Of a DNA stretch of 60,000 nucleotides, positions 1 through 60,000 are shown in pieces. Positions within the stretch are counted from its first letter, which is position 1, and each line of letters begins with the position of its first letter. Both the position numbers and the translations under genes were made by a program. This DNA is from Bolinopsis microptera (lineage: Eukaryota; Ctenophora; Tentaculata; Lobata; Bolinopsidae), in the NCBI RefSeq assembly GCF_026151205.1, contig NC_087079.1:1826028-1886027 (forward strand), in the 5' to 3' direction. The notes below the pieces were generated by a model. The model saw nothing but the letters and a program-made list of their open reading frames with translations. It searched no databases and was not told the DNA's origin.

Positions 1-1236
1 GAAGCTGAGGGCGGATGATGTATGGTTTAACCCTCCAACTGGCATGGGTTTACACGTGGGATTGGTATTAGAGCCGTTGCGTGGACTTCCTCAAGCTCAG
101 TAAACATTTCTGATTTTAGTGTTGCCGTTCAAGTATTTCGATCAAACAAATCTGTAATTGTGAATAGCTTGTCATTTTTGTAACATGTTTTAATAATTTT
201 GTATGATTTTATTGTAGGGATTAACATTAAGTCAGTAGGGATTTTCACGAGAGCCTGGTGATTTTAGATCTGTCTGTTTTCAATATCTTAGTTTTCTCAC
301 TGGCACAGGTTTACACATGACAATGATCATTGATCCGGGAATTAACTTGTAAACTATAATACCTCAAGGTATTTGAATAATTTGTGTCGGGTTGTAATTT
401 GTGGTTGTAATTTTACTTTTAGTAATTTTTAGTAATTTTGATCGAACGATTTTGTAATTTAAATTTGTTTCAATAACTTTGAGTAACCGTAAATTAAAAA
501 TGATTAAGAATTTTTTACAATGTTGTTTTTGTAAGGTTTGAATGATTGTGAATTTTTCCACTTGGTAATTTGTAGAATGAGCGACCATGGAATTTCTTAA
601 CTGACAAGTATACACCAAGTTTTCAAGATATCATTGGTATATACAGGGGGTATCTCTTCTGTGAGCTACATTTAACATTAATATATCTCTTACCTTCTTA
701 AAGTAATTTATTTTGATTCTATAGCTAAGTGTTTCATTCGCTTTAACCTGTTTTTATTTCGATCCACTGATATCTGGGCTATAAGTCCCAACACGTTGAG
801 TTGGACTTTTCTATGTGCCAAATTTGAGATATCATTTTGAACACAAAAAAATCTTCAAAATAGCGAATTCTGCGGAACGTAGGCAATTATCTCAAGATCC
901 TAATAGACACAATTTTCTTCACACTTTCTAGATAGTAAGGTATACGATAGCCAATTCGTGCGAGTTTGGACGAATTTCTATTTGCCAAATTTGAAATATA
1001 ACTTCAAACACAAGAAAATTTGATATCTCAAATTTTGCACATAAAAAAATCGTTCGAACTTGCTCATATTTTCAGGTAAATACTTATCTTACTATCTGGG
1101 AAGTTTGAAGGAAATCGCATAGTAGGATCAAGTAATTGTTTGAAAAGATTGATTTTCGGCGACAGCTTTGTCGAGAGTCCACAACAATTCATGTGAGAGC
1201 ACGTTTCCTTGATTTTTGTAGTGGATTTGTAGTGCT
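1..1236. other. Intergenic, no gene recognised
   Basis: AT-rich sequence without a convincing coding region. The only longer open frames are low-complexity Lys/Asn/Ile-rich readings. Words such as CAAATTTGAAATAT recur loosely around 820-1050, suggesting decayed repeat material, but I cannot assign a family. The final bases carry a short partial start of the satellite that follows. Confidence 0.5.
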
Positions 1237-1797
1237 TTTCACCCCTGTAGTGCTTTTATATTCCGGGGTAGGTGGGACATGTTTTAGTTTAAAAATGGGT
1301 TCCCACTGTCCCAAACCATCATAAAAATCAAGTTTCGACCTCTCAACCCACTCGGGCCACTCCCAGGGGCCACGCCCATCCCAAAATGACCGAAATCCAG
1401 CTAAAATCCAGACTTTAAAATCTTTACCCCTGTAGTGCTTTTATGTTCCGGGGTAGGTTGGACATGTTTTAGTTTTAAAATGGGTTCTGCCTGTCCCAAA
1501 CCATCATAAAAATCAAGTTTCGACCTCTCAACCCACTCGGGCCACTCCCAGGGGCCACGCCCATCCCAAAATGACCGAAATCCAGCTAAAATCCAGACTT
1601 TAAAATCTTTACCCCTGTAGTGCTTTTATGTTCCGGGGTAGGTGGGACATGTTTTAGTTTAAAAATGGGTTCCCACTGTCCCAAACCATCATAAAAATCA
1701 AGTTTCGACCTCTCAACCCACTCGGGCCACTCCCAGGGGCCACGCCCATCCCAAAATGACCGAAATCCAGCTAAAATCCAGACTTTAAAATCTTTAC

Positions 1798-1800
<3 letters not shown>
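1237..1800 (+). repeat. 185-bp satellite, left array, first part
   Basis: Three near-identical monomers with CCCCTGTAG starting at 1242, 1427, 1612 and 1797, a strict 185-bp period. The monomers contain TTCCGGGGTAGGTGGGACA and CCCAGGGGCCACGCCCATC. Monomers here read CTCGGGCC where the second array has the equivalent of CTCAGGCC, so the two arrays are separate subfamilies. The array is interrupted after AAATCTTTACCCC at 1788-1800 by a LINE insertion and resumes at 5024. Confidence 0.97.
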
Positions 1801-1834
<34 letters not shown>

Positions 1835-2042
1835 AGGCTGGGCCTGGTTGGCCCACGAGAGGATAGCATATGGATGCTTTGCCTACCTCTGGGGTATGGC
1901 AGTCCTGTGGGAGGATGCCGGTGGAATCAAGATGTGTAATTACGGATGATGGTAAGTGTTGTGGGGTGTGTTGTAGATAAACGGTTAAGTGGTGGTTGAG
2001 TGTGGAAGAGAGGGGCGAAACAAGACGGCGTTAAAGTAGTCG

Positions 2043-3643
2043 CTATGTTACACCTGTCTGGTCCAACTCCTCCGGCACCACTAAGCGTTTAGTGTGGTTT
2101 GTAAAGTTGACAATGGTGGAGATGTGTTGGTTGTCGAATATGTCATTGACAGAGAGGTAGTAGTCCCGGAAATATTGACCTCTTATTTGGGCAATAGCCG
2201 GGCACTGTCCGAGAAAGTGTGAGACAGTCTCCTCTCCGTCGCCGCATTTAGGACAAGCACTTGTGTCTGATTTGTGAATGGTGTGTAGGTGTTTGTTGAG
2301 GCCACAATGTCCCGTGATGAGGTGCACTGCAGTTCTGTAATTTTGTCTGTTGTTACTGAGAGTAGTGTTGAGATTTTTGATGATGTTGATGTTTTTATGT
2401 CCAAGAGTCAGTTTAGTGTGTCTGGGACCATTAGTAATCCATGATTCTTGATTAAGTTTTGTGACTTTGTCGTTGATCAGGCGTTTGATGTAAGATTGTG
2501 GAATTGGGCAATTCAAAGTGGATTCACTGGTTGTGCCATTTTTGGCCAGCTCGTCTGCTTTTTCATTACCCCACAATCCGATGTGTGCTGCTATCCATCT
2601 GATCTCTAAGGTGTTAGTGGATCCGAGTGTATTGAGGGTGTCGTAGCAGTCTCTAGTGGTTCTACTCCTCGTTGAAGGTGAGGATATAGCTTGAATAGAG
2701 GAGAGACTGTCTGACCATATGATGATATGTGTGTTTGTGTAAGTTGATAGATATTTACAAGCTTCGATGATGGCAGTGAGTTCTGTTTGATAAACGGTGC
2801 TATAATCAGGAAGCTTGAATGATCTTTCATCTAGTGTAGTTTTGTTGTTGTCTGTGGTGATAATATAACCAGCCCCGCTACCTGAGTCTGTGCGTGACCC
2901 GTCTGTGTAGCAGGTGATGGTTTCACTGGGGATGTTGTCGATGGTGTTTTGGAGTGAGCCTCTATATTCAATGTTGTCAGCTCCAGGAGTGGTGACCGTG
3001 AAGCGTCGTTCAAGCATCATGGTTGGTATAGATAGGTCTCTCTCTGCTTTGGGTGGTATGTTGAGGTCTACCATGAATTGTTTGTTGATAGTGGTGTGAG
3101 TTGTGATGGTACCTTTTCTGGGGGCGATAGTTTCGAGGGTTAGGCTTCCATATGCTTGAAGCCTGGCTGTGCCCTTTGCTGCTTCACCTCTCAGGAAAAG
3201 TATGATATCTGGAGTGTTGGTGAGGTGGTTCAGTGCGATGAAGGGAGTACTAGGCATGGCACCAGACATCATTCTTAATGCCAATGCCTGAACTCGTTTG
3301 AACTTCCTCGCGTTGGTGTCTGTTTGGGTTGCCCTAATCCATATACTACAGCAGTATGATAGAATAGGTCTGATGACAGCGGTGTACATCCATTTGCATG
3401 TTTTAGGGCTCATACCCCAAGTGGGGCCGACAGCTCTTCTGCATTGCATAAGGGATGCCGTAGCTTTTTTGGTGGTATTGGTGATATGTTCATTGAAATT
3501 GAGCTTGCTGTCGAGGGTCACTCCTAGGAATTTGGCAGATTTGGATAGTCCTATAGTAGTGTTACCCACCACCACAGGTCTAAGGGTCCATTTCTTATTC
3601 CAGGTAAACATGACTATTTGTGTTTTGAGTGCGCTTATGGATA
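2043..3643 (-). pseudogene. LINE RNase H and C-terminal finger part of ORF2
   Basis: Continuation of the LINE ORF2 after the frame slip. The N-terminal portion is the RT thumb/connection (FLGVTLDSKLNFNEHI, then IRPILSYCCSIW). An RNase H1-type domain follows, with YTDGS, the Glu of YQTELTAI, WSDSLSS and the terminal IAAHIGLWGNEKADELA, so the acidic residues and His are all in place. The C-terminus has CPKCGDGEETVSHFLGQCP, a finger common at the end of LINE ORF2. The frame itself is uninterrupted over 522 codons, so the insertion is not ancient. Confidence 0.92.
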
Positions 3644-5023
3644 GATCTTTGGTTTGGCACCATTTTTTTCTATTGTGTTGATGGTTTTGCGTGTTCTGTT
3701 CCAGATGATGTCTAAATCATTCCCCTCCGCTAGAGAAAGCAGATCATCTGCAAAAGCTTGCAGATAACCTGGTATGTCTCTTGCGGTGTAGGCCAGGAGA
3801 TCATCGACTACCAGGTTCCAAAGGAAAGGGGAAAGGATGCCACCTTGGGGGCACCCTCTCCGGATCCGAACCCTTTTCGACTTATCCTTATGATTTAATG
3901 TGATGAATCTGTTAGTTACCATGTTGATAATCCATTGTGCTGTGGCCGGGTCCACTTTCGTGGTCTTGATAGCGTCAGAAATAGCCTTGAAAGAGACATT
4001 ATCAAAAGCTCCCTCTATATCTAGAAAGACTCCTAAGACATATCCCTTCTTAGCTATCCTGCGCTCGATGGTGTGAGTAACTTTATGAAGGGCTGCTTCG
4101 GTTGAACATCCCTTCTTAAAGCCAAATTGTCGTTTGTTGATGTCTTTAGCGATATTAAGGTCGTGTTGCATATGCCACAGTATCACCTTCTCCTGTAGTT
4201 TTAACATCACAGGAGAAAGGGTGATAGTGCGAAATGATTTTGGTTGGTTGTAGTCAGTTTTTCCAGGCTTTGGGAGAAAGATTCCAAGGGATTCTTTCCA
4301 CAAAGTTGGAATGTGTTGGGTTTCATGATTTTTTGTCATAATGGTTCTGGTGATGTCTTTGATGTGTGTCCAAGCTTTCTGTATGATGATAGGTTTGAGG
4401 GTGTCGGGTCCAGCAGCTTTTAACGGATCAAAGGATTTAAGAGCCTCCTCGATTCTGTCTGGGCTGTAGATGGTATTGAGTAAGGTGGTGGTGATTGGTA
4501 GAGGTCCAGGTGGAGGCACTGGCGGGTCAGTGACACTATCCTTGAAGTGGGTTTGTGTCATGACCTCCAGTGTCTCCTCTGCATTTTTGGTGATGTCTCC
4601 GTTTGGTTTGTAAACGGCTTCTAGTGTGTGTTTGTTGTCGTTGCAGGATTTCAGAATCTTGTTCATCCTTCCGGATTCCTTAACAGACTCTGTTTCCTGA
4701 CAAAAAGTTCTCCAGGCATTACGCTGGGAGTTGGATATAAGTCTGTTGTATTGTTTGTTGCTCTCTCTAAGAGCGAGCCACAGGGCATCAGTTTTCTTTT
4801 TTCGGGCTGTAATCAGTTTTTGTCTTATTCCCCTCTGTGCTTCCTCTACTTCTCGAGTTAGCCAGGGGGGTTTGCGGACGGAACTTGAGATGTAAGTAAT
4901 GGGGCATGCCTCCTCGAAGGCTTCCTTAAGTGCAGTATTGATGATGTCTATTTTGTGATCAATTTCGGTCGTAGTGTTGATTTGTGTGTTGTTAAGGTTG
5001 GGGTTATTCGATAGGATCTCATC
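3635..5023 (-). pseudogene. LINE reverse transcriptase part of ORF2
   Basis: The frame is open from the truncation point (about 5023) to a stop at 3635. Upstream of the first Met at 4666 it is already coding: it contains KPPWLTREVEEAQRG, the usual linker between endonuclease and RT. RT motifs are visible in order: GFKKGCSTEAALHK, motif A FLDIEGAFDNVS, motif B GCPQGGILSPFLWN and the catalytic FADD in QAFADDLLSLAEG. The frame then fails in a run of seven A (about 3665-3671), where a one-base shift joins it to the RNase H frame. A dead copy is most likely. The heptamer A AAA AAT would also fit a -1 slippery site, but a shift inside an RT would be unusual. Confidence 0.92.
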
Positions 5024-5790
5024 AAATCTTTACCCCTGTAGTGCTTTTATGTTCCGGGGTAGGTGGGACATGTTTTAGTTTAAAAATGGGTTCCCACTGT
5101 CCCAAACCATCATAAAAATCAAGTTTCGACCTCTCAACCCACTCGGGCCACTCCCAGGGGCCACGCCCATCCCAAAATGACCGAAATCCAGCTAAAATCC
5201 AGACTTTAAAATCTTTACCCCTGTAGTGCTTTTATGTTCCGGGGTAGGTGGGACATGTTTTAGTTTAAAAATGGGTTCCCACTGTCCCAAACCATCATAA
5301 AAATCAAGTTTCGACCTCTCAACCCACTCGGGCCACTCCCAGGGGCCACGCCCATCCCAAAATGACCGAAATCCAGCTAAAATCCAGACTTTAAAATCTT
5401 TACCCCTGTAGTGCTTTTATGTTCCGGGGTAGGTGGGACATGTTTTAGTTTAAAAATGGGTTCCCACTGTCCCAAACCATCATAAAAATCAAGTTTCGAC
5501 CTCTCAACCCACTCGGGCCACTCCCAGGGGCCACGCCCATCCCAAAATGACCGAAATCCAGCTAAAATCCAGACTTTAAAATCTTTACCCCTGTAGTGCT
5601 TTTATGTTCCGGGGTAGGTGGGACATGTTTTAGTTTAAAAATGGGTTCCCACTGTCCCAAACCATCATAAAAATCAAGTTTCGACCTCTCAACCCACTCG
5701 GGCCACTCCCAGGGGCCACGCCCATCCCAAAATGACCGAAATCCAGCTAAAATCCAGACTTTAAAATCTTTACCCCTGTAGTGCTTTTAG
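5024..5790 (+). repeat. 185-bp satellite, left array, second part
   Basis: Continuation of the left array after the LINE: CCCC of the monomer start at 5033, 5218, 5403, 5588 and 5773. The monomers are nearly identical to each other and to those at 1242-1800, and show no higher-order variant pattern. The array ends abruptly within the monomer at TAGTGCTTTTAGTAC near 5790. Confidence 0.97.
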
Positions 5791-5946
5791 TACTAAAGAA
5801 TGTCAAATAATTTCCTTTTCAACTCGTTAAAAACGGAAAACAACGATACTGGGTACATTGCTAAATCAGAGATTAACTAAGATTAAGCAGATCGGCATCT
5901 GCATAGCCAAATGTATTGTATGCTAGTACGTAATAATGAAATAATA

Positions 5947-8900
5947 CAGGGTGGGCCAAAAGTCACTGTGCAAACGTTGGCCTCAATTATAGTTCAATCA
6001 CTGAGTGCCCAATTGAAATAATTCACTACCGGTTCGAGGAATTTGTCAAATCGAAAAATATTCGTGATAATTTTTTTCAAATGAAGGTTCATTTTTGCAT
6101 TAATTTGATAGTTTGGATATTAGGATCGAGCTAAATTTTATTGAATTGTGCTTGGCCAATTGAATTACGTTTGTCCTGAAAAAATTTAAGTTGTAACTTC
6201 TCAGATGACCGAGATATGAAGCATAACGAGTTTATTCAGTACGAGTGATCAGGTTTACCTAATCAGGTGATTAGGTGACCCCATGATACACTATGAGACT
6301 ATGGGAATCGTCAAGGTTGCCCAATTAAGGTGTCGTATCACGGTGTCACATAATCACCCAGTCAATTGTGTTAACGAGATACACAAAATGCTTGATAACC
6401 TCGTCATTTCTAGTCTGTTTTGCCTCATATTTTCATACCGTGTCTGAAAAAAAAGTCCGAATTTTAGCTGGATTTCAGTCATTTTGGGATGGGCGTGGCC
6501 CCTGGGAGTAGCCTGAGTGGGTTGAGAGGTCGAAACTTGATTTTTATGATGGTTTGGGACAGGTAGAACCCATTTTTAAACTAAAACATGTCCCACCTAC
6601 CCCGGAACATAAAAGCACTACAGGGGTAAAGATTTTAAAGTCCGGATTTTAGCTGGATTTCGGTAATTTTGGGATGGGCGTGGCCCCTGGGAGTGGCCTG
6701 AGTGGGTTGAGAGGTCGAAACTTGATTTTTATGATGGTTTGGGACAGGCAGAACCCATTTTAAAACTAAAACATGTCCAACCTACCCCGGAACATAAAAG
6801 CACTACAGGGGTAAAGATTTTAAAGTCCGAATTTTAGCTGGATTTCAGTCATTTTGGGATGGGCGTGGCCCCTGGGAGTGACCTGAGTGGGTTGAGAGGT
6901 CGAAACTTGATTTTTATGATGGTTTGGGACAGGTAAAACCCATTTTTAAACTAAAACATGTCCCACCTACCCCGGAACATAAAAGCACTACAGGGGTAAA
7001 GATTTTAAAGTCTGGATTTTAGCTGGATTTCGGTAATTTTGGGATGGGCGTGGCCCCTGGGAGTGGCCTGAGTGGGTTGAGAGGTCGAAACTTGATTTTT
7101 ATGATGGTTTGGGACAGGTAGAACCCATTTTTAAACTAAAACATGTCCCACCTACCCCGGAACATAAAAGCACTACAGGGGTAAAGATTTTAAAGTCTGG
7201 ATTTTAGCTGGATTTCAGTTATTTTGGGATGGGCGTGGCCCCTGGGAGTGGCCTGAGTGGGTTGAGAGGTCGAAACTTGATTTTTATGATGGTTTGGGAC
7301 AGGCAGAACCCATTTTAAAACTAAAACATGTCCAACCTACCCCGGAACATAAAAGCACTACAGGGGTAAAGATTTTAAAGTCCGAATTTTAGCTGGATTT
7401 CAGTCATTTTGGGATGGGCGTGGCCCCTGGGAGTGACCTGAGTGGGTTGAGAGGTCGAAACTTGATTTTTATGATGGTTTGGGACAGGTAGAACCCATTT
7501 TTAAACTAAAACATGTCCCACCTACCCCGGAACATAAAAGCACTACAGGGGTAAAGATTTTAAAGTCTGGATTTTAGCTGGATTTCGGTCATTTTGGGAT
7601 GGGCGTGGCCCCTGGGAGTGGCCTGAGTGGGTTGAGAGGTCGAAACTTGATTTTTATGATGGTTTGGGACAGGTAAAACCCATTTTTAAACTAAAACATG
7701 TCCCACCTACCCCGGAACATAAAAGCACTACAGGGGTAAAGATTTTAAAGTCTGGATTTTAGCTGGATTTCGGTAATTTTGGGATGGGCGTGGCCCCTGG
7801 GAGTGGCCTGAGTGGGTTGAGAGGTTGAAACTTGATTTTTATGATGGTTTGGGACAGGTAGAACCCATTTTTAAACTAAAACATGTCCCACCTACCCCGG
7901 AACATAAAAGCACTACAGGGGTAAAGATTTTAAAGTCTGGATTTTAGCTGGATTTCAGTTATTTTGGGATGGGCGCGGCCCCTGGGAGTGGCCTGAGTGG
8001 GTTGAGAGGTCGAAACTTGATTTTTATGATGGTTTGGGACAGGCAGAACCCATTTTAAAACTAAAACATGTCCAACCTACCCCGGAACATAAAAGCACTA
8101 CAGGGGTAAAGATTTTAAAGTCCGAATTTTAGCTGGATTTCAGTCATTTTGGGATGGGCGTGGCCCCTGGGAGTGACCTGAGTGGGTTGAGAGGTCGAAA
8201 CTTGATTTTTATGATGGTTTGGGACAGGTAGAACCCATTTTTAAACTAAAACATGTCCCACCTACCCCGGAACATAAAAGCACTACAGGGGTAAAGATTT
8301 TAAAGTCTGGATTTTAGCTGGATTTCGGTCATTTTGGGATGGGCGTGGCCCCTGGGAGTGGCCTGAGTGGGTTGAGAGGTCGAAACTTGATTTTTATGAT
8401 GGTTTGGGACAGGTAAAACCCATTTTTAAACTAAAACATGTCCCACCTACCCCGGAACATAAAAGCACTACAGGGGTAAAGATTTTAAAGTCTGGATTTT
8501 AGCTGGATTTCGGTAATTTTGGGATGGGCGTGGCCCCTGGGAGTGGCCTGAGTGGGTTGAGAGGTCGAAACTTGATTTTTATGATGGTTTGGGACAGGTA
8601 GAACCCATTTTTAAACTAAAACATGTCCCACCTACCCCGGAACATAAAAGCACTACAGGGGTAAAGATTTTAAAGTCTGGATTTTAGCTGGATTTCAGTT
8701 ATTTTGGGATGGGCGTGGCCCCTGGGAGTGGCCTGAGTGGGTTGAGAGGTCGAAACTTGATTTTTATGATGGTTTGGGACAGGCAGAACCCATTTTAAAA
8801 CTAAAACATGTCCAACCTACCCCGGAACATAAAAGCACTACAGGGGTAAAGATTTTAAAGTCCGAATTTTAGCTGGATTTCAGTCATTTTGGGATGGGCG

Positions 8901-9483
8901 TGGCCCCTGGGAGTGACCTGAGTGGGTTGAGAGGTCGAAACTTGATTTTTATGATGGTTTGGGACAGGTAGAACCCATTTTTAAACTAAAACATGTCCCA
9001 CCTACCCCGGAACATAAAAGCACTACAGGGGTAAAGATTTTAAAGTCTGGATTTTAGCTGGATTTCGGTCATTTTGGGATGGGCGTGGCCCCTGGGAGTG
9101 GCCTGAGTGGGTTGAGAGGTCGAAACTTGATTTTTATGATGGTTTGGGACAGGTAAAACCCATTTTTAAACTAAAACATGTCCCACCTACCCCGGAACAT
9201 AAAAGCACTACAGGGGTAAAGATTTTAAAGTCTGGATTTTAGCTGGATTTCGGTCATTTTGGGATGGGCGTGGCCCCTGGGAGTGGCCTGAGTGGGTTGA
9301 GAGGTCGAAACTTGATTTTTATGATGGTTTGGAACCCTTTTTCATAGAATATTCGTATTTTCAAATTTTGGCGACAGAATCCTCAAACAAGAAGTTACAG
9401 TCTGCAAAGCAATAGCTCTCGAATATAAAACACGGCGGAGGTGTAAAACGAAACGTTTGCACATTGTATTTTGGCTCACCCTG
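5947..9483. mobile_element. TA-flanked TIR element carrying a satellite array
   Basis: The left end CAGGGTGGGCCAAAA (5947 onward) is mirrored by TTTTGGCTCACCCTG ending at 9483. The terminal inverted repeats are 32 bp (5947-5978 and 9452-9483) and match at 28 of 32 positions, both ending inward at CAAACGTT/AACGTTTG. Both outer ends are flanked by TA (5945-5946 and 9484-9485), as expected for Tc1/mariner-type integration. No transposase is present: between short unique subterminal segments (5979-6448 and 9333-9451) the interior is a tandem satellite. It is a non-autonomous element. Family assignment rests on the TA duplication and end shape only. Confidence 0.88.
6449..9332 (-). repeat. 185-bp satellite, right array, four-monomer higher-order repeat
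   Basis: About 15.6 monomers of the same satellite in inverted orientation relative to the left array. Monomer variants recur every fourth unit: the variant with TTTCAGTTATTTT occurs at about 7216, 7956 and 8696, exactly 740 bp apart. It is followed each time by the units with TCCGAATTTT/GTGACCTGAG, CGGTCATTTT/CAGGTAAAACC and CGGTAATTTT/CAGGTAGAACC. The first four units (6449-7190) follow the pattern imperfectly. Confidence 0.95.
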
Positions 9484-9485
9484 TA

Positions 9486-10274
9486 CGTGAAGTAGTATGG
9501 TACAACGTAAAAGTACTGTATTGTAGCATGTAAACTGTTAAGAGAGTGTTTAATGAAAATTGGTTAAGCGAGCACAATTAAACGGTACAGCTATGAGCAT
9601 TATATTGAATGCAAGAGAAAAAAAAACCGTTATTCCTGATGAAATAAGATAAGAGAGATAAGATAAACGTGATGAGTGTCGACTGATATGTAAGTAAGTT
9701 CAACCGTTTTTAGCACGATTTAACATGATTATATACATCTGGTGGAATTTCATAGAAATTGATCATTTGAACGTTATGTTGATGGGGATTTTTGACTGAA
9801 TTATCATTTCAACTGTGGATACTGGATACGAACTATGCGATACTTACCCACTACTTTATTTAAGTATTAGTAATAAGTCTAGGTTAACTGGTAGCTGTAA
9901 TTATTTGTTCCATAAATAATCAAGAGATCCAATAAATTAGAAATACTCACTTGTACAATTAAATGGGTTATGTGTACTTCTAATCCTACATTACACTAGC
10001 TATCACCGTATTTCTACTGCCGTGTTTCATATTTGAGACTTGGAACAGTTCTGACTGATCGTTAGATGATTCGCCAACCAAACTTGAAAAATTCGATTTT
10101 TGGGGGGATCAACATTGAATTGCTTATCAAGCAAGTTGTTTATGTCGATAGCAAAATTAGTCACTGATTGCCCAATCAGGCAGTCAGTGATTGAGCTATT
10201 AGGGCCAACTTATGTGCCTTGACTTTTGCCCCCCCCCCCCACCTGTAAGAGTTTAAATTAAAACGTTCGAAGTC
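9486..10274. other. Intergenic, no gene recognised
   Basis: AT-rich sequence with no coding potential that I can support. It contains a poly(C) run at about 10230-10243. Confidence 0.5.
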
Positions 10275-10740
10275 CCAAATTGGGGGATTGGTTAGACTAT
10301 AAAGAGTAAGTCCCGTTTTTATCTTAATCTTTATCTTATATTTGACTGTAGTTATAACTTTATAAGGTGCAAATCTGATATGGAATTTTATAGATAGTGG
10401 GATGACAGTGAAAAAATCGGTAGATTGTAGAAAAGTTGATATGGAATTTTGAAGATAGTGGGATGACAGTGAAAAATCGGTAGATTGTATAAAAGTTGCT
10501 GTTTATGAGTTTTGCATGATGTATCGTCTTCTAGTTGAATTGCCAAATTGGGGGATTGGTTAGACTCTATCTATAAAGAGTAAGTCCCGTTTTTATCTTA
10601 ATCCTTATCTCATATTTGACTGTAGTTATAACTTTATAAGGTGCAAATTTGATATGGAATTTTGTAGATAGTGGGATGACAGTGAAAAAACAGGTAGATT
10701 GTAGAAAAGTTGCTGTTAATGAGTTTTTCGTGATGTATCG
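10275..10740. repeat. Tandem duplication, about 268-bp period with nested 61-bp duplication
   Basis: AATTGGGGGATTGGTTAGACT occurs near 10277 and again near 10546, followed in each copy by GAGTAAGTCCCGTTTTTATC and TAACTTTATAAGGTGCAAAT. The first copy contains an additional internal duplication of GATATGGAATTTT...GATAGTGGGATGACAGTG (about 10377-10498), which the second copy has only once. Confidence 0.85.
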
Positions 10741-11157
10741 TTTAGTTGGCTCGTTGGTTTTGTTTCGTGACGCCTGATTTGTGAGTGGATTTTGTTGTTG
10801 TTGGTTGATTAGTAACTGGCTATTAGGTGGGACGGTTTCTCTTGAAATATGGATAGAAGATCAGTTATTAAAATCAGAATCATCGGTTTATACAAAAATA
10901 CGATGAAATTCCTTTAAGCTTCATTTTCGCTCAATAGAATTTGTTCCGTGTTCAATGTTCATGGCCCACGAGAAATACATACGTGTTCTAAAGGCAGTGC
11001 GACATGGCCATGTGCAGTTTCTATTGCCATGATGACGTCCTAACTGGCGTCTAGATAGCAAAATGAACAGATGAATTATTATGATTATCTATAATACCAA
11101 TACAATTGAACATACGTCTTACAGTAATTATTATGTCTTTCGAAGTAAAGTTTATAA

Positions 11158-11535
11158 ACTTGGTTTTTCTGATGGTTTGGGACAGGTACTAACTACTACC
11201 CATTTTTACACTAAAACATATCCCACCTACCCCGGAGCAGAAAAGCACTACAGGAGTAAAGATTCTTGATCTGGATTTTAGCTGGATTTCAGAGTAATTT
11301 TGGGATTGGCATTGCCTCTGGGAGTGGCTTGAGTGGTTCAAGAGCTTAAAACTTGGTCTTAGTGATGGTTTGGGATATGTACTACATATTTAACCACCAA
11401 AACATGTTTCAAATACTCAGCAACACAAATCCCCTTCAAGGCCCAGGGGTAAAGATTCTCATTCTGGATTTTTAGGGATTTGTCACAGATTTCAAGCTAT
11501 TTGGGATGGGCGGCCTGAGTGGGGTTGGATGTGTT
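11158..11535 (-). repeat. Two decayed satellite monomers
   Basis: Diverged relatives of the 185-bp satellite in the orientation of the right array. They retain GATGGTTTGGGACAGGTA, CCCACCTACCCCGGAGCA, GCACTACAGGAGTAAAGATT and TGGATTTTAGCTGGATTTCAG, then a second, more degenerate copy from about 11341 (TAGTGATGGTTTGGGATATG, CCCAGGGGTAAAGATTC, ATTTGGGATGGGCGGCC). They lie outside the homogenised arrays and probably represent an old scattered copy. Confidence 0.88.
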
Positions 11536-11554
11536 ACTTAGATTTTCATATCTT

Positions 11555-11800
11555 ATAAGTGTATATAAAAGTATAAGTACGAGCAGTTTATTGAGAACTC
11601 TGACGGCTACCGTCGTAGATTCTACAATAATAAATATTGTAACGTACGTGCGGCGCGCAAAATCCACTACAAAATCCACTACAAAATTCAGGGAAACGTC
11701 TTCTGATTCATGTCGCGCGCGAAAGACATTCACCAAGCTCTCAGTCGTCCTCGCGCGCGTACCGCCAGCACTTATGCACGCGCGTACGTAGTGAACTTGT
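11555..11800 (+). promoter_or_regulatory. CpG-rich stretch with TATA-like box
   Basis: A local island of CpG/GCGC words (GCGGCGCGC, TCGCGCGCGAAAG, CCTCGCGCGCGTACC, GCACGCGCGTACG) in otherwise AT-rich DNA, preceded by TATATAAAAG near 11562. It could be a promoter or a relic of a retroelement terminal repeat. No gene clearly starts from it, and I found no matching second terminal repeat. Confidence 0.3.
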
Positions 11801-12389
11801 TGTAGAAGTGTGTACCCTGATGGATAGACGACGTGAAACTATTGATTTTAACAGGTGGCATCAAGCTTTTGCCTTGTGGAACTATGATTTGAGCACTCTT
11901 ACTAAATACCCTCTACTTTACAGGATAGAATGTTCCAAAATGATCGATGTTCACTCACTGTGGTAGCCTGAATTCACTGTTAATTGGGGTGTGCTTCTCT
12001 TGTGAGTTTTAATTCATTTTTACATATTTTAAAGTTCTCGGCATATACGTTACAAAATTTAACTTTAACTCGAGCGGATTTATATCGTTCACTATACTTT
12101 TTTATAAAAGTTTTTAAATTCAATCTAATTTTCCGGTAATTGAGATCTTCGTGGAAAAACTTTTATGAACTAAAACAGACCAATGTCTCAAAACTCGCCA
12201 AACAAGGAATCAAAATTCGAATGGGGAAAATCATGTACAAATAATCAGAACTCAATATTGAAATGCAGTGACAACACATAGAAACAAACAAAAACAAAAA
12301 CAATACACATTTTTACCTAAGAAACATTTCAACTGTGCTACTCCTAGTCCTAAATAATGTTCCGATCCGGATTTTACATTCTCAGTTGA

Positions 12390-14720
12390 TCATGTCTGGG
12401 TGGTGATGGGAATGTTGTTAGGGCTCAACACATCATACGCTAAATACTTCCCTTTATTTCTGTCTGCTATTTTGTCCCTGAGCTTCTCCATTTCCTTCAC
12501 CATATCCTTAATATGGCCCTCCTGCTCCAGCGAAACGGCCAAGTTTTCTCCCAGATATCCTTGCCTATTTTCTGCTTTTGTCTCCACATAAAATCGCTCG
12601 ATTGGAGAGAAGTTACTTAGTACCCCTATGATGACCATGGTTGCCAGAGCGACTTCGTATTGTGGGAGACTGTTCATGATACGCTCCATGGTGATCACAT
12701 CGTCCTGTTCTGGTGGTGGCAGTCTGAGACTTGGTGGTGCGTTAACAAGGTGGCCCAGGTATTTGTTGGTCTGGAAGTTTACACCTGTGTGGAAACAAGA
12801 CACATTGAAAATGAGCGCAGTGAGATATTCAACCAACTTTTCTTTAGTTTCGATAGATTCTGGGAAACCTGCTCCACCAAACCCTTCAAAGCCAGGACCT
12901 CTGATTTCTTCCACAAACTTCTGCAATTCGGTATCTTTAGAGACGTCATCTTCGCTCAGATAGGACAAATCCACCATGTTTTTAACGTAGTCTAGTAGGA
13001 TCATCCACAAATCCTCTGAATCATCCCTGAAAAAGAAGTTTGGCAGATCTTTAAGTCCTCTGCTTTCAAAGTCTTTAGGAATGACTAAGTGTTCGTAGTC
13101 CAGCTCTTTACAGCAGTTTACCAGTAGTTGAGGCAGATCATCACCGGAAGACATAAAATTAGCAAAGGCATTTTCTGTTGGACTGATTAGAACTTTCCTT
13201 GCTTGCATATTGATTCCGATGATTCCTTGGAAATGGGGCTGTAGAAGTCTAAGCAAGGGATGAGCACTTGGTAGATTGCGATACATGGACGAGGCAAACA
13301 CCTCATTCATGGCATGTGCTCTTGCGTAGTGAGTTCCAATGCTGTAGATTCCCCAATCAGCACATCTAAAATACATTTTGGCTAGAAGCCAAGACAAGTA
13401 CTTCGGATCAGTCATACTGGTATCGTTCTCGGCTGGATGCCACCAGGTTTGTTTCTCCCCATCATTCTTATTTTCTAAACGTATCAAGACGGGGACAAAA
13501 GATTCGTCCTTAGGACGCGTGTTACTCTGGAAAAGTAGACAGTCGGCTTGAACTACGTACCATGTTTGTGTTGTTCCAGTTATAAATTTGCTCTTCTCAC
13601 CGCCATGGCCGATATCATTCAGTATTTCTGAATACAATATTTCAAAAAGTCGTCCATCTTTGATGACAGCATTAAGATCTTCTCCATCAATTGCATATGT
13701 TGGGAGCATGTCTTTGTCAATTGCCTCCTGCCATGTGTCGGAAAGATTTTCCACTCTCCTTAACCTCGTCGAGTTCGGACCCTGAATGATTTGACGGGCA
13801 AACTCTGCGTCGTGATGGAAAATTTGGCCCACCTTCAGACCGTCCTGAATGTCTTTTTTATTCCATCCTACAGATTCACCCATCTTAGTGAAGGAGTCTG
13901 CATAGTCGGTGAATGATTTGAAGTTGCGTTGAGGAGGCCCGCCGCAACAGCAACTACAAACTTTGTTGAGGATAACAGGACATTTCATCTTATCCTCACC
14001 TGCGTCTCTCGCTCCTTCGAAGGCATCCAGCCAAGCATCTCGGAATTGGAGGAACCTAGGCAGGTTCTCGTACTCACCACCCTTCACATCAATCCAGCTA
14101 GGTATTGGTCCTACTTTATCCGCGTTTTCCCAGGGCATCATTGAATGGGTGATGTTGTGATCTTTCTCCCTGGCTCTCAATATGAAATCTTCCGTTTCAT
14201 TGTGTTTCAGAGTACCGTGTCCTGGCGTTGCATAAAGATATGGAACACATCCTTGCTGGGGAGTGCCATCTTCTTTAGACCCACAGCAGGATCTAGAGGG
14301 GGTGTATGGACTAAGGTAGTTGTGTATGGGGAACCTGTAGGTTTTATTATCCCACATCACTGTTACCTCTCGAATGTAAAGAGGGTCTTTCGTGCAAATG
14401 CAGCTGCATGAACCTCCATCCAACTCAATTTTTAGAAGTTTTGGCTCACCAACTCGTTCCTCTTTCGGTACCCAAAACTCAACGTCCACTGTTCCCTCGC
14501 TGTGAGAAGAGAATTTTTCCTTTATTTTCAGTATTTTCGACTGACAAACCGTTGCTTCAGGATCGTCGTCTTCGTTAGCACCGGGGTTAATGGTGATCTT
14601 TATAGTACCGTCGATCTTTTTTATCGTGTTGGCTTGTGGCAGCTTGCAACCAGTGTGGAGGTACACATGATAGACATCACTACTGACCGCGAATACTGCT
14701 CTACTTGGAGCTGAGCCCAT
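12390..14720 (-). CDS. PLAT/lipoxygenase-family protein with altered iron ligands
   Basis: An intronless 776-residue frame. Residues about 15-140 look like a PLAT (beta-barrel, Ca/membrane-binding) domain; about 200-776 are a lipoxygenase catalytic fold: DPKYLSWLLAKMYFRCADW, LPSAHPLLRLLQPHFQGI, the SCFHTGVNF helix and NAPPSLRLPPP. Lipoxygenases normally hold iron with His-x4-His, a later His and Asn, and the C-terminal Ile. By alignment with 5-lipoxygenase from memory, the first His is Tyr459 (GIYSIGTH), the second is His464, the later pair are His644 and Asn648, and the C-terminal residue is Thr776 instead of Ile. Two of five ligands are therefore changed. An acceptor TATTTACAG ends 3 nt before the ATG. 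Dioxygenase activity on polyunsaturated fatty acids is the family role; this copy may be divergent or inactive. Confidence 0.9.
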   Translation of the reverse strand: MGSAPSRAVFAVSSDVYHVYLHTGCKLPQANTIKKIDGTIKITINPGANEDDDPEATVCQSKILKIKEKFSSHSEGTVDVEFWVPKEERVGEPKLLKIELDGGSCSCICTKDPLYIREVTVMWDNKTYRFPIHNYLSPYTPSRSCCGSKEDGTPQQGCVPYLYATPGHGTLKHNETEDFILRAREKDHNITHSMMPWENADKVGPIPSWIDVKGGEYENLPRFLQFRDAWLDAFEGARDAGEDKMKCPVILNKVCSCCCGGPPQRNFKSFTDYADSFTKMGESVGWNKKDIQDGLKVGQIFHHDAEFARQIIQGPNSTRLRRVENLSDTWQEAIDKDMLPTYAIDGEDLNAVIKDGRLFEILYSEILNDIGHGGEKSKFITGTTQTWYVVQADCLLFQSNTRPKDESFVPVLIRLENKNDGEKQTWWHPAENDTSMTDPKYLSWLLAKMYFRCADWGIYSIGTHYARAHAMNEVFASSMYRNLPSAHPLLRLLQPHFQGIIGINMQARKVLISPTENAFANFMSSGDDLPQLLVNCCKELDYEHLVIPKDFESRGLKDLPNFFFRDDSEDLWMILLDYVKNMVDLSYLSEDDVSKDTELQKFVEEIRGPGFEGFGGAGFPESIETKEKLVEYLTALIFNVSCFHTGVNFQTNKYLGHLVNAPPSLRLPPPEQDDVITMERIMNSLPQYEVALATMVIIGVLSNFSPIERFYVETKAENRQGYLGENLAVSLEQEGHIKDMVKEMEKLRDKIADRNKGKYLAYDVLSPNNIPITTQT

Positions 14721-14735
14721 TATCTGTAAATATTT
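14721..14735 (-). promoter_or_regulatory. 3' splice acceptor just upstream of the lipoxygenase ATG
   Basis: On the minus strand the sequence reads ATATTTACAG then ATA then ATG, so a splice acceptor lies three bases before the start codon. It implies either a 5' UTR intron or a trans-splice site. Confidence 0.5.
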
Positions 14736-15012
14736 GTATGCTTTATAACTGATATTACTAATATTACTAATATTATAGCATTGTTCAACGTGATATATAT
14801 ACCCAGTTGGCAGTTATACAAGTCCCATTGTTGGGAAGTGTAAAAGGCAGTGTATTAAAGCAGACATTGTATCCACTAAAGCAGATAAGAGTATTCACGA
14901 ATTAAAGCATGAATTAAAACTGATACATAACACTTGTAAATATTGATTAACTAAAGCTAGTACTACTAGCTATTGCTATAGTACTACTAGTAGTAGTACT
15001 GTACTAGTAGTT

Positions 15013-15184
15013 CAGTAAAACCCCATTTGTCGCGAAGTTTGAGGAAAATGAAACAGTCACAATAATTAGGTTTCGCTGTGAATCGGGGTAATAATTCTTC
15101 ACAACCCTGACATTTGAAAATCACGTATTTGGGCGATGGAAATGGCCGTGGTCAATCTAGGAACGGTAAATCGGGGTTTTACTT
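15013..15184. mobile_element. Small TIR element (MITE-like)
   Basis: CAGTAAAACCCCATTT at 15013 is mirrored by AAATCGGGGTTTTACT ending near 15183, giving a roughly 170-bp element with inverted ends of about 15 bp. The end sequence resembles the CAGTxAAACC ends of pogo/Tigger-type elements. There is no coding capacity. Target duplication is not clear. Confidence 0.55.
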
Positions 15185-15580
15185 TACTTCGTGTTACAAC
15201 CAGGCCCTATTTAAAGAAAACAAATCAGAACGCTTCAATTAATATAAACAACTGCTTCCTTATGAACAGCAATTTATTTAGTACATATTATTTCGTGAGT
15301 AGCAACTTTGATCAACGAAACGATTCAGTCTTGAAGGGAAGTGCAAACTTTGCAAACCAGTTGCACGATTAATATATATGCAAGTATTAAACGGTGCATC
15401 GAATATAATGCATGGATTTAATATTGTATTAATTATATTCCTGGTCCAGCTAAGGCCTTTTACTGAAACAATTGCATGTTGATAAAATCTTTAGCATGCA
15501 AATCTTCATATTTCAGTAATATATCCTACTATATTTTGCATAATTTAATAGTTATTGGTTTATACTCCCCACCAACAGGA

Positions 15581-15641
15581 CGGTCCTGCTTGACATGTTA
15601 CCTCAGCTAGCTGAGGTAACATGACAAGTCAAGCAGGACCT
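15581..15641. repeat. Imperfect palindrome
   Basis: Inverted repeat centred on CTCAGCTAGCTGAG. The inner 15-nt arms (CATGTTACCTCAGCT) match perfectly. The outer GGTCCTGCTTGA/TCAAGCAGGACC arms also match, with five extra bases on the right side only. Confidence 0.9.
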
Positions 15642-15826
15642 GCTCCTCGTGATAACTCACTTGACGGTCAAGTGCTATGCTGAGAAGGTCTCTGGTAAGA
15701 TTAAAGAAGCCACAAGCATAATCTATCAGCCATGTGATCTGCTCTATTGTGTTGTGAATCGAATAGTTATAGTTTGTTCGTTGAATATTTTAGCAATCCA
15801 TTCCACGATTCATTGGACTATAGCTC

Positions 15827-15884
15827 GTATAATAATTTTTTACATATTATCGAGATCTCGATAATATGTAAAAAATTATTATAC
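15827..15884. repeat. Perfect 58-bp palindrome, no spacer
   Basis: A 29-nt arm (15827-15855, from GTATAATAATTT to TATCGAGA) is followed directly by its exact reverse complement (15856-15884). The centre is CGAGATCTCG. Confidence 0.98.
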
Positions 15885-15886
15885 TG

Positions 15887-15944
15887 AGCAAATATATTGA
15901 GCCGTTCGATGCTTCGAAGCATCGAACGGCTCAATATATTTGCT
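15887..15944. repeat. Second perfect 58-bp palindrome
   Basis: A 29-nt arm (15887-15915, AGCAAATATATTGAG to GATGCTTC) is followed directly by its exact reverse complement (15916-15944). It begins two bases after the preceding palindrome, which has the same arm length but unrelated sequence. Confidence 0.98.
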
Positions 15945-16672
15945 AAATATATTTGAACCGACTTTACTTTTAAGCCAGTAAAGTTAAAATAAAACATATT
16001 GACGTTTAATTCCAGCTTCTAACTTGGAACGTTATTTTTAGCGATGATCTTATTTACATTTTGATGAGTCCACAAACCATAATGAACATTGTGTGTGTTC
16101 AGTTTTAGGACAGTTTTTAACCCCCTCCCCCCTTCGTAATCAGTTTTACACATAGCTATTGTGTCAAAATTACACTAGCGTAATAATTTGGGAACACCCT
16201 GGCCCTCCCCCCTCGGCTGATTACGTAATACGTGAACAACCCCTGAACCCCTTTTTTGAAGATTGTATTCGTTCTGGATTGCGATATAAAGAAGTAAAAT
16301 ATCTGTATTTAAAAAAATCGAACAGCGTTAAAAATAAATGCATTGAAGCCTATGACTTTCAGATACATAACGTAAAAATAAAGTATTATACAAAACAATT
16401 CTGTTGGTATCAGAAAAAAATATTCATCAACTTTCTAAACAAAAGCCTGACTTTGGTATGATCAGTGGCTACTGGCTAATGTACTTATATAAAATTATCC
16501 ATTTCAGAAAAAAACAAAAACAAAGCCCTGAGTCCTGTATTGACCTTGAAACTTTAGATATTTTCTAGATAGAAAATGCATGTATGAAAAAATCATGATC
16601 GTGATTGATGGCGCGATATCAAAATCGACAAAAGGATAAAACCACTATCCCATAAAAACTAAAACTAGTTTT
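15945..16672. other. Intergenic, no gene recognised
   Basis: AT-rich. It holds a small hairpin ACTTTACT/AGTAAAGT near 15961-15984 and short C-rich tracts. The open frame at 16159-16461 is low complexity and I do not regard it as a gene. Confidence 0.5.
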
Positions 16673-18513
16673 CTATATCTCTACTTCCTCCTGGATGCTC
16701 CACTTGTCCACGTCCTGATCATAATACTTGTCAAACAGAGTCCCATCCCTGTGTCTGTTTGCGTCCTCAAGCCTTGGTCTCTCCATCGTGCTCGTAAGTG
16801 TCCCATCCCTGTGCCTGTTTGCGTCCTCAAGCCTTGGTCTCTCCATCGTGCTCGTAAGTGTCCCATCCCGGTGTCTAGCTGCGTCCTCTAGCCTTGGTCT
16901 CTCCATCGTGCTCGTAAGTGTGCTCCTCTTCCACTGAACCGGTTCCTCCTGGTACACCATCCCTTCCTCCCCGGGGTGGGCTCCAGCAAAATGGTTTATC
17001 AACACCTCGCTGTCCTCAAATCTTTGACAAGCGATGTTGTCGGTGCTCTGTAGCTCCTTTGACTGAATCCTACCCAACTGATCATGTTCCCTGAGGTGAC
17101 GGAGATTGAGGGTGTTGGTTGCGCTGGTGGAACAGCTAAGGTTGGAATCCTTGTGTTGTGTGCCAATCCGTGAGACCAGGTCTTCTATCTGCAGGGCCCG
17201 CTCGTAGTCCAGGTGGTTCCTGTCAGCTGTTTGTCTGGAGAAGGATTGTGTTGCAGTCAGGTGTGTTTCCATTGTGCCTCCACTGCTGGAGCGGAATTCT
17301 TTTGCTTCTCTTCTCCACTGAGAGATTTCCTCACAAAAACAGCTGCTATCACTGTGATTGCTCCCCCAAAGCATCCTATAGCGCCGCAGATTAGAGAGTT
17401 TCTGTTACAGAAACCACACTTGGCACCTGTACAGGAACCTTCCTCCTCCTCACCTCTTCCATCTTTTCGTGCCTGTGGATCAACAGCATCTTCAGTGGGC
17501 CTTCCTTCATAATCATTGGATTCCACCGGGGAACCATGAGTATCTGCCTCATCTTGTTCAGAAGAATTCTCTTCTTCACGTCTAGGGGTGCAGCTGTGGA
17601 ATGATGTTCCAGTGCAGCTGTTTGTCCCCTCTGTGATCCACTTCCCTCCATCTTGTCGGCAATCTGACCATGTCATGGTGCAGGTCTTCACAACTTTCAC
17701 AAACCGTCTCTTCCCACACCTGCAGTTCCAGTTCCCTGCTGTCTCCGCTGTTACTGGGTTTACAGTGAACCTGTTGGAGTTCTTTCTGCCTTCATTCAGT
17801 CCTGGTCTAGATTCCCACTGCACGATTTCGCTGCATCCTCCTACACACTCCAGATCTAGTGTGTCACCTATCATTGCGTTCATCTGCTGTATTTCTGGCT
17901 GTGGTTCTGGCTGTGGTTCTGGCTGTGGTTCTGGCTGGTTCTTCTATCGTTCCTTCCCTTGGCTGAGTTTTTTGTGGGCACTTTGAGTCGTCCTCTGGCC
18001 GGGTGATGCAGTTCTCATAATCCACACCGGCACAATAGACCTTTATATTAGTGTAAGCCCTGTAACACCACGCTCCAAAACGGAGTCCTCCCGGGTTGCG
18101 GCAGTAGTTGTGGTCACCGATTCCTGAAAAGAAACATTGACTAAAAATCTGTCAAATACGTAGGTACAATGAGGTTTCAATGAAAACAAAACTCACAATA
18201 GGGAAGTTGCTAGATTTAATGAGGCGACTATAATTAAGTATTGGGCAGTAAATTGTGGTGGTCAGTATCAGATTAGTGGTAAAACCAAACAGTTTAACGA
18301 GAACTGTCCTACGACAGAGAACTAACCATTTTCTGCAGCCTCATTTCTTGTTATAAACTCGTCATCACCCCATTTGTTGGCCTGTAGCCAGTTCCAGCAT
18401 CTTTCACCGTTGTGACCACTGTTAGCGCATCCTCTGTAACTTATAACACTATCATACGTGCAGTCTGCGGTCACAGTGGCAAAAAGGCAAATAACAAACA
18501 CAGCTATTACCAT
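16673..18513 (-). pseudogene. Kringle-Ig type I membrane protein, copy A (two frame offsets)
   Basis: Two exons: 18513-18327 (signal peptide ending VTADC and first half of a kringle with YRGC and GERCWNW) and 18123-16673, joined in phase 1. Exon 2 completes the kringle (HNYCRNPGG, AWCYR, VYC), then carries a Pro/Glu/Gln linker, an Ig-like domain (GDTLDLEC ... ETAGNWNC), a WSDC segment reminiscent of a degenerate thrombospondin repeat, a TM helix (SLICGAIGCFGGAITVIAAVF) and a long tail. The tail has three 20-residue repeats (RPRLEDANRHRD) and ends YYDQDVDKWSIQEEVEI. The frame slips by one base between kringle and Ig (near 17935) and slips back just after the TM helix (near 17302). It may be a pseudogene or the offsets may be assembly indels. 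Ligand unknown. Confidence 0.8.
16738..16919 (-). repeat. 60-bp coding tandem repeat in the copy A tail
   Basis: Three copies of a 60-bp unit (CTCCATCGTGCTCGTAAGTG at each unit end) encode three near-identical 20-residue tail repeats. The unit length is a multiple of three, so copy number can change without breaking the frame. Confidence 0.95.
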
Positions 18514-20855
18514 CGCGACAAATCCAAGTAGAGAAAGTGTGGTACAAAAATTTTAAGATTACCCACATCACGAGTCTAGTCAAGCTGCTCACCGTACGAT
18601 TTGAGATTATTTGGAGAGTACATTTTAGTACACTTTAAACCTTCATACCTAGACAATCGCTTGAGAAAATACTCAAAAATTGTCAACTGTGGGTGGGTAA
18701 TCCCGTGATTTGGCATCGTAGTGCTGACTTAATGTTGGAGGCTCAAATTGTGGGCGAATATGTCTGTTGAGTATGAAGTGTTAGAGTCACGCAGTCTTGT
18801 CTTTGTGGGTATGATGATACCAGTTCTGTCACTGTGCAACAGATTCATCAGATAATCACGAGGATTCCAATTCTAAAATAGACTTTAGCGTAATGGAAAA
18901 TCAAGGTTAAGGATGCCATTTTAGGTTGATACTATTGAAAACCCGATATTTCTTCGTCATTTAAAATGTACCATCGGTGATATTATATGTCAACAGTTTC
19001 TTTGGTTGAACTATTTTTGGTTGGATCTAGGAATGCTGGAAGTTTAAAATTCAACAAAACAACAATAAGAACTTCCTTAGGAGCCCAGCCATGAGATATT
19101 CAGCTATTTTCTTGAAAATGGGTCATTTGATATTTATATTTATAAATAAAAGAGCTCGGCATTGGAAAATATTGAAACCAATCCTGGCAGTATAATTATG
19201 GTTTAATTTTACCGCAGTACATCTGCAATATAGTATGGTATTGTATCAGATGCCATCGTGGAGTAAGTGGTCTCCTGCACCATTTCCCCTCGACAATATA
19301 GTAAACTAGTGTAACCCGTCCCTACGGCCGGGACTTTACTATCGCAGTTGAATTGCAAAAATATAACGAGCGCAAAAGTTAAAATTGTGCAAAAGTCTAA
19401 GCTCGCTCAGTTGAAACCGACCGCATTAGAGTAAATTTAATTCTGAGCGCCCATCACGTTATACGTATCCAATAATAATACTTAATAGGCTCCACTGCCA
19501 AATTACCTAATTATGTACAAAGCAGTAATTAGGGGAGCTGTAAATGGGGAGAGAGAGTGAGAGAGAAGGTGGGAGAGAGGGACAAAAAGTGAGTCACTTT
19601 AATATCACATTTGCAGTACAAAACCATCAATTAAACGACTTACCACCGACCGATTTGAAAAACCTTAATCATTTGGCTTCGTCAGAGTTTTGTCGGCACT
19701 ATACCGAAAAAATCAGCCCCATAACTCTTACCGTTTTCTTGATTAAACCGCTCGGAAATTACCCACAGACAGACAGACAGACATTCTGGGATTATTAGTA
19801 TTGATTATATATTAGTATTTCTGTAAGTACAAGAGTACAAACCTAAAATCACAATATTAATATCGTGAAGTACTGTTTCTCTATCAGGGATAACCTGTGA
19901 AATCATATTCGTTGAGGTTTTTTTTTTCAGACTGAATTATTTTCGTAAGTTCTGCTTCTTTTTCCGACTTCTTACAGTTAGTTATATATGAGACAAGAGA
20001 AACGCCATCTTAGTGCGCAAGAAGGATTAGGACTCCTCGGACTACATTAAATCAATTTCTTCTGTAACGTCCTGAACAAATGAAATTACGAATTCAAAAA
20101 TCAAAATACTCTAAAACATCACTGAACTATAAGTTATAACCAGAATATGAAACGTGGCTATTGAGTGCTGTGCAAGTATAAGCCAAGATATTATTATGTC
20201 TTACAAAGCACAAATATAAGCCAAGATATTATGTCTTACAATGTACGAAAGTTTCTTTATGAAACAATGTAGTGATGTGATACGCGCTGCTCAACAAGGC
20301 GAAGTCAAGGCGACTCAATCAGCGTTTGTTAAAATGTTCCCAAGACACAACAAGGCGACTCAATATTCAATAAGCGTTTGGTAACATGTTCCCAAGACAC
20401 AACAAGGCGACTCAATATTCAATAAGCGTTTGGCAACATGTTCCCAAGACACAACACTCAGTCTTCGCTACTTTTCGGGGATATGAATATAATGTCCGGT
20501 AGGAACAATGAAGGAGATCGCATCCAATAGCTGTTATTAATGACAACTTGTGACCCTTATTATAAGATCTTCCCAAAATGGAAAATGAGATAAGAGACTT
20601 TAAGCTCGAAATGCTTTTTTAACAACCTGGTAATGGGCATTATGAATATGAAATATAAGCGGAAGCTGACCGTAGTTCAAAATTTGATGCTCTTGAACCC
20701 AGACAGTTGGAATAATGTTGGACTAACATAGACTGTATTGAGTATTCAGAAGATATGACATGCGTTGGAAATGCTAAAAAGGCAGTTAAAATTCTAACTT
20801 CAATCCATAAAGCAATATTTAAAAAAGTCATGTTGAATCCTCGTAGATCTTCTCT
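18514..20855. other. Intergenic between kringle copies A and B
   Basis: No coding region that I can support. It holds an AG-rich tract (19541-19590), a CAGA microsatellite (19766-19783) and a three-copy tandem repeat of about 60 bp at 20293-20458, each copy with CACAACAAGGCGACTCAAT and AACATGTTCCCAAGACACAAC. Confidence 0.5.
20293..20458. repeat. Three-copy tandem repeat, about 60-bp period
   Basis: CAACAAGGCGACTCAAT and ATGTTCCCAAGACACAAC recur about every 60 bp. The second and third copies are nearly identical; the first is diverged. Confidence 0.9.
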
Positions 20856-22154
20856 TCAAATCTGGTACTCCTCCTCAGAGCCCCATTTATCAACATCCTG
20901 ATCGTAGTACCCATCAAACATTGCCCCTCCTCCAGTCCTCACAGCATCCCCAAACACCTCTACCGGATCAACGTCAAACTCATGGGAACCATATTTGGGA
21001 TATGCAGCATGTGGATCATCATCGAGAGAGACACTATCAAAATGAGAAGCACTACCGAAATGGGAGGCACTACCAAAATGTGAGGCACTACCGAAATGGC
21101 TGATGAACTCCTCTGAGTTGTTGAACATGCTGCTGGGGACATTTTTGTTGACCCTCGTGAATTCCAGTGTTGGAACCGCCACTGTGAGGCCCTGCTCGGT
21201 CCTGTTCCTAAAATGTACAGTGTCATTATCACTGACACTGGGGACCCCACTCAGGGGTTGACTCGGGGGTTGACTCGGGGGTTGTGTTGTTTTTGTGCCC
21301 ATTCTTGTTAGAAGGTCTTCTATTGAGAGCTTTCTTAACCGTTCCACTCCCAATCTAACCCTCTGTGTTCCGGTGAGATGAGCTTGAGAGACGTGGGAGA
21401 TGTGGGATGTCATCGTATCATTGGCTGGAAGATTAGCTTTCAGTGCTTTGGCTTTGCGTGCTTTGGCTTCTTTTTTCCACCTAAGTGAATTTCTTACGAA
21501 AACAGCTGCTAATATCAAAACGGCTGTAACTGCAAATCCAATCATGCCGCAGGGAACTTGGTTGTTCTGGCAAAACGGAGGAGCCCCCTGTCCCTCATCC
21601 TCTTCTTTGTTTTCTTCTGCTGTCGGACATGTTGATTTCACCGGGGCTTCAGATCCCTGACAATCAACCGCACAGTTACTGTCTATAACTGTGCAGTAAA
21701 TCTTGAGTTTGTCGTAGCCTTTGCGGTAGCACCACGGTCCAAACCGGAGTCCTCCCGGGTTACGGCAGTAGTTGTGGTTTCCAATCCCTGAAATAATTTC
21801 CAGAGGTTGAATATTGGGAAACTAATGCGTGAGATTGGTTTCAGCATTTAATTTGTGCTTCTACTTATGTTAAATGTCTAACCCCATAATCTGAAATAAA
21901 AAAACTAGTTTTGAACCCCCCCCCCCCCCCCGCCCCCTCACTATCTTACCATTTCCTGTAGCTGTATCCTCAGTAATGAACTGGCTATCACCCCAGTAGC
22001 AGGTGGTCATCCAGTTAGCACATTCCTCACCATTATGACCGGTATTAACACACCCTCTATAGGCTGTCATGTTGTCCGTCGCGTAGCTGCATTCTGCATT
22101 TACCATCCGAATAGGGTGGACGAAGAATAGTGCAAATATAATGTAGTGGATCAT
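20856..22154 (-). CDS. Kringle type I membrane protein, copy B (no Ig domain)
   Basis: Two exons, 22154-21950 and 21787-20856, phase 1, with acceptor TTATTTCAG. The product is about 378 residues and uninterrupted. A signal peptide is followed by one kringle split across the exons (AECSY, YRGCVN, GEECANW, NYCRNPGG, GPWCYR, IYC and DSNC), then a short acidic linker, a TM helix (CGMIGFAVTAVLILAAVF) with basic stop-transfer residues and a tail of about 230 residues. The tail contains four SHFGSA-type repeats, LSIEDLLTRMG (copy A: IEDLVSRIG) and ends YYDQDVDKWGSEEEYQI, a possible class II PDZ ligand. Kringles are disulphide-linked binding modules, here on the cell surface. The ATG at 22154 is preferred; the frame upstream only offers TTG. 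Confidence 0.85.
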
Positions 22155-22990
22155 TACGAAGATCAAAATGAGGGAAAATTTGAGAAATGTGGATGGAAAG
22201 GTTTACTGTTCTGACATGATCACCATGTAGTTGTACTATGCATTACTAGTTGCTACTCATAGGACATTTTTTTGGGTTTGTAAAACCATTGTAAGGTCAG
22301 TGTCCTGGAATTCCTGGTCGATCACATGGCGGTGATGAAAGGCATTGCCAGTTGGATATCAAATTTCTTTAGACTACACACAATTATTATGATCTTTAGA
22401 TTTAAGTTCCTAAATGCTGAGTACTCAATGACAGATTTAACCTTCAAAATTCCTCTTTACTTTAATTGCAAAATCCTCAAGTTCTACAGTATAATTCAAG
22501 ATACTAATAGATTGATAAGTAGTAAATACACTGATTTTAAAAGCTCAAAATAACACTTTATATATATATATCATTTTTACAGATGATAACTTTTTAATTT
22601 CTATTCATTATACTTGGTGGAATTTGCCTGGGTTATCTCGAACAGAAAAATCTAATGAGATTGTAATCATACGATAAAATCAATATTATATTTATATATA
22701 CTCATTCAACTGAGAAACAGAATATCATACGAATGGTAATACTAGAATTTTGGTGGTTCAACACATTAATTGTGCCAATCTACGACTACTATATTCAGAG
22801 CATATTTACAACTACATGAGATATTGGATTATTTTAGTTTATATTATCCTCCGTCTATATCAGTGATGGTAGTTCAAGCTATAATTAATAGTCTGAGCTT
22901 GAAATAGTCAGGAAGCATAATTTCTACAGGTAATTCAGTTGATATTTTAATCAACTTGGGCTTGGAGACTGGAGGGTAACCATTGCATGA
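22155..22990. other. Intergenic between kringle copies B and C
   Basis: AT-rich sequence with a TATATATA tract near 22560-22570. I see no gene. Confidence 0.5.
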
Positions 22991-24192
22991 TTAGCCAATA
23001 GCCATGCCATTGACTTCTGATAAAATGGTCCGAGACCGTCTCTGTCGAGATCTCTTTACATAAAACACCGCTATTAAAATGATAGACATGAAAAGAAAGC
23101 CAATAAAATATCCTTGTGCAACACCACAAACAACGGCGTGCTTTTCACAGAACCCGACTGAAGAGAAAGTTGACTCAGTTCCTAGTTGCTGTCTTGCTTC
23201 ATCCTCTTCGAGTTTGACCATTGCTGGATTCCCTCTCCTTAGATTTTTACTCCTGGTTCCATTACGAGGATCATCTTGTTTGGTAAGATAATCGCCCACT
23301 TTTCCCGGGTCACAAACCATATCCTTCTTGATCAGCTCACCTGAACAACTGTTATTTCCACTCCTTATCCCCCTCCTTCCGACCAACTTACACTCTGACC
23401 AGATCATGCGACAAACAATAACTCTGGTGATGTACGATCTTCCCCGGCTGCTACACTTCCAATCACCTCCAGACTCCGCCTTCACCGGACTGATTACCAA
23501 GTTGTTCGTGGTGGGTTTCTTCAGTCCAGGCCCAGTCTGCCATAGACCGTCGCTGAACTTGCTCCTGCATTGAAGAGTTAATGTATCGCCTATCATAGCA
23601 TACGTGATAGTGACTTCAGGAGATGGTCTTGGTTGTGGCTTCAATGCAAATTCTTTTGGTGTTGACGCTGAGCGTGATGCTTGTTTCAGGTTCTCTGGGC
23701 ATTTTGGATCATCTTTAGGGTCGATGACGCACTTATTCATAGGACAATATACCTTTTCCTTAATCCTATTCTTATTGTAGCACCACAGACCAGAGCGCTG
23801 TCCTTCTGGGTTTCTGCAATAGTTGTGGTCACCTATTCCTGTAAAGTGAACACAATTACATTTACAATCATATTATTATCTCCTTCAATTTTATCTTAAT
23901 AATTTGAAGATTTCGTAATTATAATTATCTTAAAATCAAAAATAAAACCTCAGCTTATGAAAATGAGCACACAACTAAAAACAATATAACCAACCGTTTT
24001 GTAGAGCCTTATCTTAGCAATGAACTGATCATCACCCCAGTTGTTAGCCAGCAACCAATTAGCACACTCCTCCCCATTGTGGCCCACATTAACACAACCT
24101 CTGTACTCCTCATATTCACTGTACTTCACATCACCTGTACTTACAGTAAATATGTGGCAGATAACTAACAACAAGACAGTAGCACCGTACAT
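22991..24192 (-). pseudogene. Kringle-Ig type I membrane protein, copy C (short tail, one frame offset)
   Basis: Exon 1 is 24192-23995 and exon 2 is 23838-22991, with a clean acceptor CTTTACAG. Exon 2 encodes the second kringle half (DHNYCRNPEG, LWCYN, VYC), a Pro-rich linker, an Ig-like domain (GDTLTLQC ... ESGGDWKC), a WSEC segment, a TM helix (GYFIGFLFMSIILIAVFYV) and only about 22 cytosolic residues, without the YYDQDVDKW motif of copies A and B. Exon 1 is one base short: its 198 nt end in phase 0, while the acceptor and both sister genes use phase 1, and the protein near IAKIRLYKT aligns with the sisters only after a one-base shift. The first kringle Cys is also replaced (GDVKY against ADCTY/AECSY). 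Confidence 0.78.
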
Positions 24193-25250
24193 TGTGGATA
24201 ACAGAACATACAAAATATGAAGGTCAACTAATTTATGAGCTCGGAGAGGGTCCTAAGGGTCCTCGAGACTACTCAGTAGAAGTTTTGAGTGTTCCTAGTT
24301 TAATTACTTGGATAGCTGTAGTCTACATTGTTAAGTGGTTGGTCTGGTTTTGCTAGTACACTGGGAAAATGTGGACCTTTCAGGTTAGCTGCTAATTGTC
24401 TGTCTGATCTTTATGGCTTTGATGATAAAATCCTCTATCATAAGTATAATATCCTCCATACTCAATAAGCTTCTTGAAATCATTATCAGAAGCTTGAAGG
24501 AGACATGTGCAGTGTGCTATATTGTTAATCGTCTTGAGCTCATTATATCACTTTACTTTGTTTCAAGAACCCCAGTACTCACTGATTGGGCACTGGTCAA
24601 AAATTCAACCAAAACTGTGAAATTTCGGTCAAGGAAACGGCAGAAAAGCTTCTCTTCAAAAATCTTCGGAAAATCTCTTTTTCTATTCTGATGATTGTCA
24701 GTTTATCGAAGCTTTCTTTGGGAATAGAATTTTCAGTGCCTCAATTGTGTCTTGTGCCATTCTCAGTGACCTTGCTAGATGATTGTATTCTTAAGCTAGC
24801 ATAAATTTAAGGGCCAAGGGGGTTTGCAGATTTTGAAAATTCAGGAGAAACCTTTTTCTTAAGAGGAAATGAGACAAATTCTGAAATTCAGGATGGTCCG
24901 ACTTCTGAGAAAACTACGTGTAATATTTGACTATTCAAATAATAAAACATGATCTTTTTGCCGACATACCACACGCAGTAAGGATTATAGTCCGTAACTA
25001 CTTTGATCTTACCGACAGATTATCAGCTTCCACGGAACATGTCGAGTTTAAATGACAATCACTAATTGATAGCCATTTTGTGATCGGCAAATTTGCAAAC
25101 TTGTCAGACATTATAATGATAATGTGCATAGTGCACAGTGTCATTGATAATGTGCACAATGATAATGAGCATAATGATTTTGAGAAATTGGGAATTTGTC
25201 TTTTATAATATGAGAATTTGTCTTTTACATGTCTGTTTTAAAATTCTGTC
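24193..25250. other. Intergenic between kringle array and GEMIN6
   Basis: No supported gene. Near 25110-25175 there are overlapping short repeats of ATAATGTGCA and AATGATAATGAGCATAATGA. This region separates the minus-strand kringle cluster from the plus-strand GEMIN6-ZNF-FAM50 series and should contain both promoters. Confidence 0.5.
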
Positions 25251-25265
25251 TCGTTCAGGAAGACC
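25251..25265 (+). promoter_or_regulatory. 3' splice acceptor 7 nt before the GEMIN6 ATG
   Basis: CTGTCTCGTTCAG ends at 25258, followed by GAAGACC and ATG at 25266. The pyrimidine tract plus CAG is a good acceptor. No upstream coding exon is visible. Confidence 0.55.
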
Positions 25266-25745
25266 ATGTCAGTCAATGATAGCCAGGAGTTGCTTAACCT
25301 GCTTGGGAAGGAGGTTGAAGTAAGTCTTGTAAACCAAACCACTGTTACTGGCCGAGTCTACACAGTCGACCCTGAAACGCGCAACTTCATTCTCATGGAC
25401 GAAACTTCAACAACATTCATCCCTTTCAGCAACATCAACAAATACACCTTGTTATCAGGACACATGAACACAGTCCAACTATCAGAGCTTAAACAATTAG
25501 ACGAGAAACACTTCCCCTCAACCATCAGTACCATCAGCAAAGAAAACTGTGAGAAGATGAAGGTGAGACTGATCGAACATCTGGAGAAACACAGAGTTCC
25601 CATAGAGCTGAGGGGTGAATCAGAGGTGGTGGTAGCGGGTGTGGTGAGCTGCAGACCACCCTATGATAGGAACTCTTGTTATTCCACTAATGATATAGTG
25701 CTGGGACGGATACAGAATATATTGAGCACTTTTGAGGTGTCTTGA
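25266..25745 (+). CDS. GEMIN6: Gemin6-like SMN-complex subunit
   Basis: A single-exon frame of 159 residues, close to the usual length of Gemin6. The N-terminal half is an Sm/LSm-like fold (LLGKEVEVSL, GRVYTVDPETRNFILMD). The C-terminal half contains LIEHLEKHRVPIELRG and VVVAGVVSCRPPYDRNSC followed by STNDIVLGRIQNIL. These align with the human Gemin6 region LEKNHIPI, VAGVLTIDPPYGPENC and SSNEIILSRVQDLI, recalled from memory. Gemin6 pairs with Gemin7 within the SMN complex, which loads Sm proteins on snRNAs in the cytoplasm. It is the first of three plus-strand genes that each begin right after a splice acceptor. Confidence 0.88.
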   Translation: MSVNDSQELLNLLGKEVEVSLVNQTTVTGRVYTVDPETRNFILMDETSTTFIPFSNINKYTLLSGHMNTVQLSELKQLDEKHFPSTISTISKENCEKMKVRLIEHLEKHRVPIELRGESEVVVAGVVSCRPPYDRNSCYSTNDIVLGRIQNILSTFEVS

Positions 25746-25900
25746 TGCTTTTTAATTGTGAGCAATATTATATAGTTGTTTTTAATGGGTTTTAGTACCG
25801 TGTCTTGTAGGGCAATGACGTGATTTTAAAGGGTAATGAAATAATTTTTAAGTATTATTTTATTAGTTGTCGGTGTTTATTTTTACATGGTAGACGCTCA

Positions 25901-26178
25901 TTCAATTTTATATGGCCGTTTGAAATATCATTTTGAATCAATCATTTTAAAACATGCTTAGATTTGTTTCTGTATTAATTGATGACTTTAAATCACTGTC
26001 TAATGCTCACATTTGACAATACGTTTGGGTTCGTTTTATTCAATTTTATATGACCGTTTGAAATATCATTTTGAATCAATCATTTTAAAACATGCTTAGA
26101 TTTGTTTCTGTATTAATTGATGACTTTAAATCACTGTCTAATGCTCACATTTGACAATACGTTTGGGTTCGTTTTAAA
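25901..26178. repeat. 138-bp tandem duplication
   Basis: CAATTTTATATG(G/A)CCGTTTGAA recurs at 25903 and 26041, and the following bases to GGGTTCGTTTTA are almost identical, in the spacer between GEMIN6 and the zinc-finger gene. Confidence 0.95.
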
Positions 26179-26349
26179 TTTATATGAGGGTGCTTATAAA
26201 AATACTGAAAGCCTAAATATTTCAAAATTATGACTCGTTTGCGTTTCTGAATATTTATTCTCGCATTTGCGAGGGTCCCCTCCCGTGGTGTAGAAGTAGG
26301 TCTGAAATTTACTCAATGATCTTGAAAAATCTGCTGATTGAATTTCCCA

Positions 26350-26367
26350 CATATTTTCAGCAAAGAA
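26350..26367 (+). promoter_or_regulatory. 3' splice acceptor 7 nt before the zinc-finger ATG
   Basis: ACATATTTTCAG ends at 26360, followed by CAAAGAA and ATG at 26368. Confidence 0.55.
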
Positions 26368-28095
26368 ATGAATCTAACTCACGTGACGAAACGAAAGCGG
26401 CTGGACATGCAGAAATCACTTTGCAAGAGACACAGATTACACAGACAATTAAATAAGATTTCCGCTTTTGGAAAACAACATCCCCTCTCCACAAGTAACA
26501 GATTTCATTTTCAGTGTCACAAGATATTCTTCAACAGAATTACTCATCTTAAAGAGTGTAAGCGACTTCACTGTGCCGTTAATCGTCAGAAGTCTACCCC
26601 AAAACTTGTGCGTAAAACCAAGCTTTTTACCTGTAGCAAATGTAATTACTTTACCAACAAACAAAATAATCTGTCCCAGCACATCTTGAGGGTTCATGGT
26701 GATAAACTACACACATGTACGAGTTGTGATGCATCTTTCAGGACTTCTTCACATCTTAAACAGCATCTTCTCACACATCAAGAGGTTAAGCCTTTCATTT
26801 GTGATCAATGTGGTTTTGCAACTAAGCGCCAAGGTTTTCTAGATGAACACATGAAAGTTCACACAGAGGTCAGAAAACTTTCTTGTGCACAGTGCGACTA
26901 TTCGTGTAAATATCCGCATCTGTTGAAAGCTCATATTCTGACTCACACTGGTGATAAACCGCTGAAATGCGACAAATGCGACTACTCAACTGCAGATTCC
27001 TCAAATCTAAGAAAACATCGCCTTACCCACACAGACAATATTAACAAACCACATAAATGTTCGCTCTGTGATTACGCTGCTAATAAAGTGCGTGACTTGA
27101 GGAACCATTGTGAGAAAAAGCACAATGGTGATTCCTGTCTCATGTCATCTGGAGATAAGATAAAGATCGTGTCTGGCAAATCACAATCTGCTGACTGTCA
27201 AAACCTGCGGACTGTCATTATAAACCAACTTAAACCATCCTCGAAGCCAACAAACAATTCCTCTAACTTCTCAAATGATGATACCAAAAGTAAGATGAAA
27301 GGTGCCACATCCCTGAATGAAGGTTCCTCCAAAGTTACTGCTGAAATAGTTGAAGAGGTCACATTTAGCTGTAGCCAATGCAGCTACACCACTACTACAA
27401 GAAGGAACTATACTCACCATGTTCGACACAAACACGGAGAACGCTCCTTCAAGTGTGAGCACTGTCCTGCCAGTTTCCCCACAGCAGCTAAGCTTAAAGG
27501 TCACATGATAGCACATCAAGAGGTCAAGTTGTTCACATGTGATCAGTGCGAATTTTCTACTAAATACAAAAGATCTCTGACCGCGCATCTAGCAACACAC
27601 GAACTTCGGAATAAATACTCTTTTAAGTGCGAAAAATGTGAATACTCAACTTACTCAGAGAAATTGTTGAAGAACCATTATTTTCAATGTCACTGTGAGA
27701 AGTCCTACCAATGTGACCAATGTGAGGAGTCTTTCAAAGTGAAGAAGCAGCTGGCAAGCCATGTTTTGATACACACTGAGGTGAAACATCTCGCTTGTAC
27801 AAAGTGCAAATTCACCACTAAATACATCCTCTCCTTTAAAGAACATCAGCTAATGCATGCTGGGGACAAGACCAGGAAATGTAAAGATTGTAAATATGCT
27901 ACTTACTATCACTCGGCATTGTCATATCATCGAAGAACTCACACAAAGGAAAAACCTTTTAAATGTGACATGTGCGATTATGCTGCAGCCACTTCAACAC
28001 AAGTCAGAATTCATAAGAAAAACATGCATTTTATTACTACAGCGACCATGGAATATGGTCATTTGGTAAAGAGGTTTAAGAATCAGAATGTGTAG
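26368..28095 (+). CDS. C2H2 zinc-finger protein, 14 fingers
   Basis: A single uninterrupted frame of 575 residues from the ATG at 26368; the frame reaches a few codons further upstream only through a TTG and across a splice acceptor. After a basic N-terminal stretch there are six C2H2 fingers (for example FICDQCGFATKRQGFLDEH, LKCDKCDYSTADSSNLRKH), a Ser/Lys-rich linker of about 70 residues, then eight more fingers (for example FKCEHCPASFPTAAKLKGH, FKCDMCDYAAATSTQVR). Several linkers are TGDKPLKC or TKEKPFKC, typical of DNA-binding arrays. It is probably a sequence-specific nuclear regulator; its targets cannot be deduced. The first 90 residues hold a weak extra Cys/His pair only. Confidence 0.9.
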   Translation: MNLTHVTKRKRLDMQKSLCKRHRLHRQLNKISAFGKQHPLSTSNRFHFQCHKIFFNRITHLKECKRLHCAVNRQKSTPKLVRKTKLFTCSKCNYFTNKQNNLSQHILRVHGDKLHTCTSCDASFRTSSHLKQHLLTHQEVKPFICDQCGFATKRQGFLDEHMKVHTEVRKLSCAQCDYSCKYPHLLKAHILTHTGDKPLKCDKCDYSTADSSNLRKHRLTHTDNINKPHKCSLCDYAANKVRDLRNHCEKKHNGDSCLMSSGDKIKIVSGKSQSADCQNLRTVIINQLKPSSKPTNNSSNFSNDDTKSKMKGATSLNEGSSKVTAEIVEEVTFSCSQCSYTTTTRRNYTHHVRHKHGERSFKCEHCPASFPTAAKLKGHMIAHQEVKLFTCDQCEFSTKYKRSLTAHLATHELRNKYSFKCEKCEYSTYSEKLLKNHYFQCHCEKSYQCDQCEESFKVKKQLASHVLIHTEVKHLACTKCKFTTKYILSFKEHQLMHAGDKTRKCKDCKYATYYHSALSYHRRTHTKEKPFKCDMCDYAAATSTQVRIHKKNMHFITTATMEYGHLVKRFKNQNV

Positions 28096-28321
28096 TTTAA
28101 TTTTTTTAATGGTATTTTTTTAATGGTATTATAATCTTATTGTTTGAGGGTTCTTTATTTTTGTTTCATTTCATCAACATTTCCATAATTTTGAATATCA
28201 TTAAATAACCTCAGTTCCTAAGACTATCGGCCTACTTATAGAACAAGCTTGCTTGTTCGTTCTCTTTCAGTTGACACTAACTAAGAAACATGATCAATTT
28301 GTCTTTTATTAATAATGTATT

Positions 28322-28336
28322 TTTGTTTTTAGCGAC
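28322..28336 (+). promoter_or_regulatory. 3' splice acceptor 4 nt before the FAM50 ATG
   Basis: TTTTGTTTTTAG ends at 28332, followed by CGAC and ATG at 28337. The preceding gene ends at 28095, so only about 240 bases separate the two coding regions. Confidence 0.55.
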
Positions 28337-31300
28337 ATGGCATCCTACACGGGCGGAACAGCCGAGAAAAACAGAGTGGCAAAGCTCCAAAAACAGCGGG
28401 AAAAGGGCAGAGCTGAGGTGAGAAACTGTAACCAAGATGTAACCAACTTCAACCAATATGTAGCAAACTTCAACCAATGTCTAAGATGTAACCAACTTCA
28501 ACCAATATGTAGCAAACTTCAACCAATGTCTAAGATGTAACCAACTTCAATCAATATCTAGCCTTTGTAAATTGTTAACGATCTCTTATATATAATTGAC
28601 TTCACAACCTCGTAGTCTATTCAAACCAACGTTAAAATTGGCCACAAAATTGCGCTACTTCTCATGGTGATACAAAAGTAAGATAAAGGCTGCCCCCACA
28701 CCTGTAGAAGTGTTATCGTAATAAATAATAAAATAGAAACCTGCTTGAATAGTTGAGAAGGCAATACATTAGGTACAATGAGCACACACACGAAGGAGCA
28801 TATAACCTTCGTCAAAACACGAAAGAGACGCTTTCAAGGATACAACGGGTCTGGTTGTCACAGATTAAGCTTAAGGTGATGTAGAATTAATTAATTTTTT
28901 TTGAATTTTCATCTTCAAAAAGATTCTTACTCGGTTTTAAACACAACACCTCGGATATAAATACTTTTAAGTCGAAAATAGAGTATTCAACTTACTCAAG
29001 AGAAATTGGTGAATGTAATCTTCCATGGATTTTCAATCACTGTTGAATTCTCAACTGTGCTGTTGTAAGTCTTTCATGAAAACAGTGGGCACCATGCTTG
29101 TAACATGAGGAAAAATTGCTTTAAAAGTGCAATTCAACAAATTGTCTTCCTTAAAAACATCGGCTATTGATGCTGACAAAACCATAATTGAATAATTTAA
29201 ATATGGCTTACCTCGGCAGCGACTCGAGAATCACACGAAAACTTTTTTGGACTGCAATTTCACTTATGTGCAGCCACATTCAAACCATCATGATATTTCT
29301 AAAATGGCAAAACACGATTTGACTCCTATCAAGCGAATGGAATAGGTTATTTGCTTAAATTCATGAATCAAAATGTAGTTTATTTTTTAAGCTGTAATTT
29401 TTAGGCAACGATCTATTGTTGAGGTCTTATTTTGTTTTGACAACTTTTCATAATTTGGAAACAAGTTATATAACCTCAGTTCCCTAAGCATCGGTACATA
29501 TGAAAGCTTCAGTTCGTTCTTTTAAACAAGTGAAGAAACATGATTTTGTCTTTTTTTGTTGTTCTTTACAGGAGAAAAAAATCCTCAAACGCTGGAAAAA
29601 GGGCCAGAAGTTGAGGTGGAACTGTAGATTAACCTTGACCAATATTAGCAAACTTCAACAATTGTCCAAATAAAACCACCATTTTGAACAAACTTTCAGT
29701 CCAATGTCTAGATGTAACCAATGAAGTCATATGCTAGCTTTAAATTGTTCGTCTTTATATAAATATACATCAAAAAAACAATTGCGAATTAATTGCCGAA
29801 ATTGTACTTGGTGACGTTTTCTACTAATTTAGTTTCCTGCATTCGGAGATTTTGTTCAATTAGAATAAATATGCTAATAATATTTTTTCATTAATCAAAA
29901 ACATAAGAAGGTAAGAGCCACAGGAGCATATCATTTCAAAAACACTAAACACCATTATCAACTGGATTGATTTGGCAGAACCAGTATTGGGATTGTTGAT
30001 TTAATTTAATGAAACTTCTTGGATGAGCCAGTAAGAATACATTTCTGTTTTAAAAATCCCCAATAATTATCTTAATAACAAATCAATATTTCATACTTAA
30101 GTTTGAAGCAAAAATAAATTGTATTACTGCTAAATTTCATAGATTTATTATTAGCTAACCCTGTAGTCTGGCCTTGCTAAAGGGCAACACTGTGAATACA
30201 ATCTTATGAAACAATTGTTCATGTAACCTTCGGGAATAATAATTATTCGTCAACAGTGAATTAAAATGTAGGAAAGTCAAATCTAAATGAATCTATTATC
30301 ATGTCGTCATCATCATGTGTATTGAAACATTATATAAACTAGTAAACTTAATTTTAGGTTTGGTAACGCTCGGGGAACTACGAGAAAGAGAGGCACAACA
30401 CAAACTTGATCAAGAGAGAGCCGAACTAGAGAAAAATGTCAAGAAAAAGAAGAAAAGAAAAGAAATCAGTACCCTGTCCTTCGACATGGATGGCGAAGGT
30501 TTGAGGGTCTAATTAGCGACTGTTTCCAATTGAAACTTTGAATTTTTATCTGTCGATTTCATTTATTGCAGCATTAAAGACTCTCCATTTACATTGCAAC
30601 TTATACATTGTACATTATACATTGTACATGTACATTGCAGCTTATAGAAGTACATTACACATTATACATTGTACATTGCAGCGTATATAAGTACATTATA
30701 CATTGCATTGTACATTGCAGCTTATAGAATTCAATCAGCATATCCTAGGAAACGGAGAGGAGGAGCCTGTGATATTAAAGAAGAAGAAAAAGATTGGTAA
30801 AAATCCGGCGGTAAATACTTCTTTTCTACCCGACAAAGATCGCGAAGCTCAGGAACTACAAGAAATAGGTATTTCTGTAGTTTAAAAAAGATAATTTGAG
30901 GATTTTATTCTACCCAGTAGGAGCGAGCACTTAATTAATAACTGAATTAATATTGTATACCAGACTAGAAACCAGAAAGTTGTATGTAGTCACACATTCT
31001 GAATTTTCCAGTAAAGGAAAACGATGAAAACCTAGAAAAAACATTTTGTCAAGAATTCTTCAAGAAAATTAAAGATTAATACGTGTACGTGTCACAAAAA
31101 TAAATCCAGCGTTTACGAAGAACCCCAGGTCATTCGATATTTAAGGTCCTGAATATGGGCGATGGCTCGATTGTGTCGACGTGTCGTACGAATTTGATTG
31201 TATAATTATGGGAAGCTGTTGCTGATTATCAGTTCATAATATTTACCAAGGAGATAAAATGTCATAAAGTACAACATCTGCTCTCTGTCAGATTTCCTGA

Positions 31301-34300
31301 ACGCCATCATTTGCGATGAAAGAAATATTACTATAAGCTATAAGACATAATATTTACCAAGGAGATAAAATGCCATAAAATACAACATCTGCTCTCTGTC
31401 AGATTTCCTGAACGCCATCATTTGCGATGAAAGAAATATTACTATAGCTATAAGACATAATATCGTCGTTGAAGGTGACCTACCATTTTTCTATTTGAAA
31501 ATTCAATTAATTATTATATATACATAATAATCAATTGAATATAAATAAGAATCAAGCGTTGCTACTGACTAGCAAAATAAACTTGAATTTATAATAATGA
31601 CCACTTTCCGATATTGTTGTACTTTTCCATTTCTCATTTAGTCAAGTTTAGTAAATAATTAATACCCGTTTTTCTATCGTTATCAAAATTGCAACATTTT
31701 TAATAAGTAAAATATTAATCATACTATAATCTTCTCTCTCAATAATAATACTGCACTGCAGTAAAATGTCCATGACGTAGTCATTGCCGTTCATATGATA
31801 TCCATGTCCTGTAAGTGTAACGACCCACAAGACACGTAGTCATTACCGTTCATATGATATCGATTTCCTCTAACGACCCACACTCAGGAGTGGGTACTCG
31901 ATCAGTCTCAACCAGCTCAGGATCATCTTCTCTCACGGAGCTGAGTCTCCGTTTACCTGCCTGGTCTGATACCTGGCGTTCCGTTACTCCGGAATGTCCG
32001 GGGGATGTCTCCCCAGGGGGTGTATCTTCTGCTTGGATATCCTCCTGGAACATCTCCAGTAGAAGCTGATTGTACGACTTGGTGCTCTTCTGTCTTTTGT
32101 ACTTAATCTTTTCGTCGAGGGGTGTTGTGCCGATGTAGATCTTCTTTAAACCTTCTGCGTCCACATCGTTGCTGTTAGTTAAAGAGGAAGATCTGTACCA
32201 GACTGGTTGGTCCTGAGGATGTGACTCTCTTCTTGCGTTCATCCCTCGCTCATCCAAATGTTCGTCTATACCTTCTTGTTTTTTCTTATCCAGCTCTATT
32301 TGCAACATGAACGCCTCAATCACAAATGCAAGGAAGATGTTGAGTATTATGAGTACAATAAGCACATGGAAAGAAAGGAAGTAGAGCCTGCTCGCCTTGG
32401 AGGTGACAGCCACGAAACCACCAACAAGAATGTGCCATTGATTTACTAGGGTCAGCGTCCACAGGACCACGAAACTGTAGAGCACGTTGTTAAATGACAG
32501 GACACAGTAACCCTCCCTGACGAAATCTGTGTGGTTCAAGGCCTCGTTCCCACAGTTGACTGTGTCGTTGAGGATCTTCCCGGCAAACAGCTCCATTCCT
32601 ACTATTGCATAACTGTAGTAGAAAAGAAAGAGGAGGAGAGCGTAGGATCCCATGCTGGGCACGATCTGCATCAGCGTGCTTACAATCAATCTTAGTTGCG
32701 GGATGCTGAGAAGAAGCTTCAACAGCCTCAACACTCGGAGTGTCAAGACCATGTCGAGGAAGACAGCGCTCAACTCTTCGTCCTTGGAGTCGTGCAGACC
32801 CTCCACGTCTACCACCAGCGAGAATATTGTAGCACTCCAAATCACTAGGCAATCATAGCAGTTCCAGGCTGTGCTAGCAAACTTTCTTGGGCCGTACGTA
32901 TACACCTTCAGCGCAATCTCAATGTTGAACAGGACCAGGAATATGTCTTCAAGATAAGTGGGGGCTGATCTTATTGAGAGAACTACTGCATTAACGAAGA
33001 TAAGAGCATCGTATGATAACGTGAAAGCAAAATGTTCCACAGCACATCTTAAGTAGCACGAGGGGCTGCAGTTGTAAATGAAGGGAAATTGTAATTCCAA
33101 CCATGTCTTCTTCGTTATCACTATTATTATTTCAGAAGAAAGGAGGTCAGTGATCTTGAAGAACGCTTGCAGGGAAATTCCTGGGAGTTCTTTATTTGGG
33201 GCCATGTAGTCCCAGTAGAGCGAATGAAGAGCATCTGGACATCCGAATTCTCTGTAGGCCTTAAGCCAAACATCTTTGTGGATATGGTTAGTGTCCGGGT
33301 CTTTAAGCAGAGTAAACGCCTTAAGTAGGTTGCCTTGGATTATGCCTACATCAACTTTTACCTCTTCGAGTAAGTGTAATTTGTAATGTTTGTACACCAC
33401 TGCTAGCAGGATGTTCATGAGGATGAAGGTGGTGATGACTGAGAATGGCATGAAGAAAAAGAAGAACGCTGTTCGTTCCGGAATGCTGGTAGAGATACAT
33501 CCGGACTGTTTGCTGTCGTCATGAGAACGTAAAGATTCCAGTAGGAGTCCAGGAAGTTGTCGAGGTAAGGGTCTCCGTGGGGGTCTAGCAGGGTCCGTCT
33601 TTCAAAGAACTTGGTGGCCATCATAGCAAAGATAGCTATGAAAAGGAAGATTAACACAAGAACACTGATAACGTCAACAACAGTCTTCTTGATGTTTCTC
33701 AGAAGTTTTCTCAGGTTTCGGTTATCTGAGAAGTTGATAATGAGGAGAGGCCTCAAAACTCTGCTAACTCTGATCACTTCCCTTCCTTCCCCCACTTTAT
33801 AAACAAACCATACCACCGTGTCAACGAGCATCACAGCAATGCTTACAATAATCACACAGTTCTTTATGTCAGACCAGAAGTCCCCAGGATGCAAGCACAA
33901 ACGTAGGTGAAGGACCCTACAAGAACATGCGATCAGACAGATGAGCTCCAGTGCTAACACTGCCTGCCAATGAACCTGGAGGACCTCAACTGCTGGTGTC
34001 TCAACTAGGGCTAGGCCCAGGAGTAGAGCAGGGGAATATGACGAACAAGTATCTGATTGCTTTGTTCTGGTAAGTTTGATATAAAGAAAGTTTGTCAGGT
34101 CGAAAGGGGACGTTTCTGAAGTGAAGCGCGTCTTCAACGTACATTGCTGCAATCGTTAAGTCTAGTTCAGACTTCCAATTAGAGCTAGAGGCTGATCTTT
34201 TCCCGTTTGGAATCGCTCTGAACTCCTCGTCTGAGCTTGTAGATAGATTTGCAAACATGGGGTTACTGAACCCTGCTGTTTCGTCCGATGATTGTATTTG

Positions 34301-37300
34301 TGATTCATTTTCCAGAGGATCGTCCTGGAACTGAAGACTTACCATAGCTTCATCGGAGCCAAAATACTGAAAAATAGCGTGAATCATGCGACTCATAGGA
34401 TAAGAATCAAGAATTGAATAGACTGACGAAAAAAGATCTAACTAACTTCTAACTTATCATGGATTAAGGTACTAAAAATACTTTTCACTACTCTTTTAAT
34501 TTGGTGGATTCGTGTAGTGTTATTGAGTCTCATGATTTGATGTTTCTTTCATTCAAATTTCTGATTGTTTCTGAATAGACTCAGTGAAGACAGATTATAA
34601 TTGAAATACATTGCTGAATAACGTATCGAAATTTCTACGTTGTACTCATATTCTGAAATAGTGTTAATTAAATAGAGTCCAGGTTTCTCGACAATTTTGA
34701 TGGAGAGCCCACCATGTCTGACAGTTACCGGGGTAATCACAGGGCTCCAATGCTCTATCTTACAGTGGTCATGATCTATCCAATAGTGATAATGACCACA
34801 GCCCCCTACGAGGAAGATATGTCTGACAGCATCTAACAGACTCCAGACCTCTTGACAAGAAATCCTGTACAAGTACAACATCAAACTGCAGAACATGCGC
34901 AGCTTTAACCGATGGAGAATGCACCACAACTAACACCGTCCACCACATCACCTGTGAAGTAGACAATTGCACCGAGAACTATGGTGGCGAGACCTACAGA
35001 GTACAGACCACTCAAGTGCAGGTTTGACTTTGAAGAACACTACCGTAGTGCGGCAAACCCAACAGTCATCCTCAGCACATAGGTCCTCCAAAGCTAAAAC
35101 TTCAAATCGTGGATAGAGGAACATCACTCATCAAGAGAAAAATTAAAGAAGCCCGATTTTTAGTTGAAAAGAAACCAACACTCAACGACAAAACAGGGTT
35201 GAACAATCTAACACAGTTTTTAATTGAGTGACGTGTAAATAGTAATATTATCCTTTAAATTTCACCCCTCTGACTTTCAAACAGAGGGGTTTATTCAGAA
35301 ACTATTCAGAAACAATTAGAATTTATTTCCACTAGAATCTGTCTTCACTGAGTCTATCCAGAAGCAATCAGAAATTTGAATGAAAGAAACTCTTTTAATT
35401 GTTTTATGACAGGTCACATACTTTGACCCTTACTTAAAGTCCTATCATTAATTGGAAATTAACAGTTGCCGGTGTAAATTTTTATGAAGATTTGTTATTC
35501 GCGGACTAGATCTCTGATTGGAAATAATAGCTGACGCTACAGTTATCGGTAAATTAAAATTAAAAATCAAAATTACTCTTTTTCACAAACAATTCATCAG
35601 TAAATATTATCGAGAAGCAAAGCAACTTCACAAAGATTGTGTAGCGGACAAGCATTTTATCCGAGATAAAAGGGTGTTCTGTTACCTCTCTGGCCAACAT
35701 AGGACTGCCTTTGAAGATTCTGAAACTTGATATTACTTTTCTGTCAACTGCACGAAACTGTAGTTGGAACAAAATAAAGATGGAATTTTAACTCTATTCT
35801 ACAGCGTTTGAAGTGAACACTTTCACTGTCGATTAGCGTTACATTTAGATTGAAACTTGTTCGGCTCAAAACCGTAGACAATGTTGAATTTAATATGACT
35901 GCCACAATCAGCTCAACACTTAACGCTACACAAGTTTAGTTTAGGGTTTTTCACGAAGAAAATATGTGAAATGTATAGATCGAAACTTGGATATTATAGT
36001 GGTGATAGAGTGGCGTTTTATCAATATCTGGTATTAATTTTATATTAAGCAGACTCGACCGGTAATACTATCTAGAAACAGATAAATTAAATCTATAATT
36101 TTAAAAAGGAATAATATTTCAAATATTAATTTTAAAAAGGAATAATATTTCAAATATTAATTCAAATAAAGCCCAGGGACCAGATGGCATACACGGTAAA
36201 ATTCTCAAAAATTGTTCCGTAGGTTTAGCTTACCCTCTAACATGCATTTTTCGTGGATCTTACAACAGCGGCTACATTCCACAAGAATGGAAACTTGCAA
36301 ATGTTGTCCCAATATTTAAGAAAGGTAAGAAAAGTGAGGTTGAAAACTATAGACCAATATCCCTTACTTGTTTAGTCATGAAAGTTTTTGAGCGCATTGT
36401 TAAACGTAAACTGCTTTCTTTGACAAGTACCCTTCTTGATCCCAGGCAGCATGGTTTTCTAGAGCACAAGTCATGCACAACCAATATGGTTGACTTTTGT
36501 GATAGCCTGGCATTGTCTCTTAACGAAAACATTATCAATCATGTTGTGTATTTTGATTTTGCTAAGGCATTTGATTCTGTAAATCATGATATCCTTCTTC
36601 ATAAGCTAAAGACCTTATATAACATTGATGGTACACTTCTCAAATTTCTTACCAATTACCTTCAAGGCCGTTACCAAAGAGTGGTTATTGGTAATGAGAT
36701 GTCATCTACCCTCTCAGTTAATTCTGGTGTCCCCCAGGGCTCTATTCTTGGTCCCTTACTTTTTGTATTGTTTATCAATGATATTCCTCTTGGCCTTTCG
36801 GATAATACTGATATTGTTTTGTATGCCGATGATACAAAAATCTGGCGTAAAATACATTCATCTTCTGATAATACTAATTTACAAATGGATATAGACTATC
36901 TCTCTGACTGGGCACTAAGAAACAAAATGCGATTCCATCCAGCAAAATGTAAAGTGCTTATTGTTTCAGGAAAACCATCTTTATCTCCTCCATTCGCATA
37001 CAATCTTGATGGCTCTCCTCTTGTGTATGTAGAGTTAGAAAAAGATCTTGGAGTCGATGTTACTCCTAAGCTAAGTTGGAATAGTCAGTGCGACAGAATT
37101 TATACTAAGGCCTGCCAACAACTTGGTATGGTCAGAAGAGATGGCCATATTGTCATTGATCAGAAACGTCGCCGGGCGCTTTACCTCTCCCTGGTTCGTA
37201 GCCAATTCGAAAATTGTTCCATAATCTGGCGCCCTTGTAATAAATCACTTAGTGATAAATTAGAAAGTCTCCAAAAGAGAGCTATTAAATGGATTCTGTC

Positions 37301-39681
37301 TGAAGAGGGCCGCAGTTATCCACCTGAGCAATATGTCAAAAAGTGCAAGCTTGTCGACATTCTCCCTTTGTCTCAAAAGTTTGACTTGAATGATCTTATT
37401 TTTTTCCACAAAGTTCTTAACAATTTAATTCCTGTATCACTGCCTCACTATCTCTCTTTATATCAGGGCACTTCTCGACTAAGACGTTGCCACCTCGACA
37501 GTCTGTCTATTGTGTCATCAATTTTACCTAAGTTAAGTCAGAATTCACACACCACATGTACCTCAAATAGCCCACTGGCAAAATCATTTTTCTACAGAAC
37601 CCATATACTGTGGAATGGACTCCCTTTACAGGTAAGACAGATTGTGTCTACTAGTCTTTTCAAAGCTGAGGTCACTAAGCATCTATGGAAATGTTTATTG
37701 GATAGTGAAACAACAGTCTAGCCTAGTCTCTTTGCTCCCCATATTATTATTATTTTTGTTTTATTAATTTTTTTATCTACCTTCCTATACTTTCAACATC
37801 ATATCACACTTCACCCGCACACCTTCTCACACATTAATGACCATTTCAGACCTGTATCTAATGTATCTGGAATTTGACGTATTGAAATACAAATTTTGAC
37901 TCTATATCCACAGTTATTCACCATGGATTTGTTTGTTATTAAATAGTTTTTCATAAATTTTTGGATTTAGATTAATTCGATGTAATGGGTCCAAGTTACT
38001 GCGGACATAGTTCACTATGTGTTTACCGTGTTTGGGTGCCCATCATATTTTACAGATGGGGGCGATATTTTGAACGATTCTATTTTATATTCATCTATTG
38101 CTGTACTCTGTAAAATTTGAAAAGTATTTAATAAAAAATAGACCACCCCTCCCACGGCCCGCCATCCCCCCCCCCCCCCTGCAACTAACTCTTGTTCAAC
38201 AGATGATTCCCACTGACTAACTCTTCTTCCCCCGCCCCCTGACTAAATCTTGTTCCCCCGCCCCCCTGACTAACTCTTCTTCCCCCGCCCCCTGACTAAA
38301 TCTTGTTCCCCCGCCCCCCTGACTAACTCTTGTTCCCCCGCCCCCCTGACTAACTCTTCTTCCACAGCTGATTTGAAGCAAGAGTGGGCTGACAAACAGA
38401 AACAGATAAAAGACCAGGACGTTGAACTCACATTCAACTACTGGGACGGATCAGGTACATTGCTATAATCTAATTTCTTTACATTTCCGATAGTTTTTGT
38501 TTCCTTACTTTTGTTTTGTATCTCATTCCTTTTGATAGAATGTGCCAAAATTAACTGTCGTTTTTAGATATTATATCTCTTTATACTAACATAACAATGT
38601 TATTTGATAATTAGTCTTTTGGCAATTGGAAACTGAATGATTTAAATATATTTTAAACTCAATATTTTGCATAACTCTAATCTACAATTTCAGGACATAG
38701 ACATAAAGTTCTCATGAAGAAGGGATATACGATAGAACAGTTTCTAAACTTCGCGTTGGAATCACTCATCCCGATATACCCTGATGTTAGATATCTTCAG
38801 ATTTCATATTCATCAATATAATTATTGATCATTTATCTTCTCAAGAGCTAATTTAGATAACGAACACATTTGTGTTTCAAGATTTTGCATCGCATAGATT
38901 TTAATTAACATTAAAAAAACCTATATTATAAGATCGAGATCTGCTTCACATTTCAGACCGCAAATTTTGTTAATGAGACCCCGTATTTATCTGCTATTTC
39001 AGGTGAGGTGTGCGAGTGTGGACATGTTGATGTTTGTTAAAGCAGATCTGATAATACCACACTACCTTACTTTCTATCAGATGGAACAGATGAATGCTAG
39101 AGGTGAAAAAGGACCGCTTTTCAGGTATGTTTTAAAGAATGCTTCTAAAGATATGCTTCTTCGAATATACTTTTTGACAGTTTAGTTGAGCATATCTTGA
39201 TTTGGCGTGCCCATTTTTCTTCGCTTCATTCTCAACAATTCAATCACTCTGCAGTCAACTTGTTTGATACCCTGTAGTCTTCAAAGTTATCAATTTATCT
39301 AATTACTGATTTCTGGTTAGGTTTGTGCCGCACAAAGAAGAAGAGAACAAAGCCCCAGGTCTACTTAAAGACGATCTTCAATACGGCAAGGTATGCAATA
39401 CTTTACATACTGATACGTCCAGTCTCCAGATGAAACAGGGAAATTGTTAAGCTTGTAAAACCCATACAAATTTAGTTTTAAACTCAAATAATTGAGATGA
39501 AGTGGTACATTGATGCAAGCTAAGAGCTCGCGTGAGATTTATCTTACCACAATTTATTTAGGTTACCTTGAGATCGTGGTACGAAAGAAACAAACACATG
39601 TTCCCGGCTAACAGATGGAAATCGTTTGACCCTGAAGTCAACTGGGAAAAATACACACTCGAACAGACTTTTAAACGGTGA
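28337..39681 (+). CDS. FAM50: FAM50/XAP5 family nuclear protein
   Basis: Exons supported by phase and similarity: 28337-28417 ([14 protein letters not shown]), 30358-30498 ([12 protein letters not shown], then [13 protein letters not shown]), 30749-30868 (or from 30728; [18 protein letters not shown]), 38368-38454 ([20 protein letters not shown]), 38694-38785 ([17 protein letters not shown]), 39003-39124 ([16 protein letters not shown]), 39321-39390 and 39562-39681 ([17 protein letters not shown]). These match the conserved XAP5 domain; the human protein has TSFLPDRDRE, YWDGSGHRR and SWYEKNKHIFPASRW. FAM50A is a nuclear spliceosome-associated protein. The exon expected between the first two (about 45 residues, length 1 modulo 3) was not found; joining them directly gives a stop. 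The 7.5-kb intron 30869-38367 houses an antisense channel gene and two retroelements. Confidence 0.88.
28640..29760 (+). pseudogene. Decayed duplicate of the ZNF 3' half and FAM50 exon 1
   Basis: This stretch parallels 27250-28560 with many indels. GATACAAAAGTAAGATAAAGG mirrors GATACCAAAAGTAAGATGAAAGG of the zinc-finger gene; TACTTTTAAGTCGAAAAT and ACTCAACTTACTCA follow. Then come AATCAAAATGTAGTTTA (the finger stop region), ATAACCTCAGTTCC, GAAGAAACATGAT and finally AAACGCTGGAAAAAGGGC, matching the FAM50 exon 1 end and its intron start (TAACCTTGACCAATATTAGC). No open frame survives. It is an old tandem duplication lying in the first FAM50 intron. Confidence 0.85.
30595..30727 (+). repeat. Tandem TACATTGCAG array next to a FAM50 acceptor
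   Basis: Short repeats of TACATTGTACATTATACATT with three copies of ACATTGCAGC(T/G)TATA(G/T)AA at about 30635, 30675 and 30710. Each copy ends in a splice-acceptor-like TTGCAG and lies directly before FAM50 exon 3. Phase shows that these decoys cannot be used without a stop. Confidence 0.85.
31235..31463. repeat. 111-bp tandem duplication
   Basis: CATAATATTTACCAAGGAG occurs at 31235 and 31346, and the sequence up to GAAAGAAATATTACTATA is nearly identical in both copies. A third start, CATAATAT, follows at 31456. Confidence 0.95.
31777..31885. repeat. 59-bp tandem duplication at the channel gene 3' end
   Basis: GTAGTCATT(G/A)CCGTTCATATGATATC occurs at 31777 and 31836 and both copies continue to TAACGACCCACA with a small gap. 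The second copy contains the stop codon and last codons of the channel frame, so the coding end itself was duplicated. Confidence 0.9.
31850..34396 (-). pseudogene. Two-pore segment channel (TPC), intronless, two frame offsets
   Basis: Two six-TM repeats typical of endolysosomal two-pore channels, about 849 codons without introns. Repeat I has S4 [16 protein letters not shown] and the filter region TTANSPDV, nearly the TPC signature TTANNPDV. A linker follows, then repeat II has S4 [18 protein letters not shown], the pore stretch [14 protein letters not shown] and S6 [12 protein letters not shown]. The N-terminal part (34396-34025) and the C-terminal part (33478-31850) share one frame. The segment between them is read one base out: an extra base in TTCCCC near 34022, and a missing base near 33479 restores the frame. 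It may be an ageing retrogene or assembly indels. An alternative start is ATG 34345, after an acceptor TATTTTTCAG ending at 34367. TPCs conduct Na+/Ca2+ in endosomes and lysosomes. The gene lies antisense in a FAM50 intron. Confidence 0.85.
34542..35390 (+). mobile_element. Penelope-like element remnant with GIY-YIG domain
   Basis: Plus-strand fragments from about 34848 read [15 protein letters not shown], then [21 protein letters not shown], a one-base slip, [15 protein letters not shown], and finally [19 protein letters not shown] ending at a stop near 35231. The order Cys-rich stretch, YxGET, RF..EH and RKIKEA..LNxK is that of the GIY-YIG endonuclease at the C-terminus of Penelope-like elements. 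Only this 3' part is present. It is bracketed by inverted repeats, 34542-34609 and 35322-35390 (GTTTCTTTCATTCAAATTTC in both, reverse-complemented), consistent with the terminal repeats of this class. Confidence 0.75.
36099..36160 (+). repeat. 31-bp tandem duplication at the 5' junction of a retroelement
   Basis: TTTTAAAAAGGAATAATATT plus CAAATATTAA is present twice in succession immediately before the reverse-transcriptase frame begins. Confidence 0.9.
36157..37721 (+). CDS. LINE reverse transcriptase, partial but open
   Basis: About 521 codons without a stop; the first Met of the frame (36378) lies inside the RT domain. Motifs in order: [24 protein letters not shown], here cited as its parts [13 protein letters not shown] and NYRPISLT; motif [19 protein letters not shown]; motif [20 protein letters not shown]; motif [11 protein letters not shown]; then [16 protein letters not shown]. 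The C-terminus ([17 protein letters not shown] ... [10 protein letters not shown]) is the usual end of CR1/Jockey-type RTs. Intact catalytic YADD and an unbroken frame suggest a young insertion, but the missing 5' half makes it non-autonomous. Confidence 0.93.
36157..37930 (+). mobile_element. 5'-truncated CR1/L2/Jockey-like LINE
   Basis: A plus-strand non-LTR element that starts mid-RT ([14 protein letters not shown]) and extends through the ORF stop at 37721 into a T-rich and then ACC-rich 3' region with ATTGAAATACAAATTTTGAC near 37881. No endonuclease or RNase H domain is present. The 3' limit is approximate. It lies in the large FAM50 intron, in the sense orientation. Confidence 0.85.
38182..38367 (+). 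repeat. 26-27-bp minisatellite made of branch-point and pyrimidine-tract modules
   Basis: TGACTAA starts at 38214, 38240, 38267, 38293, 38320 and 38347 (spacing 26-27), each followed by CTCTTCTT or ATCTTGTT and a C-rich tract. A related unit with ACTAACTCTTGTTCAACAG lies at 38184. The last unit leads straight into TCTTCTTCCACAG, the acceptor of the FAM50 exon at 38368. Each unit thus contains a branch-point-like CTGAC/CTAAC and a polypyrimidine tract. Confidence 0.9.
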
Positions 39682-39970
39682 CAGGATAATACCGGCTCCG
39701 GCGACCCTCTCTACTCAACTATTACCTCTGGGGACCTCAGGCTTAGTGTTCATAAACCGAATGAAGATATGGCGGAGTGACAGGCTGAGCGCCGCCCAGT
39801 AATGACCCTCTCTAGTCATATCAGCTATTATACACTATCCGGTGCTATCTTGTGAAGTTGGACAGAAATTGTCGGGACTATTTTAATCTTTAAGTTAATA
39901 TTGAGGTATGAATCAGATTCATTAGTAAAATCAGCTTATATTGCAATAAAATTGTTAAAATACAGTTTCA

Positions 39971-41788
39971 TCATCCGTCCTGTGCCGCTTTTTCTTCTTT
40001 TTCTCCTCCATTTTCTCCTCCCTTTTCTCCTTCTTCATCTCCTACTCCATCCTTGTTGGCTGTTTCTCCTCCTCCATCCTGCTTAGCTTTCTCGCTCTCT
40101 TTCGCCTCATTTGCTTTTGCAGTTTTTGCAGCTTTCTTCTTCTTCCTCTTCCTTAATTTTGTTTTCTTGTCTTCTTGCGGGATGTTGATACCTGTAAGAA
40201 GATACTATTTTAGTCTATAACCATTTGGAAACAAGTAATCAACCTGTTCAATATAAACTTTAGATAATAGTGGCCTGGGAGAAGTATAATAGTGGGAGAA
40301 GTATCTGAATGCGCTGAAAAGCCAAAGTCTAGCTTTTTGGATATCAAGCTTCGCGGATAGGTTATCAGTAATGACGGACATCAAAATACTGTCCCAAATT
40401 ATCTTGCACATACCTTTGCTAGCAAGGAACACTATCGCTGCCTTTTTCTTTGCTTTAAACTCTAATTTTCTCTTTATACTCCTCTTTTTAGCCTCTCTAT
40501 CCTTCTGCTTCTGAATTTGTAGCTTCTCCGCTCTTTTCTTTCTCCTTTCTTTCTGAAAATAATAACTTTTAGAGGTTTCAAATAATGCGTTCATTCTTAG
40601 GAGTTAGGACTACACCAATACTTGGTTACTCAAAAAACAAGATGCTAATAAAAGATCTGTACCTGTTTTTCCTTCTCCGACCTGGTATCTATTTCAATAA
40701 TACCACGTTTTTCAGCACTTCTCTTCAAGCCAGATATTCCTTCTTTCCAATACTTAGAGGCTGAAGCCACGGCAAACGACAGCTGAGTTGGGACAAAGTG
40801 AGAGTTTTGTCTAAAGTCAGCCAAAAACGTCCTACATTCCGTTTCGCTAAGAGAAGAAAACTCCCAATTATTAAGGACTCACCTGTCCATGTTGCACATC
40901 CAAACCTCGCCCAAAACCGTGAACCTTGCTGTGCAACGCGTTCTTTTCTGCAAGCTGACTAAACTTCTCCAACGAACCGAAATATTCTCCACTCTGCAAC
41001 AATACATGGTGTTGATAGTGTGATATATAGTGCATTTTAAAACTTAATCTGATATAGATTAATATGTTAAATGTAATCGTGCACTTAAACAAACTGCAAA
41101 TGAATCGGCTCCCAATGACAATAGAATGTCTCCCAACTTACCACAAATATGTAAGGGAACTCCAAGTGTTTTGTTGAGTTTTGTAAGTATCTGGTTATTC
41201 TGCCCCTCTGAAGGTTGCCCTCCAAGTTGAAGTGATACATTTCCTCCCATAAGATATCGGCCTTCTGGAGAAGAATACGGTTCAGATTATTAACTTGCCA
41301 AATGTAAAAATAAGCCAGGAGTTCAAATTTTGTCCGTTTTATGAAAAGTAATGAAGATGGTGCTGTTTACCCTGACAAAAGTCTCCTCAACGTCGTCCAA
41401 GTAGTCAGGGTCTGCACTGTCACTGATTATAACATATTTCCGTCTGTCTGTCATCTTCCGGAGCATCTCCTTGACCGGCATAATGTAGTCTATCAAGGAC
41501 CTGGGACACATTATATCGTCTACACTCTACACTCTACAGTGGTACACTTTACGATTACACTGCATATGTAGACTCTTGAGTCTAGAGGGGTAGGACAGAA
41601 ATACTGCAGAGACTGATTTATTGCTAACTGTCTTGATAATTAATATTCAATCTTACCTACCTACTGAAACTATCAGTGTCAGACTCCTCCTTCTTTTCTT
41701 CTTTGGCAGGTTTTTCTTCTTTCTTCTTCTTTTCCTTGCCCTTTTTTTGACCACCTTCGCCCTCCGGATTCTCCTCAGCGTCCGACAT
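39971..41788 (-). CDS. Glutaredoxin-fold-like protein with Lys/Glu-rich ends
   Basis: Seven exons with consistent phases: 41788-41661, 41500-41371, 41264-41142, 40993-40883, 40782-40663, 40552-40414 and 40191-39971, giving 323 residues. Residues 1-40 are acidic/Lys-rich. The central region reads RKYVIISDSADPDYLDD, then GRITRYLQNSTKHLEFPYIFVSGEYFGSL, given here as LEFPYIFVSGEYFGSLEKF. Strand, helix, then a cis-Pro-like FPYIFV-G-YFGSL is the glutaredoxin layout, but the CPYC redox site is replaced by DPDY, so catalysis is unlikely. The C-terminal 160 residues are basic and probably helical (KERRKKRAEKLQIQKQK), ending in a Glu/Gly/Lys tail. I do not recognise the family. It converges with FAM50, stop to stop about 290 bp apart. 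Confidence 0.75.
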
Positions 41789-42414
41789 TGCAGCAAAGCA
41801 AAATGTACGATGACACAGACAAAAATGTTGGTACAAAATTATTGTGTCAGCTCATTATGATAGCTTGAAGGGTTTTTCAACATTTTATATAGAATTGATG
41901 GTATCGTGTGACGAATTTACTTGTTCTTGCTGTCATGGAATGATTTATTTGAATATAGTAAGTCCTTAATAGCTCTTTAACTTTTACTAGCTATATTATT
42001 GAATTCAATCTGAAATTGCCGAAAATACCTGATGTAACAGACAAACTAAATCCCGGAAATGGCCACTTAAGTACAGGGAAGCTGGCCGACGGGGAATAAT
42101 TTTATTGTAACCACAATGTTTCTTGTCTAGTCATAGTAAAGAGTCACTCACCCTGCTACGTTCTAGAAACATGACAGCTGCTTGTAGTAGTAGTAGTATA
42201 GTACTAGTAGCAAGAAACCACAATTAGCGCTCTAATGCATAATGAGAGCGTGAATGAAAATTATTGCCGGAAGAAAATATTACAATGCTTTGTTGTACCT
42301 ATCATGTGACGTTGTCTAGACACTAAAACTAATTTTATTGAAGCCTGATGAGCTGCTTTAAACCCTCTGAACAATGAAAGGCTGCAGAAGCGTGCCCAAC
42401 TCACTGACTCAGGT

Positions 42415-42478
42415 GGCTCTTGCGCGCGACCGCCATCACACCATACCGGACCGACCGCCGCGCGCTCGCGCGCTCATT
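42415..42478. promoter_or_regulatory. CpG-rich segment upstream of the glutaredoxin-like gene
   Basis: TTGCGCGCGACCGCC and GACCGCCGCGCGCTCGCGCGCTC stand out (cited in parts) in AT-rich surroundings, about 630-690 bp upstream of the ATG at 41788 on the minus strand. It is a candidate promoter or enhancer. Confidence 0.35.
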
Positions 42479-44345
42479 GACGTTATTGTCGATAAAAGCA
42501 GTGATTTCTTTATATGTTAAATTATCATTGCGCGCTACGTTTTTATGTTATTTTTCAGACATTTTGCCACAATTATACGTAAAAACGGAATCAAAATAAA
42601 TTGATTAAATAATCTTATTTGTAACGAGTTATTGGCTTAATCTCATCCAATAAGACAACTGTACATTACTCTACATACTATTTGGAACAGTAAACATTAA
42701 ATTTGCAGACCTAGCGAGATTAGTGCATACACTAATCTTACAACACGTGCCCTGGAACCGTCTGATTTGGTGCAATGTTACAACGCACAAGCACATGACC
42801 CTGCCATTATCATACGAGCTGAATGACGCACAACCTACGTACAGGACAAATATTTTGATACTGAAATATAAATCGTGCCATTCAGTTTTACCAGATAGTT
42901 ATAGGTAAGGTGTTGACATTAAGTTAAGTAAAAGAATGTTCGGATATCAACACCCTGTCGGAGCTGGATTGTGGTATGCTGTCTTTCAGAATACGCTACA
43001 TGGCCATATATCTAGCTACATATCACACAAGCTACTATAATTGTAGTGCTGAGACAACCTGCTTACATCCACCAAAAATCATTATGCCTTATTTGGTATA
43101 AACTGAAACCCCGTATAAGGACTAATTATGTGCAGCACAATCTGGTTTGAATACTGGAAAATAGCATAAAGCAAGTAGTTCCCGACCAGTATACAATACC
43201 ACTGCTGAATCCAGTAGTGCTGTACTTTACCTACTCAGTAGTGTGCTTCTAAAATACACCTACAATATAGGTTAATATATTTGATTGTCTAGAGATAGCC
43301 TAAACGTTGTGGTTACAGGGGTGTGCATTGTTGTGACTGAACTGTGCTCTAATCGTGGGCACACTAAACGATGTGTCTTTATTATCTGATCCAACAATGT
43401 ACTGTGTGTAAGAGTATAAGCTACAACTCTACAACAGGATTAAAAGTCTAAATTTCATCTGTCATCATGTAGGTCCTTAGACCTTAATATTTCAAGTGCA
43501 TAAATTAGTTTCATAATAATTAACTATACTATACAACTTTTAGTAAGGCTATCACTATCTATAATCTATAATTTTAGTAGAATTTTCCCCAGGTACAAAT
43601 TGACCCACTATCCCAGATACATCAATCAAACACATGCTGATTATGATCCATTGATTATCCTAACAATTCCCAGCAAACTCCACACTGCTGATTGGTTACC
43701 AAGCGTGCTGTCTTGGCTCCATTTCCAGTTCGATTAGTCAAATCATTAACTTATTGACACAAGCGCTACATGTTAATCTGGTTTGCATGTGTGCGTGTGC
43801 AGCTGGAAATAGATGTAAATCTAATCTGCACATGTTGGCAGATGCTAGTTGTTTTACAGGTAGTTTTAATATTGCAGTTTAGATTCAGGACGTTTTTCTT
43901 AGAGTTGAGATCTCTATGATAATACATAAATTATGGGAATAAATTACAAACCACTTATAAGAGATTACGTACAATAAACAACTCGACACTAACCATCTAG
44001 CACTGCTGCACACTGTAGAATTAATAACTTTTGTTTTATACAATATACATTTCCCAACATCACTACTTGGATCCACCACAAAAATCTGTTTTACAGAAAC
44101 CACACATTTCACAAAGAACCACATGTTTTCAAGAAAGCACGTGCTTAACAGAAACCACGTGTGACGTAGCACCACAAGTTGTCAACAGGAGAGAGTCTGC
44201 AGTAGTTGTTAAAACCACCCCCACATTGTCTAATTGCTCCTCGTTAGAAGCCAGGTATTAGCAGTTACCAAACATTACAGTCTAGGTTTTATAGGATATA
44301 GGTTTTATTAGACTGTGTTGAGTGTGGTGTAGCAGGGTTTAACAG

Positions 44346-44393
44346 CACGTGGTATTGTGATGACGTCACGTGGTATTATGATGACGTCACGTG
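44346..44393. promoter_or_regulatory. Tandem CRE plus E-box cluster
   Basis: CACGTG at 44346, then two 21-bp repeats each containing TGACGTCACGTG (44361-44372 and 44382-44393). TGACGTCA is the palindromic CREB/ATF site and CACGTG the canonical E-box; they overlap by two bases in both copies. Further CACGTG words occur at about 44139 and 44156. It lies about 640 bp downstream of the FBXO30-like stop, in the spacer shared with the glutaredoxin-like gene's upstream region. Confidence 0.55.
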
Positions 44394-44862
44394 GTGGTGA
44401 CAACACCATATTCTGTGTACTGTGCTACATTTTAGTAATTGTTGTCTGTATTAAGCAGTTGTACGAATTCGTGGTTGGTGAGTTTCCAAAAACCATTGTG
44501 GTAAGAAATGAAAACAATTGATTGTAGTTCAGCAATGAAATTAAAGCCAATAAATAATTATACATATTAGTAAGTATCATGATACTATTATATACAACGT
44601 CAAAATTCATCGGAGAAATTGTTGAATAAATCAATATTAAATATTTTTCAGAGCTCTTTCATCTATAAATAAACTTGTAGTTGAAATATACAAATAAAAG
44701 TAAAACAGCAATAAAAGAATCACGTGTTAAAAACAGAGAAAAACGGTTCGCATGATCACACAAATATAACTCAGCTAAATTTCTCAGATTATATAAAGTA
44801 ATATTTCTCAAACAATTCCCAGAAAAGCAATAAAACCCGTCACACACACAAACACACCCACA

Positions 44863-44998
44863 TCCAGAAAGACGGCAGATGAGCAGATTATCTGCGCGGA
44901 AATTTGGTGCCAAAAAGGAAATTTTTCGAAGACCTGACCTTTATTTCCCTTTTTATTTTTATTTGTTTTAGGACAATTTAAAACTTTCTGGATGTGGG
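44863..44998. repeat. Inverted repeat with CA-rich ends
   Basis: CACCCACATCCAGAAAG near 44862 is mirrored by CTTTCTGGATGTGGG ending at 44998, and both flanks continue in CA-rich sequence. It could be a small foldback element. Confidence 0.6.
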
Positions 44999-45029
44999 CA
45001 AACACACACACACGTAACACCTGTACCGA

Positions 45030-48000
45030 CTAAAAATTACGTATAATAACGGAGGGGTCTATGATGGGGTGTCCGTAGACCTGGGCGAGGTCCGCGCGGT
45101 GTTCCGTGCGCACATTCCACGGACACTTGTTCATGTGAATTGAAATATGGGGGTTGTCTGCTAGTTCCCACTCCAGCGTATTCGTTAGGGAGGCGGTGAT
45201 ACCCCAGTTCGCCTGGAAATATGGGGTTAATTTATCAAACTCTTCTGATATGCGGCACATTATCTCTTTTCTTGAAGGATGTTGGTTGGATTACTACTAT
45301 TAGTGGTTAGTACTACTACTGTAGGATATTTATATACAATTTGTAAGTAATACTTGATTAATGATTAATAAATTCCAAAGCAGCTGCGTACATGCAAATG
45401 GAAACGAACATTTATTAGCATACACATGCACATGCATACAATTAATTCAGCAGTAACAAATAAAGTAAACATGCAGATTACTGGGAAAGTACAAGAGACA
45501 GCAGCTCTGAGAAAAGACGAAAGAGTGATTAACAGAGAGACAATATTGGACAGAAAGAGACAGCGACTTCACGACATCTATTCTTACCGATTTGACTAAA
45601 AGGATCTGAAAAGCATTTAAACATCCAGATAAACAATATAATTTGTCCATTATGTTCACTTTCTAAACATAATAAGTTATAAAGGTTAATTTAATGAAAC
45701 ACAGCTCATCTCTATATTTGTCGTGCATTTATATTTTATAGTGCATTTGTCGTGCATTTGTCGTGCATTTGTCGTGCATTTGTCGTGTATATTGTACTGG
45801 TTTTGTTTTCTCACAAATACACCTTGTTACTCGCTAATACACGCCCAGTAATCAGACTGATTGATTGTAAACGTGATAAACTAGGATTAGTAGTCTACAA
45901 CAAGCACACTCAGTATGTAAGATGTGGTCCAGAAATTACATGCATTAGAGCATAGTCTGAGCTTAGGAAAATCAAGCATCAATACAATGTCGTTAACAGT
46001 CAACATCAACTGTATACTTTGAGAGGATACAAATTCATTTGTTTTAGTTTAATTGTATCCAATAAAATATCCAAACAAACAAAAATCAAAATAAAAACAT
46101 GCAACAAACCTCCGGTCTAGGCTCCCAGCGCTTGCATGCAGCAAAGGAGCAGCTAATACTAACAAGCGTGCGCATGTCATCGCTTATTACCTTGCGCTGT
46201 TTGTCCCAGAGACGCGGTCCCAGTCCGCGCGTCCATCGCTTGTGCGCGAGACCCCGGGATTGGAGGAGCTGCGCAGAGATAGTGTGGTGAAGGAAGGAGA
46301 CGGAACAGAGTTGGGCTAGAGTGTAGCTGTCGCAGTATTGACCTGTAGGAATGTGGTGTTAAAGGAATATTTGAGGAATCTCACTTTTTAAGGAATTTAC
46401 AAGTTTTTATCAGTTTACTCGCCAACATTTTGCTGGTCAATGGCTTGGTCTAGGATAGGTAATCCAGGTAAGCAGTGACATCTACATGTTTTGATTTACA
46501 TTTTCCAGTACAAATACGAAATTAGTTTGATAGCTCACAATCTTGGATAAATAGATTAAAACTTTCACGCTAAAGTCACGTGATAGGTGTATTTATAAGG
46601 AGGATGACAAATGATATCATCAGGAGTGAAACAAGACACGTGACTTGTTTGTAAATGATACTATCGGTCGACTAGGTTTATAAGTGAAACTATTGGTGAA
46701 CTTTAATTGCGTCTAAGGTAGTTAATGACAGGTATATAACGAGTTAGTGGCGGCGTCTAGTCTGTGAATTTAGGTGTTGAAAATGTGGAATTTAAACAGG
46801 AAAATTTGAGATGAGGGTGACTCCGTGACTAGTGAAATTACAAATTTACAAAATACAAAAATATAAACTACTATATGCATAGTACGGAACAATTAATTCA
46901 TTTAAAGATAAAAACGCCCAAACTAATATGCTGCCACGTGAATTTTGATTTTATTTAATTTAAATTTTAACAAATAATTTGATCACTGACCGATAAGACA
47001 CCAGATCTCAGCTGGTAGCTGAGGAATATAACATGAAGTAGGGGCGGGGAGTTCCTCCTTAGTTCGCAGATAAAACACTCCCAAATCGTCATCAAATTTC
47101 ACCTGATAGCAACGTATTTAGGGGGCCGGTATAATTTACTGGCATAGTTTACTTTTGGAGACAACTTCTTATAAATAGGATGCAATATCTCGAGATCCAC
47201 CTAAATTACACCTAAATTGCAGTTTCTCACCTCCTGTTTTCCTCCCTTAGGTTGTATTCTTATCTGGTAATGTTCACATCCGTAAGCTGATAAGGGACAT
47301 CTTTCTATCATCCACCCGTCCATTATACCTGGACAAAAGCTTTTGTGATTCGAAGGGGAATATTGCACCCAGTCTAGAATTCTAAGTTCATAGAGGCCTT
47401 TTGACGAGGTATTGCTTTATTGCTGTTAGGTTGCCCAGTCTCGTGCAGTTGCTAATGAGTATGAGGCACGTGATTAATGAAAAGTTACTGCTCAGGGAAA
47501 GTTAATCACTGCTGACTGCACTGGTTGGAACTTACACTAGTCACTAAGATGATATATAATTACGCTGGATGAGCCTATTCTCCAGTTCAAAAGTTCCATT
47601 TCTAAAAAGAGCAGGAGGAAGTTAGAAACATATGATATTGTTATGAAGGGTCCCCTCTAGGATGTTACGGTTTAACTCCACAGCCCTGAATATGAAACAC
47701 TTCTTACTACAACTACTACTACTACAACTACTATTACAGCCCTACAACTACTACTACAAATACTATTACAGCCCTGTACCTGCCATGATCCGGTTATGAA
47801 CAGTGTCCGCATGGGCAGACACCTGATCTCTACGTAACATCTGCCCACAGGAGAGATGTAGACTAGCCTCTGATCTGTGGAGAAGAGGGAGGTTGTTGAT
47901 TGCTATGATGTTATAACAGGAGAAGGAGGGTTCAATCCGCGCGCACTGAAACAGAGGGTTGTGGGATCTATTGTATTAAGTGATTGTTAGTGTTTATAAA

Positions 48001-51000
48001 CTCAATGTCCAGTTTTGTGATTGTTAGTGTTTATAAACTCAATGTCTAGTTTTGGTAAAGTAAATGGCGGGTTCAATGTAGCTTATATACCCCTATAATC
48101 TATATTACTATAATATTGAATGTTCTCTTAAACATATGGGTTGTTTTCTGCGGAATCAACGCACCGATGTGTCCAGCTTTTAGAATCTTTAAAAGATTTT
48201 ATGAATGTGACTTACGACTTCTTTGTCTTCGTGAGAGCTGCCAAATAGACATTTATCAACTTCAGTTGGGTTGGGAACCTTCTGTTCTCTGATATGAACC
48301 TGTGGGCACTATGGCTTAGCGGAGAGTTCATTTATAGTACATTTAATATTAGGAGTCAGGTGGTATTTGAATAGCTTTAATATTAAGTAAAGTTGATAGA
48401 TTCTTGGAATATCGAAGCGAATCAAAGAATGTAAGCATCAATAGTTGAAGCATTCCGACAGAAACTATCGTTTGATGCCTTTTGCATATTGCTCAAACTT
48501 CAAAGAATCACTTTATTTACGCTAAAGCATGTATTTGAGAGCAAACAGTTTGTTAAAACATGTGTTGGACGTTTGATATTGGCACTTAAGAGTTATCTAC
48601 GTCTTGTAAGTATTCATCGGCATTCTTTAAATATTTTTATAGCAAGCATAACTAGGCTAAGAACCTGGCTAAGAATCTGGCTAAGAATCTGGCTAAGAAC
48701 CTGGCTAAGAACTTGGCTAAGAACCTTGCTAAGAACCTTGCTAAGAACCTTGCTAAAAACTTGGCTATATTTCTGTATTCAGAGCTTGAGTTTTTAAATT
48801 TGTTCAAAACTATTTTCATAGATCGCGTGAGTTTAAACATTGTAGTTTTTATTAAGGAGCATATTATCGACAGGCAAAGTGAAACAAGGCAAAATATTGG
48901 TGAAACTAATGAAACAATCGACGTTTCGACACTCATTGGCCTTTTAAATACTTAGTAAAAGGCCAATGAGTGTCGAAACGTCGTTTATTTCATTAGTTTT
49001 CACCAGTCATTTGCCCTGTTTTACTTTGTCTGTGGAGAGCTGTGATGCTTCCTACTAAACACCACAAAACTATTTTGCACAACTTTACCTGAACAAGTTT
49101 ATTTTTATCAAAAAATGTTTGTTTATCTGCATGTAAAAGCTCTATTATCTAAAGAAGCTGAGAAACTGTACCTTACCTTTACTTTGTTGGGTAGCTTATT
49201 AGCGATAAGGAACATGGGTTTAGTCCAGTGTAGAGGAGCAGGAGGAGTGTACGCCGCGCAGTTCTGCAGGAATGTGGGTACTGGCGTCATGTAGGGAGGC
49301 CGCCTGCAGCCTGGCGGCTTGCCAAGTGCGGTACTGGTCCGGTACCACTGTAGTGAACCGGGGGCCGGGTGTGCGGGGTTGTAGGAGTAGCTGTAGTCTG
49401 AGAAATAGTGAGTTATTGGTAACTGTGAGGAGGAGCACTGGGTTATTTGTCCCGGTAATTTGGTTAAGTTGTCGTGTTATTGAACAACTAGATACATACA
49501 CAGGGGTGGTATCGGATATCATCATAAATGACCTGTACTATCTCCGAGTTTGACTTATCAAGTTAATTGGTTACCCTTCTTTTTGCTGTAAATTAGGTTA
49601 ATTAGGTATGGAGTATGGACTGTTAGCCAGCTACTCTAGGATGTAAAGAATATTTAGAATTATAACCTCAAAATAAGATATGGGTGGTCTATATTCTAAA
49701 CAAAGCTACAGTCTACAATAGCTTATAAGCTTTATGAATAAAGTTACAATAGTCTGCGAAAAAGCATTCTTGTATTTTATCAAAGCCGGATTCGTGGAAA
49801 TATGACGGGCTCATTTGTCTTAAGACGCTTAAGAGGATACCTGGCATTTAAAGTCTGACAGTCTCTTACAATCTCCAGAAAAATCTAAATCCTTATTTGT
49901 TCACAACTGGCTGTTTTACAGATTCATTGACGTAGGCATTGTCGCGATCTAAAGGATAACGAGTGACTGTATTAGCAAGTCTACAGTAAGATGCCACACT
50001 TCTCCCTAGTGGCCACACAGTGTCCAATGTCCACTGTATTGGCTAATACTAGACAAATAACGAGACGTTACTCTTTATCACTGGTCAGGAGAAAACAGTG
50101 GACTCGATGAAATAAGCTGCTAAGTTAGCTTGAAGGCCAGTTAGTTTATTCCAGCTTTTCATCTATAGGTAAAACAAATCCTTTATATTATGGAGCCAGG
50201 CTGTGGCTACACCTGGTTAAGACGCTTACATCTCATAATACTCAATAAACATAATGGATTCGTAGTGTTGTAAGTAGTTTAAGAGATCTCAATGATCATG
50301 GTTTCACATTGCTCATCATTTGGTTAACAGTATAAACCTTGTGTACAGTGCGCACGTGCACAACTCTACATATCACGTGACAGTAAGATGGCTCACTTCC
50401 TCGTAATGGCCTGTCTACACTCTACACACATGTATAAGAGGGGGTGTACTGCCTAATGTGCGCACCTTACCACTGTTATAGGCTGCACCTCCTCTCGTAG
50501 GCAGAGATTCAGGGAACAGTGAGGACTGCCTAATGTGCGCACCTTACCACTGTTATAGGCTGCACCTCCTCTCGTAGGCAGAGATTCAGGGAACAGTGAG
50601 GAACCTTACCACTGTTATAGGCTGCACCTCCTCTCGTAGGCAGAGATTCAGGGAACAGTGAGGAACCTTACCACTGTTATAGGCTGCACCTCCTCTCGTA
50701 GGCAGAGATTCAGGGAACAGTGAGGAACCTTACCACTGTTATAGGCTGCACCTCCTCTCGTAGGCAGAGATTCAGGGAACAGTGAGGACTCTTACCACTG
50801 TTATAGGCTGCACCTCCTCTCGTAGGCAGAGATTCAGGGAGGAACTCTTGAGTCTAACTCTCCCTGGACTCTTAGTGAGATTCAGGGAACACTCTCTCTC
50901 TCTCTCTCCCTCTCTCTCCCTGGACTTATTAGTGTGAGAGTGCGTGTGTTAAATATAAGGTCCCTGGACTCTAGAGTGGAGCTCGATTTGATTAAACTGT

Positions 51001-54000
51001 TACCCCTGCAGGAGGCCAGGGTGTGTTTCTGATCAAATAATGTTTACTCTTATGTCTTAACTCTTGGCTGAAAATATGCTGAAAACGTGGGTACCTACAT
51101 ATTTTAACCTAACTTCTTTGTAAGGATAATTGGCAGCAACCAAGTACCAACTTGTTCAAGATATCAGATATCTGATAATAGGTTTATAGAAATGTGCTAA
51201 AATGGAAAACCCGCTACCAGTGGACGATGACCAGTGTTTAGAACTTTAGAAGATTAGAAAACACTCTGGACCTTTAATCTTTGTACATACCATTAAAATC
51301 AGCTCAGGAATAGTGTACAAAACTAATCTCCAGATCCAGGTCATGTCATTAAATAAACCTCTTGGAGGGAGGGCCTACACTTCTACCACCCTGCTACCCA
51401 CTCTTTTTAGCTCGCCTCACATCAGATTTACCCGGACTAAAGAACACGCACACTAGAGGGGAGTTCACACACAGACCTGATTGTGCCTGTGTGTAGTAAG
51501 TGTAATGACCATTTAACCCTCCTATACTTTAACTCTACATTTGCATAATCCCTCGTGCCCTGGATTTGCTGTAGCTGTTAGAGGCTTTAGAGGCATTGCT
51601 AGAGGCTTTAGACAAAGGTCTATGTGTTTGAGCAAGTGTATGCAAAATGAAAATTAGCTGTTACAATGTGTATTATCTATAGGTACATTGTGACATTTGG
51701 TTAATATATGGACGATGAGCTGTTGGACGCCGGACGGGTTATGCAATGTTTCCTTGTACATAATGCATATTGTTACGTGCCAAAACATGATAATGAGCAT
51801 AATAACATGTGAGCAGCAGATAGTTATGTAGCTTGTTACTATTAATAGCTCAAGGAAGTGGCGCTGTCTACTTCTTCTAGTCCCTCCCGGACTATAACAT
51901 AAGATAACACTTCTCACAAGACTACATGAGGTTTTATAGTTATTATTAAAACAATATGAGTGATGATATCAGATATGTAGTGTTGTGTGAGGGGTGAATA
52001 AAGATAAATTTCTTTGAAGCTCTTTAGTCCTTGAGAAGAGAATATAGATAAGACAATAACACAACAGCACTGTGTATATAGAACGTGTAAAGTGTTGTCA
52101 CACGATAATAGATGCTGAGACCATGCTAGGTATATGTTAATTTATTAACATTAATTTCAAAACGATAAACTTGAAAATACTCACTGAAATTGTCTCTTCC
52201 AATTTCTACATCCTGACAAGCCTTAATTCCTTTCTTTCCAGTGTACCGGAGCAGTTTCTTATTACCTGAAAATACACACTTATAAATTTATTATATTCAA
52301 TTAACAGCTGTCTTGTTGGACAGTGCTTAATTTTTGTTTCCTAGTTTCACCGAAACTTGACGTGGTAAAGAGAACTTTTCAGTGTCAGATTTGTTCACGC
52401 CTGTCGTCAATAAAAAAACACCAATTTTTGGAGCAAGCGACAATTTCAATTTTCTGGGACTTTGATAACTCAGCTTTCCACAGAAGGTATTGAGAAGTGA
52501 TAGGTACGTGATAAAAGCTAACATTACCTCGTTTTTGATCAAAGAAAGTGAGAGCTAGATCAAGCTGTCTTGAACAGTCTTTTGGTCTTCTTAGGAATTG
52601 AGAATGGTTTGGGGCACTGTCCTGCAACATCTTCCTTACCCACTGATGAAAGTGAACATTTTATAAATCTGACTAAATGGTACAAATGATAAAACAACCA
52701 ACTTTTCTTTTCTGATGAATTTAATTTTATGAAGTTCAAATATCAAGGAAAGTTGTTTATATGCGCTCACCTGGAAACAGCAAATAACAACATAAGCTGG
52801 ACACACACTGAGATGTGCGGACATCTGGTACCGAACCACCTTCATAGTACATCCACTCTCTGCATTGATACAGCTAACAACCTCCAGAGGGCACACCAGA
52901 GTGTGATCTTTAGTTTTACACTCATGGAGTCGTGCATGACATCCTGTCTTACAATACACCACTGGACACTGAGGTTTTTAAATGTCAAAGAATATGAGAA
53001 ATGAAACTTTGTCCAATTCAGCTGGTTTGAAAAAAACATAACATTTAATACAATAATTACAAATCGTACTTCAAAACAAAAGTGTTACTAAAGAATACCA
53101 GAACAGTTCTCAAAACTGTTTTCTTCTATTGATTCCATAATTACCTTACTCGGGAATATTATAGCGGGTTAATTTATGACTGGGAAAATTAATAACCGGG
53201 AAAAATATGGCGGAATTTCCCAAAACCCGCCAAATTATCCCGGTCATGTATTTACCGGTGGCCGACCTTTCAAGTTTTTTTTCAGAGGTCAACAAATTTT
53301 CAACCGAAATTTCTGTTTTTGTTACTTGTTAAAGAAGTTATTTCAATTTACAGTTACTGATATTACTCAGAAATAGAAAAAAAGACACGTCTAGTATTTA
53401 AAAGAAAATAAATCTATAGCAATAATAAGTCAAATCTTCATTAAAGCGTATTCTCATTCTCATTATCGCTAATGTCCCCTCCATTATCATTATTGATATC
53501 CCCCTGCTGCTGACCGTCAAATTCGAAGTTGTATTGTTGTCTTAACAAGACTTTCATTTTGTCCGCTAATGGGGCTACTGCTCTGAAGGTCAGCCGGAGC
53601 TTAATTTCCTGCCCACCGCATGGTATTGGGGAACGTCTTGGCTTTGCATCTTCAACTGCTCCAGTAATCAATCCACCGTGGACCATGAAATAGTGGCACA
53701 GTTTACTCACTTCATGGGCAAGAAAAGTGGGAATCACGGTCTACCCTGAAATCTGATTTCTATAACCAAATTGTGATTTTTATAACGAAATTATGGTAGC
53801 AACCGCCAATAAAGTTACAGCCCTCCATCCACTGCCTCAGAAGTCTTCTCTAGCACATATGAGACTTCAGGTAAAATATGATGATCACCACCCCCTTGGA
53901 ACCCCATAATCTGAGTCGGCGGGTTTTTTTATGACTGGTAAAATTTTTGACCGGGAAAAATATGGCGGAATCTTCCAAAACCCACCACTTTATCCCGGTT

Positions 54001-54089
54001 ATAATAATCCCGAGTAAGGTACTTAGCAAACTTACCTCGCTTTTCGTGCAGTAAGTGTAGAAGCATTTGTTGCAGTGGCTGTGGTCCAT
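45030..54089 (-). CDS. FBXO30: FBXO30/FBXO40-like F-box and TRAF-type zinc-finger protein
   Basis: Ten exons with consistent phases: 54089-54036, 52968-52771, 52642-52528, 52265-52185, 49397-49177, 47945-47780, 47328-47231, 47102-46991, 46342-46191 and 45212-45030; 459 residues. It starts MDHSHCNKCFYTYC, then a TRAF-type finger (GCHARLHECKTKDH, VSCINAESGC, HLSVCPAYVVICC), a linker with LDLALTFFDQKR, a second Cys/His unit (CGQMLRRDQVSAHADTVH, GWMIERCPLSAYGC), an F-box (LPAEIWCLIG, SYTLAQLCSVS, QLLQSRGLAHKRW) and the C-terminal HMNKCPWNV. All elements occur in this order in FBXO30/40; the human proteins are 700-750 residues, so the linker is shortened here. The role is substrate adaptor of an SCF (Skp1-Cul1) E3 ubiquitin ligase. 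No frame defects. Confidence 0.93.
48654..48769. repeat. 12-bp minisatellite (GGCTAAGAAYYT)
   Basis: About nine and a half units of GGCTAAGAACCT and variants, within an intron of the FBXO30-like gene. Because the unit is a multiple of three, both strands show artificial open frames (AKNL and FLAR repeats); these are not genes. Confidence 0.95.
48870..49033. repeat. Long hairpin, about 77-nt arms
   Basis: CGACGTTTCGACACTCATTG at 48929 onward is mirrored after a 9-nt loop (48947-48955) by CAATGAGTGTCGAAACGTCG. The match continues outward with small differences through ACTAATG and GGCAAA to ACAGGCAAAGT/ACTTTGTCTGT. It is a foldback element (MITE-like) right after the 12-bp minisatellite. Confidence 0.93.
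50448..50840. repeat. 62-bp tandem repeat, six units
   Basis: TTACCACTGTTATAGGCTGC starts at 50467, 50544, 50606, 50668, 50730 and 50792: one 77-bp step, then exact 62-bp steps. The longer first unit contains an additional GACTGCCTAATGTGCGCACC. Units are almost identical, so amplification is recent. It lies in an FBXO30-like intron. Confidence 0.97.
50889..50930. repeat. CT microsatellite
   Basis: CTCTCTCTCTCTCTCCCTCTCTCTCCC tract (given in overlapping short words CTCTCTCTCT and CCCTCTCTCTCCC) directly after the 62-bp array. Confidence 0.95.
53142..54021. mobile_element. 880-bp TIR element in FBXO30-like intron 1
   Basis: TACCTTACTCGGGAATATTA at 53142 is mirrored by TAATAATCCCGAGTAAGGTA ending at 54021. 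Inside each end lies a subterminal block of about 70 bp (ATGACTGG, CCGGGAAAAATATGGCGGAA, TTATCCCGGT) in direct orientation. The right end is only 14 bases from the donor of FBXO30-like exon 1. TA sits at both outer ends. The interior has an open minus-strand frame. Confidence 0.8.
53441..53737 (-). CDS. Small ORF inside the TIR element, unknown
   Basis: A 98-codon frame reading KLCHYFMVHGGLITGAVEDA, then PRRSPIPCGGQEIKLRLTF, with an Asn/Asp-rich end (GDINNDNGGDISDNENENTL). Composition is protein-like rather than random, and it lies wholly between the element's inverted ends, so it is probably part of an element-encoded protein. I cannot name the family. It is much shorter than a transposase, so likely a truncated remnant. 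Confidence 0.4.
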   Translation of the reverse strand: MIPTFLAHEVSKLCHYFMVHGGLITGAVEDAKPRRSPIPCGGQEIKLRLTFRAVAPLADKMKVLLRQQYNFEFDGQQQGDINNDNGGDISDNENENTL

Positions 54090-54435
54090 TGGAAAATGAA
54101 CCAATGCACTTTAAAGGCTAATAAGTATCGTCCACTACATCATACTAACTATAACTGATTAAGACAACTGTTATACCAAATCGTTCTGAATTAAGCTAAC
54201 AAAATATGTGTAAAATAAATGTAAATTACAAACAAACTCAACCAATAGAATTTGGGGGCCTAATTAAAGTTTTCTTTTTTGTCACACTTCTCTTTTTGCT
54301 GCTTCTGTAAGGGGAAAACAGAGCACATGTTTAAAACAAGATGTAAAAGAAAAAATCTGTTCAATTGATGACATACCCAAACTTCGACTTTAATAAAATA
54401 ACTGACAGCTAATAGAAGTTGTGTCTTTGTGTCTT

Positions 54436-54436
<1 letters not shown>

Positions 54437-54467
<31 letters not shown>
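54437..54467. repeat. GT microsatellite
   Basis: Uninterrupted GT run of about 27 bases at 54441-54467, preceded by two GTGTCTTT words. Confidence 0.97.
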
Positions 54468-55296
54468 AGATTAGTTGCAATATTATACATTAGATTTAAA
54501 CTATAGCAATACCAGTAAAAGTATACTTTCAACACTACTATACAACAAATGATTTGAGTTCTGATGAAGTTTTTGTGACAGAGAAATGATCAACTAATTT
54601 TATTCTTCCAATATTTTGGCGTATAATTTGATCAGCAGACCAGCTGCTAGAAAACATATCCAACTGGCAACATACAATATTCGGCTAATAAATAGTCACC
54701 AATCATTCAACTTAAAAGTATATAAAAGCATCAATTCGGATATCTGAGGATGTTGAGTATCCACAATATCTCATAAAACAGAAATAGTGTCAAAAGAATC
54801 TTGTCACACTTTTAGATTTAAAACATATTTGACCACCAAATCGCAATAGGATAACTAGGTATCAACTGTAAAACGGAATGATAAGTTTGAACTAACAATA
54901 GTATTCACTAAAAATATTCATAATGACCATTTCCCAATATAGTGTAGATAACATACCCTTACTCATTATAATTGGTCGAAAGTTTGGCACAGCTATTATA
55001 CGACCAAAGTTCATCAATTAAATTCAATCTTACTTATCATTTACCGTATAATGTTAGTAAAATACAATTTAGTAAAATAAAATTGCTATTTTCCACAGAA
55101 GAATTAATACATATTGAATTATAAATATCGGATAATTTCATTAATAATCATTAAAAGTTGCTTTGTAAAATCAAAAACGAAAAGCCGTACGCTGAACGCG
55201 CGCGGCATCTTATCGGCAGCTGCCTAACTTGTAATAGCTAACATCAAAGCCGCCGTTTGAGTACGACAAACGATGACACCACCACCAGCCCTTATA
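54468..55296. other. Intergenic, no gene recognised
   Basis: AT-rich sequence upstream of the FBXO30-like gene. No coding region or repeat that I can define. Confidence 0.5.
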
Positions 55297-55870
55297 GTTA
55301 GGGACAATTAACATTAATACAGGACCATCTGGGAAAAAATTTGCGACAAGCTGATTTTTACAGGAATGTGTTGCCCATAGTGTCAGGAACCACCCCAAAG
55401 AGTTTTGAATCTGGATCTGTTGAGCAAAAAAAGTTACAGCCAATTTTCTTCAGGCGCGTATGTCAGCCTGAGGACCACACTTGAAAAACTCGTAACTATC
55501 GTAATAAAGACCCCCAGGAGCACCATAGGGGGTGCAAAATGACCGCAATAGTGACATTATGTGGGACGAATCAGTGTTTTAGGGTCGTCAGATCTTTACT
55601 TATTGAGATAATTTCATTTTTATAGGCTAACCTCTCAAAAATTTACTAAAATTTTGAAATTTTACTTAAATTTGGAAATTTAGCAAAATTGTTGTAAAAT
55701 TAAAACATTGTCTAGTTATCAGTATTCAAATTCTAAAATTTACTTTCAATCGTCAATTGATCCTTATATTAGTATAGTAAATAATATACATATCACATCA
55801 AATTCTGTAAAAAAAGGTCCTGAATTATTAGCATGGTGTCTTTGATTGGCAACTATTAGGTCACTTCTGG

Positions 55871-58091
55871 CTATCCCATTTCCTCGGAGTTGTTTGATTC
55901 TCCTGAATCGTCCTGTCTTTCGGGTGCATTAGTGCAACTTAATCCATGACATTGGCCACATGCAGGTAGACATTTAAAGCCATACTTCCGGCAGGAACAC
56001 CTTAAGTACTTACAAGGGTTCTCAACCTCCGACGAGCAATTGCAGCAAATGAGGTTGAGCATCCCTGCCGGGGCAATCGCAGCTTTAGTCGGGATTGGCC
56101 GGTAGTATCCTTCAGAACTCATCTCCCATCCATAATGTAGTGGATTTAGACTTGCAGTGTCGAGTGTCACCCAGTTATGGTACTGAAGATATGATCTTAA
56201 TATATGCTCAGCTGCAGAGGATGTAGACGGTGGTAGCCTTGATGGGTTGAGTTTTTTCTTTGCTATCATTCTACTGTAGCTGAAAATCTGAGAGTTTCAA
56301 GTGCCTTGGTTTTATCTCCATAGATATGTTGAAACAAGGAGAGGCCAGCTTTAATGACTTCATTTGTTGAAACTCTCACAGAGAGTAATGATGCTAAATG
56401 ACCCTCCTCATGAAAAGAAACTGCCTTTTTCAATATCTTCACCTTACCAAAGCCATGTATACTGCTGACCGTGTCACATCCTGAGAAACTGTGAACAAAC
56501 AGTTATATGCGTTTTATGTTGGCATCAAGAGCATTTACTATTTTACTGATCGAGTGTGAGCCGTTTCTGGTCGTCATCACAATTTTATTGTGATCCTCAG
56601 TAAAATGATGAATAAGGAGGCAAAGTATATCAGTATCCTCTGCTTTTACCTCAACATCTTCGTAGAAGGACAAGTTTAAAGCTTTACTAGCTACCATGGT
56701 ATCAGCATCATCAGCAGCTACATGTACTTCAATTCCATGTTCTGTAAAAACGTTCAAAAGAAGCTTTATAAGCTCATGCTTGTTCTTTGAGTTGCTGAAC
56801 AGTTTTTTCGTCGGAACTGTGCACACAGTAGTACTTTTAATAGCTATATCAGAGCAGTATGCCTTGATTCTTCGCTGATGCTCATGATCTTTTGTTGATC
56901 GGGCATAGCCATCAAACACAACAATCACTTTTCGCTGTTCGGATTTCGGAACTAGCTTAAGGTATTCATTAGCTATGTCGCCGTATGTTTCAAAGCCTGT
57001 GAACGAGGTAACTTGATAGAGTAGCCATCCACTATCAATTATTAATGGGGAGGATGGGTTGCTAAATGTCACAGTACAATCAACAACATTCTTGAGGTAT
57101 TGCCCAAGGGCTGCCTTGTTTGCCTTTCTCATCATCAGATGAGCAGATTCTGCTCATTGTTAAAAAGACTCATCGGCATTGCTGTGAGCTCATATTGCAA
57201 GCTTTCCTCCAGTGTAGACTCTCGTTCAGATGCGAAGACAAGCCGATTAAAAATTGTCAATGAGTCTATAACAATGTCTTTTTCGTTCACCCTCACTGTC
57301 CTCTTTAGAAGGGTCAAGTTTCCGACTTTGCCTTTAACTCGAAACTTATCGATAAAGCTTTTGCCATCCAGCTCTTTCTGGAGGGCAGTACCAACTGAAA
57401 TGCAATCTTCTGGGTTGAAATTATCCTTATCTTTCTGTGATATGAGACCCGTTGAGTACGATAGCATTTTAGTCTTGTCTTCAGATTCGTCGAAATCAGC
57501 TGTATCTTTAAACCAACACAACAGCTTGGTAAACACTGCAATATTTTTCTGTACAGAAGATTTGCTAAGATCTGAGTGATTAGCACTAGAGGCTTTTGTT
57601 GTTGTTCTTTTATTGGATAAGTCTGCAATAGCTTCATCGACACTCTCGTTTATCAACGCCATTTGATTGAGGGTTGCAGTCCATAACTTATGGGCAGATT
57701 CATGAGTTCGCATTCTCCCTTCAGACAAACCCCCTGATGACTTTGCAGCCTTCATTAGTCGCTGTTCGATCGACAGGTCTGTCCACACACCAGACCACTC
57801 GTGTTCATTATATCGAACTGTGTGCAGACCTACGACCTTGAACGTTTTGACTAGTGCCCCATACTGAACCTCAAGTACGGTAATCTGCTCAAGATACAGC
57901 CGTAGAGCTTTGGAGTACTGACCTCGACCTGCTGCTGCAAAGATAGGCAACATCTTAGCCACAATTGCAAGATGTAGATCGAAGTCATGTAACCGTTCTG
58001 CTCTTATAAAATCTTTTATTAAGCAAATGAAACCATGATAAGTTGTCCAAAGAGCAGCTGTGCGGCTGTTCGACGATAACATCTCGAACTT
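55871..58091 (-). pseudogene. Mobile gene with FEN1/XPG-like nuclease and Cys-rich C-terminus
   Basis: About 740 codons in four frame pieces. (1) From 58091 to 57135, truncated at the 5' side: FICLIKDFIRAERLHDFDLHL, cited as KDFIRAERLHDFDLHL, and SSGGLSEGRMRTHESAHKLW. (2) From 57135 to 56503: IIDSGWLLYQ, KVIVVFDGYARS, VHVAADDADTMVASKAL and KAEDTDILCLLIHH. After an in-frame TAA at 56503: (3) FVHSFSGCDTVSSIHGFGK to about 56275. (4) From 56269 to 55871: LPPSTSSAAEHILRSYLQ and a Cys-rich end (ICCNCSSEV, CKYLRCSCRK, CGQCHGLSC). The acidic words and the GCDT-SIHGFGK helix-hairpin mirror FEN1 (VFDG, EAEA, TEDMD, GCDYCxSIxGIG). Pieces 1/2 overlap as TGATG; pieces 3/4 need a one-base shift. Similar uncharacterised proteins recur in invertebrate genomes (from memory). 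Clearly inactive here. Confidence 0.82.
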
Positions 58092-58644
58092 CAGTTTCTT
58101 TTCATGAGGAGGGTCATTTAGCATCATTACTCTCTGTGAGAGTTTCAACAAATGAAGTCATTGAAGCTGGCCTCTCCTTGTTTCAACATATCTATGGAGA
58201 TAAAACCAAGGCACTTGAAACTCTCAGATTTTCAGCTACAGTAGAATGATAGCAAAGAAAAAACTCAACCCATCAAGGCTACCGCCGTCTACATCCTCTG
58301 CAGCTGAGCATATATTAAGATCATATCTTCAGTACCATAACTGGGTGACACTCGACACTGCAAGTCTAAATCCACTACATTATGGATGGGAGATGAGTTC
58401 TGAAGGATACTACCGGCCAATCCCGACTAAAGCTGCGATTGCCCCGGCAGGGATGCTCAACCTCATTTGCTGCAATTGCTCGTCGGAGGTTGAGAACCCT
58501 TGTAAGTACTTAAGGTGTTCCTGCCGGAAGTATGGCTTTAAATGTCTACCTGCATGTGGCCAATGTCATGGATTAAGTTGCACTAATGCACCCGAAAGAC
58601 AGGACGATTCAGGAGAATCAAACAACTCCGAGGAAATGGGATAG
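58092..58644 (+). pseudogene. Inverted second copy of the Cys-rich 3' end
   Basis: Plus-strand reading of the right arm: SVRVSTNEVIEAGLSLFQHI to a stop at 58249, then a frame from 58246 identical to the 132-residue left-arm piece, ending in the CSCRK/CGQCHG Cys-rich domain. Both arms share the same one-base frame break before MIAKKKLNPS, so that defect predates the inverted copying. One visible difference is GTCATTG here against GTCATTA in the left arm. Confidence 0.9.
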
Positions 58645-59212
58645 CCAGAAGTGACCTAATAGTTGCCAATCAAAGACACCATGCTAATAATTCAGGACCT
58701 TTTTTTACAGAATTTGATGTGATATGTATATTATTTACTATACTAATATAAGGATCAATTGACGATTGAAAGTAAATTTTAGAATTTGAATACTGATAAC
58801 TAGACAATGTTTTAATTTTACAACAATTTTGCTAAATTTCCAAATTTAAGTAAAATTTCAAAATTTTAGTAAATTTTTGAGAGGTTAGCCTATAAAAATG
58901 AAATTATCTCAATAAGTAAAGATCTGACGACCCTAAAACACTGATTCGCCCCACATAATGTCACTATTGCGGTCATTTTGCACCCCCTATAATGCTCCTG
59001 GGGGTCTTTATTACGATAGTTACGAGTTTTTCAAGTGTGGTCCTCAGGCTGACATACGCGTCTGAAGAAAATTGGCTGTAACTTTTTTTGCTCAACAGAT
59101 CCAGATTCAAAACTCTTTGGGGTGGTTTCCGACACTATGGACAACACATTCCTGTAAAAATCAGCTTGTCGCAAATTTTTTCCCAGATATTTTGCATTAT
59201 TCCCTAACTATT

Positions 59213-60000
59213 AATTAATAAGTCCATGGGATAAAATAAGATTTGTAATTTCATATTGCCTATCACCTATCACCTATGTTACTTTACATATACTGCTTCT
59301 AGTTACACGCTAGCGATCTCAGTCCCCAATAAACGTGTGACCCAACAGAAGGGATTGTGGAAGGACACATACATTTTTCATTAACATGTGCCCTGATTAC
59401 CCCCTCCGTTGAGCTACAGGGAACGTTGATCGCTAGTCTGTAGTCAGATCGTTAATAAAATTTAATTTAAAATTGATTGCCGGGCAATGGTGTCAGTGTA
59501 GTGAGAGACGTTAAGTTAGGTGAACATTGGTACAAAAATATAAAAATATAATAATATAGCAGTTTATCTCTAAGTTACAATCACTATTTGTAGTATACAA
59601 ACAGTTCCATTCAAAAGAATAAAGGAAGGAACACATATTCATTAAAATGTTGGTAGACAGGATAGGATGTTTAAAAAACTTGTCATTAGTATTTTGAAGT
59701 GATCATGAAGTAATATCATTCATTATAATTCCTCTTTGATGTTCGAAATCGCATATAAATCTATCCCTAGTACTTAAGATTATGATGTAGTTTACAACAT
59801 GAAAAAATTGTTTTCGATTTCTTTTGAGCTGCTGTTTACTAATTTACCATGTCAATTATATAATAGTCAAACGTTGAATTACAAAGTACACGAAAAATAT
59901 TTTTTCCAAGCTTCTTGTTCTATAACAACAGAAAAGCAAACAATAAATTACCTGAGGACCCCAGGCTATTATGTTCATTAACATAATATAGATTTGGCGG
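59213..60000. other. Intergenic, no gene recognised
   Basis: AT-rich sequence to the window end. No coding region that I can support. Confidence 0.5.

Follow-up and report, generated by a model that had tools for sequence, protein, structure and literature searches.

Three paralogous kringle genes in one interval

The interval from 16673 to 24192 of the window (the whole 60,000-nucleotide stretch of Bolinopsis microptera DNA analyzed here) holds three paralogous two-exon genes on the minus strand. They are read leftwards, first C, then B, and finally A, and the interval is bounded by the stop codon of gene A (16673) and the start codon of gene C (24192). Gene C (24192-22991; exons 24192-23991 and 23838-22991) encodes 349 residues, gene B (22154-20856; exons 22154-21950 and 21787-20856) encodes 378 residues, and gene A extends from 18513 to 16673 (exons 18513-18327 and 18123-16673). 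Exon 1 has the same content in each gene, namely the start codon, a hydrophobic leader, and the first half of a kringle. Exon 2 of gene C is an open frame with the second half of the kringle, a linker, an Ig-like domain, a Cys-rich stretch, a transmembrane (TM) segment, a short tail, and the stop codon; that of gene B, also open, has the kringle second half, a linker without Ig, a TM segment, a long tail, and the stop; and that of gene A has the kringle second half, a linker, an Ig-like domain, a TM segment, a long tail, and the stop, with two frame changes (see below). A phase-1 GT..AG intron splits the kringle just before (D/N)HNYCRNP in all three genes. For the intron donor of gene C, eight positions were tried, of which two kept the frame and only one of these started with GT (GTTATA). 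The three neighboring kringle paralogs and the phase-1 intron at a common place, both described in an initial annotation of this DNA, were thus confirmed. Since everything 3' of the half-kringle lies in one exon, the presence or absence of the Ig-like domain is not explicable by shuffling of present-day exons.

Several other genes and elements were recognized elsewhere in the window. Pfam matches identified a lipoxygenase (12390-14813), a Gemin6-like protein (25263-25745), a C2H2 zinc-finger protein (26338-28095), an ion-transport channel (31850-33601) that we take to be NALCN-like, and a TRAF-type zinc finger (52636-52977). An inverted repeat (55327-56423 and 58092-59188), with arms of 1,097 nt that are 99% complementary and lie 1,668 nt apart, carries the same 141-residue open frame in each arm, and two frames between or across the arms (56503-58157) had no Pfam match; the whole structure (55327-59188) looks like a mobile element or an inverted duplication. 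The frame at 2043-3716 had an RNase H match in Pfam, frames 3635-5029 and 36105-37721 appeared reverse transcriptase-like by eye, and the stretches 2043-5029 and 36105-37721 are likely non-LTR retroelements. An ionotropic glutamate receptor frame (L004) from the genome had the iGluR ML032222a, of Mnemiopsis leidyi, as its best relative of solved structure (407.5 bits, compared with 243.4 for the top entry of any other name); the two sequences align closely without being identical, which indicates a ctenophore other than M. leidyi.

The reading frame of gene A

The initial annotation missed two frame changes in exon 2 of gene A, of which one falls at about 17.87-17.95 kb and the other near 17.32 kb (placed by alignment with gene B). 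The frames between and beyond these breaks are open for 228 and 243 codons. Introns were considered at both breaks and rejected: of GT..AG pairs with a suitable length class, the zone 17880-17960 offers none and the zone 17300-17360 eight, the longest of which, at 35 nt, is too short and lies in a stretch that is coding in gene B. No second haplotype copy of gene A was found among the genome search matches. The B. microptera assembly described in the consulted part of PMC10232365 is a wtdbg assembly of PacBio reads that was then polished with Illumina data, and, if this is the source of the present sequence, leftover indels are possible in gene A. The breaks may reflect either an assembly error or the recent death of the gene; with its frame broken twice, gene A may be dead, and gene B would then be the sole intact carrier of the long tail.

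A divergent kringle lacking the plasminogen-type acidic pair

The Pfam kringle profile matched the spliced proteins of all three genes with 39.8 (B), 43.0 (C), and 36.0 bits (A), above its gathering score of 34.3, which bears out the kringle previously assigned to each of them; in gene C, the domain covers residues 28-104 of the spliced protein. None of the three follows the canonical six-cysteine kringle pattern. All have an extra Cys directly after YRG, a feature seen in none of the 27 first-half motifs from the remaining kringle loci fetched from the genome (with one gene counted twice, in the overlapping loci L025 and L039), and the kringle of gene C is without the first canonical Cys in the alignment. 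At the NPDxD site, where plasminogen kringles 1, 4, and 5 have DND, DAD, and DGD, gene C has EGQ (NPEGQ), and genes A and B have GGL. The aspartates of this site in plasminogen are presumably Asp55 and Asp57. In kringle 1, two aspartates bind the lysine amine (according to the part of PMC9736318 consulted), and this acidic pair of plasminogen-type lysine-binding kringles is absent from A, B, and C.

The division of the kringle between exons is not peculiar to the trio, and the intron place is common in the genome: among 150 of the 154 kringle matches, which were those listed, 28 covered only the second half (model start at 31 or later and end at 79) and 15 covered only the first half (model end at 44 or earlier).

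A predicted Ig-like domain in genes A and C

The initial annotation also proposed an optional Ig-like domain. Ig profiles did match genes C and A, below the Pfam cut-offs in both cases (C, 14.3 bits against 21.8 for ig, E 0.053; A, 14.6 bits against 27 for Ig_2, E 0.039), and no such domain was present in gene B. The approximate extent of the domain is 23405..23620 in gene C (residues 8-79 of the AlphaFold2 model) and 17680..17895 in gene A, both on the minus strand, with 39-40% identity between A and C over the modeled stretch. The models, which were built from two sequences only, had mean pLDDT values of 73.3 down to 59.9 for gene C and, with five unequal models, 75.3 down to 47.3 for gene A. 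They matched mostly Ig folds, and LAG3 came first in both Foldseek lists (C, E 3.0e-4; A, E 1.1e-4). A second fold search with the two-sequence model of gene C gave a best Z of 8.3 (CD45) and a next of 7.5, which the tool rates as middling, with the warning that Z below 8 may reflect merely a common arrangement. Taken together, the predicted fold suggests that A and C carry an Ig-like domain that stays sub-threshold by profile. In gene C, the domain is followed by a Cys-rich stretch (23291..23404, minus strand; WSxC...NSCxG...C) that is common to gene A and was modeled with low confidence.

Predicted transmembrane segments and putative cytoplasmic tails

Leaders and TM segments were called from Kyte-Doolittle hydropathy alone, with a TM segment defined as a 19-mer above 2.2. 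By this measure, the signal peptide and TM segment of the initial annotation correspond in each gene to a hydrophobic N-terminus and a later hydrophobic 19-mer, located on the minus strand at 23057..23113 in gene C (hydropathy 2.35), 21495..21551 in gene B (2.58), and 17338..17394 in gene A (2.26). The 20 residues after the gene B segment include 9 K/R versus 1 D/E, and this basic excess fits the expected cytoplasmic side. The tails that follow are variable, as had been noted: gene C has a short, basic tail of 21 residues (22991..23056 including the stop), gene B has one of 212 residues (20859..21494), and gene A has one of 214 residues counted from WRREAKE (16673..17317 including the stop), all on the minus strand.

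The tails of A and B are related, with 62 identical positions in an alignment over 184 codons; chance likeness was rejected, as the alignment scored 131 and none of 500 shuffles exceeded 51. Both end in FDxYYDQDVDKWxxxEExxI and also have IEDLxxRxGT and SExxIxHF in common. The shared motifs reported earlier are therefore real, except that gene B ends in YQI rather than EI. Repeats were also observed in both tails, a 60-bp tandem repeat of three copies (20-residue repeats) at 16740..16921 in gene A (minus strand) and in-frame tandem units of 18 bp at 21026-21099 in gene B, which differ in unit yet sit at similar places in otherwise related tails.

The YYDQDVDKW peptide is encoded at 20883..20909 in gene B and 16700..16726 in gene A (minus strand). 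A whole-genome search with the DNA pattern coding for it, allowing up to two mismatches, found exactly these two places and none for the reversed control, so that A and B are the only genes in the genome found to end in this way. Across its nine codons, A and B differ by 6 synonymous and 0 replacement changes, and the last 20-codon window of the tail had the lowest pN (0.19) among 17 windows, with the remaining tail mostly drifting. The lack of replacements despite saturated synonymous sites (see below) points to an old peptide under selection.

The tyrosine pair of this end lies in YYDQ, which might be read as a STAT-type YxxQ. These tyrosines are the sole basis of a possible SH2-type reading of the peptide. 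The C-terminal residues of A (VEI) and B (YQI) fit the class II PDZ ligand form, a hydrophobic-X-hydrophobic C-terminus (from the consulted part of PMC2891790), and those of C (AIG) do not; class II forms are short and common. The earlier suggestion that the tail end is a docking motif appears plausible in view of the conserved terminal peptide and the class II PDZ-type C-termini. Elsewhere in the tails, few domains could be recognized. The gene B tail had no sequence match to a solved structure at E up to 10, and Pfam returned only sub-cut-off matches for the gene A tail; a match of the latter to 5j45 (GH13992p; E 0.02) lies in the repeat region, is absent in B, and was taken as chance.

Age, selection, and family size

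In all five segment comparisons between copies, synonymous sites were saturated (pS 0.76-0.81), and no finite dS could be computed. Nonsynonymous differences were fewer in all five (pN 0.32-0.35 in the kringle, 0.42 from Ig to TM, and 0.47 in the tail), values that are averages over pairs and compatible with diversifying selection at a few sites. Saturated synonymous sites together with lower pN indicate old copies under overall constraint, and at the sequence level the kringle and the tail end are kept by selection.

The genome (264.65 Mb in 232 contigs, with the trio on contig C8) was searched with protein queries from both exons of B, from exon 2 of C, and from the Ig-TM and tail parts of A. 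No fourth member was found in the genome stretches searched; besides A, B, and C, the matches were kringle halves or at chance level (e.g., E 0.68, 0.88, 7.9, and 8.6), and membership of the trio in a larger family was therefore rejected. Within the window, tblastn (word size 2) gave no relic copy among rows above 24 bits; weak matches occurred at three unrelated sites. By parsimony, the simplest history is an A-like ancestor with loss of the Ig-like domain in B and of the tail in C; alternatively, gene A may have arisen by recombination between B-like and C-like copies.

Other kringle loci in the genome

For comparison with the trio, 32 other kringle loci, a subset of those in the genome, were selected from the search matches and fetched. 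A second-half kringle ORF was found by motif in 24 of them (all except L017, L022, L023, L024, L026, L027, L031, and L033), and none of these 24 had a hydrophobic 19-mer after the kringle in the same ORF. Three loci on contig C3, near 21.007 Mb (L037), 21.141 Mb (L038), and 21.043 Mb (L039, which includes L025), are 96-97% identical in long DNA blocks, and in each a single frame encodes a leader and a kringle together with TSP1 repeats and numerous Ig-like domains. The TSP1 stretches number four in L037 and one in L039 by Pfam, and five in L038 by eye. These loci resemble the trio in joining a leader to kringle and Ig domains within a single protein; they differ in their TSP1 repeats, many Ig domains, kringle without intron split, and lack of a shared tail. 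They look like recently duplicated loci that vary in their number of TSP1 repeats, and a likelier recognition-receptor family than the trio. A separate locus, L030 (C2:12050266-12052593), contains three kringle frames at a spacing of about 1,040 bp, identical in the parts displayed, i.e., a short tandem single-kringle array.

Comparison with known kringle membrane proteins

Among known proteins, gene B is most readily compared with PIK3IP1 (TrIP), with which it shares one extracellular kringle, one TM segment, and a tail without an enzyme domain; to our knowledge, PIK3IP1 has no Ig domain. PIK3IP1 is a vertebrate single-kringle transmembrane inhibitor of PI3K whose tail resembles the p85 inter-SH2 region (PMC7520711, part consulted). 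Gene B showed no p85-type Pfam match, in addition to the absent structure matches of its tail, although a weak similarity could escape such searches.

Genes A and C resemble ROR and MuSK in having a kringle and an Ig domain in one single-pass protein, and the ROR1/ROR2 kringles were among the solved relatives of the gene C kringle. ROR and MuSK, however, have frizzled and kinase domains, with the Ig domain outermost and the kringle beside the membrane, whereas the kringle is outermost in the trio, and no frizzled or tyrosine kinase Pfam match was found in the scanned pieces of A or in B and C. A further comparison is offered by PMEL/GPNMB/TMEM130, type I proteins that combine an Ig-like PKD domain with a kringle-like one, the latter divided between two exons in 30 of the 31 genes; TMEM130 has been reported from a ctenophore (both from the consulted part of PMC8273697). 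The trio differs from this family in that no PKD match was found in A, B, or C and that a profile-true kringle precedes the Ig-like domain. Genes A and C are thus without counterpart in the families considered here (ROR/MuSK and PMEL/GPNMB/TMEM130).

A kringle with one Ig domain and a TM segment, without kinase or protease, is not an architecture familiar to us, and the open-access literature searched yielded neither a description of it nor any paper about kringle receptors in ctenophores. The word "kringle" had 0 occurrences in the main text, as far as it was available to us, of a study of immune domains in three ctenophores (PMC11797021). The unfamiliarity of the architecture, stressed in the initial annotation, therefore held in the literature searched, but the three C3 loci show that this genome joins kringle and Ig domains elsewhere as well.

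A proposed receptor system and its alternatives

The anatomy of the genes, their domains, the conserved tail end, and the lack of further members found are established at the level of sequence, and on this basis we propose a function for the trio. The three old tandem paralogs would be expressed as single-pass type I membrane proteins, with an ectodomain of one divergent kringle to which an Ig-like domain and a Cys-rich stretch are added in A and C. The kringle ectodomain may bind a protein ligand via a surface that is distinct from the lysine pocket of plasminogen-type kringles. In A and B, the long tails, with few recognizable domains and mostly free to drift, would end in the constrained peptide FDxYYDQDVDKWxxxEExxI-COOH, and this end might recruit one shared cytoplasmic partner, which could be a class II PDZ protein that binds the last residues, an SH2-type protein that reads the two tyrosines, or both. 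The proteins would then be receptors or co-receptors. As gene C keeps the Ig-bearing ectodomain without the A/B-type tail, its product would serve as a decoy or as the subunit of a partner pair. We hold the proposal as a whole (old tandem type I receptors with a lysine-pocket-independent kringle ectodomain, a shared tail-end partner, and a tail-less C) tentatively, at somewhat below an even chance. A bolder version, in which this is a ctenophore-specific receptor system with a new docking peptide and one dedicated adaptor, and with B as a short activating form, A as an Ig-bearing form, and C as a tail-less decoy or partner, is in our judgment rather unlikely to be correct in full.

Several other explanations have to be weighed against this proposal. 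The cluster may be decaying, with B working, the tail of C lost, and A a pseudogene, which we regard as rather unlikely. The two frame changes of gene A, for which no intron of credible size was found (see above), and the 21-residue tail of gene C would fit such decay. Against it, gene A retains frames of 228 and 243 open codons and a tail end with 0 replacements versus B in nine codons, so that any loss would be recent, and leftover indels of the assembly could have produced the breaks if the consulted part of PMC10232365 describes the source. The proteins might also serve adhesion or matrix anchoring, with kringle and Ig binding the matrix or a neighboring cell and the tail anchoring the cytoskeleton without signaling. 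This appears unlikely to us: the Ig fold matches do include nectin-like molecules, NEGR1, and neurofascin, and a basic stretch directly follows the TM segment of gene B, but the ectodomains are small for adhesion, and Ig folds with a wide range of functions give equally good matches, which makes the fold match uninformative on function.

The initial annotation had likened the trio to recognition-receptor families, and we consider improbable a set of recognition or immune receptors in which diversifying selection acts on copies that gain or lose domains, comparable to the families used by invertebrates for allorecognition or pathogen recognition. The Ig-like domain and the tail are each present or absent among the copies, and the tail repeats differ (60 bp in A and 18 bp in B), as might be expected of such receptors. 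The likeness was nevertheless not borne out, since three members rather than a large array were found in the genome, synonymous sites are saturated (pS 0.76-0.81), and pN (0.32-0.47) lies below pS in 5 of 5 comparisons; moreover, the C3 kringle-TSP1-Ig loci, 96-97% identical in long DNA blocks, look more like a family of this kind. The sequence data thus argue against a young, expanding recognition family.

If the trio works as the receptors or co-receptors proposed above, the tail end, unchanged across a synonymous-saturated distance, would provide a short, testable bait peptide for a signaling or scaffold partner. The trio and the C3 loci together also suggest that one ctenophore genome holds kringle-with-Ig combinations of two different makes.
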